A stretch of DNA of 64,000 nucleotides from Bryoerythrophyllum caledonicum (Eukaryota > Streptophyta > Bryopsida > Pottiales > Pottiaceae): the NCBI GenBank assembly GCA_963971425.1, contig OZ020515.1, positions 39,909,198-39,973,197 of the forward strand, in the 5' to 3' direction. Of this stretch, positions 1 to 64,000 are shown in pieces; within the stretch, counting starts at the first letter, position 1, and each line of letters starts with the position of its first letter. Both the position numbers and the translations under genes were made by a program. The notes beneath the pieces were generated by a model. The model was given only the letters and a program-made list of their open reading frames with translations. It made no database searches and was not told the DNA's origin.

Positions 1-32
1 TAATAATTTGTGTTGTCGCTTTCTGTTTTCAG

Positions 33-249
33 TTTGATTGCGTTGGCTGCTTCACCGGATCGGGATTTCTTGCTCCCTTCGTATGCCGCCCACGCTGCAA
101 ACGAGATGGCAAGCGTGTTCTCCCCATCTTCTGCTTCCACTTCCTCTAGTTCGGGTTTTAGATTTAACGACTTCCTAGATCTTGAGGCTTTAGAAGACTC
201 TGACACTTTCCTTTCATCTTCGGATAGTTATTGTAACTCTTCTTCCTAG
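33..249 (+). CDS. Last exon of a third ParB/methyltransferase-like gene (partial, cut by window start)
   Basis: A pyrimidine-rich acceptor (TTCTGTTTTCAG, 21-32) precedes an open frame that ends in TAG at 247-249. The encoded tail contains FLLPSYAAHAANEMA and ends in an acidic serine-rich stretch (DFLDLEALEDSD). This matches the final exon of the unit 2 gene (FLPSYAADAAEVMAE, YLDLEAHESDS) and, more weakly, that of unit 1. Only this exon is in the window, so whether the rest of the copy is intact is unknown. The acidic tail is conserved in position but has no assigned function. Confidence 0.75.
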
Positions 250-716
250 ATACTTTTCGTGCGCACCCTTTTTCTTTGCAACAATTTTCTTGGTGACACA
301 TCTCAAAGCATTTTCCCTCGACTCTTATTGTTTCTCCATGTATTTTCAGCTTGTTTTGCAAAGTTTGCGGATATGGCCCATTCTTCTTCAATATTTTCCC
401 CATGACCACTCTTTCTTGTATCTCTTGAACGTTCCTATTATGCGTGTATTCTATATCTTTAACTTTCAACTTCACTCTAAATCCATGACAAATCCACTGC
501 GAGTGCTTCAACACCCTCAACCATTATTCTTTCACTTCCTCACATCACAACAATTTTCAGTAATGTTTGTTACATTTTTTGCTCGCCTATAATCCCCACA
601 AATCATTTCAATTCATTATTCGAACTATGTATTAGTAATTTCCCTTCTCAGTTCTGACACTCTACTCTCTACGGACCTTTGCTATCACTCCAATACCCAC
701 TTCTTTTAACGGATAT

Positions 717-800
717 CATAAGAGTTTTGCCGGGTGTCATAGGAGTTTTGCCGGGTGTCATAGGTGTTTTGCTGGGTGTCATAGGAGTTTTTCCGGGTGT
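717..800 (+). repeat. Four-copy 21-bp tandem repeat
   Basis: Four head-to-tail copies of a unit like CATAGGAGTTTTGCCGGGTGT lie between the unit 0 gene end and its terminal repeat. Copies differ by one to three bases. The period is a multiple of three, so an open frame runs through it (repeating VIGVLPG), but nothing suggests that it is translated. Confidence 0.85.
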
Positions 801-1025
801 CACCTTATACTCTAATTCTAAGGCCAGTTTTTGGGCTTCCCACAACAGACAACGTCTGCAGATATAGGATTCCCTCTATATTCTTCTTCTTGAATCAGAT
901 CTAAATATTTATTACCTTTCTCTTCTCGATAGCAGATTCATTCCTATATTATAGAATTTAAGGTCTCCTCCAATTTATTATCAGTAACATTTTAGAAGTA
1001 AATGCACTTCGAAGTTTTTACCCCT

Positions 1026-1092
1026 TACCGCTCACCACTCGCGTCTCACCGCTCACCGCTCATCGCTCACTGCTCGCAAGATAGCATTCCCC
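1026..1092 (+). repeat. Right terminal repeat of unit 0
   Basis: A run of degenerate 9-mers of the form CTCACCGCT is followed by GCTCGCAAGATAGCATTCCCC. Read inward, it matches the left end of unit 1 (GGGGAATGCTATTATGTGAGC) and the two ends of unit 2. It marks the outer edge of the unit. Confidence 0.8.
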
Positions 1093-1298
1093 AATGGTAC
1101 CGTGGCTTAAAATATGTACTTGGTGTTGAGAGTGCCCATTCATGAAGGCACCACATTGAAATAAATAATTTTAATATTAGGTTACCCTTGTACAGTTGTA
1201 TTCTTTCAAATTCTTTCTATCTCAGCCCTTTTGAGGCGCCAACGCATTGTTCGAGCACGCGCGCCCAACCCCTAACCGTGCGGGCCCGATAGGCAGGT
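1093..1298 (+). other. Possible LTR end and primer-binding region of the first gypsy element
   Basis: Non-coding sequence lies between the end of unit 0 and the first gypsy frame. It includes TGAGGCGCCAACGC at about 1228, which resembles the TGGCGCC type of primer-binding site seen just inside the 5' LTR of Athila/Tat-like elements. No LTR start can be defined because unit 0 sits directly upstream. The assignment is tentative. Confidence 0.3.
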
Positions 1299-3546
1299 GT
1301 GCGCGCGACCCACAATGGTACAAGGGAGAGGAAGGCTTTTATCTTCGGTAATCCTCCGGTAAGCATTCCATGGCTCCTGGAAGAGCACCAAGGTGAAACC
1401 TCAGAATTTGATGGATATACCTCAGATTGGACCGACCCAGAGGAAAAAAATTCCGTTCTATCCTACCAAATAGAGCAGTACACCCAAGATATAGAATCGG
1501 ATTTTGACTCTCCAGAGCCCGTCTCGGAGATAGGAGTGGTCAATCTGGACTTGGACCCGAAAGACGTCCCGAAGAAGACACCGGAGGACCCATTTTTAGG
1601 AGAATCGAATGTCCTATTGTCCTCGGAGTGGATCAGACAACAGTTTAAGGACCAAGCCCTCCCACCGGTGCCATGTAGTTCTACCGGTAGACCGATAACT
1701 TGGGCGGATTTGTATGCCACTACCGACGTGGATGAAGTCGAGAAGATCAAGACGGTGGTTGCCCCGGATGACTATGAAGCCGTGGACGTAGAGGTAGATA
1801 AGACCTTCTACCTAGGGAAAAGACTATCTAGGAGAGAACGTAAGGAGTATATCGCTTTGTTGAAAGAGTTCTTTGATGTCTTTGCTTGATCACCGGCAGA
1901 CTTGAGAGGAATCCCCCCGGAGTTGGGACAACATGCAATTGATTTGAAGGAGGACTCCACCCCGGTCCGGCAATGGCAATACCGGTTGAATTCCAATTAC
2001 TCCTTGATGGTCAAGGAGGAGTTGGACAAGTTGTTGGAGGCCAGAATTATTCACCCAGTAAATAATTCCGAATGGGTATCACCAATCGTGATAGTGCCTA
2101 AGAAGGTAGGTGCGGATAGTAAGGTAAAGATTCGGGTTTGTCAAGACTTCCGGAAGCTAAATGCGGCAACCCGGAAGGATCACTTTCCCTTACCTTTCAT
2201 TGATATGGTTCTTGATCATGTTGCCGGTCAAGAATGTTTCAGTTTTCTTGATGGATTTTTCGGTTACAACCAAGTGTTTATCTGGAAGATCGACCAATTG
2301 AAAACTACCTTCACTACCAATTGGGGTACTTTTGCATTCAATAGAATGCCATTTGGTCTTTGCAATGCTCCTGGTACATTCCAGTAGCTCATAACTGATA
2401 TTTTCCGGGACTTTTTGAAGCATTTTCTGGAAGTCTTCATGGATGACTTCGCAGTTTTTAGCCGGTAGGTGGATCACTTGACGTACCTCCGGAAGACATT
2501 TCAGAAATGCCGGGAAACAAATTTGAAGCTTCATCCCGGTAAATGCTTCTTTGGAATAATGAGTGGTTTGCTACTAGGTCATATCGTTAGTAAGCGTGGC
2601 TTAGAAGTAAACCTTGACAAAGTTAAGGCAATATTGGCCTTGCTTCCTCCTAAAAGTGCCGGGAGATCAGGGGATTTCTAGGATGTGTGGGGTATTATCG
2701 AAGATTTATTGTCAACTATTCCCGGCTAGCCTCTCCACTAACTGAACTACTAAAGAACGAAGTTGAGTATGTGTGGACAGAGTTTAGACAACAGGCTTTT
2801 GAGGATCTCAAAAGGAAGTTGGCAATGGCCCCCATTCTAGCTCCGTCGGATTGGAGTAAGCCGTTTCACGTGACTTTGGATGCCTCCGGGTGGTGTTTGA
2901 GAGCCATACTTTGGCAAGCAGACAAGGAAGGCCAAGAGCATCCAATTTACTATTCCAGCCGGCAAATGAGCCCAACAGAGAAGAACTACACGGCAACAGA
3001 GAGAGAAGCTCTAGCAATGATATACGCCTGTAAGAAACTCCAGCACTATCAACTGGGGTACGAGGTGATTTTCCACATGGATCATGATGCCTTGAAATAC
3101 CTAGTAAACAAACCAGATTTGTCCGGGAGACTTGTTAGGTGGATTTTATTACTACAAGAGTTCAATTATGTCGTTGTAGTGAAATCTGGGAAGTCTAATT
3201 GCAATGCGGATTATCTTTCTAGGCAAAGAGGCCTAGAGAGTTCTACTAACTTGCCTGCAGAGTTCCCGGATGAGTTCCCAACGGTCCCGGAGACTAGCCT
3301 CCCGAAGCCCAAAAGAGATGTTCGGTGTACCTAGTTCTAGGGACCAAAAGTTTTGACTTCCAGGAGATCATAGAATACCTTGAGACCGGAAGATACCCGG
3401 CCCACCTCAACTAGGAGGAGAAGAGTGTTTTTCAACACCAGGTGGCGCCACACTGTCTAATTTGAGGGATTCTTTTTTGAATGGGAGCGGATGATAAGCT
3501 TCGCCGATGCTTGGAACCGGAGTACCGGAGACCGGTCATTTGAACA
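1299..3546 (+). pseudogene. pol: Ty3/gypsy pol pseudogene (RT, RNase H, start of integrase)
   Basis: The frames join into a reverse transcriptase with PVRQWQYRLN, the palm segment RVCQDFRKLNAATRKDHFPL, LDGFFGYNQV, MPFGLCNAP and the catalytic FMDDF (about 2441). An RNase H follows (2830-3240) with TLDASGW, the YTATEREALA helix and the FHMDHDAL segment. After it come traces of the pre-integrase region (YLETGRYP) and the integrase zinc region (KLRRCLEPEYRRPVI, about 3500-3545). In-frame stops occur at 1887 (TGA), 2385 and 2466 (TAG) and 3332, with frame changes near 2680 and in the tail. The KDHFPLPFID segment points to the Athila/Tat side of Ty3/gypsy. Integrase homology ends at about 3546, where a minus-strand element begins. 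The element is dead. Confidence 0.92.
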
Positions 3547-4846
3547 TGTTGCAGTTCGTAGAGACAGTATTCCTCCGGAATGCATCCAATTGTCACTAAA
3601 TGCTTCCAAAGTAACCGCTCTGGTTTCGTTCCCACAGAGACCTAATATTCTCTCTCCAATACTCCGGATTACTAAACTTATTCCAACAATCATTTTATGA
3701 GATAGCTATCTTTTTATCTTTAGTAGGGTAGATCCGGATCCTTCCGGAGTCCAGATTATATACAGCGATTCCCAGAAAGGTTCTTCCAGAAGTCGGGAGG
3801 GTAGTTTGATTTATCCTTGTTCCTTCTCAGAGAGGCTCCTGGAGTTTTTAAATGAGTGGCCAGAGTCCACTGATCATGTTTTGTGTAAGTGGCTGGATTT
3901 CCCACTGCCTTGTGCCTTAAAGTGGCTAGACCCCCACTATCCGGAACTTATAGTGACCGAACACCACTCTCCTACTCTGCTAACCAGATGAATGGATTGC
4001 TGCTGCTAGACTTAGACTCTCACAACATCCCGAAGGCCTTCCGGATGCGGTCGCGCAGAGACAAGTCCGAGCTACAACAACATTCCGGTGAGGGAATTGT
4101 GATCCTCCGGGAACGGTAGTGCTACCTCGTCAGAGTACTCCGTCTAGACCTATGCATCAAGCTTTTTCCTATCGTGGGGGAAAACTCTGGCGTAGACCGA
4201 AATTCAGGTTAACACGGATTACTCCGTCTCCTAGAGACTACCAAGAACACCTCTGCAGTTCGTCTCCTCCCCTCCTGGCTACTTCCGGACCCTGGAGTCT
4301 ACCAGACACACCTCTGCAATAGCCCTCCAGCTCTCCCACGCGATCTCCCGACACGGATCTTGACCGGTATTTCTCTATCCGAACTAACCCTCACAACACT
4401 TCAGAAGGATGTTGACACATATTCACCCACAAGAACGGATCAGCTACTCACAAAGTCTATACCACACACTGAAAGTACAAGAGAGCCAATCTGATACAAG
4501 GAGAGCGGTATATTAACAAAGTGCGAAGACAAGATGAGAGGTTTTTCCCAAAACCTCAATACTAAGTACTCTCTGAATTCTCTAAATTTAGATTTCCTCC
4601 TACCTACTCCTATGGAAAATCCGCTAGATCTTATCTAAAAGATCCGAGAAATCCGGAAAAGTCCCAAATCGGATCTCGGATCCTAAAATCTCGGAACAGT
4701 TCCGGCCTTCGAAATTCCTATACTAACTACAAAACTGGCTTTTGGTTCCGTCAGCAGCCGGGTGCACTTGGGGCCGCATCGTTAATCGCTGCTGATTCGG
4801 AACCTAAAACCAAGGAAAGAGCTAAAAACAAACTAGTCTAACAAAT
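3547..4846 (-). other. LTR-like non-coding part of element copy A
   Basis: There is no credible coding capacity here. The stretch is rich in CCGGA/TTCCGGA words and aligns by eye with 60789-62089. Short open frames inside it are not conserved between the two copies. Confidence 0.5.
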
Positions 4847-6909
4847 CTAAGTCGGAGCACCTTGGCCCCAATTTCTCCCACTCCTGTGGGAGGGGGAGAT
4901 CTCCACTGGAGCGCGTTGCTTGACCTTCGTCTTCTTCGACGTAGCGGGCGAAAGGGTGGTCCTCTGAGTTGACGGTCCGGTCGCTGGAGTAACACCTGCC
5001 ACCGGAGTCCTCGCGTTCGGTGGTGGAGGGGGTTGTTCCGACAATCCTTCTGGAACCGGAGGTGCTGGTGCCTCTGTTGCGGAAGCTGACCTGGTCTCCT
5101 AGACCAAGTCTCGGTAGCTTCCGGTCGGACTCCTTGGTCCGGACGCCAGTCTCCGGGACATAGATCGTGGTGGCACTTGGAGGTCGTGCTCCGCTGGAGG
5201 ATCAGGCAGACGCATGTTGGGTGGGGACAAAATATCCGGAAGCTTCTTCAGGATCTCGCTCGTACTCGAGTTGGGGAGTACGACGCCCTCGTCGGCGTCC
5301 GAGGCGACGGAGTGTCGAGAGACTCCGGGTTCGCTGAGGTACCCGAAGCTGGAGTGGTCATGGTCGGAGGTTCCGGAGGGGCCCTGGTCCGTGCTCGATT
5401 CGGGATACCTTCCGGTCCAGGTGCTGCTGGTTCTTCCGGAAACTCCACGACGATGTTATCAACCAGCAGCTTCATCTGCCCCCACTTTTGTCCCATCTTA
5501 TCCGCCAGATCAAGAAGGAACCGGATGCTGTTGGCTCGGGTGACCTTCTCCTTCTTCTCTACCAATTTGGTGAAGAGCCGGCTCCGGTTGATCACGTCAA
5601 TCGGAAACTCCAGGGCTGCCCGGACCTCAAGTAAGGCTGCTACGGAAGCGTTGGCTTTTTTCTCAGCTAGTTTCCGGGCCGTCACCGCCAGGGCTGCTTC
5701 CGCGAGGTAGTGTTTCGTCTTCTTCTCCATCTCCGTACTGGCCTGGTACAGGGTGGAGACCTGAAGGAGTAGCGCCTACGAGTCAGTCTCCTGGCTCCGG
5801 AGTTCCTCCACCCTGGTGATGGCGTCCTCCAGCCGGTCGACGTCTAGGCTCCGGAAGATCTACTCCACGCCGGTGGTGATGATGTAGTTGGTCTCCCTCA
5901 GAAGGCCAACTCTCCAGCCAACCTCCCGAGAGAGCTCATCCATCTGCTTGAGCTGCCCTTTGGAGTCCCCCTTATCGACCTTCCTCTTCTTCCGGCTGGT
6001 CCCATTGGAGGATCCGGACTCATCTTCTCCGGACGTCGCGAAGGAGTTGCGGATGCCAGGGCTCTCCGTCATTGGCTCCTTCTCCCGTGGTTTCTTCGGG
6101 GCCTTCTGGCCCTCCACAGTGCCCGTGGTTGTTCTTTCCGGCATGGGCTCTTTCCCTCCGGACTCTTCCTCCTCCGACTCGTCCCCTCCATACTTTTGGA
6201 AGTTAAGGACGACGTCGTACTTCCGGATTTCCGCCTGAGAGAGTTGCTGGTGGTGAGGGTAGAGGTGCACCACATATGATGCCAGGGGCGTCGCCAATTT
6301 CTTCACCTTCTGGAGGTTGGCTACAAGACCGTTGATCATTTCCGTCATGAGCGTCCCCTAGTCGACGACTATCTTTTCTCGGAGTGCTTCGAGAAAAGTG
6401 CAGGCCCACTTTGCCACCACCCGCTTCGGCTTTTCCGAATGGAAGATAGGGTTTAAAAACCCTAGCATGAGTTAGGCGTCCAGGTGCCGGAGGTCCTGCA
6501 TGTTGAAGCCGTCCTTCGGGTCCGCCGGGCTCGCAAATTCGTCCACCAAGAACTCGTCCCGCCGTTCTACCACCTTGGTGCGCCCACCACGGAAGTCGTA
6601 AGCCTGAGACCATTCTGGAACTCCCCAGACTTCCGGATGGACCCTCATCAGCCCCTTGTACTTCTCGTCTGGGGTGCCGATGAGCTCCCGGATGTAGACC
6701 TTCTTCCGCATTCCCAAGGGAACTTCGAGCAACCCCTCACAATCCATTGTCTTCAGGCTCGCCTTCAAGAGGTTAAACTCATCCAGGTCTTCGGGTATGT
6801 CCGGGAGAACGCGTAATAAGGGAGGCAGCGCAGCGGCCAGCTCTTCGTCTCTCCGGCCACGCCCACCTCTGTCCGTCCTCTTCTTCTTTGCCATGGGTAC
6901 CGCTTTCAT
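4847..6909 (-). pseudogene. Gag-like coiled-coil protein of copy A, broken
   Basis: Reading starts near 6897 (MAKKKRTDRGG) and passes through LLEVPLGMRKK, LIGTPDEKYKG, VHPEVWGVPEW and GFMADP-type spacing to a DGFNMQDLRH segment. It continues with NPIFHSEKPKRVV, MTEMINGLV, a charged linker with a basic cluster (SRKKRKVDKG), a long helical stretch with LEFPIDVINRSRLF, and a Pro-rich tail ending near 4847 (MSEQPPPPPNARTP). In-frame stops fall at about 6474, 6360, 5860 and 5775 and at the end of the 5248 segment. The paralogue at 24276-26276 is intact and that at 62090-63955 is partly intact. The family is recognisable only as a retrotransposon ORF1/gag-like protein; I see no zinc knuckle. Confidence 0.65.
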
Positions 6910-7499
6910 GGTTATGCCTATAACTCACAACCTCTCAACATTGTCCCTGAACGCACTGACCTCACAAAAACTCTCCCTAACGGACGCACGTCCGTTCTAA
7001 CCGTCTAAGTTCCAAACCCTAACGGCAAGGAGTTACACAAACCGCAAGAGAGAGAGAGAATGAGCGAGATTGCTGGACGGAGCCTTACCACGCGAACAAT
7101 GAAAGAAAGAGTTTTCCCCCCAAACCCCAGCCTTAAGTAGTCTGGCCGGTAGTACGGCTCATGATGACAACTGATGGTGACCTTTCCAATTGACGACTCC
7201 GGATAACTGACTACCCGAGAATTCCGGTAACTACTCTTCCTTCCTTTTTAGTAGCTTTAGGCTTAATTAGGGTTTGGAGTCAAGTCCATCCGGCTTTATT
7301 CCTACCTGAAGACTATTGGTTGTATCCTAGCACAAACTATCATAACTAATTAACTAATTTTTTTGTTTTTCTATCGGATTTCAAGATTGACTTCCGGCAC
7401 CATGTGGGAACGGAATCCCACATTACCCCTTTTTCAACCGTGAGCGCCCTCGCTCACGCTTCCGGCATAACCTTCCGGGTTATAGAACTTAACTCTAGA
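6910..7499 (-). other. Non-coding spacer with possible polypurine tract and LTR start
   Basis: On the minus strand, AAAAAGGGG (about 7424) is followed by TGTGGGATTCC and a short palindrome (TGTGGGAACGGAATCCCACA on the plus strand, 7409-7428). This follows the integrase C-terminus at 7500, as expected for a polypurine tract and the start of a 3' LTR. Where that LTR ends relative to the gag-like gene is unclear. Confidence 0.35.
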
Positions 7500-8024
7500 G
7501 CCGTTCGTTCGAGTGTCCAGCGCTCTTCTTTCTAGATCCTCTAGCTGGAGAGAGCCATTGCTGTAGACTTGAACGACTCTGAAGGGACCCATCCAGCGAG
7601 TATGCAATTTACCTGGAAAATCCTTATGCCGACTGTTGTAGATGAGTACCAGACTATCCTCCTAAATTCCGTTGTCCTTTGGCAATTTCCGGTCATACGC
7701 CTCCTTTCGGCTTCCTTGGATTTCCTTTGTTTTCTCCAAGGCATCTATCCGGCTTTCTTCGAGAGTGTCGATGTCCTCCAGCCGTTGATGTATGTCCGGA
7801 GTTCGGTCTCCATGCCGGAAGGACAAGATCCGGAAGGTCTCTACTTCCGTCTCGACGGCTTTTAGTACTTCCTGCCCATATACCAGAAAGAATGGGCTCT
7901 TACTGGTGGTGCTCTTGTACGCCGTGTTGTAGGCATAAATGGCTGAGGTTAGTTTCTGGTCCCAATCCGTCTTGTGTGAGGCAACCCCTTGGTCAGGATC
8001 TTGCAAATGATTCTGTTCGTGCGT
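7500..8024 (-). pseudogene. pol: Gypsy integrase, C-terminal part (third piece)
   Basis: The minus strand encodes TNRIICKILTK, SHKTDWDQKLTSAIYAYNTA, SPFFLVYGQEVL and then a C-terminal region (FPGKLHTRWMGPF, NGSLQLEDL). It is the continuation of the integrase core at 28459-28078. Joining the two across the insertion at 8025-28077 gives PYNPKANG, then LKERTNR, which supplies the third acidic residue. A one-base slip near 7990 breaks the frame. All three catalytic acidic residues can be found across the pieces, but the gene is split and dead. Confidence 0.85.
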
Positions 8025-8339
8025 TGTCATACCACAGATTTTAAAAATTATTTAGTTAGGTAGTTTAGGGTGTTAAGGTTAACCAGAAGCTTAAGTTAAG
8101 GCATCAATCTAAACTAGGATTAGTCTCTAAGTAGAATTAGGGAGGAATGAATAAAGGGTTATTTTAAATCCTTACTAGGGATAAAAGAGACCTCGGACCT
8201 AAGCCTAGATCCAATCTTAAAAACTCACCCAAGCCCTGGGATAAAACCGGATCACCTCAACCGGAGGCAATTAGGCCCCAAGCTAGTAAAGGAACGGCGT
8301 AGCAAGGGCGGACGTCATGGTACCCTGCAGCTTCCACCG
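8025..8339 (+). other. Non-coding start of the LTR-type insertion
   Basis: The sequence is AT-rich and then mixed. I see no gene, only the TGTC element end at 8025 and the lead-in to the GC-rich repeat block. Confidence 0.5.
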
Positions 8340-9013
8340 AGGCGGACCCCAGGAGCGCGAGGGCGGACACCATGGAACCCCGAGGGCGGATGATTGGAAA
8401 GGGCAGGGCCCCGACATGGCTTCAAGACGACACGGCTAAGGGAGGACTCGCAGGAAGCAGCAAGGCAGGATCCTTAGAGGGCGGACCTCGTGCGAGGAGC
8501 AGCTGCATAACTGAATCCCGAAGGACGGACCTTGTGCACACAGCCAGCAGATGGTGGAGTCGGAGGAAGAACGGAACCCCGGAGGACGGAATCCTAAAGG
8601 GCGGAATCCCGGAGGGCGGATCCCTGGAGGGCGGACCTCGACGAGGAGCAGCTGCATAACTGAACCCCGAAGGGCGGACCTTGTGCATACAGCCACCAAG
8701 TGGAAGGTGTCGCTACACATCACGACGTGGGATCACCTGAGAAGCACCAGCAGGTGTAGGAGTCTCGAAGGGCGGAACTTGGAGGGCGGAATCCTAAAGG
8801 GCGGAATCCCGGAGGGCGAATCCCTGGAGGGCGGACCTTGACGAGGAGCAGCTGTATAACTAAACCCCGAAGGGCGGACCTCGTGCACGTGCAGCCCATA
8901 CAAACGAGGATCATCGACGCGGAACCCCGGAGGGCAGATCCCTGGAGGGCGGACCTTGACGAGGAGCAACTGCATAACTAAACCCCGAAGGACGGACCTC
9001 GTGCGCGTGCAGC
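8340..9013 (+). repeat. GC-rich GAGGGCGGA repeat block, left part
   Basis: This is a higher-order array of about 170-190 bp built from short units such as GGAGGGCGGAATCCC, with recurring landmarks GACGAGGAGCAGCTGCATAA and CACATCACGACGTGGGATCA. It continues at 23470-24240 after unit 1. One complete copy of the unit 1 target site lies at 8881-8935. The long open frames in several phases are by-products of the repeat. Confidence 0.85.
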
Positions 9014-9058
9014 GGGGAATGCTATTATGTGAGCCTAGAGCGGTGAGCGGTGAGCTGA
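9014..9058 (+). repeat. Left terminal repeat of unit 1
   Basis: GGGGAATGCTATTATGTGAGC is followed by CTAGAGCGGTGAGCGGTGAG. It is the inverted counterpart of 23368-23460 and is shorter because it holds fewer tandem repeats. Confidence 0.85.
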
Positions 9059-9394
9059 ATTTTTTAAGCCTTGACAAAAAAAATTGGTAGGACATGAGAA
9101 GATTTATGTACCATTTTATAAAGAAAAAATAGTGATAGACCTATTACCGTGAGATTAGAGGAGTTCGAAATTGTTAAATTCTCTTGTGATTATATAATTA
9201 TTATTGGAGCATCAACAAAAATTATTTCAATGGATATATTACATTTATCAAATGTATATGGTTTGCTATAAAGAATGTGATGAATAACATGATTATCAAC
9301 AAGACATCACCCAGTTATATAGCCATAAAGCACACAAATCCAATCATAATAAAATCAATACAAAATATCCAAGATTTCTAAAAAATCCAGGAGT
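9059..9394. other. Left subterminal region of unit 1
   Basis: AT-rich non-coding DNA lies between the terminal repeat and the stop codon of the ParB/methyltransferase-like gene. AGACCTATTACCGTGAG at 9137-9153 is the inverse of a motif (CACGGTRATAGGKCY) found near the right ends of units 1 and 2, so it may be a transposase-binding or terminator element. Nothing else is recognised. Confidence 0.45.
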
Positions 9395-12300
9395 TTAAGA
9401 CGATGAAGACTCAGTTGAAGAAACCTCTAACATAAAATCATCACTCGTAAATGACTCTGATGGCTCTCTATCCTCAGCTGCTGAACCATCTATATACTTC
9501 AAAACATTATCATCATACTTCTTGGATTTTGGTTTAGAGCAACCAAACTCCACAAATGCCGTTGCCATCTTCTCCGCATACATTGGCAGATCGTATGACT
9601 TCACCGGGCTTAGAAGAAGACCCTGATTCTTCACCAATGTTGTGGCTAACGTCAATCCTGAACGGCTGCACATTAATATTGTACAATAAGAATATTTAGA
9701 ACAAAAGATAGAAAATGATAATCATACGAAAGAAAATAAAAGGTAAACACTCACTTACTGAATCTAGCCTTCCGACTGAATTTGCGAGGCACGACAACCA
9801 TGGCATCAGGATCTTCAGATGCCACCTCCACGGCTTTGGGTTCAGACGATTTGATGGCAGGAGGGGCCACCTCCATGGGCTTCAGAAGGGCATCAAACAA
9901 ATCGGTGTCCTTCTCTAAAGCCACGATTTGTCGATGAAGACCACGACAGGCGGTAATCGACGCACCTAGATTTGCAGAACAAAACCTTAGATAAATAAAT
10001 ATATAGATAAATTTGAGGATGGAAATTGAAACACACAACCAAATAGTTGATTACGCACCTGTAGCTGCAGTGCAATCTAGTACCAGGTCTCCAGCAACAG
10101 TCGTGCCTTCCAAAAGGAGCTGGAAAAATCGAGGATCCTTCTGACGAGGCCCTCGCCACGGAATATCACCATTCATCGCCAAGTCTCGATCGGTGGTGTA
10201 ATTAATCAACATGTCGTCTCGCCCGATGTCGACACTTGCATTCTTCATTGTGGTTGACCGTTTGAAAGGAAAGCTGGATTTATCTTTCGGGCCAAGGTCT
10301 TTCACAAGGAGGCTGATTCCAAACTTCTGCGTCTGTCAATTTACAAACAACATCAACATCAAGAAGATAAAAGACACTTTCAGTAACGTATCAATTAAAA
10401 ATAAAGAACACTGTAAAAAACTCACGGTGGTAGTAATATCCAATGCCGAAGTCAAGTGAAGACGATTCATGCCCAACCATTCCTTCTTCTTCAGCATCTG
10501 ATATGTCTCACAAAGTCCAATAATATTTCCTTTTGAAATAGCAGAGAACGAATGGAACACTCTTATACAACCATCGTCTTGAAGATGGAGTTCAGCAAAT
10601 GCAAAAGCTGATTGAAGATCTTCATACTCTTTGTCTTCATTCCAAGTTGGTACCATAGTCGCTGGTACAGACACCCCTGGTACAGGCAAATTCTCCTGAC
10701 AGTCAAAAAGAATTAGGTCCACGGCTGGCTTGATATCTGCCACACCATTGATCTTTCGAGACTTATCTCCAGAAAACTGCAGAGAAAAATGACAAGAGTA
10801 AATCAGTTAGTAAATTATGCAAAATGTCCATGGACATTCAATAGTTTACGTTATGCAAGTGATATTAAAAAAAATTACCTTCTTCAGAAATTGGGAAACC
10901 TCAATATCTGTTATCGGTGTCATAGCGTCCATGTTTTCCAACAACTCTGAGATGGAGATATTAAGAATTAATCCTCCAAAGTATTCCATATTCTCTTCAT
11001 CAAGGACAATCACTTGTGTCCCATGAGTAATCACATCTTCGGAGAACTCAGGAAGTGCAGCCGGCCTCATCACACCACTGTAAGAACCACCAAACATCTG
11101 AGAGCCACTGTCCACTGTCGAAGAAGCTGGAATTGGGACTCCCATATCAGCCTTCTTACCTTTGTCCTTCACTCTTTCCTTCTCTGCTACCTTTGCCAAG
11201 CGTTCCAATTCTTTCTTCGCCAAGCGTTCCTCTTCTTTCTTTGCCTTTGAAGTCACAATCTCTTGGAGACGTTCCTCCTTCTTCTTATCAGTGGCGTCCC
11301 TTTTGGCAATGGCTCTCTTCTTTTGTTTCTCAGTAAGGCCGACATACTCGTCAAAATCCATAGTGATAGCACCTAGTCCATCAAAGGATTTCCTCAGCTC
11401 CACCTCTGATGGATGGGTGAAAGTAACATTGCAATCCAAGTACCACCCTCCACCACTAAGGTGGGCTGTCGTAAAGGTGCGGAATTGAATAGGAGAAAAC
11501 ATACACTCCTTGGAACTACGGTCCAACCAAGACGACAAGAAAGGTGGAAAATCTGTATGAGCCATTGCACCTTTTGGTTCCAACTCGTACTTGAAGTACC
11601 TAGAGTAATGGAATCAACAATAAAAAGAGTCAGTATAAGAATTTCACATAAATACTCAAAACAATGCACTTCAACAATAAGCCCATTTTACACAAAGCAA
11701 CTAATTAATGTCCGTGTGGATATGAAAAGCATTAAAATGATTCAAAATTTACAATGAAATGTCAGGAAAATCAAACCTGAAAATTACTCTTTGCACTGCC
11801 TGCCCTGAACCTTCAAAAGTCTTGAAATTGTCAATCTTTTTGAAATGATTCGCTCCTTTAATAACTGCCCAAAAACCGTGATCCCAAATTTTGCGCCTCC
11901 ACCCTTCCACGTAAACATTTAAAGGCTTGGGCTTGAGTGGTACGTTCATATTGATTGGGATTTTGTCCTTCTTCACGACCATATCAAGGAACTCAACAGC
12001 AGCATCTTCGATCTACAAGATTGCAACGGAAATTTTTTAATTAATTATGTATCCAGAAATTTAATATTGTTAAGTATGAAATTTAATTGCTATGAGTAGT
12101 GGTAAACTTACCCCCGGCATACCAAACGCATTTGTTCAAAAATGGACCAAGATGGAGCTCCGAAACAGGCTTGGGCGGAAAATGCCTAGCATCACGAGAT
12201 GGCATGGATGAGTTCCACCACTGAAGAAACTTAATCTTGTGGTACGGAGTAGTGGAACATGTAGCTACCATCTGGAGTTTCTCCAAGGTCATCTCTGGAA

Positions 12301-15300
12301 CTTCGTTAGAGCTCCAATGACTCTCCACCTGATAATAAGTCCAGGAGAGGGAATTATCATATAATTGAATGCATAACATGAAAATGACTGAAAGGGATTG
12401 AAGCGATGTGGAGAACTAACCTCTTCAAGAAATCCACGACCAAGAGCAGGATTAGCAACAGTGAGTAATTTGTGCATCTTCTGATATAATTTCGTGGACT
12501 TCTCTTTAGCTCCTAGTCTCATAGCATCCGCAATACCGTCGTCTGTTTTTTCATCAGTTGGTGTGTTCTCATGGTATTGTCGAAGTGCGGCATCTGATGC
12601 GGCTGCAATTTCTTGCTACAAGAATCAAGCACTGTCTCCATTAATGAAACTTTTGAAATAAAATTCAACAAAAATATAAAACAAAATTGTTAATTGAAAA
12701 TCAACATGTAACATGTCTCACCCTGAAAATAAATGCAGTGAAGACATCAACTGGTAGTAAATACCAAGTTTTGCGAGGCAACTGCACTGAACACCGTCTC
12801 CTCTCTGATGGTCTGAGTACGTCACAAAACTTCTCCAGGGGCATAAGACCATACTTCTGAACCCGGTACAGTGTGTGAACCAAGTTGGTTTTCACGTGGG
12901 AGTCCTCAGTGGACCTGGAGGTGATACCAAAACTGAGGTTAAAAGGATTATAATACTGCAGAATTAAAAGCAAGAAACCAAATGACAAAATGATCTCAAA
13001 ATTCAGTGACTGCCAAAAACTCACTTGTTTATATCATGCATAATTTGCATGACCAATTCAATCCGTCCCCTTGTCTCCAGCACGATGCAGTCAACGGCGA
13101 TGTGCCAGGAGGGATCAGCTGAATGAAGCCTGGAAATGTGGTTCATCCAAGCTAGAAGCCGGTGATTGCCGTCGCAAACAAAAAATTTTGCATTCTTCAG
13201 GAAGTTGAGTTCGGGTATTGAACTTACATGGTTTTCAAATACGTCATTCTCCTTCTTCCATAGTGTTCCAAAATTTAAAATCTCATCCGCCGTGAACTCC
13301 ATGCACAATCCCGCCTCGTTAGTGGTGGAGACATAAAATACTGCAGCCCCATCTCGATATCCATGAACAAATTCTTGTTCAAGTTTCACGATGTCGCACG
13401 AAAGAGTTGGTCTTACCATTGGCATACACCAGTCTGCACAGGGGGATGCGAAGGCGGAATAGATGCTCAGGCTTCATTCTTAATGAGGAGATTGAAGTCA
13501 CGGAATCCACTTTCTGGAGGCGACGCAAGTCATATTCAAACAACTCCTTCTCTTCATTCTCAAGACCTTCATCAACCGGTCCTTCAAGTTCACCATCATC
13601 CGTCTGACCTCCAAATTCGGGTTGGGCAATCTCATCAGTTCCAGGAGTGCCATCATCCTGGTGCCCTTGAGATAGAGTCGTAGGTGACGCATTTTCCTGC
13701 GATTGTCATTACATAATCATAAGTACTAAGATTATCACAATTAATCATGAGTAGAAAATTTTACATTGAACAGACCACGAGGAAAGATTTAATGTCAAGA
13801 CTTCTCAGCGAGTAGTACATTCAATTTCCTTCCAAAAATATAAATCAAATTAATTATCACTCAAACCAGTATGGTCCAAGGAGTAGAAGTAGCATCACAA
13901 ATCACATCTCTCAATCATGGAGGAGATCTTTTTCCCTCACATAAGGACATAGCAAGGAATGAATAGCCCTCACAAATATCACTAGTGCAATTCCGCCGTG
14001 AACTCACTAAATTATACCTCCAAAATATTTCAGTTATAGAGATTGCATGCAATTCTTCAAACGTCATTAAACGTGCACCCTGATCGTAAACATGAAAGAA
14101 TTCAACTTACATTTGCAGCTCCAGGAGCCTCCTGTGAAGACGAATCATCGGAGACCTCAAGAGTTGGAGGAACTTGAGCTCCATGAACTGAATCCTTTTG
14201 AGGGGGCTCAGATCCTGATGAGATACCGTCATTGATGATCGGAAGCATCTTCTACAACAAAGAAATCAAATCATGAAAAATAAGACAATGATAAAATTAT
14301 GCACCACAAATCATAATCACTCCAAAGTTGGGGGAAATGGGTCTAGAACAGGATGTATCTTGGATCTTTGAAACATGCGACGAGGCAGCATATTGTACAT
14401 TTAATCAGGTACCACTGCGACAACTATAATTGAGGTACCAAATCTGAAAGTTCATCAGGCACTTTTGTAGACTGTTCTCGGATCCGAGAAGCATGCGTTG
14501 CAAAATCAAATATCTTGTCAGAGAGGATCATATTCTACAGTTTAGTGGTACTGTTAAAAGGCAAGATCCAAACTTATAGAGCCTGCAGCTCTAGGTTGGA
14601 AATGCTGCTGGCATGCAGTCTAAACTTTAGTACATGATGTGACCGCCCTCCGAAAATTATTAGTAACACTATCCAGTGTGCACCTAATATCGCCTGCTCC
14701 GGCCACTCCAACAACTCAATCAAAAAGTCCAATTACATGAGCATAACGTCACACTGTAATCAACTTGAATAGTGTATCTGTGCATGATAGTTCTGTACAT
14801 GATTGTTCCTGGAACTTGGAACCACTAGGTATATCGATCACCGCAATGCATGTCTCGGATCCAAGTATGCTGGAATCCAGCCCGACCAGAATCCAGCTTG
14901 AATATCGTAAACCAGAATGTAGGAATCCAGTATGCAAGAATCTAGCCCAACCAGAAACCAGGAATCGCTTGAACGAGTATGAAGTGCGGTCCAGAGCACG
15001 ACTTTTTATTAATCGATACTTGATTCTAACGCTGACGGACTTACAGGGTACATGTGCTCGTCCGTTACATTAGCTCGCAAATGCCTTATCGGATCCGAGA
15101 CGACTTGGATATCACCCCTCCGCATCGAAGAACTCAAATCAAGCCACGATAAACATACCAGGTGAATCATTCACACCCGAACCGACTTCGTCCTCCACGG
15201 CCAACACCGGACCACGATAATCATATCTCGGATCCGAGACGACTTCAACGTCACCCCTCCGAACCAATAAGATCATCACAGTCGAAGTTCAATAAACCAC

Positions 15301-18298
15301 CTGGTTGATCATTCACCCCCAGGGTGATCCAATATTTTCTTGCCTCGACCGGAAATTTTCCTTCTGAATCGATAACGAGTATCAAAGACGATGAATATCT
15401 AATGATGATAAGTTCAATGCAGTCAGGATCCATACAGGATCACCTCGTGGGTGTAAGTGCACTGCAGTCTGGATCAAGAGGTCGTGAAAGTGCAGCCTGG
15501 ACTCAAACATGCAGTCCACCACATCATGACACCACTTTATCTGAGTTTCTATGTATGAAAATTCCTTGAACCTGGAACAGTTTGGTAAATCAATTCACCT
15601 TCAACGATTCTCGGTTCCGAGAGAGGCTACATCTGAAGGCTGGAACGTAACTCACTATGGCCGGTATGCAGAATGGCCGAGTATCCAAGAATCCATGTAT
15701 CCAAGTATGCAGGTATCCTGACCGACTATAGAATCTAAGAAACCAGCTATTCAGTTTGACCGAGTATGAAGAGTTAGCTGTTGTAAGACCAAATATCCAG
15801 CTCGATACTACAATCAAATGCTGACGGGCTTACAGGATACATGTGCTCGTTCATTTCATGTGCTCGTCAAGGCCTTATCGGATCCGAGAAGGCAAAAATT
15901 TCATCCCTCTACACTGAATATTTCATAACATGCCAAAATTAACATACCAGGCTAATCATTCACCCAGAAACCGAATTCGTCCCCCAAGGCCATCACCGGA
16001 CCACCACACTACGTGACGGTGGATCTCGGATCCGAGACGACTTTTATCTCACCACTACGAACCAATAATATCATCGTAGTCCCAGGTCATTATACCACAT
16101 GGTGAATCATTCTCCAGCAACGACCAGTAATCAGCCTTCTAAATTGATATTGGGAATCCATCACGATATGTACAATGTAGTCAGCACATATTCTTCTCTT
16201 GAGTGTAAGTGTAGTGCAGTGAAGTGCACCTGGAAAGTGTAGTGCATCATATCATGACTCATCTTTGTCCATCATCGATCACTACTCTTTATCGAGTCTC
16301 GGATCCGAGACGGCATCCCTCACACCGACGAATCTGACACATGTGAATCACTATCTTCTCTTCCGGCTGAGTCTTCCAAACTCAACATCAGCTGGTACTC
16401 AACGAGAAACTTAATCTCGACTCCGAGACGACGTTGATCTCACCCTGACACACTGAAAAATTCTTTATCGGATCCGATAAGTGACTCGCATGAACGGCCT
16501 GAATTCAACATATTCATAATGAACTCTAGACTTGCACTGAACACGTCCTCTTGAGCCTATCACTTAACATTGAAATTATAACGTCTTCTTTGGCCCATTT
16601 AGCGACTCGCATTCCGATCTTGCACTATCTCACAGCAAATCAGAAATTGCTCTCATTTGAGCTATTTGAGTGAAACAATTAGTGCACGTACGTATGAACC
16701 CTTCGGACGAACGTAAGAACCCGAACTCAAAACTGTCGATACTGTGGACACTTCTCCACGTAACTTTTGGTGTTATCGGATCCGAGATGGCACCAGCTCA
16801 CCCCTCCGCACCATCCCGTTCCCGAAAGTTCCCCAAGAATAGCTCCTAACTGGTCACTTACAAGTGGCTGTTTCTTTCAATTAAGTTTGGTCAAACCCTC
16901 TGCGCAGTATGTCCAAAACAGTCTTCGCACGCCGCGAACTTGATGGAAGAGAAGCTCAGCAGGTATTCATAAGCGTGGTTGGCGAGATGCCGTTGATTGA
17001 ATAGGCATACTTGAAGATAAGGCTATCGAATGGGTGAGTTCGTCACTCACAATGATTGTTACAATCCCCATCCGCTCAGAGTTTCTCTTGAAAATTAGGT
17101 GAGTCTCATCATCGACATGATGGCCTCCAATAATAGTGCACCAGCAGCCACTAGTTCCCCAAACAGAAATACTGTCTTCTCGAATCCGAGATAACTATTG
17201 AGACACCGATTGAGATTCCCCATCGATCGACCAGTTCCCCCATATCCCAGCAGACTTTCACAAGTTTTGCACAACGTAGAGACTCTTGCACCAACAACCA
17301 CTTCTTACCGAAAGAGAAGTAACAGTCCTCTCGGATCCGAGAGAAGAATACAGCCACCGATTGAGATTCCACTTCAATCGACAAGTTCCCTCAAACCCAA
17401 GCAGACTCAAACACGTTTCACACAACGCAGAGATAGAATGATGAGTTTGAGCACACCTTAGTCCGTTTGATTGTCCTCCCCATCTTCAAACTCACGTCCT
17501 TGTCGGCTTGGTCGTCCGGCTCCCCCCTCGACCAACTCCGCGTACTCCTCATCGATTCCTCATTCGCCAAAACATTCTGCACAGAATCCCTCATGGTTGA
17601 AACGCTCACTCGCCTTGCCGCAACCCTCAATCCCAACTCTCCCAAACCCTCAGACGCCACCAAAGGCGAAATGGAATCTTCTGTGGGTGACGACTCCTCA
17701 TACTAGGTTTGCAGTTCCATCCATTTGGGTTTTGGAGTCATCCATTCGGGTTTAGGAGTCCTTCCATTCGGGTTTAGACCCGACCTAAAGAACTCTGTAT
17801 CAAATTCCTAACTGAAGCTTTTGACAAAGACGGCTAAAGTTTCCATTATATTAATTTCATAGTGGATCTTATTGACTGGTTCTAATCAATTGAATGCACA
17901 GTCATATTTCTGAAAAATAATTCATACCGTAAATATTAATCCTCTATAAATGTCTCACAACTTTGAAATCTACCTACGACAGTTGATGAATGGACACTTA
18001 CCTCAATGACTTCCGTTCTTTCATTGTGCTTGTCGACTGTGCTCTCTTGCACGTTTGACTGTCCATCATTTAATGCATTGACTGTGGCAACATCTCCGCT
18101 GCTTGTTCCTCCCGCAAACCGCAACGTTTTCCGAACTTCTCCAAGTGATGACCCCCCTATTTTGCATACCACTTTCTTTTGTTTCATTCTGGATCTTCTA
18201 AGGGCTTTTGCAGAGGAGAAATATATCGCCGGGCGATTTTTCCTTCTCTTCCTGTTAGCAACACAAATATGATCTACACTGTCGTTTGCTAGCTGCAT
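9395..18298 (-). CDS. ParB-like / beta-class DNA methyltransferase-like protein of unit 1 (14 exons)
   Basis: Inferred exons: 18298-18002, 17702-17496, 14251-14111, 13696 to about 13435, 13433-13025, 12914-12722, 12615-12421, 12328-12112, 12012-11777, 11599-10879, 10776-10426, 10332-10059, 9965-9755 and 9665-9395. All have GT/AG ends, and most junctions keep frame. Exon 1 has a basic cluster (NRKRRKNRP). Exon 5 has the ParB-like fold: VRPTLSCDIVKLEQEF, then CDGNHRLLAW, matching the GxHR box. Exon 10 has a charged coiled coil (KKEERLQEI). Exon 11 has DLILFDCQENLP at the place of the DPPY motif IV. Exon 12 has IPWRGPRQK (HPTQKP-like) and GDLVLDCTAATG; exon 13 continues GASITAC and QIVALEKD, at the AdoMet motif I. 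IV before I is the beta-class order. DPPY has become DCQE and the glycine motif is altered, so methylation activity is doubtful. The exon 4/5 junction and the exon 8/9 phase (run of five G at 12111-12115) are unresolved. No LTR insertion or internal stop is seen. Confidence 0.8.
14252..17495 (-). other. Intron 2 of the unit 1 gene, carrying the palindrome array
   Basis: This 3.2-kb intron lies between exon 2 (donor GACGTGAGT) and exon 3 (acceptor TTGTTGTAG). I see no coding sequence of note. It also holds scattered copies of AATCCAG/ACCAG words (14860-14970, 15680-15770) and GGACTTACAGG near 15035 and 15822. Its striking content is the TCTCGGATCCGAGA array. Confidence 0.7.
14475..17342. repeat. 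Array of about 13 palindromes TCTCGGATCCGAGA
   Basis: Copies begin at 14476, 14853 (half-degenerate), 15087, 15226, 15609 (CGGTTCCG core), 15876, 16024, 16297, 16415 (CGACTCCG core), 16465 (TTATCGGATCCGATAA), 16774, 17178 (CGAATCCG core) and 17329. The first is a 16-bp perfect palindrome (14475-14490). Spacing is irregular, roughly 50-400 bp, so this is not a simple tandem repeat. All lie within intron 2 of the ParB-like gene. The form (a 14-16 bp palindrome in many copies) resembles bacterial parS sites. That they are binding sites of the encoded protein is inference. Confidence 0.8.
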
Positions 18299-19261
18299 GT
18301 AGTCAAAGATTCATCTCTGCACACATACACTGCTTTCAACAACTAACACCTCACTTCTAAGATATACGTATCACCTCAAACACAATGTACCTCACTCATT
18401 AGTACGCGCTTCCGATGTGCATTCTTATAGCGAGAAAGATCAACCTTATGAAATCATATTAAATATTATTAGTGAACGCAATCACGGATGTTTTATTCAT
18501 TTTTAAAATAAAAAATTAGGTGCCTGACACATTAGGACCCAATAGAATTTTGAATCTCAACAGCTGCTTCCTCTAATATAACTCGATTCTCTGTCCTTTT
18601 TAAGTATAGTAGACCTTGTTGGTCTTTTAAATCATGGTGCAACTCATTATGCACCAAATTAGATGGAGAAGGAGTTGCCACATCAGTTTGAAGACCACCA
18701 AGCTTTATCATACAAATTATACGAATTGACAACTAAGCTATTCTATATCCACTAGCTATTGACAGAATCCCTAAATTTTAACAGAACATATTAATGGAGG
18801 TGTCAAACTGGTAGTGTCAGAATCCATTTTCAATTTTCTGTTACTAGCATTGGGATTCAAGTAAAATTGGTTTAGGGTCATGTACTTGGGTATGTTAAAT
18901 AAATTTTTGGGCAGTGCTTTTCGTAAATGCACATGGAAATTGGCGCTTCAATTATAAATGGTTTGAACCACTACACTATATTAAGTGTAATAAAATTTTC
19001 GCATATCGGCTGTAACTAATTTACTCACTATTTTGTTTTTATTTGAATTTGGTTACAGCCAATTCCCTTTCTATTCTCTACGATGCAGCTCGTGGATAGC
19101 CTTGTCAATTATTTGGTTTGTCTTTTGTACTGCAACCGATATAATTTCTCCTCATTGTACATTTAATGAATCCAACCGTAATTGCTAAATATTAAATGTT
19201 TATGAATAACCATAGCTTGGTTGGTTGTAAATGTTTCGTTAATACTTGTTAGTGAATCACA
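18299..19261. promoter_or_regulatory. Divergent intergenic region of unit 1
   Basis: This stretch of about 960 bp separates the start of the ParB/methyltransferase-like gene (minus) from the first transposase methionine (plus). Both promoters must lie here or in untranslated exons. The sequence is AT-rich. I cannot point to a convincing TATA box or shared operator, and the 18532-18732 minus frame is not conserved in unit 2. Confidence 0.5.
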
Positions 19262-22200
19262 ATGCCCTCTAAAACGTGTATGTCATTGCTCAGTGTTTCA
19301 ACCAAGCTTGCACAATCTGCTTTTCCAATGGCATTCATACATGCTAATGGGCATGGGATACCTGTCTCGTTTCCCATTGCCGACGAAGGATTTTGCATTG
19401 TGACAGCCTTTTGATTGAGTCTTAGATTTCAATTCCTAGAGGAGTCTATGCAGATCGATCAGGAGATATTTGACGATGCCTCTGGTGAGCTCACCCATAC
19501 AGTCAGTCAACTCTCCTATCTGAATGATGGTGTTAAGTTCTGGCGACTACCGCCAGGAAGGTTCAGATTGTATGGTCTGTCTGACTCCCTCATTGCTGCA
19601 TCAACTGAAATTCTTACTTCCAGACAATCAGCTACTTCCACGCTCAACTCACCATGTGTCCAGAGAGTAAAGATAGAGCCAGGGCTTGAACCAATCCATC
19701 TTTTTAGTGATGACTCTGGTGATGACACTCCAACTCCCCTATCTCCTGTGTCGCATACCGTGGTCCAACCTGTCCCATCTCATCTATCTCAGCCCTCTCA
19801 ATCACCATGTCTCTCTAGTGGCAAGCCTCCACTTCCTCACCGTACTTCAGATAGTCTTAGTGTCATTGACTGTCTCAAAAAGTTGTCCGTTAGAAGAGGT
19901 TCGAAGTCTGTAGTTACAAAGATTGATTACAGTAGCATCAAATTAGAGAAAGTGGAATTCCTGCCACCCACTTTTGATGGTGATGTTGTTTTTGAATTGC
20001 CACCTATCGGTGCCTCAGCATCGCACTCCCAAGCGAGGCTCCTTCGTGGAATGGACAAACGACACGACGGACACGCCTGGACGCGAACCATCACGTCCAA
20101 TATCAAGAACGACATGGGGCTCACGTTCAGATCATCATCTTGTTTGGGCCATCTCAAATGTATGAACGTTGACTGCGATTACGTGACCCGAGTTCATCGC
20201 ACCACAACAGCAAATGAAGTTGAGTGGGATGGAGTCAGCACCAACACTTTCGACATTGGATGTGAGCTCCCTAAAGGTTCGAACGTTGTTTGTAAGGTCT
20301 GTAAGGTTCTTCCCTCTTGCCTTGCAACATGCCCAGCTAAAATCTACTATGTTCTTGCTAGAAGTCATATGACTCGAGCTTGTATCCATCTTGGTTCACA
20401 TGCACATCCTGTGAAGATTGGAATCGATAGGGAATTTGTAGAAAAGGCAGAGAGTATTATTGGAGAGCAAGTTCAGAGAACTCCTACCGCCACCAATTCA
20501 GCCATTATCATGGAGGCAAGCAAAGATCTACTTGGAGAGTTATTGCTTCACCCGGAGGATTCACCTCACGCGACTCTCACCTTCAACGAACTTGTTCCAG
20601 TGCTCAACACTTGCAAGCATATGTCTTCACCCAGCATTCGCAACAAGGTCACATCCTTTCGATACTTGCGTCGATTCGGAGTTATGGATAGCATCACTAA
20701 GCTTCGAGGATCTAGCAAGTGGGCATTTGTTCAAGAAAACAAGTTTCCGGGCCAAGGATCAGACTGCAACAAGGTCTTCGTTTTCAAAATGTCCGAAATG
20801 GGTCCCGGGAGTGGTGTAGATCTTGTCAAGCGAATGCAGTCGGAAGGGGATCTTCAGAACGCATGGCTAATGTTCGACCACGTCAAGCGTGTCAAAGGAT
20901 GGACTACCATGGCGTGCCATGTCTATGATTCTCAATACTGTCGAGTCATGACTATTGCCGTTTGTGATATGCAATCAGAGGATGCTACTGCTCAATCATT
21001 ATTTTGGAAGAATCTTAACCTCGTGATGACTAGGCATGGCGTCCCCAATCCAAAATTTAAAGGTTTTATGGCGGACAGTGCTCAAGCAAACTGGAATGCT
21101 ATTCGCCTAATCTATGGAAGTGGAGACGTAGCACAACCGATGGAGAATCAAGAGAGGACATGCCTTTTCCATTGGACCCAATCGTTAGAGAAACACACCA
21201 AAGCAAACATTCGGCCAGATCTCCAAGCACAACATCGCCAAATGTGCAAGCAATACAAGGATGCTAAATCCATCGAAGAGGCGGAGGCTAGATACCATGC
21301 CATCCGATCCTGGTGGTTATCCTCTGGAGCAGCAACAGATCAAGAGGTCGCCAGTCTTGATCTTTGGCTTGCTTTTTGGCATTTCCGCTATCGCCAATGG
21401 GGCGGCTTCATGCAATTGGTATACTCTTATCCTGATTTCTCCTACTTTCAACGTTAATACTGTATTCGTGTAATCTACATGTCTAAATTAGTAGTCCATT
21501 CTTTTGTTCCACTCTTATATTTTGTGTGATGGTTCTTGTTTTTGGACAGCCCCTCGCAGATTCCGAATTGGCTGAAATGCCATCTTGTAATCTTGCGGAG
21601 ACAGTGCATAATAAGTGGTTGCAACAATCTGGAAATCGTGGCAATGACCTTTACGTCGCCACTGTGGATGATCATGTTCGAGCCTTCATGCAAGTTGTGG
21701 CATATTACCAATACTTGAATGGCAATCGATCAGGCACCGGTCCTGGCAAGGAAGAACTCCTCTTACGAGTGGCTCAACGTACAACTCATCGGTCAGGTGA
21801 TCCGAAAGCACTACATGCTGCAATGGCCAAACTACCTGGAGCTTCTGCTTTTTGTACTTGGGAACCACATCTTGAAGGGGAGGAAGTATTTGGTTCTCTG
21901 AAACGGAAGATTGATCTTCCTCCTGGTTGCGATGATGACTCCCATAGACCCGACAAGATCAATTTCTCTCGTCCACGCGTTCAAACTAGGCAAGGATCAT
22001 CAAGGCACCTTGAGGACGCTATTCCAGGAGTTGGTGTACATGTGAAGACAGATGAAGTTCAACATGCCGTACATAAAGAGGTTGAGACAGATGTTGTTCC
22101 ACCTCCAAGGATACATGTGAATGCCGTCCAAGAAACTGCATGTGATGAGACTGAATGGCATATAGCAAGATTATCCAAGGCTTCTGCCAAGGCATGTTTT

Positions 22201-23004
22201 GCCCAACAGGCAATCACAAAGAGAAAGTGTATTGCAAAGATTGTCCAGGATGGGAGGAGTACTGCGGCTCCCACATATACTGGAATGATGCACAATTACC
22301 AGAAGAACCGGGAAGAGCGTATGCAATTCTTCTTCTGCAACGATGATATTGAAAGGTGCGTCAAGGGTACCAGGTGCAAGTGGGTGGTGTCAAAACCAGC
22401 TGTGCCAGAGGTTTGGCCAGTGAAGATGGGTACTAACCTAACTACCTCTGAGATTCTTGCACTACAAACTGCAGGATTTCAACTTCAGCCACGTGCTGCA
22501 ATATCGCCTCGTCGATTATTCGAAGGTCAGGGGATTCCTGTCGATTTGTCCGGATATACTCTTCCGGAATTCCCTGATGATCATCCCTCCCTCAGGTTTG
22601 GAAAAAAAATTCGTAGGAATGCAAAAGCACCTTCAACGAAACAGGCTAATGTTTGTGCATCCGCCATTTTGGTCAGAGGTAGTCTCCGCCGATTGACCAT
22701 GATACCTATTCCAGCTATTGGATGCATTGTTACTTTTGACTCCAGAACTCCTCCAAAAATCGAACAATATTCCATCACTGTTGGACAGTTCCCCACTTGT
22801 TCCTGTCCATTCTTTCAAGAAATGATGAAGAAATCTCTAGGTAAGCGAGATCAGTGGACAAATTGTAAGCACTTGTATTACATCTTCATTGTTATCTGTG
22901 GATTACACTCCGATATTGATGTATTTATACATGCTCCAAGTCTTAGTTTTAACGAGATCAAGCGCATTCTTGAGAGCGGTCTACTTAGCCATCCTATTTC
23001 TTAA
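19262..23004 (+). CDS. MULE-type transposase with SWIM zinc finger, unit 1
   Basis: Two exons: 19262-21418 and 21550-23004, with donor TTG|GTATAC and acceptor TTGGACAG, in phase. The order is an N-terminal region, a Cys-rich zinc region (20140-20400, with CLGHLKCMNVDCDY and CKVCKVLPSC), then a MULE-like catalytic core with FDHVKRV (about 20872), IAVCDMQSED, GFMADSAQANW (about 21066) and CLFHWTQS (about 21163). Conserved FRYRQWGGFM ends exon 1. The C-terminal SWIM finger is CSC (22800-22808) with CKH (22864-22872). It should cut and move the element by binding its ends. In-frame TGA at 19412-19414 follows IADEGFCIVTAF, where unit 2 reads on; translation might start at ATG 19449 instead. The rest is open, so this is the best candidate for the active copy. 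Confidence 0.85.
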
Positions 23005-23367
23005 GGTTTCCTATGCCATTTGGGTAGTTTGTATTCCGGTTTTTAAACATGCAGTAAAGATGTAGTGAGACTAAAAGGGCCACTACAAGGTTTTATCTAT
23101 TCTATTGTGGATTATGTCATAGTGGCAATTTGTACAATTTTTTGTCTTGGATTTTGCTAATATCCCTCTTTATCTTGGATAATTATATATGATATGGTTC
23201 AAGTTTTGTTACTCTAAATCTACTTCGATGAATCCAATATACTAATTATTATGTAAAATTGTCCACGGTGATAGGTCCTATTTTTTACTAAAAATAATAA
23301 AAATAAATTTTTTTAATATTGAAATATTATAAATTAATCCAAAATCCTTAAAATAGTATTTTATTTC
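23005..23367. other. Right subterminal region of unit 1
   Basis: AT-rich non-coding DNA lies after the transposase stop. CACGGTGATAGGTCCT at 23264-23279 is the right-end copy of the subterminal motif shared with 9137-9153 and 48469-48484. No gene is seen. Confidence 0.5.
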
Positions 23368-23460
23368 TGCTCTAGGCTCACTGCTCACCGCTCTAGGCTC
23401 ACTGCTCACCGCTCTAGGCTCACTGCTCACCGCTCTAGGCTCGCAAAATAGCGTCGCTCC
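23368..23460 (-). repeat. Right terminal repeat of unit 1 with three 21-bp copies
   Basis: Three exact or near-exact copies of GCTCTAGGCTCACTGCTCAC plus one base (23369, 23390, 23411) are followed by GCTCTAGGCTCGCAAAATAG and the end at 23460. It is the inverted partner of 9014-9058. Copy-number difference between the two ends indicates expansion within the terminal repeat. Confidence 0.9.
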
Positions 23461-23469
23461 GCGTGCAGC

Positions 23470-24240
23470 CCATACAAACGAGGATCATCGACGCGGAACC
23501 CCGGAGGGCGGATCCCTGGAGGGCGGACCTCGATGAGGAGCAGTTGCATAACTGAACCCCAAGGGTGGATCTCGTGCACACAGCCAGCAGGTGGGAGGTG
23601 CCGCTGCACATCACCAATACGACGTGGGATCACCTGGGAAGCACCAGCAGGTGGAGGAGTCTCGAAGGGCGGAACCCGGAGGGCGGAATCCTAAAGGGCA
23701 GAATCCCGGAGGACGGATCCCTGGAGGGCGGACCTCGACGAGGAACAGCTGCATAACTGAATCCCGAAGGGCGGACCTTGTGCATACAGCCAGCAAGTGG
23801 GAGGTGCCGCTACACATCACGACGTGGGATTACCTGGGGAGCACCAACAGGTGGAGGAGTCCCGGAGGGCGGATCCCTGGAGGGCGGACCTCGACGAGGA
23901 GTAGTTGCATAACTAAACCCCAAGGGCGGATCTCGTGTACATAGCCAGCAGGTGGGAGGTGCCGCTACACATCACGACATGGGATCACCTAGGGAGCACC
24001 AACAGGTGGAGGAATCTCGAAGGACGGAACCCCGGAGGGCGGACCTCGTGCGCACACAGCCCATACCAACGAGGAGCAGCTGCATTGAGCAAACGAGGAT
24101 CATCGAGGCGGAACCCCAGAGGGCGGATCTCTGGAGAGCAGACCTCATGCACACAGCCCATCCAACGAGGAGTAGCAGTGCATTATCACAAAGGGTGGAC
24201 CTCTTGAGGACAGCTGCACCAGCTAGGGCGGGACCTCGAC
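23470..24240 (+). repeat. GC-rich GAGGGCGGA repeat block, right part
   Basis: This continues the block at 8340-9013. The recurrent order CCTGGAGGGCGGACCTCGAC, GAGGAGCAGCTGCATAACTG, CACACAGCCAGCAGGTGGGA and CATCACGACGTGGGATCACC appears about four times, with a period near 170-190 bp. It precedes the gag-like ORF, so it may be the 5' untranslated region of that element. Confidence 0.85.
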
Positions 24241-24275
24241 ACCCTTCGACAACTAAAAGGGCAGAGTGGAAAGCA

Positions 24276-26276
24276 ATGGCAACCGGTTCCTCCTCACACA
24301 TGGCCATTTGCCCGGCCATCCCCAAGGATCTCCTTGAGCTCACGGAGCTCAAGGAGGACCTCCTACGCATGGGTTGTCTCTCCCTACTTGAGTTTTGCTG
24401 GAGTTTTTGTGTTGATTCTACCATAGAGGAGATGCGGAGGAACCCACTTCCTCAGCCAAAGGGGGACAGCATCCGTGCTTGTCCCGATAGGTGGACCATG
24501 GGTAGGTGGCAAGAAGTTTATGGATTCCCACTACAAGGAGGAGGATGGACCAGTTTGAAGAAGGAGGAGTACGCCAAGGGGTGTTTCAGCACCAAGGACG
24601 CCAAGAACGGTTACTCGTTACAGGATCGCTCAGACCCGCGGGCCAAACGGGTCTTTGCCTTCCTCGTGCCCATCCTACACCCCGAGAAGCCCTCCCAAAT
24701 CACGGTCACCCTTGCCAACACTGTGTATGGGTCCTTTTTGGGAGAGAGAATGGTGAATTGGGCCATCATCGTCAGAGAAGTGGTGCTCAGGTTGGTGAAG
24801 GGCATCACCAATGCCAAGCGATCCCCCCTCTGTCCCTTCTTGATCCATCTCTACCACCACTTTAAGGAGACCACTCCTGAGAAGGACATCGCGTATGGGA
24901 CCCAGCTCATGTTGAAGAAGTTCGAGGGGACCGAGTCGGAGCCTGAGCCAGGATCTGAAGGAGGTAGCAGTGCATCGCAGTCGGAGGAGGAGGTGTTACC
25001 ACCGCCCAAGTGCCAGAGGCAGAGACATGGAGGAGCCCCTGCCACCAGGACCCGTGCAGCCATCCGTGCTGCAGCTATTGGACCAGCACAACTCAGAGGT
25101 AAGACTTACCCGGCCTTTGAGTTGATCGAGGCCCTTCGAGTGTATGTGGATGATGTAGATAGGACTTTGGGGCACGTTAGTGGTTTGGTGGGCAACCCTC
25201 CACGGGAGGGATTGATTGCTGCGGTCAAGGAGAGAGTTGGAGGGGCGGAGGACCTTCGCCTCATGGAGCAGAGAGTACACCGGTTCACCTTGGACGTGAC
25301 GAAGATGAAGAGTAGGGCGATGGAGGCAGAGGGGGCATGTAGAGAGGCTCTCCTGCAAGCCAATGCCTCGGCAGCAGCATTGCAACAGGTGGAGAACGCA
25401 TTACACTTCCCAACGGATGCGGTTGCCAAGGCCAAGATGTTCGATGCCAAGTTGGAGAGAGATGGCCATATTTCCGACAAACAGGTGATTTCTTTTATGG
25501 TGGAGCAGACCATTAAGTTGGAAGAGGCTTATGCTAACATGAGGGTGTTGGTGGGCAACCTCACCCACATTCTCTCCAAGGTTGGAGAGGATCTTGACAG
25601 TTCGCGCAAGGATGCAGATTCGGGGTCCGATACGAACTCGGGTGGGCAAGGTTTGGGTGGCCAAGACAAGTCAAAGGAGGTGGTTGATCTTGATAGCCCA
25701 GACCTTCCACCCCAAGCTCCCGTGGTGGGAGTTGCTGCATGCCCTTCCCCTTCGGAGATCACCACTCAGGCACAGGGCGGTTGGAAGGAGGACACGGGTG
25801 TCACGGGGGAGCCTTCATCCAAGGTTGGTCCCCACACCCTCCCTCTTGGAGACCCCGTTCACGACGCGCCATTCGTGGCGCCTTTACCGAGTGTATCTCA
25901 CCCCGTGAGGTCCACGAGTGAGAGCTCCGCTTACTTGCACCTTCCGGTATCCACAAAGGACAAGTCCGGGCCCGTTGCTGCAGAGAAGGTCTTCACCGCG
26001 ACTCCAAGCCCGGTACCCGCCTTCACGACCCAACCCGAGCTTCACCCGAGCACCACTTCCGTGCTACTCACTCCGGGTGGCCCAAAAGCCTCTTTGACCT
26101 CGAGGGAGACCCTCCCTCGTGCGTCCGTGTCCGGACCGGCTTCCTCGTTGTCCGCAGATTTGTTATTTTCCTTGGCGACTCTTGCGAAGGCCGCCTCCAA
26201 GTCGACCTCGAGCCAGACTGCCAAGAAGCGGAAGAGGAAGGAAGAGAAGAGAAGACTTGAGGAGTCGACCCGGTAG
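24276..26276 (+). CDS. Intact gag-like coiled-coil ORF of the LTR-type insertion (666 aa)
   Basis: I chose ATG 24276 (MATGSSSHMAICPAIPKDLL) because upstream sequence in the same frame is GAGGGCGGA repeat. Features in order: a helical N-terminal region, WTMGRWQEVYGFPL, NGYSLQD, FLVPILHPEKPSQ, an acidic Ser-rich linker, a basic stretch (PKCQRQRHGG), a long predicted coiled coil (about residues 300-450) with ALHFPTDAVAKAKMF and MRVLVGNL, then a Ser/Thr/Pro-rich tail and a basic end (KKRKRKEEKRR). The same landmarks occur in the broken copies at 4847-6909 and 62090-63955. It is probably the Gag/ORF1 of a non-autonomous gypsy-related element; no zinc knuckle or protease is visible. It is the only intact copy. 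Confidence 0.6.
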   Translation: MATGSSSHMAICPAIPKDLLELTELKEDLLRMGCLSLLEFCWSFCVDSTIEEMRRNPLPQPKGDSIRACPDRWTMGRWQEVYGFPLQGGGWTSLKKEEYAKGCFSTKDAKNGYSLQDRSDPRAKRVFAFLVPILHPEKPSQITVTLANTVYGSFLGERMVNWAIIVREVVLRLVKGITNAKRSPLCPFLIHLYHHFKETTPEKDIAYGTQLMLKKFEGTESEPEPGSEGGSSASQSEEEVLPPPKCQRQRHGGAPATRTRAAIRAAAIGPAQLRGKTYPAFELIEALRVYVDDVDRTLGHVSGLVGNPPREGLIAAVKERVGGAEDLRLMEQRVHRFTLDVTKMKSRAMEAEGACREALLQANASAAALQQVENALHFPTDAVAKAKMFDAKLERDGHISDKQVISFMVEQTIKLEEAYANMRVLVGNLTHILSKVGEDLDSSRKDADSGSDTNSGGQGLGGQDKSKEVVDLDSPDLPPQAPVVGVAACPSPSEITTQAQGGWKEDTGVTGEPSSKVGPHTLPLGDPVHDAPFVAPLPSVSHPVRSTSESSAYLHLPVSTKDKSGPVAAEKVFTATPSPVPAFTTQPELHPSTTSVLLTPGGPKASLTSRETLPRASVSGPASSLSADLLFSLATLAKAASKSTSSQTAKKRKRKEEKRRLEESTR

Positions 26277-27659
26277 TAGGGTCAGTATCTTAGTTTATAG
26301 GTCATTGTTCATTCGTGGACTAGGCCCCGGTTTGACTTTGGAGTTTGACTTGTTTTGCCTTGGGAGTTGTGTTTAGATACCTTTTGACTTGGCGTTGAGT
26401 TGGTGGGATGACGGCTGCGCCGTCAAGGGTAGTTAATGCCACCATGTTTAGTTTGATGGCATCTCTTGTTTTGGACGCTAGTTTGTGTTTGCTGCAGTAT
26501 AAGTGGGGAGCCTCTTGGCCCCTCTCTTCACTGCTTATTGTGTGTATTTACTTTTAGTTTGAATTCTAAACCTACGCTCTTAGAAAACCTTTCACGGCTG
26601 GAGAGCTCAGATTGCATACGTGATTGTGAGTACCATTTCAAGTAGTCCACTCCTCAAGTCTATACTAACCACCGAAGTTGTGGTTTCCTTGTTCCATCAA
26701 GTAGAGTTAGTCGTGTGGATGGAAATAACAAGTGAGATGGCTAGGGGGTTAGTCGGATGTGACTCTAACTCTAACTCGTGTAATTGTTTCCTTGTTCCAT
26801 CAAGTAGGGTTAGTCCGGGTGGATGGGAATAACAGGTGAGATTGTACGGGTTCAGGGAAGGACAAGGGGGGAGTGACTGGTGAGGGAGGAGTCTTGGTGC
26901 GCCTTGTGTGACCTACCGGTGGCGGATGTAGCCGGTTGTGAGGGGGTTGTTAGATTCCTGCTACACTAACCTTTGGTCGGATGATTGAGTCGTAAGGAGC
27001 ATTAACTTACCTTAAAACATTAAATCTAGTCTCAGTCTTCTCCTTTGTGCGGATGTCTATTGGTAAGGACTGACCCAAAAACCATGTGTTAAGGATTGAA
27101 TAGGACCTGGTTAGATCCCTTGTGCAGATGTCTATGCGGATACAACTAGGACCTACTCTAACAGCTCGGGTTACCTTGAGGGACGGACGGAAAGCTAACT
27201 AACCCGCCTTTGTGCGGATGTCTATTAGAGGTGAAGGAGGAAGGACGTCGTCCTCTGAAGGAAAGGAGTAGAGCCTATGGTCCCTTGTGCGGATGTCTAT
27301 GTGGATCCCCTAGATAAAGCTCTTTTAGCCATGTCGAGGTAAAGGAAGGACTACTAATTCAGATGGTAGGTAGGTAAAACTACATGGCCGCCACGAGAAT
27401 TACACAAGTTCTAGAGGCCAAGGGCCTAAACCCCCCCCTTAATGGAGGAAATACAGTGAAACCACAACCATCCCAAGTTAGAATTAGGAGTCGATAGAAT
27501 AGAAGGAAGGAAGAAGAGTTGTTACTTGTGTCAAACCCCAAAATCTCTACGAGTCCACGGAGCAATCATCCGTGGTGATATACCCCCCCTCCGGATGCTT
27601 ACGATCTCCGGATGTCCATAGTGTACATGGGTGTATAGTTGTTCCTCCACAAGGACTAA
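26277..27659 (+). other. Non-coding 3' part of the LTR-type insertion
   Basis: There is no conserved ORF. Four copies of TGTGCGGATGTCTAT-like sequence occur at about 27049, 27120, 27211 and 27287, about 70-90 bp apart. The sequence TTGTGTCAAACCCCAAAATC at 27526 loosely resembles the element start at 8025 and could be the 3' LTR start, but the match is weak. Confidence 0.4.
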
Positions 27660-27841
27660 GTGGGTGTCCGCCGTGGGTTTCCGCCGTGGGTATCCGCCGT
27701 AGGTTTCCGCCGTGGGTTTCCGCCGTAGATTTCCACTGTGGGTGTCCGCCGTGGGTGTCCGCCGTGGGTGTCCGCCGTGGGTATCCGCCGTGGGTGTCCG
27801 CCGTGGGTTTCCGCCGTGGGTTTCCGCCGTGGGTGTCTGCC
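27660..27841 (+). repeat. 13-bp tandem repeat, 14 copies
   Basis: Fourteen head-to-tail copies of GTGGGTTTCCGCC, with G/A/T variation at two sites, span 182 bases. The array produces open frames on both strands (HGGHPRR-type or VSAVGFRRG-type), which I regard as non-coding. Confidence 0.92.
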
Positions 27842-28077
27842 CAAGGAGCAAAGCCCTTCCCCTATGGTAAAGGGGAAGGGTGGTTGTAGATAAGACTGAA
27901 CCGTATGGTCTAACCTTTCTTTCTTTCTTAGTATGTATCTATTGTGGTATCTTTAGCATTGTATAGTTTTAGGATTTGTTGTTAGTCATTGTAGGTCACG
28001 GTGATTCTCTGTGGGAACGAATACCTTAGGGTATCTTTGTGTTAAGATGTGAATACTTGCCAACACGTGCTACGACA
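27842..28077 (+). other. Putative 3' LTR end of the LTR-type insertion
   Basis: CTCTGTGGGAACGAATACC near 28008 is the type of motif found close to the 3' ends of Athila/Tat-like LTRs. The stretch ends CTACGACA at 28077, immediately before the interrupted integrase. Confidence 0.5.
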
Positions 28078-28459
28078 CGCGTTCCTTCAACCCATTCGCT
28101 TTCGGATTGTAGGGAGTCGTCTTCCTCTGTCGGATGTCATATCATCCGGTGAGGTCAGACACCACCTCGTTTAGAAAATGGGTCCCTCGGTCACTTACCA
28201 ATTCCAACGGATGTCCAAATCTCATTATGATTCGCTCGAAGAAGAACCTTGCCGATGTCTTCGCATCGTTCTTTCGGGTGGCTCGAGCTTCTACTCATTT
28301 CGTGGCATAATCCGTTGCAAGGATGATGTACCGATGTTTCTCACTTCCCAAAGGCTGGAACGGACCTATAAAATCAACTCCCCACTTCTCGAAAGGTGCC
28401 AATGGTACGATTGGGGTCATTGGCCGATGATTCCGGAAAGTTGGATTTCCGGTACGTTG
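28078..28459 (-). pseudogene. pol: Gypsy integrase catalytic core (second piece)
   Basis: The minus strand encodes CQRTGNPTFRNHR, WGVDFIGPFQPLG, YIILATDYATK (then TGA in place of the usual Trp), HPLELVSDRGTHF and PYNPKANG. These are the first two catalytic Asp residues and the conserved PYxPxANG of retroviral-type integrases. It is cut by unit 2 at the zinc-finger side (28460) and by the LTR-type insertion at the C-terminal side (28078). The pieces at 48595-48720 and 7500-8024 complete it. Confidence 0.88.
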
Positions 28460-28468
28460 GCATGGATC

Positions 28469-28525
28469 GAGGGAGTCTTATTCATGAGCGGTGAGCGGAG
28501 AGCGGAGAGCGGTGAGCAGAGAATT
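28469..28525 (+). repeat. Left terminal repeat of unit 2
   Basis: GAGGGAGTCTTATTCATGAG is followed by GCGGTGAGCGGAGAGCGG and a further GCGGTGAGCAGAG. It is the inverse of 48537-48585 and more diverged in its outer 20 bases than the other ends. Confidence 0.85.
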
Positions 28526-28716
28526 CAACCACGGAGAGCAGAAAATATTCGAATATTCCAAGAATATTCGAATATTTAGTGAATATTTGAGGAATATTTT
28601 TTCCATTTTCAGGATTTAGGGTTCCCCGCTAAATTTAGACATGACCAAAATCGGTAATTGGTATCTGTTCTTCAAAAACAGATTAAACATTTTGTACTAA
28701 CTTTAGAACTTCTCAA

Positions 28717-28935
28717 TACCAAAAGGTTACACCGTACCCTCTTCGTACCGATGTTTATACAATTACTTCTACGTTACAAGAGGTTAAACCGTACCCTCTC
28801 GACCCCAAGAAATTACAGTATAACCTCTTGGTACGAAGAGGTTATAGTATAATGGATCGGTGCCAAGAGGTTTTGGTATAACCTCTCGGTACCAAGAGGT
28901 TACGGTTTAGGGTCTCGATACCAAAAGGTAAATCC
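28717..28935. repeat. 29-bp tandem repeat containing CTCTTGGTACCAAGAG-like palindromes
   Basis: The word AGGTTAYRG and its variants start at 28781, 28810, 28839, 28868, 28897 and 28926, an exact 29-bp step, with an earlier copy at 28724. Between them sits a near-palindrome of the CTCTYGGTACCAAGAG form, so the array alternates inverted half-sites. The GGTACC core recalls the intron 2 palindromes of the same unit. Confidence 0.8.
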
Positions 28936-29149
28936 CTAACGGACCAAACGTCCCCTCAGGGTCAAATTGGATTTTGGGCATGTACCTACAATTTGGAAAA
29001 AATCCTTTTGTATTGAAAATTTTATATAAGATAGCCTCCGATAAGAGCTTCGTGGAGATATGGACAATTTTATTTTTTGGATTTGTGGTTTGAAAGTTAG
29101 TACCACTTAAAGCCAAAAGTGGGGACTCCGGGCACCTCCAAATTTTTTG

Positions 29150-29690
29150 ACAAAAGTTTCTATTGACATTGAGATTTTTCACACATAAAGAAAATTTCCT
29201 TCTTTAGAAATTTAAAAAAAAATACTCTTGTCTTTAGTGTGAAAAGGCATTTTATTCCAAGTCAAACATTTTCACACATTGTCGGGCAACAAAGGAAAAA
29301 AAATCATCTTTTCTACATAAAACCTAGAGATCTTCATATTTTTCACTTTTTATTTTTTCAACAACAGTATGTGGTGAAAACCTTCTTATTGACCGTTTGG
29401 ATTATCATTCGAATACATATGTAGTTCACAAAAAAAACGTGGCAATTTTGAACCTCCACTCCTTGCACACTTGTTTTGAATATGCTACACCCTTTTTTTA
29501 CCTCTAAAAATTCGTGGGTTGGGAAATATCATCATGCTTAAGATAATGGTAAAAGATTTAGACCTTGTACAATGCAAACGTTTGATACAAAGTGAAGTCA
29601 AAGTCTGTTGATCTACTCAACGTAGGGAAGAAAATGAACCATTGTTTTGACTTTAAATACTATAATCTATTAATACGTATGATGGATTGC
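29150..29690 (+). repeat. Dispersed non-coding repeat, copy 1
   Basis: It is similar by eye to 49410-49940 and, in part, to 50270-50560. Shared landmarks are TTTTCACACATTGTC, ACATAAAACCTAGAGATC, GGTGAAAACCTTCTTATTG, TTTGAATATGCTACAC, GTCAAAGTCTGTTGATC and ACTATAATCT. It is probably a non-autonomous transposon; ends are not defined. Confidence 0.6.
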
Positions 29691-30077
29691 AACCAAAATT
29701 TTATGGCATGTTTATATAGAAGTCATTTTTAAGATCACTGGTTGAAATCCAAAATTCACTTTAAAATGTGATTTTCATGTCTCTTTTTGGCAGTGGCAAT
29801 TTTGGACTGGTTTTAGAGCGAAAGTGGTCATGGTCCTTTAGGGGTTAATATATAGTTTGTCTTGGTACCAATAGGTAAGAATATAACCACTAAGCACCGA
29901 GGATACATATTGTGAGGTCAAACTGGTAATATTTTTCAACACAACAAATATCTTGATATATATTGGTGCTCTCCGAACAAAGTCATATTTTATTTTTCAA
30001 ACACCTATTCTATTACTAATCCTAGGTTCACACATAGGTTTAGGGTATACACTACTGAAATACGCTAAAGACCCGGA

Positions 30078-33000
30078 CTAGGTCCAAGGATGTGTCAGGA
30101 TGCCGCATTCAAGAATCTGCTTGACCTCCTTCCAACTGAAGGTAGAATAATGGATGAATTCTATAGTTTGATCAATTCCACAGATAGTGAGAAAGATGAA
30201 GTAGAGATGTTTACAGTGGGAGTATTGGCTCTTTCCACGGAACGCCTTCCAAGTCTTTGTGAAAGCTGGGCAGGTGCAATGAGGGAATGCACTCACCGTG
30301 ACCGAGTAGGTTTTAACTTCGGGCGGATCACCATATGAAACGAGAGAAATGTGGCACCCCAAGCCGGGACCTGGGAGCATCCTCACGGCTTTAATGGAAG
30401 CATTTAGGGAATCAACAGACGCCATAGACTTCCTTTGATGTCATTGCGTACTTTGGAGGTGCGCTTTACAGTCTTACCATCTCTCTTTGCAGGGATTCTG
30501 TTGGCGTCCGCTGGCACTGGGATGGAACTCAGGTCTCTTGGGGGCCTGTCGTTAGTAAATAGACATCTTGAAGAAACTTGCTGCTTTTGCGGGAGTTGAA
30601 ATCCAGCCGCTTCCAGATCCTCAATCTCGCCACGGGTCAAATTGGTACCGGCTATGACAGGCCATACGTCCGGGATCGGAGGCCTATCGATGCCCTTCTT
30701 GTATTGAACCACCCACACACGCCTCGTACCCTTCACACACCTTTCGATGTCATCGTTGCAGAAGTAGAAATCCATGGTTTCCAAGACATTCTTCTTTGGG
30801 TGATGGTAAAAACCAGTGTATGTTGGTGCCGGGGTTGCCTTTCCACCTCTCACAATCCTCTCTACACATTTTGTCCTTGTTTTTGTGCGTTGCGCAAAAC
30901 ATTTCTTGGCAGAATTCTTTGACAAGCGGGCGATATGCCACTCTGTCAATTCAGCATGAGTCTCTTCCACCGCTGTGACGCGCCGCAAACTAGGTCTCCG
31001 AGCTAGAGTCGCCGTTGGTGATACATGTGCCGGTCGTACATAATAGACATCATTATTAGGGACGTCGTCGTCGGAATAGACACCGTCGTCATCACCAATG
31101 CCATCGTCTTCGTTGATAATGGGCAGCGGATCTGAAGAAGTTCCGAAGGGTCCTAAAGAATGTCGAGGGCGAGAGAAGTTCACCTTATCCGGTCTATGTG
31201 ACTCGTTATCGGCACCGATTGGCATGTTTGGCTTACGCTTCCGTGAACCAAACACCTCTTCCCCAGCCTTGTTTGTTGTGCGGGTACAAAATTCCTCTGC
31301 CCCGGGCATTTGCAACATGGACTCCTTCAGGACACTGGCGTCGCCTTTCCTTTGAGCTTTTCTCTCGGCCACCCTAAGCTTCAGCTCTTCCTTGCTAGGT
31401 CCGGTCCCACCAACATCGCCTTTTAGGAATTGCTGGTAGTTAACAACTTGCAAGAATACACGGATGTAGTCGTCTACAGTGGCGACGTATAGGTCTGCCC
31501 CTCGGTCTCTAGAGGCCTGCTTCCACTTGTTGTGCACGATCTCCGCTAGGTTGCAAGAAGGCATCTCGGCTAGTTCGTCAATGGAAATGTTCTGCAGAAG
31601 TCCAACGATAAAGTCAGGAATCAAGGACGAATTAAGAAATGGACTATGAGTGCACAATATTGAGAACGTAAGTCAGAGTGCGCGTGCCATACCGAGGTCA
31701 TGAACCCGCCCCATTGACGGTACCTAAAGTGCCACCATGCAATCCAGTTTGACATGGCCTCAAGCCCCTTTTCAGACACAGCTCCAGATATCCTATACCA
31801 TGCCTGAAGCGCGTCGTACAATCGGTCGGCGTCCTCCATAGTTGTTGCTTCCCTGTATTGTTTACAGAGGCTCTTATGCTGCTCTTGAAATTCCTCGGCA
31901 ATCCATTTTTCTGTATACTTGATCATACTCTGCATATAGTGAAATAGACATGTACGCTCCTTGTCCGCCATGACGTTGCCACCCCCGTAGATAGCTCTTA
32001 CCGCATTCCAATTGGCCTGAGCACCGTCCGCCATGAATCCCTTGAAGTCCGGCTACTCTACTCCGTGTCGGCGCATGACATCATTAAGGTTATTCCAGAA
32101 AAGCATCTGAGCATCCTTATCCTCCGACATCAAGTCACAGATAGCGACGGTCATCACCTTGCAGTACGTAGCGTCGTAAACGTGACATCCCATTGTTGTC
32201 CAGTCCGTCACGCGCTTGACATGATCGAACATCATCCACGCATTATCCAGATCATTACCCGGTTGCATCCGCTTCACAAGGTCAACGCCAGATCCCGGCC
32301 CGACCTCTGACATCTTGAAGATGAAGACCTTGGATTCTTCTCCCACAGCATGTTCCGAACCTTGACTTGGAAATTTGCTATTCTGTACAAACGCCCATGT
32401 ACTCACCGAGCGAAGTTTCAGTATGGCATCCATGACACCGTACCTCTTTAGGTATCGGAATGTAACCACCTTGTTTCGGATGCTTGGAGAACCCATGTCT
32501 TTGCATTTGTCTAAGAAGGGAGCTAACTCCTCCATAGTCAAGATCTTCCGGGGGTCGCCTTCTTCGCGGAGCAAGAACTCTCCAAGGAGCTCCTTGCTCG
32601 CCTCCAATATGATGGCACTCTTGGTCGCACGCGGAGTTTTTTCTACCTGCTCACTAATAAGACTACTGATCTTCTCCTTTACATCACGGTAATCACCTAT
32701 TTCAACGGGATGGTGGTATACGCCTAAGTGAATGCATGCACGGGTGCAGTTGCGCTTACCAAAAACGTAGTACACGACAGCATCACACGTGGCAATACAT
32801 GTTGGTGGAACTCCACAGATCTTGCAAAGCAACGTGTTTTTTGGGGCTCTCTGTCCGGCCTGTAAAGTCACTGTAATTGTTCCATCAAACTTTCTCTCGT
32901 TCACGTCCGATATTCGATTAACTCGCTCAAGGTACATGCAGTCGATGTTGTCGCATTGCAGATGACCGACACACTTTGAAGTTCGAAAGTGCAGGCCGTC

Positions 33001-33819
33001 GTCGTTCATGATGTTTGTCGTGATTGTCTTCGTCGAGACGTGTCCATCATACCGCTTGTCCATCCCATACATGTTACGTGCTTGAGTGGATGACGCCGTT
33101 AGTGGGGCGGGCGGCAGTTCGAATATCGCATCATGGTTGAACTCGGCGGGAAGACAGCTCACTTGCTGGTGTGGAATGGCGTCGAAGTTCAGTGTCTTCA
33201 GTGGATTCTTGCCGCCGGCACGGGTGGACAACCTCTTCAGACCTGCAATAACACTGACAATACTAGTAACCATTTGCTCTTTTGGGAGACAAGATTTGGG
33301 TGGTCGATAAGTAGGCGTAATGGGACGACGACGACATGACATAGGGACACTTAGCTTTGGGGGGTTCAAAGGAGGCGCAGTGTCCTCGTCGTCTGAAGAG
33401 AGAATGATGACTGACTCAGTGTCGGGCTCAATCTTGACCTCTACTCGAAGTTGAGGAGGAGTCTACATGCTACACGTTGTGGATTGACGAGGGATAAGAT
33501 CAATCGAAGACGAACTAATCTGTGAATCTATGCGACCATATACTCTATACCGACCCTTGCCAAGTTTCCATTCCTTCTCAAATATATCCTTCACTACAGG
33601 CGGACTTGGTATGGTGTAGAGCAAAGACAAACAATCATCGTCATAGACCTCCTCCTCGACACAAATACTTTCTTGAACAAAACAAAATCGAATACTTAAC
33701 ATAGCACTGGTAACAGTAGCAAAACCCTCCTCGTTCAAAGGATAGGCAATAGGACAGCCAGTTCCAACGGCACGTAGTATGGCCATGGAAGACAATGCAG
33801 AGGGAACAGAAGAAGCCAT
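30078..33819 (-). pseudogene. MULE-type transposase with SWIM zinc finger, unit 2 (broken)
   Basis: This is the paralogue of 19262-23004 with the same two-exon layout (intron 31692-31592; donor TCG|GTATGG, acceptor CTTCTGCAG). It starts MASSVPSALSSM at 33819. The Cys-rich region (CVGHLQCDNIDC, CKICGVPPTC), the core (FDHVKRVTDWTTM, GFMADGAQANWNAV, CLFHYMQS, FRYRQWGGFM) and the SWIM finger (CTCPAFTK then CKHLYFIF) are all present. Defects: TAG at 33463-33465 and TAG at 32053-32055 (after MRRHGVE), and a frame change near 30404-30430. It extends through the position where unit 1 has TGA (reads AMLSIRF there). Unit 2 probably cannot supply full-length transposase. Confidence 0.88.
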
Positions 33820-35081
33820 GGAGATATCAAGATTGGGTTGGAAGAGTGATGGAATATGGAGAGGGACATGGATTATGAAGAACAGTCAGTGGGTATAAAA
33901 AGGGGTATCATCGAAAGACGGCGTCTGTCAGTGTTTAAAGCAAATGCACAATAATACAGTTTGGAATGTATCCGAGATTATATGAAGCAGTAATAGCTCA
34001 GCACGACGTGGAATCCAATCGGTTGTCTTCTTGCAATATTTGGGAACCACCTGTCTAAAGATAATATCAGGCTTGTAAAGGATTGACATACTGGAGATTC
34101 TAGATCGACAAAAGCTTGAGTAGAGCCTGGTATATCTAGATGCCACGGAATTGGAGTGTCCGTGTCAGAGTCAACACTAAAAATGTGAATTGTCTCAGAA
34201 CCTAGATTAAAATAACATCCATAAAATAATTGAACTCATAATATATTGATCTTGAAGTAGGAGGATAAATTAAGTGAGGTATTTTAAGTATAAAACATTA
34301 GAATAAAGCGTACATTAGAATATACATTAATGCACATGGTTTTACATTAGGGAGTTGAGGTTATTTCCGTTGGCTCGCAATATAAAATAAACATGTTGAT
34401 CAGGGAATGTACACAATAGAATTAGCGCATCTAATAGTGGTTTTACAGGTCATAAAGGTAATATTTAGTAATAAATTGCAAGTGACGGCGGAAGACAGTT
34501 ATAGAGCTTATTTAAAATCATGCCTAGATGTATGCTCTTTTAAATATAACAATTAGGGTGATATAAATAAAGGAATTTAGGATGAATCATTGGAGTTCCT
34601 TACATACTATTGTATAGCATCTTCAAAATACGTTCAGCCCACTTTGATAAGTGGAATGGGTGGGTAGAATTTGCATTTCTCTAACGACCGGGAAGAATAG
34701 GGAGATATAATATGTTGTACAAGGTGAAGATTAGCATGCAGAATCAATGCTTTAAACAATTAATTTTTCAATTAGGTAGGTGAGGTTTGAATATTAGACT
34801 CGCACAATGAGAACCCATGCGCGTGTCATTGAATAGAAATCATTTAAATTATTGAAAGGAAAACACGTGTTATAAGCAAAGACGACGGAGAGCAGATAAA
34901 TAGTTATCTTGAATCTGCCAGCGTTTATCCTAATTAATATGGCAACTGTAATTGTTTAAATAAAGAGAAATTGTTTTTGTAATTTTTAGGGTGTATTTGA
35001 TATCATCTACAACACAAGATAAACTCTAGAAGACTTTGACATTGTTGGCACAGCGTAGTAGATAGAACTGACATATCCCTA
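33820..35081. promoter_or_regulatory. Divergent intergenic region of unit 2
   Basis: This stretch of 1.26 kb lies between the transposase start (minus) and exon 1 of the ParB/methyltransferase-like gene (plus), in the same arrangement as 18299-19261. GGTATAAAAAGG sits at about 33894. I could not align the two intergenic regions by eye, so shared control sites are unproven. Confidence 0.5.
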
Positions 35082-35602
35082 ATGACTAGGAAAACTATTG
35101 AAGCTGCGGTAGTTCCAACAATCGTGAGGAAGCAGAAGCGGAGGAAGAGAGGCCTTCTGTTTTCAAGTAGTAAGCAACTGAAGAGGTCTGAGATGGGAAG
35201 GAGAAAGGCACATATTTCCGAAGTTGACGTTTCCGATACTGCAAAAGTGTTGTCATATGCTTCGACAGAGCGTGATTGTGATGACGAACTACTCCCCATT
35301 TTTGAGAATGACGAAGTTCATGTTGTAAGTCTACACAGAGACTGGTGTCTAAATAGGATAATTATGTCTTGCTTAAATACTTCTCGTGATCGCATGTACA
35401 TGAATTGTTGATTGCCTCGTGTTGACCTAGTTCGTGGATTCAAATTCTCGTGTGTGTGGTTGGCTAAGGTCTTAGGACGGAGCCACGAAGATGACATGGG
35501 GGACTCTATCTCAGAAGAACCTACGATGAAATTTAGTGCAGAAGCTTTGGCAAAAGCAACTCCTATTGCGACGTCGGTGACTCCAAACGTAGAAGTAAGT
35601 TT

Positions 35603-36525
35603 CTCAATTCTATGTTTTGATTTTGTTTTGGTACCAAAAGTAGCCCATATCTGTCATCGTTCAATAAAACTCCACAACTAGATTCTGATTTTGTCAACCG
35701 AAAAAGTTGTTTCGGTACCGAAAGTAGCCCATATCTGTCATCGTTCAACTAAATTCCACAACTAGATTCTGATTTTGTCAACCGAAAAAGTTGTTTCGGT
35801 ACCGAAAGTAGCCCATATCTGTCTAAGTTCAACAAAATTCCACAACTAGATTCTGATTTAGTCAACCGAAAAAGTTGTTTCGGTACCGAAAGTAGCCCTA
35901 ATCTGTCTAAGTTCAACGAAATTCCACAACTAGATTCTGATTAATTCAACCGAAAAAGTTGTTTCGGTACCGAAAGTAGCCCTTATGTGTCTAAGTTCAA
36001 CGAAATTCCACAACTAGATTCTGATTTAGTCAACCGAAAAAGTTGTTTCGGTACCGAAAGTAGCCCTAATCTGTCTAAGTTCAACGAAATTCCACAACTA
36101 GATTCTGATTAATTCAACCGAAAAAGTTGTTTCGGTACCGAAAGTAGCCCTTATGTGTCTAAGTTCAACAAAATTCCACAACTAGATTCTGATTTTGTCA
36201 ACCGAAAAAGTTGTTTCGGTACCAAAAATAGCCCTTATGTGTCTAAGTTCAACGATATTCCACAACTAGATTTTGATTAATTCAACCGAAAAAGTTGTTT
36301 CGGTACCGAAAGTAGCCCTTATCTGTCTAAGTTCAACGAAATTCCACAACTAGATTCTGATTAATTCAACCGAAAAAGTTGTTTCGGTACCGAAAGTAGC
36401 CCATATCTGTCTAAGTTCAACGATATTCCACAACTAGATTTTGATTAATTCAACCGAAAAAGTTGTTTCGGTACCGAAAGTAGCCCATATTTGTCTAAGT
36501 TCAACGATATTCCACTAGATTCAAA
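35603..36525 (+). repeat. 84-bp tandem array with TTTCGGTACCGAAA palindromes, 11 copies
   Basis: The palindrome core falls at 35626 (degenerate), 35711, 35795, 35879, 35963, 36047, 36131, 36215 (half-degenerate), 36299, 36383 and 36467, an exact 84-bp step. Each unit also contains CCACAACTAGATTCTGATT, CAACCGAAAAAGTTGTTTCG and AGTAGCCC. The palindrome is better kept than the AT-rich part, where TTTTGTC/TTAATTC and CATATCTG/CTTATGTG variants alternate. CCGAAA and TTTCGG also frame a six-base loop beside it. Confidence 0.95.
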
Positions 36526-37166
36526 TAGATTAAATTTATGATGTCACCAAAGAATGCTTCGATACTGAATCATTCTTTAAACAATGAATTATCAAGGTTT
36601 TTAGCTCATGTGTGTCTGTTTTTGCTTCCCTCCGAGGGATATTCGGCACCGAACATCGTAACCATAATCATTAATCGATTAAACTAGATAGTGAGACCGG
36701 CAACTTTATTGTATGATGTTGATCAATATTCAAGTTCATTAGAGCCATTGGTAATCACAACAGTTCATAAACATAACATAATCGGCCTCAAGGACCACAT
36801 AATAGTTTTGGTATTTTGAATAGATTCAAAGTTTGATGGATTGAATTAGGCCCATGGCTTTGGTTGAACATCTGTGGATGTTAATGATTGTGAATGAAAA
36901 ACGAACGAAAATGAACTTCGTCATTTGGATGACGTTCTTGGACGAGCTGGTAGGGTTTTGTGTACGTATTTTCCACGCCGCCTCTTGTGTTGAAGCGGCG
37001 TCTGTGGTGAGCGGGAGAGGTCGGAAGTTACAGGGGTTGACAAGCGACGGCAGGTGAGTTCGGCGATGATTGGTCTTCTTTGAAAGTTAGATGTATAGAG
37101 CTTTAAATCGGTATTGACCCAGAGGGGGGCTGTTCGTTTTATCTCTGTTCTCGGATTCAAAGAGTA

Positions 37167-39241
37167 TTGCTTTGGCGCCGAAGCATGAGGAAGATGGTTG
37201 AAGAACCTAGGAACTTTAGTCGACAAAGATCCTGATTTTCTTACAATCGGCTTCAAGATTAAACAGGTTTGATGCTTTGGGTTCCTTTGAGCACGGCAGT
37301 ATTTTCTCAATCAGGGTTGACGGAAAGATGGGGTGGGCGAAGCCAGATGAATCTGATGGAGGCTCGGAGTTCAGGTAGATCCCTAGGTTTCTGTGGAGGC
37401 TCAGATTGCGTAATTTGCGCGCCTGCTGCCTTCCTCGAATGTCAGAGGACAGAGAGCGCCTATATTTCTTCCACAGCTTCTTCTTCAGAAAGATCTTGCC
37501 GGATAGCAGGTCGAGTGCAGAGATCTATGAGTGTGGAGTTGATTTTGATGGAGTGCAAAGCTGGACTGGGAAAGTGAATTTGTTCAAAAAAGACCACGTT
37601 TTCATTTCCATCACCAGAAGGTTTTGAACTTGACGACAAGCTTCGGCATTGAGTTGGAAGTAACTTCGCTTATGGTGACGTATGGAGGACTTTATGTGCA
37701 TGTAGGAACTGCGGTACAAAGGTGCTGTTTTCTGGCTCTTTATATGTTATTGTGTTACTATGTCGTGACTAATTTCGATTCATTGCATGTCACACTGGAG
37801 TCTCATCATCGTGTGTCATATGAATGGCCTGGCTAATTCTCGTGGAGAGCTTGACCTTCATTTAAATGCTTGTCTTGCTATTTAGTGCTCGTGGACTGTC
37901 CCTCTCACTCATTCCGTCATAATGATGCTTGACAGACAAAAGAAGGGGATCACCTTGTGTACATCATCTAGATCTCTTGAAGGACGGTACGAAAGCTTCG
38001 ATGACGACACAAAAGCATTGACTGAATTGAAGGTCTCAGGCATGATCTTTCAAAGATTATAAAAGAGCTTGTCATCAAAGATTTCATTATGCCTTAGGGT
38101 ACGAATGATTTATGCATGAAACATATATTGAGGAATTATCGTCATAATCTTTCATTTTCAGACTTTTCAAGATCTTGTCAAGGTCAGATTTTATTCTGCT
38201 CGAAATCTTTCAATGATTGCCTGAAATGCAAGGTCTGAATGAACCTTCAATCTGAATGAACCTTGCACATTGCCGGAAATGCAAGATCTTTCATAATCTG
38301 AAAGTACCTTGCACATTGCCTGAAATGCGTCATAATCTTTCATGCTTCAGACATGAAGGTTTCAGGCATAATCTTTCATGTTTCAGTCATAATCTTTGAT
38401 GTGAATGATTATGAATTCCATCTTATGACTTTCAATCTTTCATGCCTGACGTGAAGCTTCAGTGATTGTGATATTGACAACGTGCATGCACTGCCAGGTT
38501 GAATGCACTAGCCCTTGTCGAACTTCACAGTGGAGGTGCTTCGGCGCCGAAGCATGATCTTTGGTTGAAAGCGACGCCGGGTGAAGGTTATCAAATGAGC
38601 ATGACGTGAATATGAGCCTGACATGAAGATTAGCATGACGTAAAGATGAGCATGCACTGCCAGGTTTTGTGCACTAGCCTTTGTTGAACTTCACGGTGGA
38701 GGTGCTTCGGCGCCGAAGCATGATCTTTGGTTGAAAGCGACGCCAGATGTATTTGGCTCGCCGACGTGAAGATGCGCATGTCGTGAAGATGAGCATCACT
38801 CCAGTATTCACGTGAAGATGAGCATCCACTCCAGTATTCACGTGAAGATGAGCATGACGTGAAGATCAGCATGCACTTCCACGTTGAATGTACTAGCCCT
38901 TGTCGAACTATCTGCGCGCCGAATTCTGCACGTCGTCTCTAGTAATCCGGATGACATTCATGAACAGTACTCCTACCTGCAGAATCATCTGAACAACGAA
39001 GTTTGTGTTCCAACATTAGTACCAGTACAATTGTTTTTGTGTACCGAGCAGTTTGAGTTGGACTCTGAGCGGGTGGACGTACTGCAGCTTAAACATCGTA
39101 TGGTGGGAACAATACATAGATCTCCATAGATTCACCCAACGGAATTCACAGGAATGTAATGATCCTGGACATAACATTCTGACCTAGAAATTAATGTTCT
39201 TGGAGTTTGATCAATGGTGGAGGTGCTTCGGCGCCGAAGCA
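37167..39241 (+). repeat. Dispersed 18-bp palindromes TGCTTCGGCGCCGAAGCA
   Basis: Perfect copies lie at 38537-38554, 38703-38720 and 39224-39241, with a one-mismatch copy at about 37168 (TGCTTTGGCGCCGAAGCA). A related TTCGGCACCGAA is at 36642. Two copies sit in a longer repeat with TGCACTRGCCYTTGTYGAAC and GATCTTTGGTTGAAAGCGAC. The CGG-CG-CCG core has the same layout as CGG-TA-CCG upstream and CGG-AT-CCG in unit 1. Confidence 0.88.
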
Positions 39242-40314
39242 TGAATTTCAGTTGATAGCGAGGCCGAGTGAAGGTGGATGGAAGGACCACCAACCTACCG
39301 GGGGGCACTGGTCAGCGGTGGCTGAGGAACGATGCGTGCGACTTATCCACATGTCTACTGCTAACTTCGTGCCCTGGAAGCTGTAGTATTGAGCTCTTCA
39401 TCTGATACGTCTTGAAGCACGGACCAAGGAGTCTAACGAGTATGCGAGCTGACCATGATCTTCTGTGCATGGTTCGAGTATGCTAGCAGACCGTGATCTC
39501 CTGTACATGGTTCGAGTATGCTAGCAGACCGTGATCTCCTGTGCGTGGTTTGAGTATGCTAGCAGAACGTGATCTCCTATGATTGGTTCAAGTGAGAGCA
39601 TACATGTTGGGACCCGAAAGAAGGTGAACTATGCCTGATCATGGCGAGGCTCGAGGAATCTCTGGTGGAGGGTCGTAGCGATACAAACGTACTAATCATT
39701 CGTCGGACTTGGTAAAAGGGGTGAAGGACTAATCAAACTATCTTGATGAGTCGGCTTGTCTGTCGCCTCAACCTCCACCTACTTGAACCATCTGTCTGAA
39801 TCGGCTTGAAATGATAACCTTTCTAATGTGTTGATTTCTTATTTGTTGTAGGGCACGATTAGCAATATGGAGGAATCTACACAACCAAATTTAAATGCTG
39901 AAGTTCAAGTAAGTCACCTTTGAATTATACTGAATACAATTATTACTATTGTACAGTTCAATGGTAATAATGGTGTGAAACTTGATATTGTTTTGAATCA
40001 TATTTTGTTTATGGATTCAGGACTTGACAGACTCTGAAAATGATGACTCATGCGACCTCAAATGTCCTGAGGGGCTTCTCGATTTTAAGGCGGGAGAACG
40101 AGCAAGGAGGCATCAACAAAAATCTGATTTTGTGCACGTTCTTCATAGTATGAGTATTACACAAGGACGTTTTTATGTGCCTTTGTATAGATGATTCCAC
40201 TACCAAGAGTTCGTCCATTACAGGAGATTGATGTCACTGCATTGGAGAGGCGTTTTGAGGGAGGCTATATTGATGGGGATAGAGCATTTTATGTTTCCAT
40301 CTTTGATGACCACG

Positions 40315-41659
40315 TGTAAACCGTAAATTTACACTCACGCAAAACACCCAAGACTCACACAAGTTTCCATACGATTCTAAATTCTTCCCGGGATGGTCTG
40401 GCGTCTAATGTTTAAGTAATTTTGATCTAATTATCACATAAAAATGTCCTCTACAATAAAACTTAAAGCTATAATGCATTCTTTTACAGGTTTTGGGTTA
40501 AACAATCTACACTGTTTAAGGATTGGGAATTTTTATGTTAACCCAAGAAGAAGAGTGATTGCGACAAGAGCCTTGCTCTTGTCTTTCTTGTGTGTGTGCC
40601 CAAACCTCTAACTATGCCTTGCTAGGCGAATGGAATTTATCCATTCCTTAACTCATTGCTTTGTTCGTTTATTAATTCTTCTTTATAATTCAAAAGCTTA
40701 CTTCATGCAATTTGCTCCATCTTTAATCACGTACGTCCACGGCTAATCTCTTAAGCTCCGAGTGGATTCCACATCAAAACACATTAACTTCAACAATCAC
40801 ACTTGTTAGAAGTTTAAGAATGATCATTTTTGAGATCAATACTCTAACACATACACTTTCAATCAAATTTAATTCCTTTTATTTAATCCACTATACATTA
40901 CTCTTAAACTTAAAGTAATTGCATTCTTCTAAAATAACATTACTCACTTTAACGCAATTAATTCCTTAAGATTAATTAATGCACTTCAAATATAAGAACT
41001 CTTATCTTGTAATTCAATTATTATTATAAGAATTCTTAGTCGTAAATATTTTTAGTTTTTTGAATGTATTTTATTTACTTTCAATGTCACTTATTCAATA
41101 AGTGCAACATTTAAATCTTCTTAAATTGTTTATCAATTTAAGATATTACAATCAATTAAAATTCGACTTCTTAATTATTAAGACTCACTTTCACAAGTCA
41201 CATGTGCAAAGTTACTTAATCAATTAGAATCAATACAAATTTACACAACACAATATGTTTTAACTTAAAAACTCTTACAACCATCGCAAGAATTTGCTAG
41301 CTCCAAGCTAGGACTCACAATTGCTTCTTCAAATGTGGTGAATTCAAAATGAATTCCTACTCCACTTAAGCTAAAACTATGAAGAGACACTATTTCTTAA
41401 AAGGTTTATTCCTTTTCCTTCCACCTCTTCAAGTTTTTCTTAAACCCTTTCAACTAATTAAAAGGTGTGACTATTCTTTTAAGTCTCTTCTTTAAGTCCT
41501 TTCATACTAGCATTATTTCCTTTAAGCTATTTTAAGCTTTTCACTTATTTTTAAAGTTTCTCTTAACTTTTATCACTAACTATCTACTTTTTGAACTATT
41601 TCAAACCCTTTAAGCTATTTTTTAAAGAAAAAAACCCTTTTTCATATATTGGCTCTACA
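40315..41659 (+). mobile_element. Solo LTR (1345 bp) inserted in the ParB-like exon of unit 2
   Basis: It starts TGTAAACCG and ends GGCTCTACA (TGTA/TACA ends) and is flanked on both sides by CCACG (40310-40314 and 41660-41664), the 5-bp duplication typical of LTR retrotransposons. Removing it with one CCACG rejoins FYVSIFDDH to EKTQDVTEEV in frame, matching the unit 1 exon. The sequence is AT-rich and non-coding, with no second LTR. Confidence 0.92.
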
Positions 41660-43734
41660 CCACGAAAAGACTCAAGATGTTACTGAAGAAGTCAAGGCAG
41701 CTTGGAGTTCTCACTGGCGTGAAGCTAATGAACGGTTCGAGGAGCTCTTATGTTCGAATCCAAATTATGCTACATTCCGCGGTAAGATGTTCTACGTGTG
41801 GGATGGCAACCACAGGTATTCTGCATGGTGGCGCTTCATTAATGCGGAGCATGGGAATGATCCCCAATGGCATTATTCGGTCTTCAGCATAGTATTGGAT
41901 CCCAAAGGACGAATTTCTACAATGCTTAACTGTATGCATGATGTGAACTGGTAAGAATTTTAATCAATCATATATTTTGTCCTTAAGGTTTTATTTATAT
42001 TATGCTTACAATTTCAATCTCACAGGTCTACACAAAACGATCACGTCAAGAACAGCTTGACTGCTAAATTGCAACGCATTCGTTACTATGGTGGATTGAA
42101 GTTGGAGGAATTTAAAGACCTTCTTACTCCTGAAGAGTATCGCACTTGTCTCAAAGTGAAGAAAACCAAACCATCTTGGTATCTGCTTACAGTTGACGTA
42201 TTCATATCATTTTTATATCGTGTAAGTAACTTAACTCTTCAATTTGATTTTCATTAATTTTAAATAACTCTTCACTTCAATGTTTATGATATACAATTTA
42301 TGTTACAGCAAGACATTTCTCGTGCATCCGATGAAGCTGCTGCTGAGTACGAGAAGTCAACTCCAGATGAAGATAAATCGCCACAAGGTGCATGGGATGC
42401 GATGGTAGCTGCTGCAAACGCAACAGTTAAAGCAATCAAATCTAAAGATTTTTTAAAATACCTTTCCGTTGCAAATCCAGACAATGGGGATGCTTATTTT
42501 GAAGAGGTATGTTTGCACTAGTATTAAATATAATCATAGCAAATATTACCTCAAGCCCCTTTCTATGGTGTCTCATATTGTTATTTTAATGTCTTCATGG
42601 TGTGTAGATCAACTATCATTTTAGTCACTTCAAAAAGACCGAGATGACTATCGAAAAATTGCAGAAGGTTGCCACTGCAGTTGTTGAGCCTCGTTTTAAA
42701 GCCAAATGGCTTCATTGGTGGAATTTGGGATCGACCCTCCGATCTTCATTTCGGTTTCCAGGTGGAGATGTGTGAGCCGCAAAAACGGCTCACGGTGATG
42801 AATGGACCTCACGTCGGGTCCATTAAGGCTAATGAGTGGTGAAAATGGGTTATCCCATGGACTAGCTCGTGGTTTTTTGATTAAAATGGCCAAGTGGCCT
42901 TTCCCCTCACTAAAAGAGGAGCCATTTATGGGCAATCGCGGAATTTATGTAGTTAGCCAAAAAGGAAGAAAAAAAAAGGGGAATAAACCAGAAAAGAAAA
43001 GCAAAGAGAGAAGGGAAAAAAGACAAAAGAAAATTAGAAAAGAATTAAAATGAGTAGTGGTGGAGAAGAATTTACCTCCTATCGAGTTGTAGACCATATT
43101 CGGTCACGATGAAGAAATCACGAAACCAAAAAAATGGGAGAAGAAGAAGGAGGATGGTGAGGAGAAAAGAAAAAAGAATGGGGCGTTAAAAGCCCTTAAA
43201 AAAATAGTCAAAAGGGTCCAAAAGAAGTGGAAAAGAATCCTCATCAATCACTAAGTAAATTAGGAATTACCCCAAGCAAGGGGAATTCAATTTAGGTAGG
43301 TTAAATTAGATTTTTGCACCTTTGAAAATTAGCTAATAGCTCACTTATTGAGATCATGCACACACATGTGGCATGGAGTCAAAGTTTAGATTTAGATATT
43401 CCTTGGTTAGTGGGACACCCACTTGTGTTAAATGCAAGGGTGGCTAGTGAATTATTGCTCTTTAGTTACTAGTTGTTTAGTGTGACCATTAATGTGCCCA
43501 CCCAAATTGGCGGCTGTGAACGACGAAGGGAACGACCTTGGGAACAAAGAAGGGAGCAAGGGTCTTGGGGTTACCCCCTTGGAGGGCGCTCATTCGAAGG
43601 GTGGGAGGTAGGAGTGAGAGAGGTGTGTGGTAGGAGCTAAGAAACCGAGAGAGGTGTGTGGAAGGAGAGAGAGAGGTAGGGTTCAGATTTCCCCCTCCTG
43701 TGGGCTGGAATGTGATTCAATCGTTGCGAAAATA

Positions 43735-44390
43735 GGGGAGTAGATAGATTAGAAAGTTGGCTTTCCAACAAGCTCAAGAACACGCGGATCGGAGCTGTGA
43801 CGACGAAGATACGGGCGGCGGAGTGAGGACGACCAGCTGGAGGATCGATCGGTGGCGGATCTCATACGGCCTCAGGTTTTCCCTCGTCAGTAGCGGAGTT
43901 CTTGTCCAATCAGGCTAAGATTTTAGGAGTAGATAGATTAGAACGTTGGCTTTCCAACAAGCTCAAGAACACGCGGATCGGAGCTGTGACGACGAAGATA
44001 CGGGCGGCGGAGTGAGGACGACCAGCTGGAGGATCGATCGGTGGCGGATCTCATACGGCCTCAGGTTTTCCCTCGTCAGTAGCGGAGTTCTTGTCCAATC
44101 AGGCTAAGATTTTAGGAGTAGATAGATTAGGAAGTTGGCTTTCCAACAAGCTCAAGAACACGCGGATCGAAGCTGTGACAACGAAGATACGGGCGGCGGA
44201 GTGAGGACGACCAGCTGGAGGATCGGTGGCGGATCTCATACGGCCTCAGGTTTTCCCTCGTCCGTAGCGGATTTCTTGTCCAATCAGGCTAAGATTTTAG
44301 GAGTAGATAGATTAGAAAGTTGGCTTTCCAACGAGCTCAAGAACGCGCGGATCGGAGCTGTGACGACAAAGTTACGGGCTGCGGAGTGAA
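43735..44390 (+). repeat. 189-bp tandem repeat, about 3.5 copies, inside the LTR insertion
   Basis: The word TAGATAGATTAG begins at 43741, 43930, 44119 and 44304, giving steps of 189, 189 and 185. The last step lacks ATCG in the GGATCGATCGG segment. Each unit contains GTTGGCTTTCCAACAAGCTC and GTGACGACGAAGATACGGGC. The last copy is partial. Confidence 0.95.
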
Positions 44391-44397
44391 GAGCACC

Positions 44398-44475
44398 AAC
44401 AAGAGGAGCAAGATCACGAGCTGAACAAGAGGAGCAAGATCACGAGCTGAACAAGAGGAGCAAGATCACGAGCTG
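44398..44475 (+). repeat. 26-bp tandem repeat, three copies
   Basis: Three identical copies of a 26-bp unit beginning AACAAGAGGAGCAAGATCAC follow directly on the 189-bp array. Confidence 0.95.
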
Positions 44476-47400
44476 ACCAAGCAAGTCGAAGGCTAAGGAT
44501 GGAGGGTGAACCGAATTAACTCAGGGAGCCCCTTTTCTTTTCTCCCTCGAACCTCTTCAATTCCATGTGTATGACTTGAACCCTAATTTTCTAAATACAA
44601 AAACCACGCGGAAGCGTTGCCAATTTTTCGGTAGAATTAGGGTTTGCTATATATTCAACTAAATAACCGATTAGAGCGCCATTAGTAAGTGAACACAGCT
44701 GGAGGCTCACTCTTAGTAAGGCTGGGGTGGATTCTTGTGTGAATGAATGTGATACATGCATAGGAATGTGGTGCATGATCTTGAATAAAGTCATGTGTTG
44801 AAGGTGCACTGCTGGTCGCTGGCTGGGAGGTCCAGGGTCGAGTCAAATGATCAATTGAAGGCTGCCATCGTGTTAAGCAAGAAAAACTAATAAGAATACA
44901 AAAAACAAACGTAAAAAACGGAGTCATAATCACGAAGATAATGAAGAATTAAACTTTTAACATAAAAAGAGGAGCCTGTCTGCTGGTTGCTGCTGTTAGG
45001 GTCGCACTTGGGCCTGGAATTGGTGGTTAAGGTGCTAATCAAGTTCACAAGGCAAAATTGAACCTAATGGAGCTTTAAAACATTGGAAACAAAGCTTTGA
45101 GGCGGAAGTTACGCTTGTCTAAAGGTTGGATTCAACCTAAGGCTCAATTCAGCCATCACATCACTAATTATTAACGAACCCTCTTAAGTGACCACGCCTT
45201 GGGTCATCATGCTTGTATGAATGGTTAAAGTATGTTTGCACAAGGGGCTGCATCCCATATGTAGGATCTTGTGTTCAAGATAAGCCACCCCATTAGGGGG
45301 CGGTTTATTTGGCTCACAAGATGTCAAAGAAACTGTGCTGGACTTGTGGCTGAATCGGGCTACGTTTTGGGCTCAGGTATAAACTAAACTTTTGTTGATT
45401 TTTTCTTTAACTTTCAATGTTATTGTTTTACCTATTTCTTTATTGTGCATTCAGTTGGAAAACTTGTTCATTGTCGAGTTCGAGCTTCTTTCTTCGAAAG
45501 AAACCATTTCAGTGGATTGGCAAGCCTCTCCCGGAATCATGAGGCCTGCTGATTATATTGAGAGGTGGCGCATTTTATTATGGGACAAGGCATATTTATC
45601 ATTTCTGCACACAAGCGTCAAGCCTCCTTTTCTCAAGAATTCTCGGCTTGAAAGTCTACCAACTGGAGTCTTTGTTGTTAGCCGTCTTGTCTACAGGTTT
45701 GAACTAAACTCTATCATTTGCTTTCCAACATATTTAACAAATGTTGATTTTATCATATAGAAATTGTGTTATATATTTTAAACAATTGCATTGTTAGTAC
45801 AGGTATGTCATGAGAGAACTTTTGCCTAAGAATGCACTTGGGGAGAACAGCTCCCCTCCATTCTTTGCTGCATGGGCTCAACCTAACTCTGGTCTTTGCA
45901 TCTTCACGGTAATTCAACAAAGCAAGTTCTCGGCAGCACACCTTCAAGGGGGTGCTTGGTACCTAGAGTGTCCCATTTCGTTTACCCCAGATGAAGAGTT
46001 GGAGTTTCGAAATAGCATACTTAGCAACGCACATGTCTTACCAGTAGCAGAGGAAGAGGATGACATTATATTGCAGGGTTCTTCTTCATTACCTCTAGTT
46101 GAGACAGAAGATGGGACTTCGTCTAAAAAGAAAAGGTTGTCGAAGAAGGCGAAGGAGAAGCTTCAGGAAGAGAAGGCAACTCTTGCTGCAAAAGAACAAG
46201 CTGAAATTGTAGAGAAAGTAGTGGCAGATGCTCTTACGAAGGCGGCAACATCAAATCATCATGTATTAGATTCTTCTCCTGTGATGGATTCGCAGGCTGT
46301 AGATTCTTCTTATTTGCAAACCTCTTGGAACGTGGCTGCGCAACGAAAGGCATGTCAACCTACAGCCTCTGGTTCTTCTATATCACCACCTGTGTCCACT
46401 GAGTCATTCATTCAAAATGCCTCAGTGTCCACTATGATGGATTCTTTGGGGCACAGTGGTGGTCACCATCATCTTTGGGCATCACTCCATGATTTTATAT
46501 CTCGGGTATTAAATTTCTCCTTATCAATTTCAATATGTTTATATGATATCATTTGATTTCATTCTTTTCATTATTCATAATTTCTTCTATCAGGTTGGAG
46601 CAGGGAGGACCCGTCGTGTTTCGAATCCACAATGCAAACACACTGGAATCGATCTGATTATTGTGGACATTCCAGAGAATTTGCCTGTGCCTGGAATATC
46701 AGTACCGAATACGGCCATTCCACCTTGGAATGTTAGGCCGGATAAATATATAGAAACGGTGTTTGAATTTGCTGATTTGTACTTGCATGACGACGCCGCT
46801 CTCCTACTATTTCATCCAAATGATCGTGACGTCTTGTTTGAGGTGGAAGAGCTAGCAGAGACTTATAATTTCCGGCTGGAGCACGATTGGTGGGCAATGA
46901 ATGATCTTCCTTTAGCTTTGCCACGTAATTCCTCATCCACGGTATGTTTACACTTTTCATTTTCTAAAATCTGCATAGTATATTAATTATACTAGGTCCT
47001 AATTCATTCTTACATTGTTTTTGTAGTGTACTCGGTTCTGGGCTCAGTTATTTGTACGAGATGATCCAATCAAATCTCAATTCTTCTTCCGCTCGAGCAT
47101 TGATGAACACGACACTTTCTACAATGTGGTAACGTCTGACACTCAGCTTATGCATGAGAGTGTGCCATGGCGAGGGCCTCGGGAGAAAGGTTCTGATTTC
47201 ATGCGGTTCTTCATTGAGGCAACATCAGAGGTTGGAGATATTATATTAGATTGGAATGCCTCCACTGGTAATTCTTATTTGGCACTAAATCTTCCATTTG
47301 ATTTTTGAATGTGCTCAAGCTTTATTTATTCAGTCAAGCCATTTTATAATTCTCTTGGCCTCTTGCAGGAGCATCTATTCGTGTTTGTCAAGCAACCGGT

Positions 47401-47884
47401 CGCCACATTTTGGCCTTTGAAGATGACTCAGAAATCTTCAAATTTCTATTGGAACCTCTTATTCCTACAGCAATGCCACCTCCAGTGGCTCAGAATAAGA
47501 GGATTCGACGGTATGCTTCTAATGAGCGTCCTGAAAAGAGACAAAAACGCAATCGCGTAGCATCTTGTGAGTAAGTTTGGACCTTGTACTATGGTTTATC
47601 CTTCATACCAAAAACATAATACTAAATGTTCTTCAATTCCTTATTGTTTTTTTCCTTGTAGAGTTTCAACAAGATCAACTCCTTCTGCTCCATCAGGGCT
47701 TGTGATGTCTTCACCACCATCAAGAATTTTTCTCCCTAGCTATGCTGCAGATGCGGCTGAAGTGATGGCAGAGTTGCCATCTCCACAATTACGACAACCT
47801 AGGCACGCTTTTGATAAACGTGTTATTCAGTATCTTGATTTAGAGGCTCATGAAAGTGATAGTAGCGAGGATAGTTCTAAATAG

Positions 47885-48536
47885 GCTTACAATGGCGGTC
47901 CGTTCACAGATAGTTCTTTGATTTGCATTGCATGCTAATTGAATAAGCATTTTTTTTTGTTTTACTTGGCCTTCAATTGACATTGATTTGCCAATAGATA
48001 GCTTTATCTTAGATTTCATTTATACTTATCGCATTGTACCGTGTCCTTTAGGACTATTTCATTATATATTGATCTTCTTTTATTCTCTTCATGTAATGTT
48101 ATAATGGTTATACAATTCCAATTTCACACTAATAAGTAATAACTAGCTCATACATTTATCTTCTATCTTACTAATGTACTCTCGCACTATCATGTTATCA
48201 AAAAAGAAATATATTTAACCATACTTTGGGTCTTTGTCTTATCAATCTTTATTTAGTTTCACTTTTGAGTTTTTCTTTTTGTTAGTACTTGTAATATTTG
48301 AGCCCTTAATCCATATAGTATACAAAATTATGGTCTAAAAACCCTACATAGTACATGGTGACATCACTCTTTTTAATAATGTTCATGATGATGTCAGCCC
48401 TAATGTCTATAAATATACTAAGAAAACCCATTCGAATGCAAATCTTTTCAAGTTTTTTAAAAGTATCCCACGGTAATAGGGCCCCTCTTGTTCATTAAGT
48501 CTATGTAAAATCCTTAAAGGTTAGCTCTCTTTTTCT
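47885..48536. other. Right subterminal region of unit 2
   Basis: AT-rich non-coding DNA lies after the ParB/methyltransferase-like stop codon. CACGGTAATAGGGCCC at 48469-48484 is the subterminal motif also seen at 23264 and, inverted, at 9137. No gene is seen. Confidence 0.5.
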
Positions 48537-48585
48537 GCTCACCGCTCTCCGCTCACCGCTCACCGCTCACATACGAGCTTTCCCC
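48537..48585 (-). repeat. Right terminal repeat of unit 2
   Basis: TGCTCACCGCTCTCCGCTC is followed by ACCGCTCACCGCTCACATA and ends GAGCTTTCCCC. It is the inverted partner of 28469-28525. The TTTCCCC end agrees with the TTCCCC ends of unit 0 and the left end of unit 1. Confidence 0.9.
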
Positions 48586-48594
48586 GCATGGATC

Positions 48595-48740
48595 ACAGCT
48601 CCGGATAAAACTCCGGACATCCCGGTTTAGGTGCTGCCACCAGTATCCGGCACTCCGAATGCGTTCCATCGTAGTGACTACCGCTAGTTTGCATCTATAG
48701 AAGTTTAGTCTCCGGGCTTTTTCAAAATTTCATCTGCAGT
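48595..48740 (-). pseudogene. pol: Gypsy integrase, zinc-binding part (first piece)
   Basis: The minus strand encodes MERIRSAGYWWQHLNRDV and SFIRSCDPC, the second half of the HHCC zinc domain that precedes the integrase core. Across the unit 2 insertion it continues as QRTGNPTFRN at 28459. Upstream homology fades at about 48740, where other repeat DNA begins. Confidence 0.85.
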
Positions 48741-48915
48741 CTAATTTCTTCCGCTGCAAAAATTTAAACCGTAGTCTGATTTTCATCCGCAAATTTTTTT
48801 CATCCCCACCCTATTTTTCATTCGTTGCTTTGTTTTTCATCCAATGATGAAATTTTCATCCGCTACGAGATTTTTCTTCCGTCGCATAGAATTTCATCCA
48901 CAGTGGATGAAACTG
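48739..48915. repeat. TTTCATCC-rich repeat, copy 1
   Basis: At least nine occurrences of TTTCATCC/TTTCATCTG/TTTTCATCCGC are spaced 15-30 bp apart, ending in CATCCACAGTGGATGA. A similar cluster is inside the gypsy LTR at 55770-55920. Function is unknown. Confidence 0.7.
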
Positions 48916-49409
48916 TTTTTTTGGCAGAATTAACTTAATAGCGAGGTAATAACTTCCAAAATATTCATTTTTGGGGAATTCCGACTCCAGATTTGGGCTT
49001 CTTTGGAGCGTTTTCATCTAGGAGGTAAGCAAAAAAGTTATTACAAAAGTTTTGAAAATTTGACATTTTGGAGTGTATTTAAAAATAACATTTTAGGGAC
49101 TAAACTTTGGATGTAGATTATGGCTAGAGAATATGTTCATCACATTCGATCTCATGCATGTTTTTTGTGTGTTAGTGTTGGTTGTGTTTTCAAATTTGTT
49201 ATATATGGCGATATTCATTTACAAGACATGTAAGGTGTCTCATTTAAAATCTCATTTGAAACAATAATATGATGATGGACACGGAAAGAATACAATTGGA
49301 TGGAAGGGGACGTCGCCAAAGTGTGCATGAACCCTAAACATGCAAAGTTTGAATCAAACTTTTAACTTTTCTATCCACCTAATTCAGGTGTAAATATTTA
49401 GAAGAATGT

Positions 49410-49940
49410 ACATGACAATGTCATGGAAAACCTTATGAGAAACGATGTTTTTCACCATTCCCTTGAAAAAACAAGTCTTTTCTTTATTGAAAATTTTAAA
49501 AATAGCATACCAACCCAAGTCAAACATTTTCACACATTGTCACTCATTGTGGGGCAAGGTACCAAAAGATCTTACTAATTTTCACATAAAACCTACATAT
49601 CTTTGTATTTGGTACATTTTACTTTCTCCACATTAATATGTGGTGTAAACCTTGTTATTGACAATTCGGATTAGTAATCCAAAACACATTAAGTTCACAA
49701 GAAAAGAAAGTTTGAATTGGCAAAGTTTGAACCGCCACTACTTCCACAGCTGTTTCGAATACGCTACACGTGTCCTCTACCTCAAAAAATTATTGTCTAA
49801 GGAACTACCATCATGTTTAAGGTAGTGGATTTAGACCTTGCCTAGTTCAAAATTTTGACACCGAGTAAGTCAAAGTCTGCTGATCCACTAAACGCAGTGA
49901 AGACCCTAAACCATTTGCTTCACTTCACACACTATAATCT
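49410..49940 (+). repeat. Dispersed non-coding repeat, copy 2
   Basis: It shares with 29150-29690 the words TTTTCACACATTGTC, ATATGTGGTGTAAACCTTGT, TTCGAATACGCTACAC, TAGACCTTGC, GTCAAAGTCTGCTGATCC and ACACTATAATCTT in the same order. Confidence 0.6.
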
Positions 49941-50269
49941 TTCAATCTGTGCGGTCAAAGTTTCTGAAATTTTGTGAATATATTTTTTAATAAGTCTGAA
50001 TTGAGATCCTACGGTCAGAACTAGAAATCAAACTTTTGGTTTCCTTCTATCGTCATTGCACTAGAATCCAACAACTTTGAAGTGTTTTCGGTGCAAAACT
50101 GTGACGATAACTTTGGGGATACAGGAGACATGTTGTATGAGTAGGGAATCAGGCATGAGGAGGCGTTTCAAATGGGGGTAATTTCTATAAATGCTAAATT
50201 ATATTCAAGAAACATAAAATGGTTGAGGTTATGTATAATTTAGTGCCATGGGCACTATGATCTATCCCA

Positions 50270-50560
50270 AAAATTCGAACCCAAACTCGTAAAATTTGAT
50301 ATACGTCTTCTCTACATAAAACCTAGAGATCATCATATTTTACACATTTTTCTTTTTCAACAACATGTAGTGAACACTGAAAACCTTCCTAAACCTGGGT
50401 TTGGATTATCATTTGAAATCTTATTCAGTTTACAAAAAATAAAACGTGGAATGGCAATTTTTAAACTTCAGTATTTGCGCACTTGATTTGAATATGCTAC
50501 AGTTCTTTTCTACCTCTAGAAATTGGTGTGTAGGGAAATCTCATCATAAGGTTGGATTTG
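50270..50560 (+). repeat. Dispersed non-coding repeat, copy 3 (partial)
   Basis: It shares with 29310-29540 the run CTACATAAAACCTAGAGATC, the CAACAACA block, GGATTATCATT, AACGTGG, GCAATTTT, TTTGAATATGCTAC and GGGAAAT-TCATCAT in order. Confidence 0.6.
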
Positions 50561-50851
50561 GATATTTTGAGGTAATTTTTAAAAAAATTCTGAAATACAA
50601 GAATTTTGAAATAGAACACATCGATAAGTTAAAAAATCGGAACTATGCCACAACCTAAACCATATAAAATTCAAAAAATGTCAGTCTTTGCACGGCTATA
50701 TGAAATAAGGTTTTTTTACTTCTTGTGCCCAAATTTCAAAGGCATGGAGTACATATTAATCCAAGACTATTGCTATAGTCACTCTAAAATGTGCATGCTA
50801 TCTAGTATAGTCTAATAATGCCGAAAGGAATAAAGTAAAACCTATGTATTA

Positions 50852-52348
50852 CTAATACGTTGACCGATAATGCTCATGAGGCGTGGGCCAGTTGTATGTG
50901 TCGGTGAAGCGTGTAATGATATGAAACAACCCTCCAAGGCTTTCTCGATTTTCGTTGCAGACTCTCTCCATGTACATATGAAATAAATCTGCAAATTCTT
51001 GATTTGAGAATACTATGGAACTCCGAGATTCCCGTTGCAGATTCTCGTAGTCTATGGACATTGTCCGCGCGTTGATTCGTTGCGCTATTCGGGCCGTAGC
51101 AAACTCCTCCGAAGCCATCGATAACTTCGGAATCATTTGCACATTCGCATCTGATTTGTGCAAGTACGCAACCCGCGGATCCACCCACCATCGCTTTCGC
51201 AGAGTCTCGGCCATGTCTTCACGCTTTGTGAACGTGTAAAGAGACTGCATTGGTTCGTTAACCTTCGTGGTCATGCCCCAATCGCATACTCCAATATACA
51301 CTCGCGATTCATGTAGAGGGGAGTGGAGGAGGATATTGTCCGGAGACAAGTCGTTGTGGAGATTGTTGCTCTTGTGGACCTCGTTCACGATGCGCAACAA
51401 CGCCCACGCAAGCTCGATCCGTTTTTTGCGAAAACAAACCAACTGTTGAACTCGAATAATTTCATCCTTGGAGAATCTCCCATAGTTCAAATGTACAATG
51501 ACATCGTCACCAAACTCGATATCCCGGTTCAATATCTCTCGAATTGTCCCGCCATTCCACCAATACGTATAGCCTTCGTATTTGTCCGAATGAATGGCCA
51601 CGAAACGGATGACTCACGGATGACTCACGGATGTGGAATCTTCACCGCCATCAACTCGTTCTAGTGCTCCACTTTTGCCAAATCCGGCCGTGTCTCCGAT
51701 TGGTTGGACAACTTGGCGGCAAATTCCCAGGATGGTTCAATGCCCGGAGCACCCTCATTGCGGACTTTGCAAATGGTGGCGTATCCACCTCTCCTGTTCG
51801 CATTGTCCATTCGTATAACCGCCGTTGTTGGCGGAATGGCAATGAGATGGGCTTTACGCAGCAGGTCTTTTTGGTGCCCCTCTATCGAGTTCCACCATCC
51901 CACGGAGCCATGCCTGTTTCGATTCTTGGCGAATGGCTTCATCTGGGCCACGAACAAATCCGCCTTCAACAGTACGTCGTTGAAAATTTCATCCGCCGCG
52001 CGATTGAACCTCCCAAACTTGGTCAACAAGTTCTTGGCATTTCAGAGTGAATCGTGCACTCTGGCATCCAAGAACTTCAAAAACCCGCGCTTCTGGGTCT
52101 CCGTATTCCACATCGGGGCTTGAAGCGCGTCCGTCATGTGATGTCGCATGTCCGTCCGGAATCTTCTCGAGGCCTTCATTTCTATATCTGACGTACTTGC
52201 TCTCCAATGATCGAATAGAATTTTCCTCATAGAATCTGACGGTCAGTTCTATGAGGAAATTCTTGCAAGCCTCAGATGGAACGTCGTGGATTGGATGAAG
52301 CTTTACTCCGAAGTCCGCAACCTTTTGCTTCTTCTTGTCCTTCGGCAT
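50852..52348 (-). pseudogene. Protein-kinase-like gene, broken
   Basis: Reading starts at 52348 (MPKDKKKQKVADFG). After an N-terminal helical region it shows a kinase-like N-lobe: GGYATICKVRN (glycine loop), WEFAAKLS (candidate ATP Lys) and MAVKIPHP. The C-lobe follows: LLRIVNEVHKSNNLHNDLSP then DN (catalytic loop HxDxxxxN), VYIGVCDWG (in place of DFG) and a later RWWVDPRVAYLHKS. Frame breaks occur near 51990-52030, at TAG 51661-51663, and near 51605-51630, where an 11-bp direct repeat (CGGATGACTCA twice) has been created. It ends TAA/TAG near 50852. CDWG keeps the metal-binding Asp. It sits alone among transposons, so it may be a captured or transposon-borne kinase. Confidence 0.7.
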
Positions 52349-53083
52349 CTTCTTAAACCCGCCGTCGTTCGAAGTTTTTAAAAAAAACTTTTTAGAACAA
52401 GTTTTAAAAAAAACTTTAAGAAAAAAACTAGTTCGGAACAAGTTCTTAAAAGTACTTTTAGGAAAAAACTATTTGGAACAAGTTTTTAAAAAAACTTTAA
52501 AAAAACCGCAAAACCTCCCCCCCAATGTGAATCACTTTTTCTCTCCCAAAGATGAGGAGCCAATGGATGGAAAAATGCGAGCCAAAGCCACTCCGCATCC
52601 ACTCAAAAATATATTTTGAGAGGAGAAAGAAAAAGTGAGAGAACAGGGCGGCGGGCGGCCTTTTATAGGGTGGCGGACGGTCATAAGGCCGACCGCCACC
52701 ATGGCCGTCTGCCGATCGGACGGTCGTCCTCGGATCGGTCGGCGAGGCGGCCGTCAGCTTGATCGGACGGCCGTCGTGCGCCCGCGCGATCAAATCGCAG
52801 TCGTACGATCGGTCCACCGGCCGTCCGATTAGGCGGACAGCCGAGGTGCCGTTTGATTGCTTCGACGGCAGTGATCGATCGTACGACCTGTCGTATTTTT
52901 ACGGCTGCGATCTCGCCGCGTGGCACTTCGTCGAATCTGACGGTCCAGAAAACTTACCACGGCCTTCCGTAAATGCATATTACCCCCCCGAACGCTGCGT
53001 CCGATGTGACGTCATGACGTCCTTGTCCTAGGACGTCCTAGGACGCTCTCAGACCCCCAAGGACGTCGGATTGGTAACCCTAG
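52349..53083. other. Upstream region of the kinase-like gene with GC-rich inverted words
   Basis: From 52380 to 52505 there are A/T-rich repeats of the AGAACAAGTTTTTAAAAAAAC type. From 52640 to 52900 the sequence is dense in CGGACGG/CCGTCCG words in both orientations. At 53015-53045 TGACGTCATGACGTCC and GTCCTAGGACGTCCTAGGAC form nested palindromes. The chromovirus RT breaks off just beyond (53085), so this may be the end of the element carrying the kinase. Confidence 0.5.
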
Positions 53084-53990
53084 TCAGTGCTCATCCAATT
53101 TTTTTGAGAATATAAGAATATCATTCAAGTATATCAACAGTGAAATATCCAATAGACCACTACAAATATTTTTCATGTGAGACTGAAATTGAGCCGGTGC
53201 ATTCATAAGTCCAAAAGGCATCACCAAATATTCAAAAAGGTTGTACTTGGTCTTGAAAGTTGTTTTGAATTCGTGGCCTGGAGCCATACGCACTTGGTGG
53301 TAAGCTTGTCGTACATCAAGTTTGGTGAATATCTTAGCCCCCACCAACCGATCCGTGAACTCTGGAATAAAGAGTAAGGAATATCGATTCCATATCATGA
53401 CTTTATTAAGATTCCGATAATCCATACATACCTTAATGGAACCATTTTTTTTCGTGCAAATACTACCGGTGCGGAAATTGGGCACTTTGACCTTCAAATC
53501 CACTCTTTTCCTAAATTTTCTTCCAAATATTTTTGGAGCACCTCCAATTCCATTGATGACATTGGTCTTAGGCCGATATTTCGCGGTTCTTGTCCTTTCT
53601 GAAATTTGATCTTCATATCCTACATGCCGTGGTTAGGTAGCTCATTTGATGCTTCCTCGCTAAAAGTCCCCTGCAAGTCGCTATATTCTTCCGGAATAGA
53701 TATCTTCATCGGCTCGATGGCATCAACCCCACCGGGGCATTTTGAAATTTCTATTGCATAAATCTCCACTCCCTTGGCGGACCATCAAAATGCCGCTGCT
53801 GATACAATAGCATGCTTTGGTACATTCAATTTTGAAAGAATTACTCTGTTGGGTTCACTAGCTGGTACCTTAGCATTAACTCCGGCACTGAGACTGTACT
53901 TTAACGCCTTCACCTTTCTCCCGCCTTTCAAACCCCCTGGGCTTCCCAATCCAACTTGTTCCTTAACATAATTTATGTTCCACCATGACC
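53084..53990 (-). pseudogene. pol: Chromovirus-like gypsy pol fragment (pre-RT and RT)
   Basis: From 53990 downward the frame gives NAKVPASEPNRVILSKL, SKCPGGVDAIEPMKISIPEE, YSDLQGTFSEEASNELPNHG and RNIGLRPMSSMELEVL, then the RT with VCMDYRNLNKVMIWNRY, FTKLDVRQAYHQVRMA, LVMPFGLMNAPAQFQ and YLNDILIFSK. The catalytic YLDD is changed to YLND. Stops interrupt the pre-RT part (in WSAKGVEIY and after LPNHGM). Homology ends abruptly after KKLDEH at 53085. It is a different lineage from the Athila/Tat-like elements in this window. Confidence 0.88.
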
Positions 53991-54337
53991 AGGGTTATTT
54001 GCCCCTTCCTTCGTCAAAAGGGTACCTTGTTGATTTCTGCAATTCTCCTGACATGACAAACATGACACTTTGCCCTGACCAACAAATCATGGAGTCGTGG
54101 CGGCTTAGCCTGGAAGTGCCCAAGATGCAGTGATATTGTCCTGTATTTGTGATACGTGCTACCAACACCGCACAATGTTCACAAATGGCGACTTCCATCG
54201 TTGTCCTGATGGAAATTCTTCCATCATGTACATATTCATGTTATTTTTGATACGTTTGAATTTTAATAAGTGAGGAGTTGAAGACTACCAATGACCACCG
54301 CTTCTCCAGCCAATGAAGTTTTCGACTTGGTGACCGC
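53991..54337. other. Junction region, unassigned
   Basis: The minus strand has a weak, uncertain resemblance to an integrase zinc region (HVCHVRR, 54035-54080), but I cannot support a call. The five bases before the LTR at 54338 are ACCGC, the likely left target duplication. Confidence 0.3.
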
Positions 54338-55921
54338 TGTGAGCGCCTAAAAGCGCCACAATGTTTGTTAGTGATTAGTTAGTGGAAAACTATCTTGTTT
54401 ATTTCAATTAGTAGTTAGATTAGTAGTTAGTAGCGCCTTCTAGTATGTTATTGGTAAAGGTTAGTTAACTGGACTCCACGTAGCCTTAAATTAGTGTGGA
54501 GGATAAAATTAGAGCTATTAATAGGAAATTAGACTTGCGAAAAGCAAAAGAGACATAGAAACCCATTAGTGAATTAGAATTAGTATTCTGTTCTAATAAT
54601 TCAAGTTAGTAGTTTAGTATTTAATTCAATTAGTGGAAAAGTTATATTAGAACCTCAATTGTATGGCACTTATGTTATTGTGAAAAGAGAAAAAATAGAA
54701 GATAAGAACTAGTAGCAAGTAGATTTAACGATTAAAGTAAACTACTTGGTTTCTAATGATCTAGAACTCGGATTTGGACTTGTGAATAATCAATCTTGGG
54801 ATTAAAGTGTGTTTTGAACACATTGGTGGTGTTAGTTTTGCTGAAATCCTATTAGTTTGGTAGATATAGGCATGTTCAGCCCTAAAATCGAGTTTAGGGC
54901 TTAGGTGATCGTGGGCCCTTGATCTTGATTAGGGATTGTTAGATTCAAGGGTGGGGATGTGGCCGCCACCCTTGGGCCTCCTTCCACTTGGATAAGAGGC
55001 GTGGGTGGCCACTCTCCCTCTCTCTTTTTTGGCCTTGGGCAAAGCTATGCCAAAACTTCTTCCTATTTCCCTCTAATTTTTTAGGCTGCGGTTAATCTTG
55101 TGTAGCTAAATGGATACTTAGAGTTAGGACTTGATATTTTAGCAGTAGTTAGATCTTATTGTTAGTTTTTGAGAGATACTAAACACGCTCCATTTGAAGC
55201 AGTGACAAAGGAGTTATAGGATAATTTGTAGAAAGAGGTCTGCTGCCTTGGCAGAATTAGAGCATCAACTTTGGAGGGCCATTGCCGGCGGACCACGACG
55301 ACTTTGGAGTCCAATTTTTTCAAGAGATGTAGCCCTTGAAGTTGGCTTTTTGTGAACATCCAGCACGCTCAAATCCAAGCAAAGAAGACAGAGTTACAGC
55401 GGTTTTGGTGTCCGGGGTGCTGCTGCCGGCCTAATTCGGTTCACCAATTTCGACGAACCTCTGCGAGCGAACGACAACGATTCTGGAGCTCAAAATTGGC
55501 ACGCTTGTAGATCTTCAAGTCAGGATTCCAGGGACTCTAACCTCGCTTACATCTAATTAGCGACGACAAAGTTATAGAGATTCTAGCGACAAGGGGTGTG
55601 TTGTCTTGATCGGAGCACGTTTTTTCATGCATTTCTATTCTCCTTGAATGTTCATCGTGTATTTTTGACTTCTTACTTCTACCCTTGAGCTTCATTGTTT
55701 ATTTATTTACTTCCATATCAAGTTACTTATACTTTACCTTGTATGGTTAAAGTTTTTAACATTAACTTCATCTGATGAAATTCATCCATTAGGTTTTAAG
55801 GTTCATCCATTAGATTTTAGAGTTTCATCCCTTAGATTTTAGAGTTTCATCCATTATGTTTAGGGTTTCATCCATGCAATTTAGGTTGGATGAAATTAGA
55901 TAGGATGAATTTTGGTTCACA
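54338..55921 (+). mobile_element. 5' LTR of the plus-strand gypsy element
   Basis: It starts TGTGAGCGCCTAAAAGCGCC and ends TTTTGGTTCACA, TG...CA with TGTGA/TTCACA inverted ends, 1584 bp. It is followed at once by the primer-binding-like sequence and then gag. It contains GTTGGCTTTTTGTGAACATC (about 55338) and a TTTCATCC cluster (55770-55920). The 3' LTR is not in the window. Confidence 0.8.
55770..55920. repeat. TTTCATCC-rich repeat, copy 2
   Basis: Repeated GTTTCATCCATTAGATTTTA-like units, about seven, end in inverted GGATGAA copies, at the 3' end of the LTR. They are similar in wording to 48739-48915. Confidence 0.75.
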
Positions 55922-56556
55922 TAATGGTGCGTCCGCCGGGAGTCTAACTCTATAGGCTTTAGGATTGCATGGAAGGTGATTTGTCTATCTTGTGGAACAT
56001 TGACGTGTGGCTCACATGTAGGTGACGTACAGGTGTATGTTGGGGTCGTGTTGGAAGGAGCACTGCCTAGGTTTTATTTCTAATTAACTTTTGTTAGAAT
56101 AGAAATCCTTGTGATCGCATAGGGCGGTGGTATACTAACTGCGCAGGAAGTTGGATTGCGGAAGGTACATCTTAACCTTGAATGGATATATGTGAACAAT
56201 TTAGGTCAGTCTGATAGGTTGCTTGTAGTAGGTAATGCCAAGAGTGGGCTGAACTGAGAACAAGGAGTCCTAGCCGCCGAGGGAGGGCGTAGTGTCTCGC
56301 CCATTACTTGGTCAGCCCTACACAACGTGACAGTCTCGTATGCCCAATCGAGATGAGACCTTTGGGGTTTGCCAAGCCGGAGCTTGTCATCAAAGTGTAG
56401 TTTGGATTGGATGGCTTCCGTTCCCTACCTGCTTGAAGGTAGGCTAGGGTCTTAGTTGTCAAAAAACAAAATAAAAATAAAATATAATTAAGAAAAAATA
56501 ATTAAAAGTTAAAAGGAAGTTTAGTTAAAAAGTGCACGTGGATGTGAGGCCGTTAG
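55922..56556 (+). other. Primer-binding site and gag leader
   Basis: TGGTGCGTCCGCCGGGAGTC at 55925 follows the LTR end by three bases and resembles the TGGCGCC-type primer-binding site of Athila/Tat-like elements. The remainder to the gag ATG is an untranslated leader without clear features. Confidence 0.5.
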
Positions 56557-58164
56557 ATGCAACCGCGCACCCGATCCTCTACCCCCAACCTTCTACCTGG
56601 ATTAGACCATAGATCCCGGAGGCCTTGTGGAGGGAGTGACCAAGACCGGAGGACTTCTGAGGATAGAGTGGGGCTAGACGGACAAGGAAGTGGTGTTGAA
56701 CAGGAAGCCAGCGTGTCTGCAACATCCCGACAACCTGTAGGAAGAGATTTTATAGAGGAGGTAGACGTGGAGGCGTTGGATGTCATCGACCCTGGTACTC
56801 GAGGTAGTGTCCCAATTGTAGAGTTAGTGGTGGATCAAGGAGCAGAAGCGATGAGCACAGGTAGTGGAGGGGACCAAAGCCCAGTGGCTAGGCTTATAAA
56901 CCCTTTGGTGCAACCCAGGGGTTTACCCATAGTGTTTCCTGCAGGGTTGGCTTCACAATCGGCTCCACCCAACCTCCCCGTGTTCACAGGTTCAAGGGAT
57001 GAAGATCCTTCATCACACGTGGAGAGGTTCATCGAGATTCTCACGACCTCTTTGGTTTCAAAGCCTGGCTATTATTTGTTGTGGTTTCCCAATACTTTGA
57101 AAGGTAGTGCCTATGCATGGTACCGCAACCATGCAGCCAATACCTTCGCGGATTGGAATGCACTTCAGGCGGCATTTTTGGAAGAGTTCCGGCCAGAGGT
57201 GGGCCAGAGTGCAGCCTTGACTGCCTTGTCATCAATTAGACAAGGCATGGATGAGGACATCACATCCTACATCCGTAGGTTTGAGTGGGTGGTGACCCGA
57301 TTTGTGGGTACATTGTTGGACAATGATACTCTTAAACACTTCTTCTTGCAAGGATTTACTGATGAGAAGGTCATCAGAGAGATCTTAAACTCTCAGCCAG
57401 CAAGTTTAACGGCTGCTAAGGAAGCGGCTAGGCGCGTGGAGCAAGTTAACAAGGAGCAAGAGCGGTTGTGGAGGCGTGAAGGGGAGAAGATTCCGAGTTT
57501 CATTCCTATTTATGCTCAGAATCCTGCACCATCTCATCAACTAGCTCGTGGGGGAATTCCCATACCTGTGAGATATGGGTCAAACCCGGAACAGCCTAGA
57601 CTGGTGGCACCACCCGTGGTGACATCAGTGCAGATTCAGACACCCATACTGGCGCTTCCAGAGCGGAACTGGACAGAAGAAATAAAGAAGGAGATCGAGG
57701 ACACCCAACGCGGGTTCCATGATCGTATGGTTCAACAGATGAACCAGATGACTGAACAGATGGCTGCATTGATGAGGAACCACAATCCTAAGCCAATTCC
57801 TCCAGCCATTGAGTCAGGGAGGCATCCATCCACTTTGTGGTGTACAAGGTGTGGCCAGGCCGGGCACACCTCACAGTTCTGCCAAGCTCATCAGGTGTAT
57901 TACGCACCACCTCCTCCGCCTCAATTGTATGTGCCACCTCACAAGAGTCAAGATTACCAAAGTGGCAGCCAGGGTTACAACAACCACAGTAGGGCTAGGA
58001 ATGAGGTCCATTCCTTTTGTGGCAAGAAACACCCCCCTGGGGAGTGTTGGATTGAGAACCAGGTCGTGTGTGGGAACTGTGGAGGCAACCACCCCACGCA
58101 TGTGTGTAGAAGACTTGACAAGGTTATTGTGCTACCACATCCACCTGGTAACTATCCACAATAG
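56557..58164 (+). CDS. gag: Gypsy Gag with two zinc knuckles (535 aa)
   Basis: ATG 56557 starts MQPRTRSSTPNLLPG. The retrotransposon Gag domain spans about residues 140-300 (VERFIEILTTSL, SKPGYYLLWFPNTLKGSAYA, WYRNHAANTFADWNALQAAF, EFRPEVGQ, GMDEDITSYIRRFEWV). A first knuckle CTRCGQAGHTSQFC (CX2CX4HX4C) lies near residue 430, and a second, CGNCGGNHPTHVC, near residue 510. It forms the particle and binds element RNA. The frame is intact. It ends TAG at 58162, and the protease frame follows after three bases. Confidence 0.92.
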   Translation: MQPRTRSSTPNLLPGLDHRSRRPCGGSDQDRRTSEDRVGLDGQGSGVEQEASVSATSRQPVGRDFIEEVDVEALDVIDPGTRGSVPIVELVVDQGAEAMSTGSGGDQSPVARLINPLVQPRGLPIVFPAGLASQSAPPNLPVFTGSRDEDPSSHVERFIEILTTSLVSKPGYYLLWFPNTLKGSAYAWYRNHAANTFADWNALQAAFLEEFRPEVGQSAALTALSSIRQGMDEDITSYIRRFEWVVTRFVGTLLDNDTLKHFFLQGFTDEKVIREILNSQPASLTAAKEAARRVEQVNKEQERLWRREGEKIPSFIPIYAQNPAPSHQLARGGIPIPVRYGSNPEQPRLVAPPVVTSVQIQTPILALPERNWTEEIKKEIEDTQRGFHDRMVQQMNQMTEQMAALMRNHNPKPIPPAIESGRHPSTLWCTRCGQAGHTSQFCQAHQVYYAPPPPPQLYVPPHKSQDYQSGSQGYNNHSRARNEVHSFCGKKHPPGECWIENQVVCGNCGGNHPTHVCRRLDKVIVLPHPPGNYPQ

Positions 58165-58167
58165 GCT

Positions 58168-59346
58168 GTGGATCAACAACGGGGAGCTAGGCAGCCTCCA
58201 CATCCAAATGATGTTAGGCCTCCAAACCTATACTACAATTACAATGCCAATAGGCAAACCCAGCAAGCTCCAGGTGGTTTGCAAACCAAGGCCCAATTTA
58301 TTCCACTGAATCAAAACCAAGGTGGCAACCAACACTCACAAGATGTGAGATACGTGAGTCAGACCACCAAAGAAGGATATAGACCGCCACCCCTTACAAC
58401 TTCTGTGGTCATTGAAAATCTGGCGCCAAAGTCCAATTTCATTATCCATTCTACTTCAAAGGGTGGTAGTTCTATGGTGGTTCCATCTTTGGCTATCATG
58501 ACAAGGTCTATGGGGCCTGTACCGGAGGTCATAGAAGAAGAGGAGGATTCTTCCACCACTAATAGTCCTCCTAGATTCTCCGAGATAAAAGAGGTAGCAC
58601 GGAAAGCCGCCAAGGCAATCCTAGTCAAGGAGGGAGTTCCTTTGAATTTCCATCCCTTGCTAGAAGATTACCCCTTTCCAATACCAAGTCATAAACAAGA
58701 TGAAGAAGCGGATGATTGGGAAGGACCCCGAGTGCCCGATTCAGAGAGGTTGCCACCTCGAGGACCCAAAAAGGTGTCATCACGCCGTTCCTATGATTTG
58801 TGGGAGGACTTGAGTCGAATGAAGGCGGATATTACCATAGCCCAATTGTTGGAGTTGTCACCGGAGATCCGGAAGCTGCTCAAGACTAAGCTACCCACTA
58901 GACCTCGAAGGAAATCCAAGGTCAAGGTGGCAGCTAGGGCTCATGCACTTAACAAGGTAGCAGAGGTCAAAGCTGTGGAGGTAGAGGCAGTCATTGTGGA
59001 CAAGGTGTTACCACACACACTAGTGGACGGCGGTAGTAGCTTGAATATCATGCCCTTGCAAACCATGGAGAAGCTTGGGCTAAGTTTTACGGGACCATCT
59101 CCCATTGTGATTAGCATGGCTAATCAAAGTCCTGCAAGGCCTGTAGGCCAAATCAAGGATTGTCAAGTGATGGTAGGGGGTGAAGTGTACACCTTAACAA
59201 TTCATGTCATCTAGACTCACTCTTTGAAAGAGTCCTTCCCCTTGCTCTTAGGGCGACCTTCGTTGAGAGCGGCAGAGGCGGTAGTTAATTGGGGTGGGGA
59301 CAAGCCTCACATATCTTTGGTCCAACTCGCAACAGAACCAAAGTAA
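58168..59346 (+). pseudogene. pol: Gypsy aspartic protease region, one stop
   Basis: A Pro-rich linker (58168-58950) leads to the protease with HTLVDGGSSLNIM (D-x-G type active site; 59012-59060), ISMANQSPARPVGQIKD and GGEVYTLTIHVI. TAG at 59212 interrupts the frame; after it comes KESFPLLLGRPSLRAAEA, the second conserved protease segment (LLGRPxL). A further TAA falls at 59344. The order gag, protease, RT is as expected. Confidence 0.85.
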
Positions 59347-60788
59347 AGATTAGAGCTTCTCAAACTTAGTTTACTATTGGATCTAGTGACTCATCGGAAA
59401 ATGATGTCTCTGAAGTCCCTCAAGACCTTCATCAACTTGAGTCCAAGCAGCAGGTGCCTAACACCAGAACAACATTGGATGGACAACCCCTTGCATGCTG
59501 TTTAGGTCCTAGTTTCTATCATAAGCAAGGAGATAAAGAGTTTGCAGAATGGTTAGAGAAACACCTTGACACAGAATCAGTGGTAGTGGAAACAGTGAAT
59601 TGGATTGAGGGGGTAGCCATAATCAGTGAAGTGGAGATAAACCACGAGGATGTGATTATATCAGAAGAATCCTATACCATGAACATGGATGGGACGATCA
59701 AGGAGGATATTGAGATCCTCAATGATGAAGAACAGTTGAGGCCTCCCCTCCACTTCAAGAAGACTTCTTCAGGCATGATAGTGGGTGGAGGAGTCATTGG
59801 TTATCCACCCATCCCCGAGGGCTGGTATAGAGGCCCTACAGAACAGCCCCACGTGCTTCAATCTGATTGGGAATACCTTGATGTGTCTCGCAATGGAGAA
59901 GAGACTCGGAACATCAAGGTTGGAGTCAATCTAAGCAACAAGGAGGTTTCCATGTACAAAGAACTGGTGATGGGGTATAGAGATATCTTTGCTTGGTCAT
60001 ACAAGGATCTCAAGGGTATACCTCCAGAAATAGCTCAACACCGAATTCCTTTAATCCCCGGAGCCATCCCTGTACGTCAGAAGGAGCGTCGGATGAACCC
60101 CCAGCTGCAGTTGGTAGTCAAGGCTGAATTGGAGAAACTGCTCCAAGCTGGATTTATTATACCTGCGGAGATTACAGATTGGGTTTCACCCATGGTTTTG
60201 GTAAAGAAGAAGAATGGTAAATTGAGGGTTTGCATTGATTACCGGAAGCTGAACAAAAGCACTCAGAAGGATCACTTCCTTCTTCCATTCATCAATAGTA
60301 TCTTGGATGAAGTTGCTGGCCATGAGATGTACACCTTCATGGATGGCTACTCGGGATACAACCAGGTGTCTATTGCACCTGAAGATAGACACAAGACAGC
60401 CTTCACCACCCCTTGGGGTACCTTCATCTTCTTGGTGATGCCATTTGGGCTTTGTAACGCCCCATCAGCCTTTCAGAGGGCCATGACTTATGCCTTCTCA
60501 GACTTGCTTCACAAGTCTATGACAGTATTCATAGATGATTTCAGCACTCAATCTCATGCTGAATTTCACTTGGAGTGCGTGAGAGAAGCCTTCGAACGGT
60601 GTAAGAAGGCCGGAATAGCTCTCAATCCGGAGAAATTATTCTTACCAGTTCTGAAGGGCATCACCTTGGGTTATGTAGTTTCCAAGGATGGCAGAGAGCC
60701 TGACCCGGAGAATGTAGCGGTTATCACATACCTAGCTGCACCTGTGAATGTGAAGGGAGTGGAAAGGTTGTTAGGCCATATCGGCTGG
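59347..60788 (+). pseudogene. pol: Gypsy reverse transcriptase, truncated by an insertion
   Basis: Open frame 59454-60788 carries EIAQHRIPLIPGAIPVRQ, LRVCIDYRKLNKSTQKDHFL, FMDGYSGYNQV, VMPFGLCNAPSAFQRAM, the catalytic FIDDF (about 60529) and LLGHIGWCRR. Homology stops at the last word, in the RT thumb/connection, where TGTCGTAG begins the minus-strand element. RNase H and integrase are therefore missing here. QKDHFLLPFI places it on the Athila/Tat side, like 1299-3546. Confidence 0.92.
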
Positions 60789-63700
60789 TGTCGTAGATTG
60801 CAGAGTGAGTATTCCTCCAGAATGCACTCAATCGTCACTAAGTGCTTCCCAAGTAAACCACTCCGGTTTCGTTCCCACAGAGATCTAGTTATCCTTTCAA
60901 AATACCCCAAAATCACTAGTCTATTAATCACCTAGGTTAGTCAATCTAGTCAGTGATAGTCCGGATCCTTCCGGATTCCAAAACCCAAGCAAAACTTTCC
61001 GGATCTAGTTTCCGGAAGGTTTCACAGTTATTTCCGGAAATGATTTCCGGAAACGTGAAGGGTAGTTTGATTTACCTCTGTTCCTCCTCAGAGCGGCTTC
61101 CAGAAGGTTTAAACGAGTGACCGGAAGTCCACTGATCCTATTTTGTATAAGTGGCCTGATTTCCCACTGCCTTGTAACTTTAAGTGGCTAGACACCCACT
61201 GCCCGGAGTTTATAGTGACCGGACAATCACTCTTCTTCTAATCTACTAACCTGTGATAGGGTGTTGGTCCTAGACGTAACTCTCACGACATCCGGAAGGC
61301 CTTCCGGATGCGGTCACACAAAGGTACGGCCGAACTACAACGACGTTCCGGTAGTAATTTTGTAGCCCTACGAAGATAGGGATATAGTTCTACTGGGGAG
61401 GACTCCTTCTAGACTCACATAGCCTATCGTGGGGGGTAAACTCCGGTTTTGGATCGAAATCCGGGTTCACACGGACTGTTCCGTGCCCTAGAGACTACCA
61501 GGAACACCTCTGCAATATATCTCTTCCCCTCCTGGTTCTTCCGAACTCTGAAGGTGACCTTGAACACCTCTGCAACCTCTTCCAGTTATTCCGGACACTC
61601 CCCTACTGAATATCCAAGTCGGTTCACTCCTTAGCACAACAACACATCCTTCTCTTCGAAGAAACTTGCACAAAACGTACTACCGCAACGGACCTTGAAC
61701 CTCACACGTAAAATAACTCTCTTCACAAATACTAGGTAGCAAATCCAGAACAGCTCTGAAATATATTCAACGTAGAGGAAAATAAACAAAGCCATGAGTT
61801 TCTACAACCCATCTACTAAGTACAAGAATCGTTCCTAAATTAAGGCTTATCCTATTTGCAAGAAATCCGGAGGATCTTATCCTGAAAAATCCGGAAAAGT
61901 GAATCTCAGATCCTATTTTCCCGGATCCGGATTCTGGACATCCGAAAAGTACGCAAAATTCCGGGAAGGTTCCAAGTTTCCGGAAGGCTTAGTTTCCGGA
62001 TTGAGTAGCCGGGTGCAACTCTGGGCCCCATCGTTAATCGCTACCTAATTCCGATCCCTAAGCTACTACTACTCCTAAATCTAACTTACCTAAGGGGGTG
62101 ATCCAACGTTCTTGAACCTTGGACTGGTACGTCTCGTAGATGCCTCTGCTTTCGTCTTGCCGGCCCTCCTCCGCTGGGGAGTAGAAGATGCCGGTAGGTC
62201 TTGTGATCCGACTCCGGAAGTTGGAGGCTGTGATGCTGCCGGTGGTGGGGGTTCGGAGGTGGAATCCACCACAATGGTCTCCGGAGCTTCAGCAAAGCCT
62301 TGGAATTCGGCTCCGGGACTAGGAGGATCCGTCGCCAAACGCCTAGCGAATGGTGGAGTGGACTTCCGGCGACCTGATGAGGGAGGAGTAGGTGCAGGCC
62401 GGATGGGAGAAGGAGTTTCACCCTGACTTACCTCCGGTAGTAACTCCGTCCAGTGCTTTCCAGCACCGGGGCTTGGGTTGCCGGGAGGACTGCCGGTCAT
62501 GGGTGCAGCAGGCTCCGCCGGAGTTGGAATGTCTGTCTGCTTCCCGGAAACCTCCGGGTGTACGCTTGAAGGTCCGGGTTCGTCCGGAAATGTCCGGATA
62601 CGGACCCGAACTGCAGTGTCCTGCGGTGCTTGAGTGCTCCGGTTCTCCGGTCCCTGAGTGGGCAGGTTGGCCACCAGTTCCTGCATCCGAGTCCATGTCT
62701 TCTCCATCTTCTTGCCGTGGTCGTGCAAGAACCGTATGATCTGGATCCGGTTCAGTCTTCCTTCCTTCTCTAGCTGATCTGTGAAGAGAAGACTCCGGTT
62801 GACCGTGTCAACCGGAAAGGCTAAAGTGGCGCGTACCTCCGTCAAGGCCTGTGCGGAAGCGTCTGCTCGATCTTCCGCTTCTTTCAGCTTCTTTCGGGAC
62901 TCTGTCAACGCCGTAAACGTTTCGTCGCACGTGGCAGCAAACTTGTCTCGACTCCGGATGATGGCAGCCTGCTGGATCTCTAAGGCTTGGAGCCGGAGTG
63001 TGTTCTTTTGTAGTTCTTGGATCGTTGTCGATATCTCCACGACCCTCTCTACCTCCAGCTCCCGCCGGATGCCGTCCAAGACCTCTCGTAATCGTGCTTC
63101 AGATTGGCACACGATCGCCGCACGCCAACCTGCATGCTGGATGAGCTCCAGTAGGTCGGGCCCGTCGAGTCCAACAAGGTGCGGGGGCTCCGCCGGAGGA
63201 ATGCGACCTTCACGTGGTGCTGACCTGGGGTCTTGCGGAGGTTGCTCACCCGTTGGCTGAATCGATGTAGATTGTCCCGGTGTCGACTCCCGCGGTTTAG
63301 ATCTGCTCCGCTTCCGATTTTGGAGAATTGCCTCAGGCAAGGAAGTCTCCGCGTCCTCCGGAACCTCGTTATCGTCTCCTGGTTCTGGACCTCCATAGTT
63401 CTGGATCTCCAGCAGCAGCTCGTATGCGTCTTGCTCGTCTGGGGTAAGCACATCGTGTTGTGCGTAGAGGTGAGTGAGGTACGAGGGAAGAGGGGTGCCG
63501 GCCCTCTTCGACTTCTGGAGTCCTTTAACCATCCGGTTGATCATCTCGCTCATAAGCGAGGCCCAATCTACACTAAATTTCTCTCTCATCGAATCTAATA
63601 TGGTGGTGGCCCATTTAGACACCACCCATTTAGGTTTCTCCGGGTGAAAGATCGGGTTCAAGAATCTTACCACAATTTGCGCGTCTTGATGCCGGAGGTC

Positions 63701-64000
63701 GTCGGTATTGTAGCCTTCTTTGGGGTTGGCTTGCCTTGTGAATTCGTCTCCAAGTATGTCTTCGCTCCACTCCGCTGTCTTGACGGTTCCGTTGCTGAAG
63801 GAGTAGGTACGCTATCACTCCGGAATACCCCAAGTTTTGGGGTGAGCTCGGATTGTGCCATCGTACTGGTTGTCCGGCGTCCCGAGCAGCTCCACCACCA
63901 GTTTCGGGTCCTTTGCACCCCACGCCACGTCGAGAAGCCCTCGGCAGCCCATGTTAGTGAGGTAGTGTTCGAGGACGGCCTTCTCCTCCGGGTCTGTCGG
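60789..64000 (-). mobile_element. Minus-strand gag-only LTR-like element, copy B (cut by window end)
   Basis: This is the counterpart of 3547-6909, inserted in the RT of the plus-strand gypsy element. Left end TGTCGTAGATTGCAG, then GAGTATTCCTCC and GGTTTCGTTCCCACAGAG. Non-coding 60936-62089 is rich in TTCCGGA words and contains GCCGGGTGCAACTCTGGGCC and CATCGTTAATCGCT, shared with copy A. The gag-like gene follows. The distal end is outside the window. Confidence 0.65.
62090..63955 (-). pseudogene. Gag-like coiled-coil protein, copy B
   Basis: The frame runs on the minus strand from before 63955 (MGCRGLLDVAWGAKD) through LLGTPDNQYDG, HPKTWGIPE, then a TGA/TAG pair near 63818-63823, and NPKEGYNTDDLRHQD. 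From 63673 a 527-residue frame is open: VRFLNPIFHPEKPKWV, LMSEMINRMVKGL, YAQHDVLTPDEQDAY, a basic cluster (QNRKRSRSKPRE), a long coiled coil with LAFPVDTVNRSLLF and MQELVANL, and a Pro/Ser-rich tail with RRAGKTKAEASTRR. It aligns with 24276-26276 along its length. The N-terminus is partly beyond the window. Confidence 0.65.

Follow-up and report, generated by a model that had tools for sequence, protein, structure and literature searches.

The ParB-methyltransferase-like gene of Bryoerythrophyllum caledonicum is the second, accessory gene of a DNA transposon bounded by terminal inverted repeats (TIRs) and target-site duplications (TSDs). The stretch of DNA analysed, here called the window, comprises 64,000 nt of the forward strand (GCA_963971425.1, OZ020515.1, 39,909,198-39,973,197). 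Inside inverted repeats and 9-bp TSDs, a transposase-like gene and a divergent ParB-methyltransferase-like gene are found together, and the same two-gene layout is seen in two deeply diverged elements (U1 and U2), with part of a third copy (U3), the co-occurrence being that observed among the elements of this 64-kb window. The protein is ~1,200 residues long, with a ParB-CTPase fold towards the N-terminus and a beta-class amino-methyltransferase-like fold towards the C-terminus, so that a phage-style combination of folds is now placed on a DNA transposon of a eukaryote, together with candidate cis sites, where it is possibly a tool to control or un-silence the element's own copies. Accessory genes of MULEs, fusions of ParB and methyltransferase in phages, and DNA-modification genes carried by transposons are each known separately, and the combination is unreported in the open-access literature searched, in which no ParB-methyltransferase gene in a eukaryotic transposon was found.

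Element U1 (9014..23460; 14,447 bp) is delimited by inverted repeats, a 9-bp TSD, and an empty site. Self-comparison of the window pairs 9021-9055 with 23418-23452 (91% over 35 nt), and the TSD GCGTGCAGC is present on the left at 9005..9013 and on the right at 23461..23469 (both + strand). The left TIR (9014..9055, + strand) consists of GGGGAATGCTAT and a heptamer array of the GAGCGGT type, and the right TIR (23366..23460, - strand) has a longer heptamer array. The empty site comes from a block of diverged tandem repeats that the U1 insertion has divided into 8468-9013 and 23493-24146: joined with one TSD copy, the U1 flanks align without a gap over 120 nt to an adjacent copy of the repeat, at 5 mismatches.

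The gene had been described in the first-pass annotation as eukaryotic and intron-rich, and this description holds, since GT-AG exons join an ATG at 18298 to a stop at 9395, and the introns and an LSU rRNA fragment indicate a eukaryote; the peptides quoted at that stage were found on the - strand within 9395-18298. Exon 1 (18002..18298) supplies the start codon and a basic stretch (RKRRKNR) and resembles U2 exon 1 (E 2e-4). It is followed by intron 1 as modelled from splice sites (14252..18001), which contains a palindrome array, and by exon 2 (14111..14251), placed by splice sites only and with no homologue seen. The ParB-domain exon (13025..13696), identified by its fold and read in one frame by its relatives, precedes an exon at 12722..12914, linker exons at 12421..12615, 12112..12328, and 11777..12005 (the last with an uncertain start and a frame unlike that of U2), and a long linker exon with a charged region (10879..11599). 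The methyltransferase-like exons lie at 10426..10776 (motif IV position, DCQEN), 10059..10332 (HPTQKP-like GPRQK and motif I LDCTAATG), and 9755..9965 (GAS...QIVALEKD), and the last exon, with the stop codon, at 9395..9665 (all on the - strand). The ParB exon carries a frameshift near 13426, between IPLCRLV and MPMVRP; a 175-nt intron (13608-13434) had been placed here in the first model, and the frameshift is preferred because 90 of the 121 rows of the ParB alignment cross the region continuously in one frame. The transposase-like gene of U1 is on the + strand, with exon 1 at 19448..21418 and exon 2, containing a SWIM-like CxC...CxH, at 21550..23004; upstream of the start used, in a region that is open in relatives, there is an in-frame TGA (19412).

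Element U2 (28469..48585; 20,117 bp) has both genes, again divergently arranged, between inverted repeats (28485-28523 and 48531-48569; 95% over 39 nt in the window self-comparison) and the TSD GCATGGATC (28460..28468 on the left and 48586..48594 on the right, both + strand). Its transposase-like gene (30078..33885, - strand) is broken by two in-frame TAG codons (33465-33463 and 32055-32053) and, near 30440, by a change of frame, so that both complete elements are damaged (U1 by the frameshift and the TGA described above). A paralogue in a second unit had also been proposed, and it was recovered on the + strand (about 35082-47884), its homologous exons following the order of U1: exon 1 (35082..35324), a ParB-domain exon in a first part (40191..40313, 3' end approximate) and a second part with WDGNHR (41659..41950, 5' end approximate), then 42026-42221, 42309-42506, 42608-42760, 45309-45376, and 45455-45696 (the ends of 42608-42760 and 45309-45376 being uncertain), and finally 45803-46505, 46594-46941, 47027-47267, 47369-47570, and 47662-47884. 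In U2, introns or insertions break up two exons that are undivided in U1. A eukaryotic LSU rRNA fragment (39433-39754; Rfam RF02543, 97.8 bits), perhaps captured DNA, sits in the part of U2 that separates exon 1 from the ParB exon, and a ~189-bp tandem repeat (43737-44407), possibly a nested insertion, lies between the exons at 42760 and 45309. U3 is represented by a C-terminal exon of the ParB-methyltransferase gene (LPSYAAHAANEMA...FLDLEALEDSD; 7..249, + strand), assigned by eye from its likeness to the U2 C-terminus, and by a right TIR (GGGGAATGCTATCTTGCGAGC and a heptamer array; 1024..1092, - strand); it ends at 1092, and its left part lies beyond the window. A single-copy host gene was considered and rejected in view of the TIRs, the TSDs, and this third copy.

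The ParB-methyltransferase protein models of U1 and U2 are 33% identical, and ten exon pairs (755 codons) show per-exon identities of 30-47%. The exon-start frame is common to U1 and U2 at eight of the nine compared introns, and, on sequence comparison, most of the compared introns are older than the U1/U2 split. With the exon pairs aligned on protein score, differences at codon positions 1, 2, and 3 amount to 0.50, 0.40, and 0.63 (ten exon pairs), a pattern that fits what would be expected under protein-level constraint. Such values bear on the possibility that a host gene was passively captured as a Pack-MULE-like passenger and is functionless for the element. MULEs are described as taking up host sequence (PMC6446971), and the LSU rRNA fragment of U2 sits upstream of its ParB exon; however, passive capture is very improbable given proteins this far diverged whose ten compared exons have kept their arrangement, with third codon positions the most diverged, and given the 373 relatives of the ParB exon.

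Five pieces, of 65-467 residues, align between the transposase-like proteins of U1 and U2 at 35-54% identity, and a search with the U1 protein recovered 58 relatives. Mutator-like elements are reported to have TSDs of 8-11 bp (PMC6446971), and the 9-bp TSDs beside the TIRs of both complete elements (2/2) are of this length. The Pfam MULE model is absent from the 12 families matched by any of 28 transposase rows (U1 and 27 of the 58 relatives, mostly covering exon 1 only). The transposase-like protein has conserved Asp residues, a CxxH, and a SWIM-like finger, presumably the pattern of a Mutator-like transposase. We infer that U1 and U2 are Mutator-like from TSD length and these motifs, since the MULE model was unmatched among the 28 rows. 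Searching the PDB with the transposase yielded no useful match. A near full-length relative (45-48% identity) is present on a 4.1-kb contig (CADCWO010000080.1, 1-4101) of a cyanobacterial MAG, which is probably eukaryotic contamination.

The ParB domain is a member of the ParB/sulfiredoxin (ParB-CTPase) fold superfamily. Its P motif GxxR (Box II, as defined in PMC12704722) is present as DGNHR in 116 of the 121 rows of the ParB alignment, which bears out the fold first claimed for the U1 protein; chance resemblance to ParB was considered and rejected. Sulfiredoxin is given as the commonest eukaryotic representative in the survey of this fold (PMC12704722). With the ParB exon alone as query, 373 of 453 candidates were relatives, and with the whole U1 model none of 6,356 candidates scored, we think because the relatives in the collection are single exons. 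Three Foldseek runs gave no match at E 0.001 or better; among viral proteins the best was a DndB-like giant-virus protein (E 0.23), with ParB-like phage proteins at E of at least 2. PDB sequence searches with ParB alignments returned 12 and 2 matches, none of them ParB. Across the 121 rows, Pfam and NCBIfam gave weak matches to assorted families (DUF1015 in 18 rows, best 0.002; HTH_metalloreg in 25, 0.015; DGQHR in 3; DndB-type in 1-2), and PF02195 was absent among the matches listed (25 of 28 families). Of the other parts of canonical ParB (ParABS), neither the Pfam helix-turn-helix (PF17762) nor the C-terminal dimerisation domain was detected in the whole U1 and U2 models, a search that distant versions would escape.

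The proposed beta-class methyltransferase-like fold is likewise upheld, by the permuted motif order and by matches to SAM motifs. Iyer and colleagues reportedly treated eukaryotic adenine methylases in 2016, work that is relevant to this gene. The cut-out region of U2 matches phrog_6952 (2.4e-6) and PF01555 (3.4e-5; 24.3 bits), and that of U1 matches phrog_18293 (2e-5), NCBIfam CcrM (1.1e-4), and PF01555 (0.043; 14.2 bits), both PF01555 scores being below the gathering score of 26.7 bits. In searches of Pfam with whole proteins, PF01555 was matched by the U2 model (2.6e-4) and not by U1. The best solved-structure sequence match of a profile made from the methyltransferase part of U1 and U2 is CcrM (PDB 6pbd; E 0.0019, collinear, profile 45-221). 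These profile matches span motif I and the HPTQKP-like part, and the motif IV position was taken from a multiple alignment with four phage enzymes. There, VDLILFDCQEN (U1) and IDLIIVDIPEN (U2) align on VDLIVTDPPY, and motif IV is followed by HPTQKP and motif I in the beta-class permuted order. In place of the catalytic [DNS]PP[YFW], the two readable copies have DCQE (U1) and DIPE (U2), with the Asp kept and the aromatic residue replaced by Glu in both (2/2); one phage enzyme has DIPY opposite the DIPE of U2. The FxGxG-type segment of motif I is A[AS]TG in both copies. CcrM has DPPY as its motif IV, and in comparison U1 and U2 are without PPY and have a changed motif I.

An active N4/N6 methylase is not supported, the motif-IV tyrosine being glutamate in both copies. 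Because replacement of SPPY by APPA abolished N4CMT activity (PMC8885841), catalysis is predicted to be lost or changed, with two copies being few for such a prediction. Deposition of 4mC or 6mA on the element's DNA by an active amino-methyltransferase, blocking host silencing or marking the element, is quite improbable: it would agree with the permuted order, the SAM-motif matches, the retained aspartate, and the phage DIPY, and with retrotransposon DNMTs (PMC5890265) and the rotifer N4CMT (PMC8885841) as examples of captured or transposon-borne methylases able to act in eukaryotes, but the glutamate in both copies, the SPPY replacement, and the altered motif I all count against it.

Candidate target sites are concentrated in the first introns. 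The U1 array (14476..17342) contains 13 copies (0-2 mismatches) of the palindrome TCTCGGATCCGAGA, 10 of them exact (TCGGNNCCGA), and the U2 stretch from exon 1 to the next recognisable exon (35626..39241) contains TTTCGGTACCGAAA nine times, all within one 84-bp tandem repeat, TGCTTCGGCGCCGAAGCA three times, and TTCGGCACCGAA once. When all 4-base half-sites with gaps of 0-8 were scanned over the whole window, TCGG-N2-CCGA ranked first (24 sites; next 16, poly-T); in 25 simulated windows the maximum was 13 for any half-site and 2 for this one, and shuffles gave 0.46. All but one of the 24 sites lie in modelled intron 1 (U1 10, with centres AT 9 and TT 1; U2 13, with TA 9, CG 3, and CA 1), and the remaining site is in the U2 transposase region (31209). 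Here, the first intron denotes the DNA separating exon 1 from whichever exon is modelled next, since U1 exon 2 and the U2 exon after intron 1 rest on splice sites only. Within the two elements in which palindromes were examined, TCGG-N2-CCGA ranks first in U1 and ties for first in U2 with TTCG at gap 4, which is nested in the same palindromes; collapsing the 84-bp array (9 of the 13 sites) leaves four or five sites and a four-way or two-way tie for first. Sites in a duplicated U1 block match at 20 of 20 positions versus 215 of 285 elsewhere, and in a second block at 9 of 10 versus 105 of 136. Towards the left end of U2 lie imperfect inverted repeats (AACCTCTTGGTACCAAGAGGTT type; 28727-28902 and 29860-29900), which are related to TCGG-NN-CCGA, yet distinct.

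The reading we favor, at roughly even confidence, is that the protein acts as an element-encoded DNA-binding regulator in a two-gene Mutator-like transposon, resulting in anti-silencing or autoregulation. The protein would recognise element-specific repeats: the TCGG-NN-CCGA palindromes of the first intron of its gene and, perhaps, the heptamers of the element ends. Loading or spreading on DNA would depend on NTP binding by the ParB fold, and the SAM-site domain, its catalytic tyrosine lost, would work in a non-catalytic or altered way. Self-targeted relief of silencing or autoregulation would probably follow, as with VANC on Arabidopsis VANDAL elements. We infer the site recognition, the NTP-dependent loading, and the outcome, ranking anti-silencing or autoregulation first and a role as transposition accessory second. 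ParB recognises parS through its helix-turn-helix domain, not the CTPase fold, and the lack of a Pfam helix-turn-helix match in the whole U1 and U2 models counts against site recognition; host factors could instead bind the palindromes. Also weighing against this reading are the sample of two elements for the palindromes, the low site number in U2 once its tandem array is collapsed, the weak fold and family matches, and the lesions of both complete elements. A stricter parS/ParB-like version, in which a ParB-CTPase clamp with a SAM-binding pseudo-methyltransferase loads at the TCGG-NN-CCGA intron arrays, spreads, and excludes silencing, is rather unlikely. It is also unlikely that the protein is a mudrB-like transposition accessory whose ParB fold, as an NTP-dependent clamp or bridge, pairs the ends or aids insertion, with the palindromes incidental or enhancers. 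Heptamer arrays on all five visible element ends (U1, U2, and U3) would offer possible multimeric sites, and MULEs often have a second ORF (e.g., mudrB) that is apparently needed for integration (PMC6446971), although the commonest palindrome is intronic rather than terminal.

As a putative regulator, the protein has its closest parallel in VANDAL/Hiun elements with VANC (Arabidopsis; PMC5735166, PMC10398659), which combine a MULE-type element with an extra ORF, as the putatively Mutator-like U1 and U2 do. VANC targets are described as tandemly repeated, in introns as well as upstream regions (PMC5735166), and both systems have short motifs in tandem repeats of noncoding parts, including accessory-gene introns, known here from the repeat array. 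VANC has DUF1985/DUF287 regions, for which the U1 and U2 models gave no Pfam match up to E 10; their protein instead has ParB-CTPase and methyltransferase-like folds, and their candidate sites are TCGG-NN-CCGA palindromes. Other transposons have also acquired genes of DNA-modifying families: retrotransposons of dinoflagellates and charophytes carry C5 cytosine methyltransferases (PMC5890265), whereas U1 and U2 are DNA transposons with an amino-methyltransferase fold and probable loss of catalysis, and fungal DNA transposons carry TET/JBP dioxygenase accessory genes (PMC12730594), with another enzyme fold and other transposase families.

The same two folds occur in one polypeptide on mobile DNA in phage and prophage fusions of ParB-CTPase to the N6_N4 methyltransferase PF01555 (PMC12704722) and in a Bacillus cereus ParB-methylase (PMC5512222). 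In contrast to the phage fusions, the U1/U2 gene is eukaryotic, intron-rich, and located in a DNA transposon, with long linker exons, a changed motif IV, and no close phage match. The Bacillus cereus fusion, a ParB-adenine methylase with reported nonspecific nicking activity (PMC5512222), is a precedent for a very improbable reading, an NTP-regulated nickase in which the ParB fold would cut element or host DNA under direction of the methyltransferase-like part; strand breaks would, however, come from the transposase. If protection or regulation of the element is the protein's role, a eukaryotic transposon would have put counter-defence parts of phage type to new use in its conflict with genome silencing, and a palindrome-specific, NTP-switched targeting protein would be open to direct testing. 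Descent of the U1/U2 gene from a phage fusion is a possible origin. Viral contigs scanned with the transposase, ParB, and methyltransferase alignments gave 229, 144, and 125 pattern matches and no confirmed relatives. The U2 model matched 68 phage records weakly by tblastn (best E 4e-4), and of the best 20 of these 68, 19 fall in the methyltransferase part and one elsewhere.

Elsewhere in the window, ORFs at 1293-3334, 53084-53632, and 56557-60935 belong to a repeat-dense eukaryotic region and presumably represent Ty3/gypsy gag-pol pieces, and an ORF at 50852-51613 (- strand) has what we take to be a resemblance to protein kinases.
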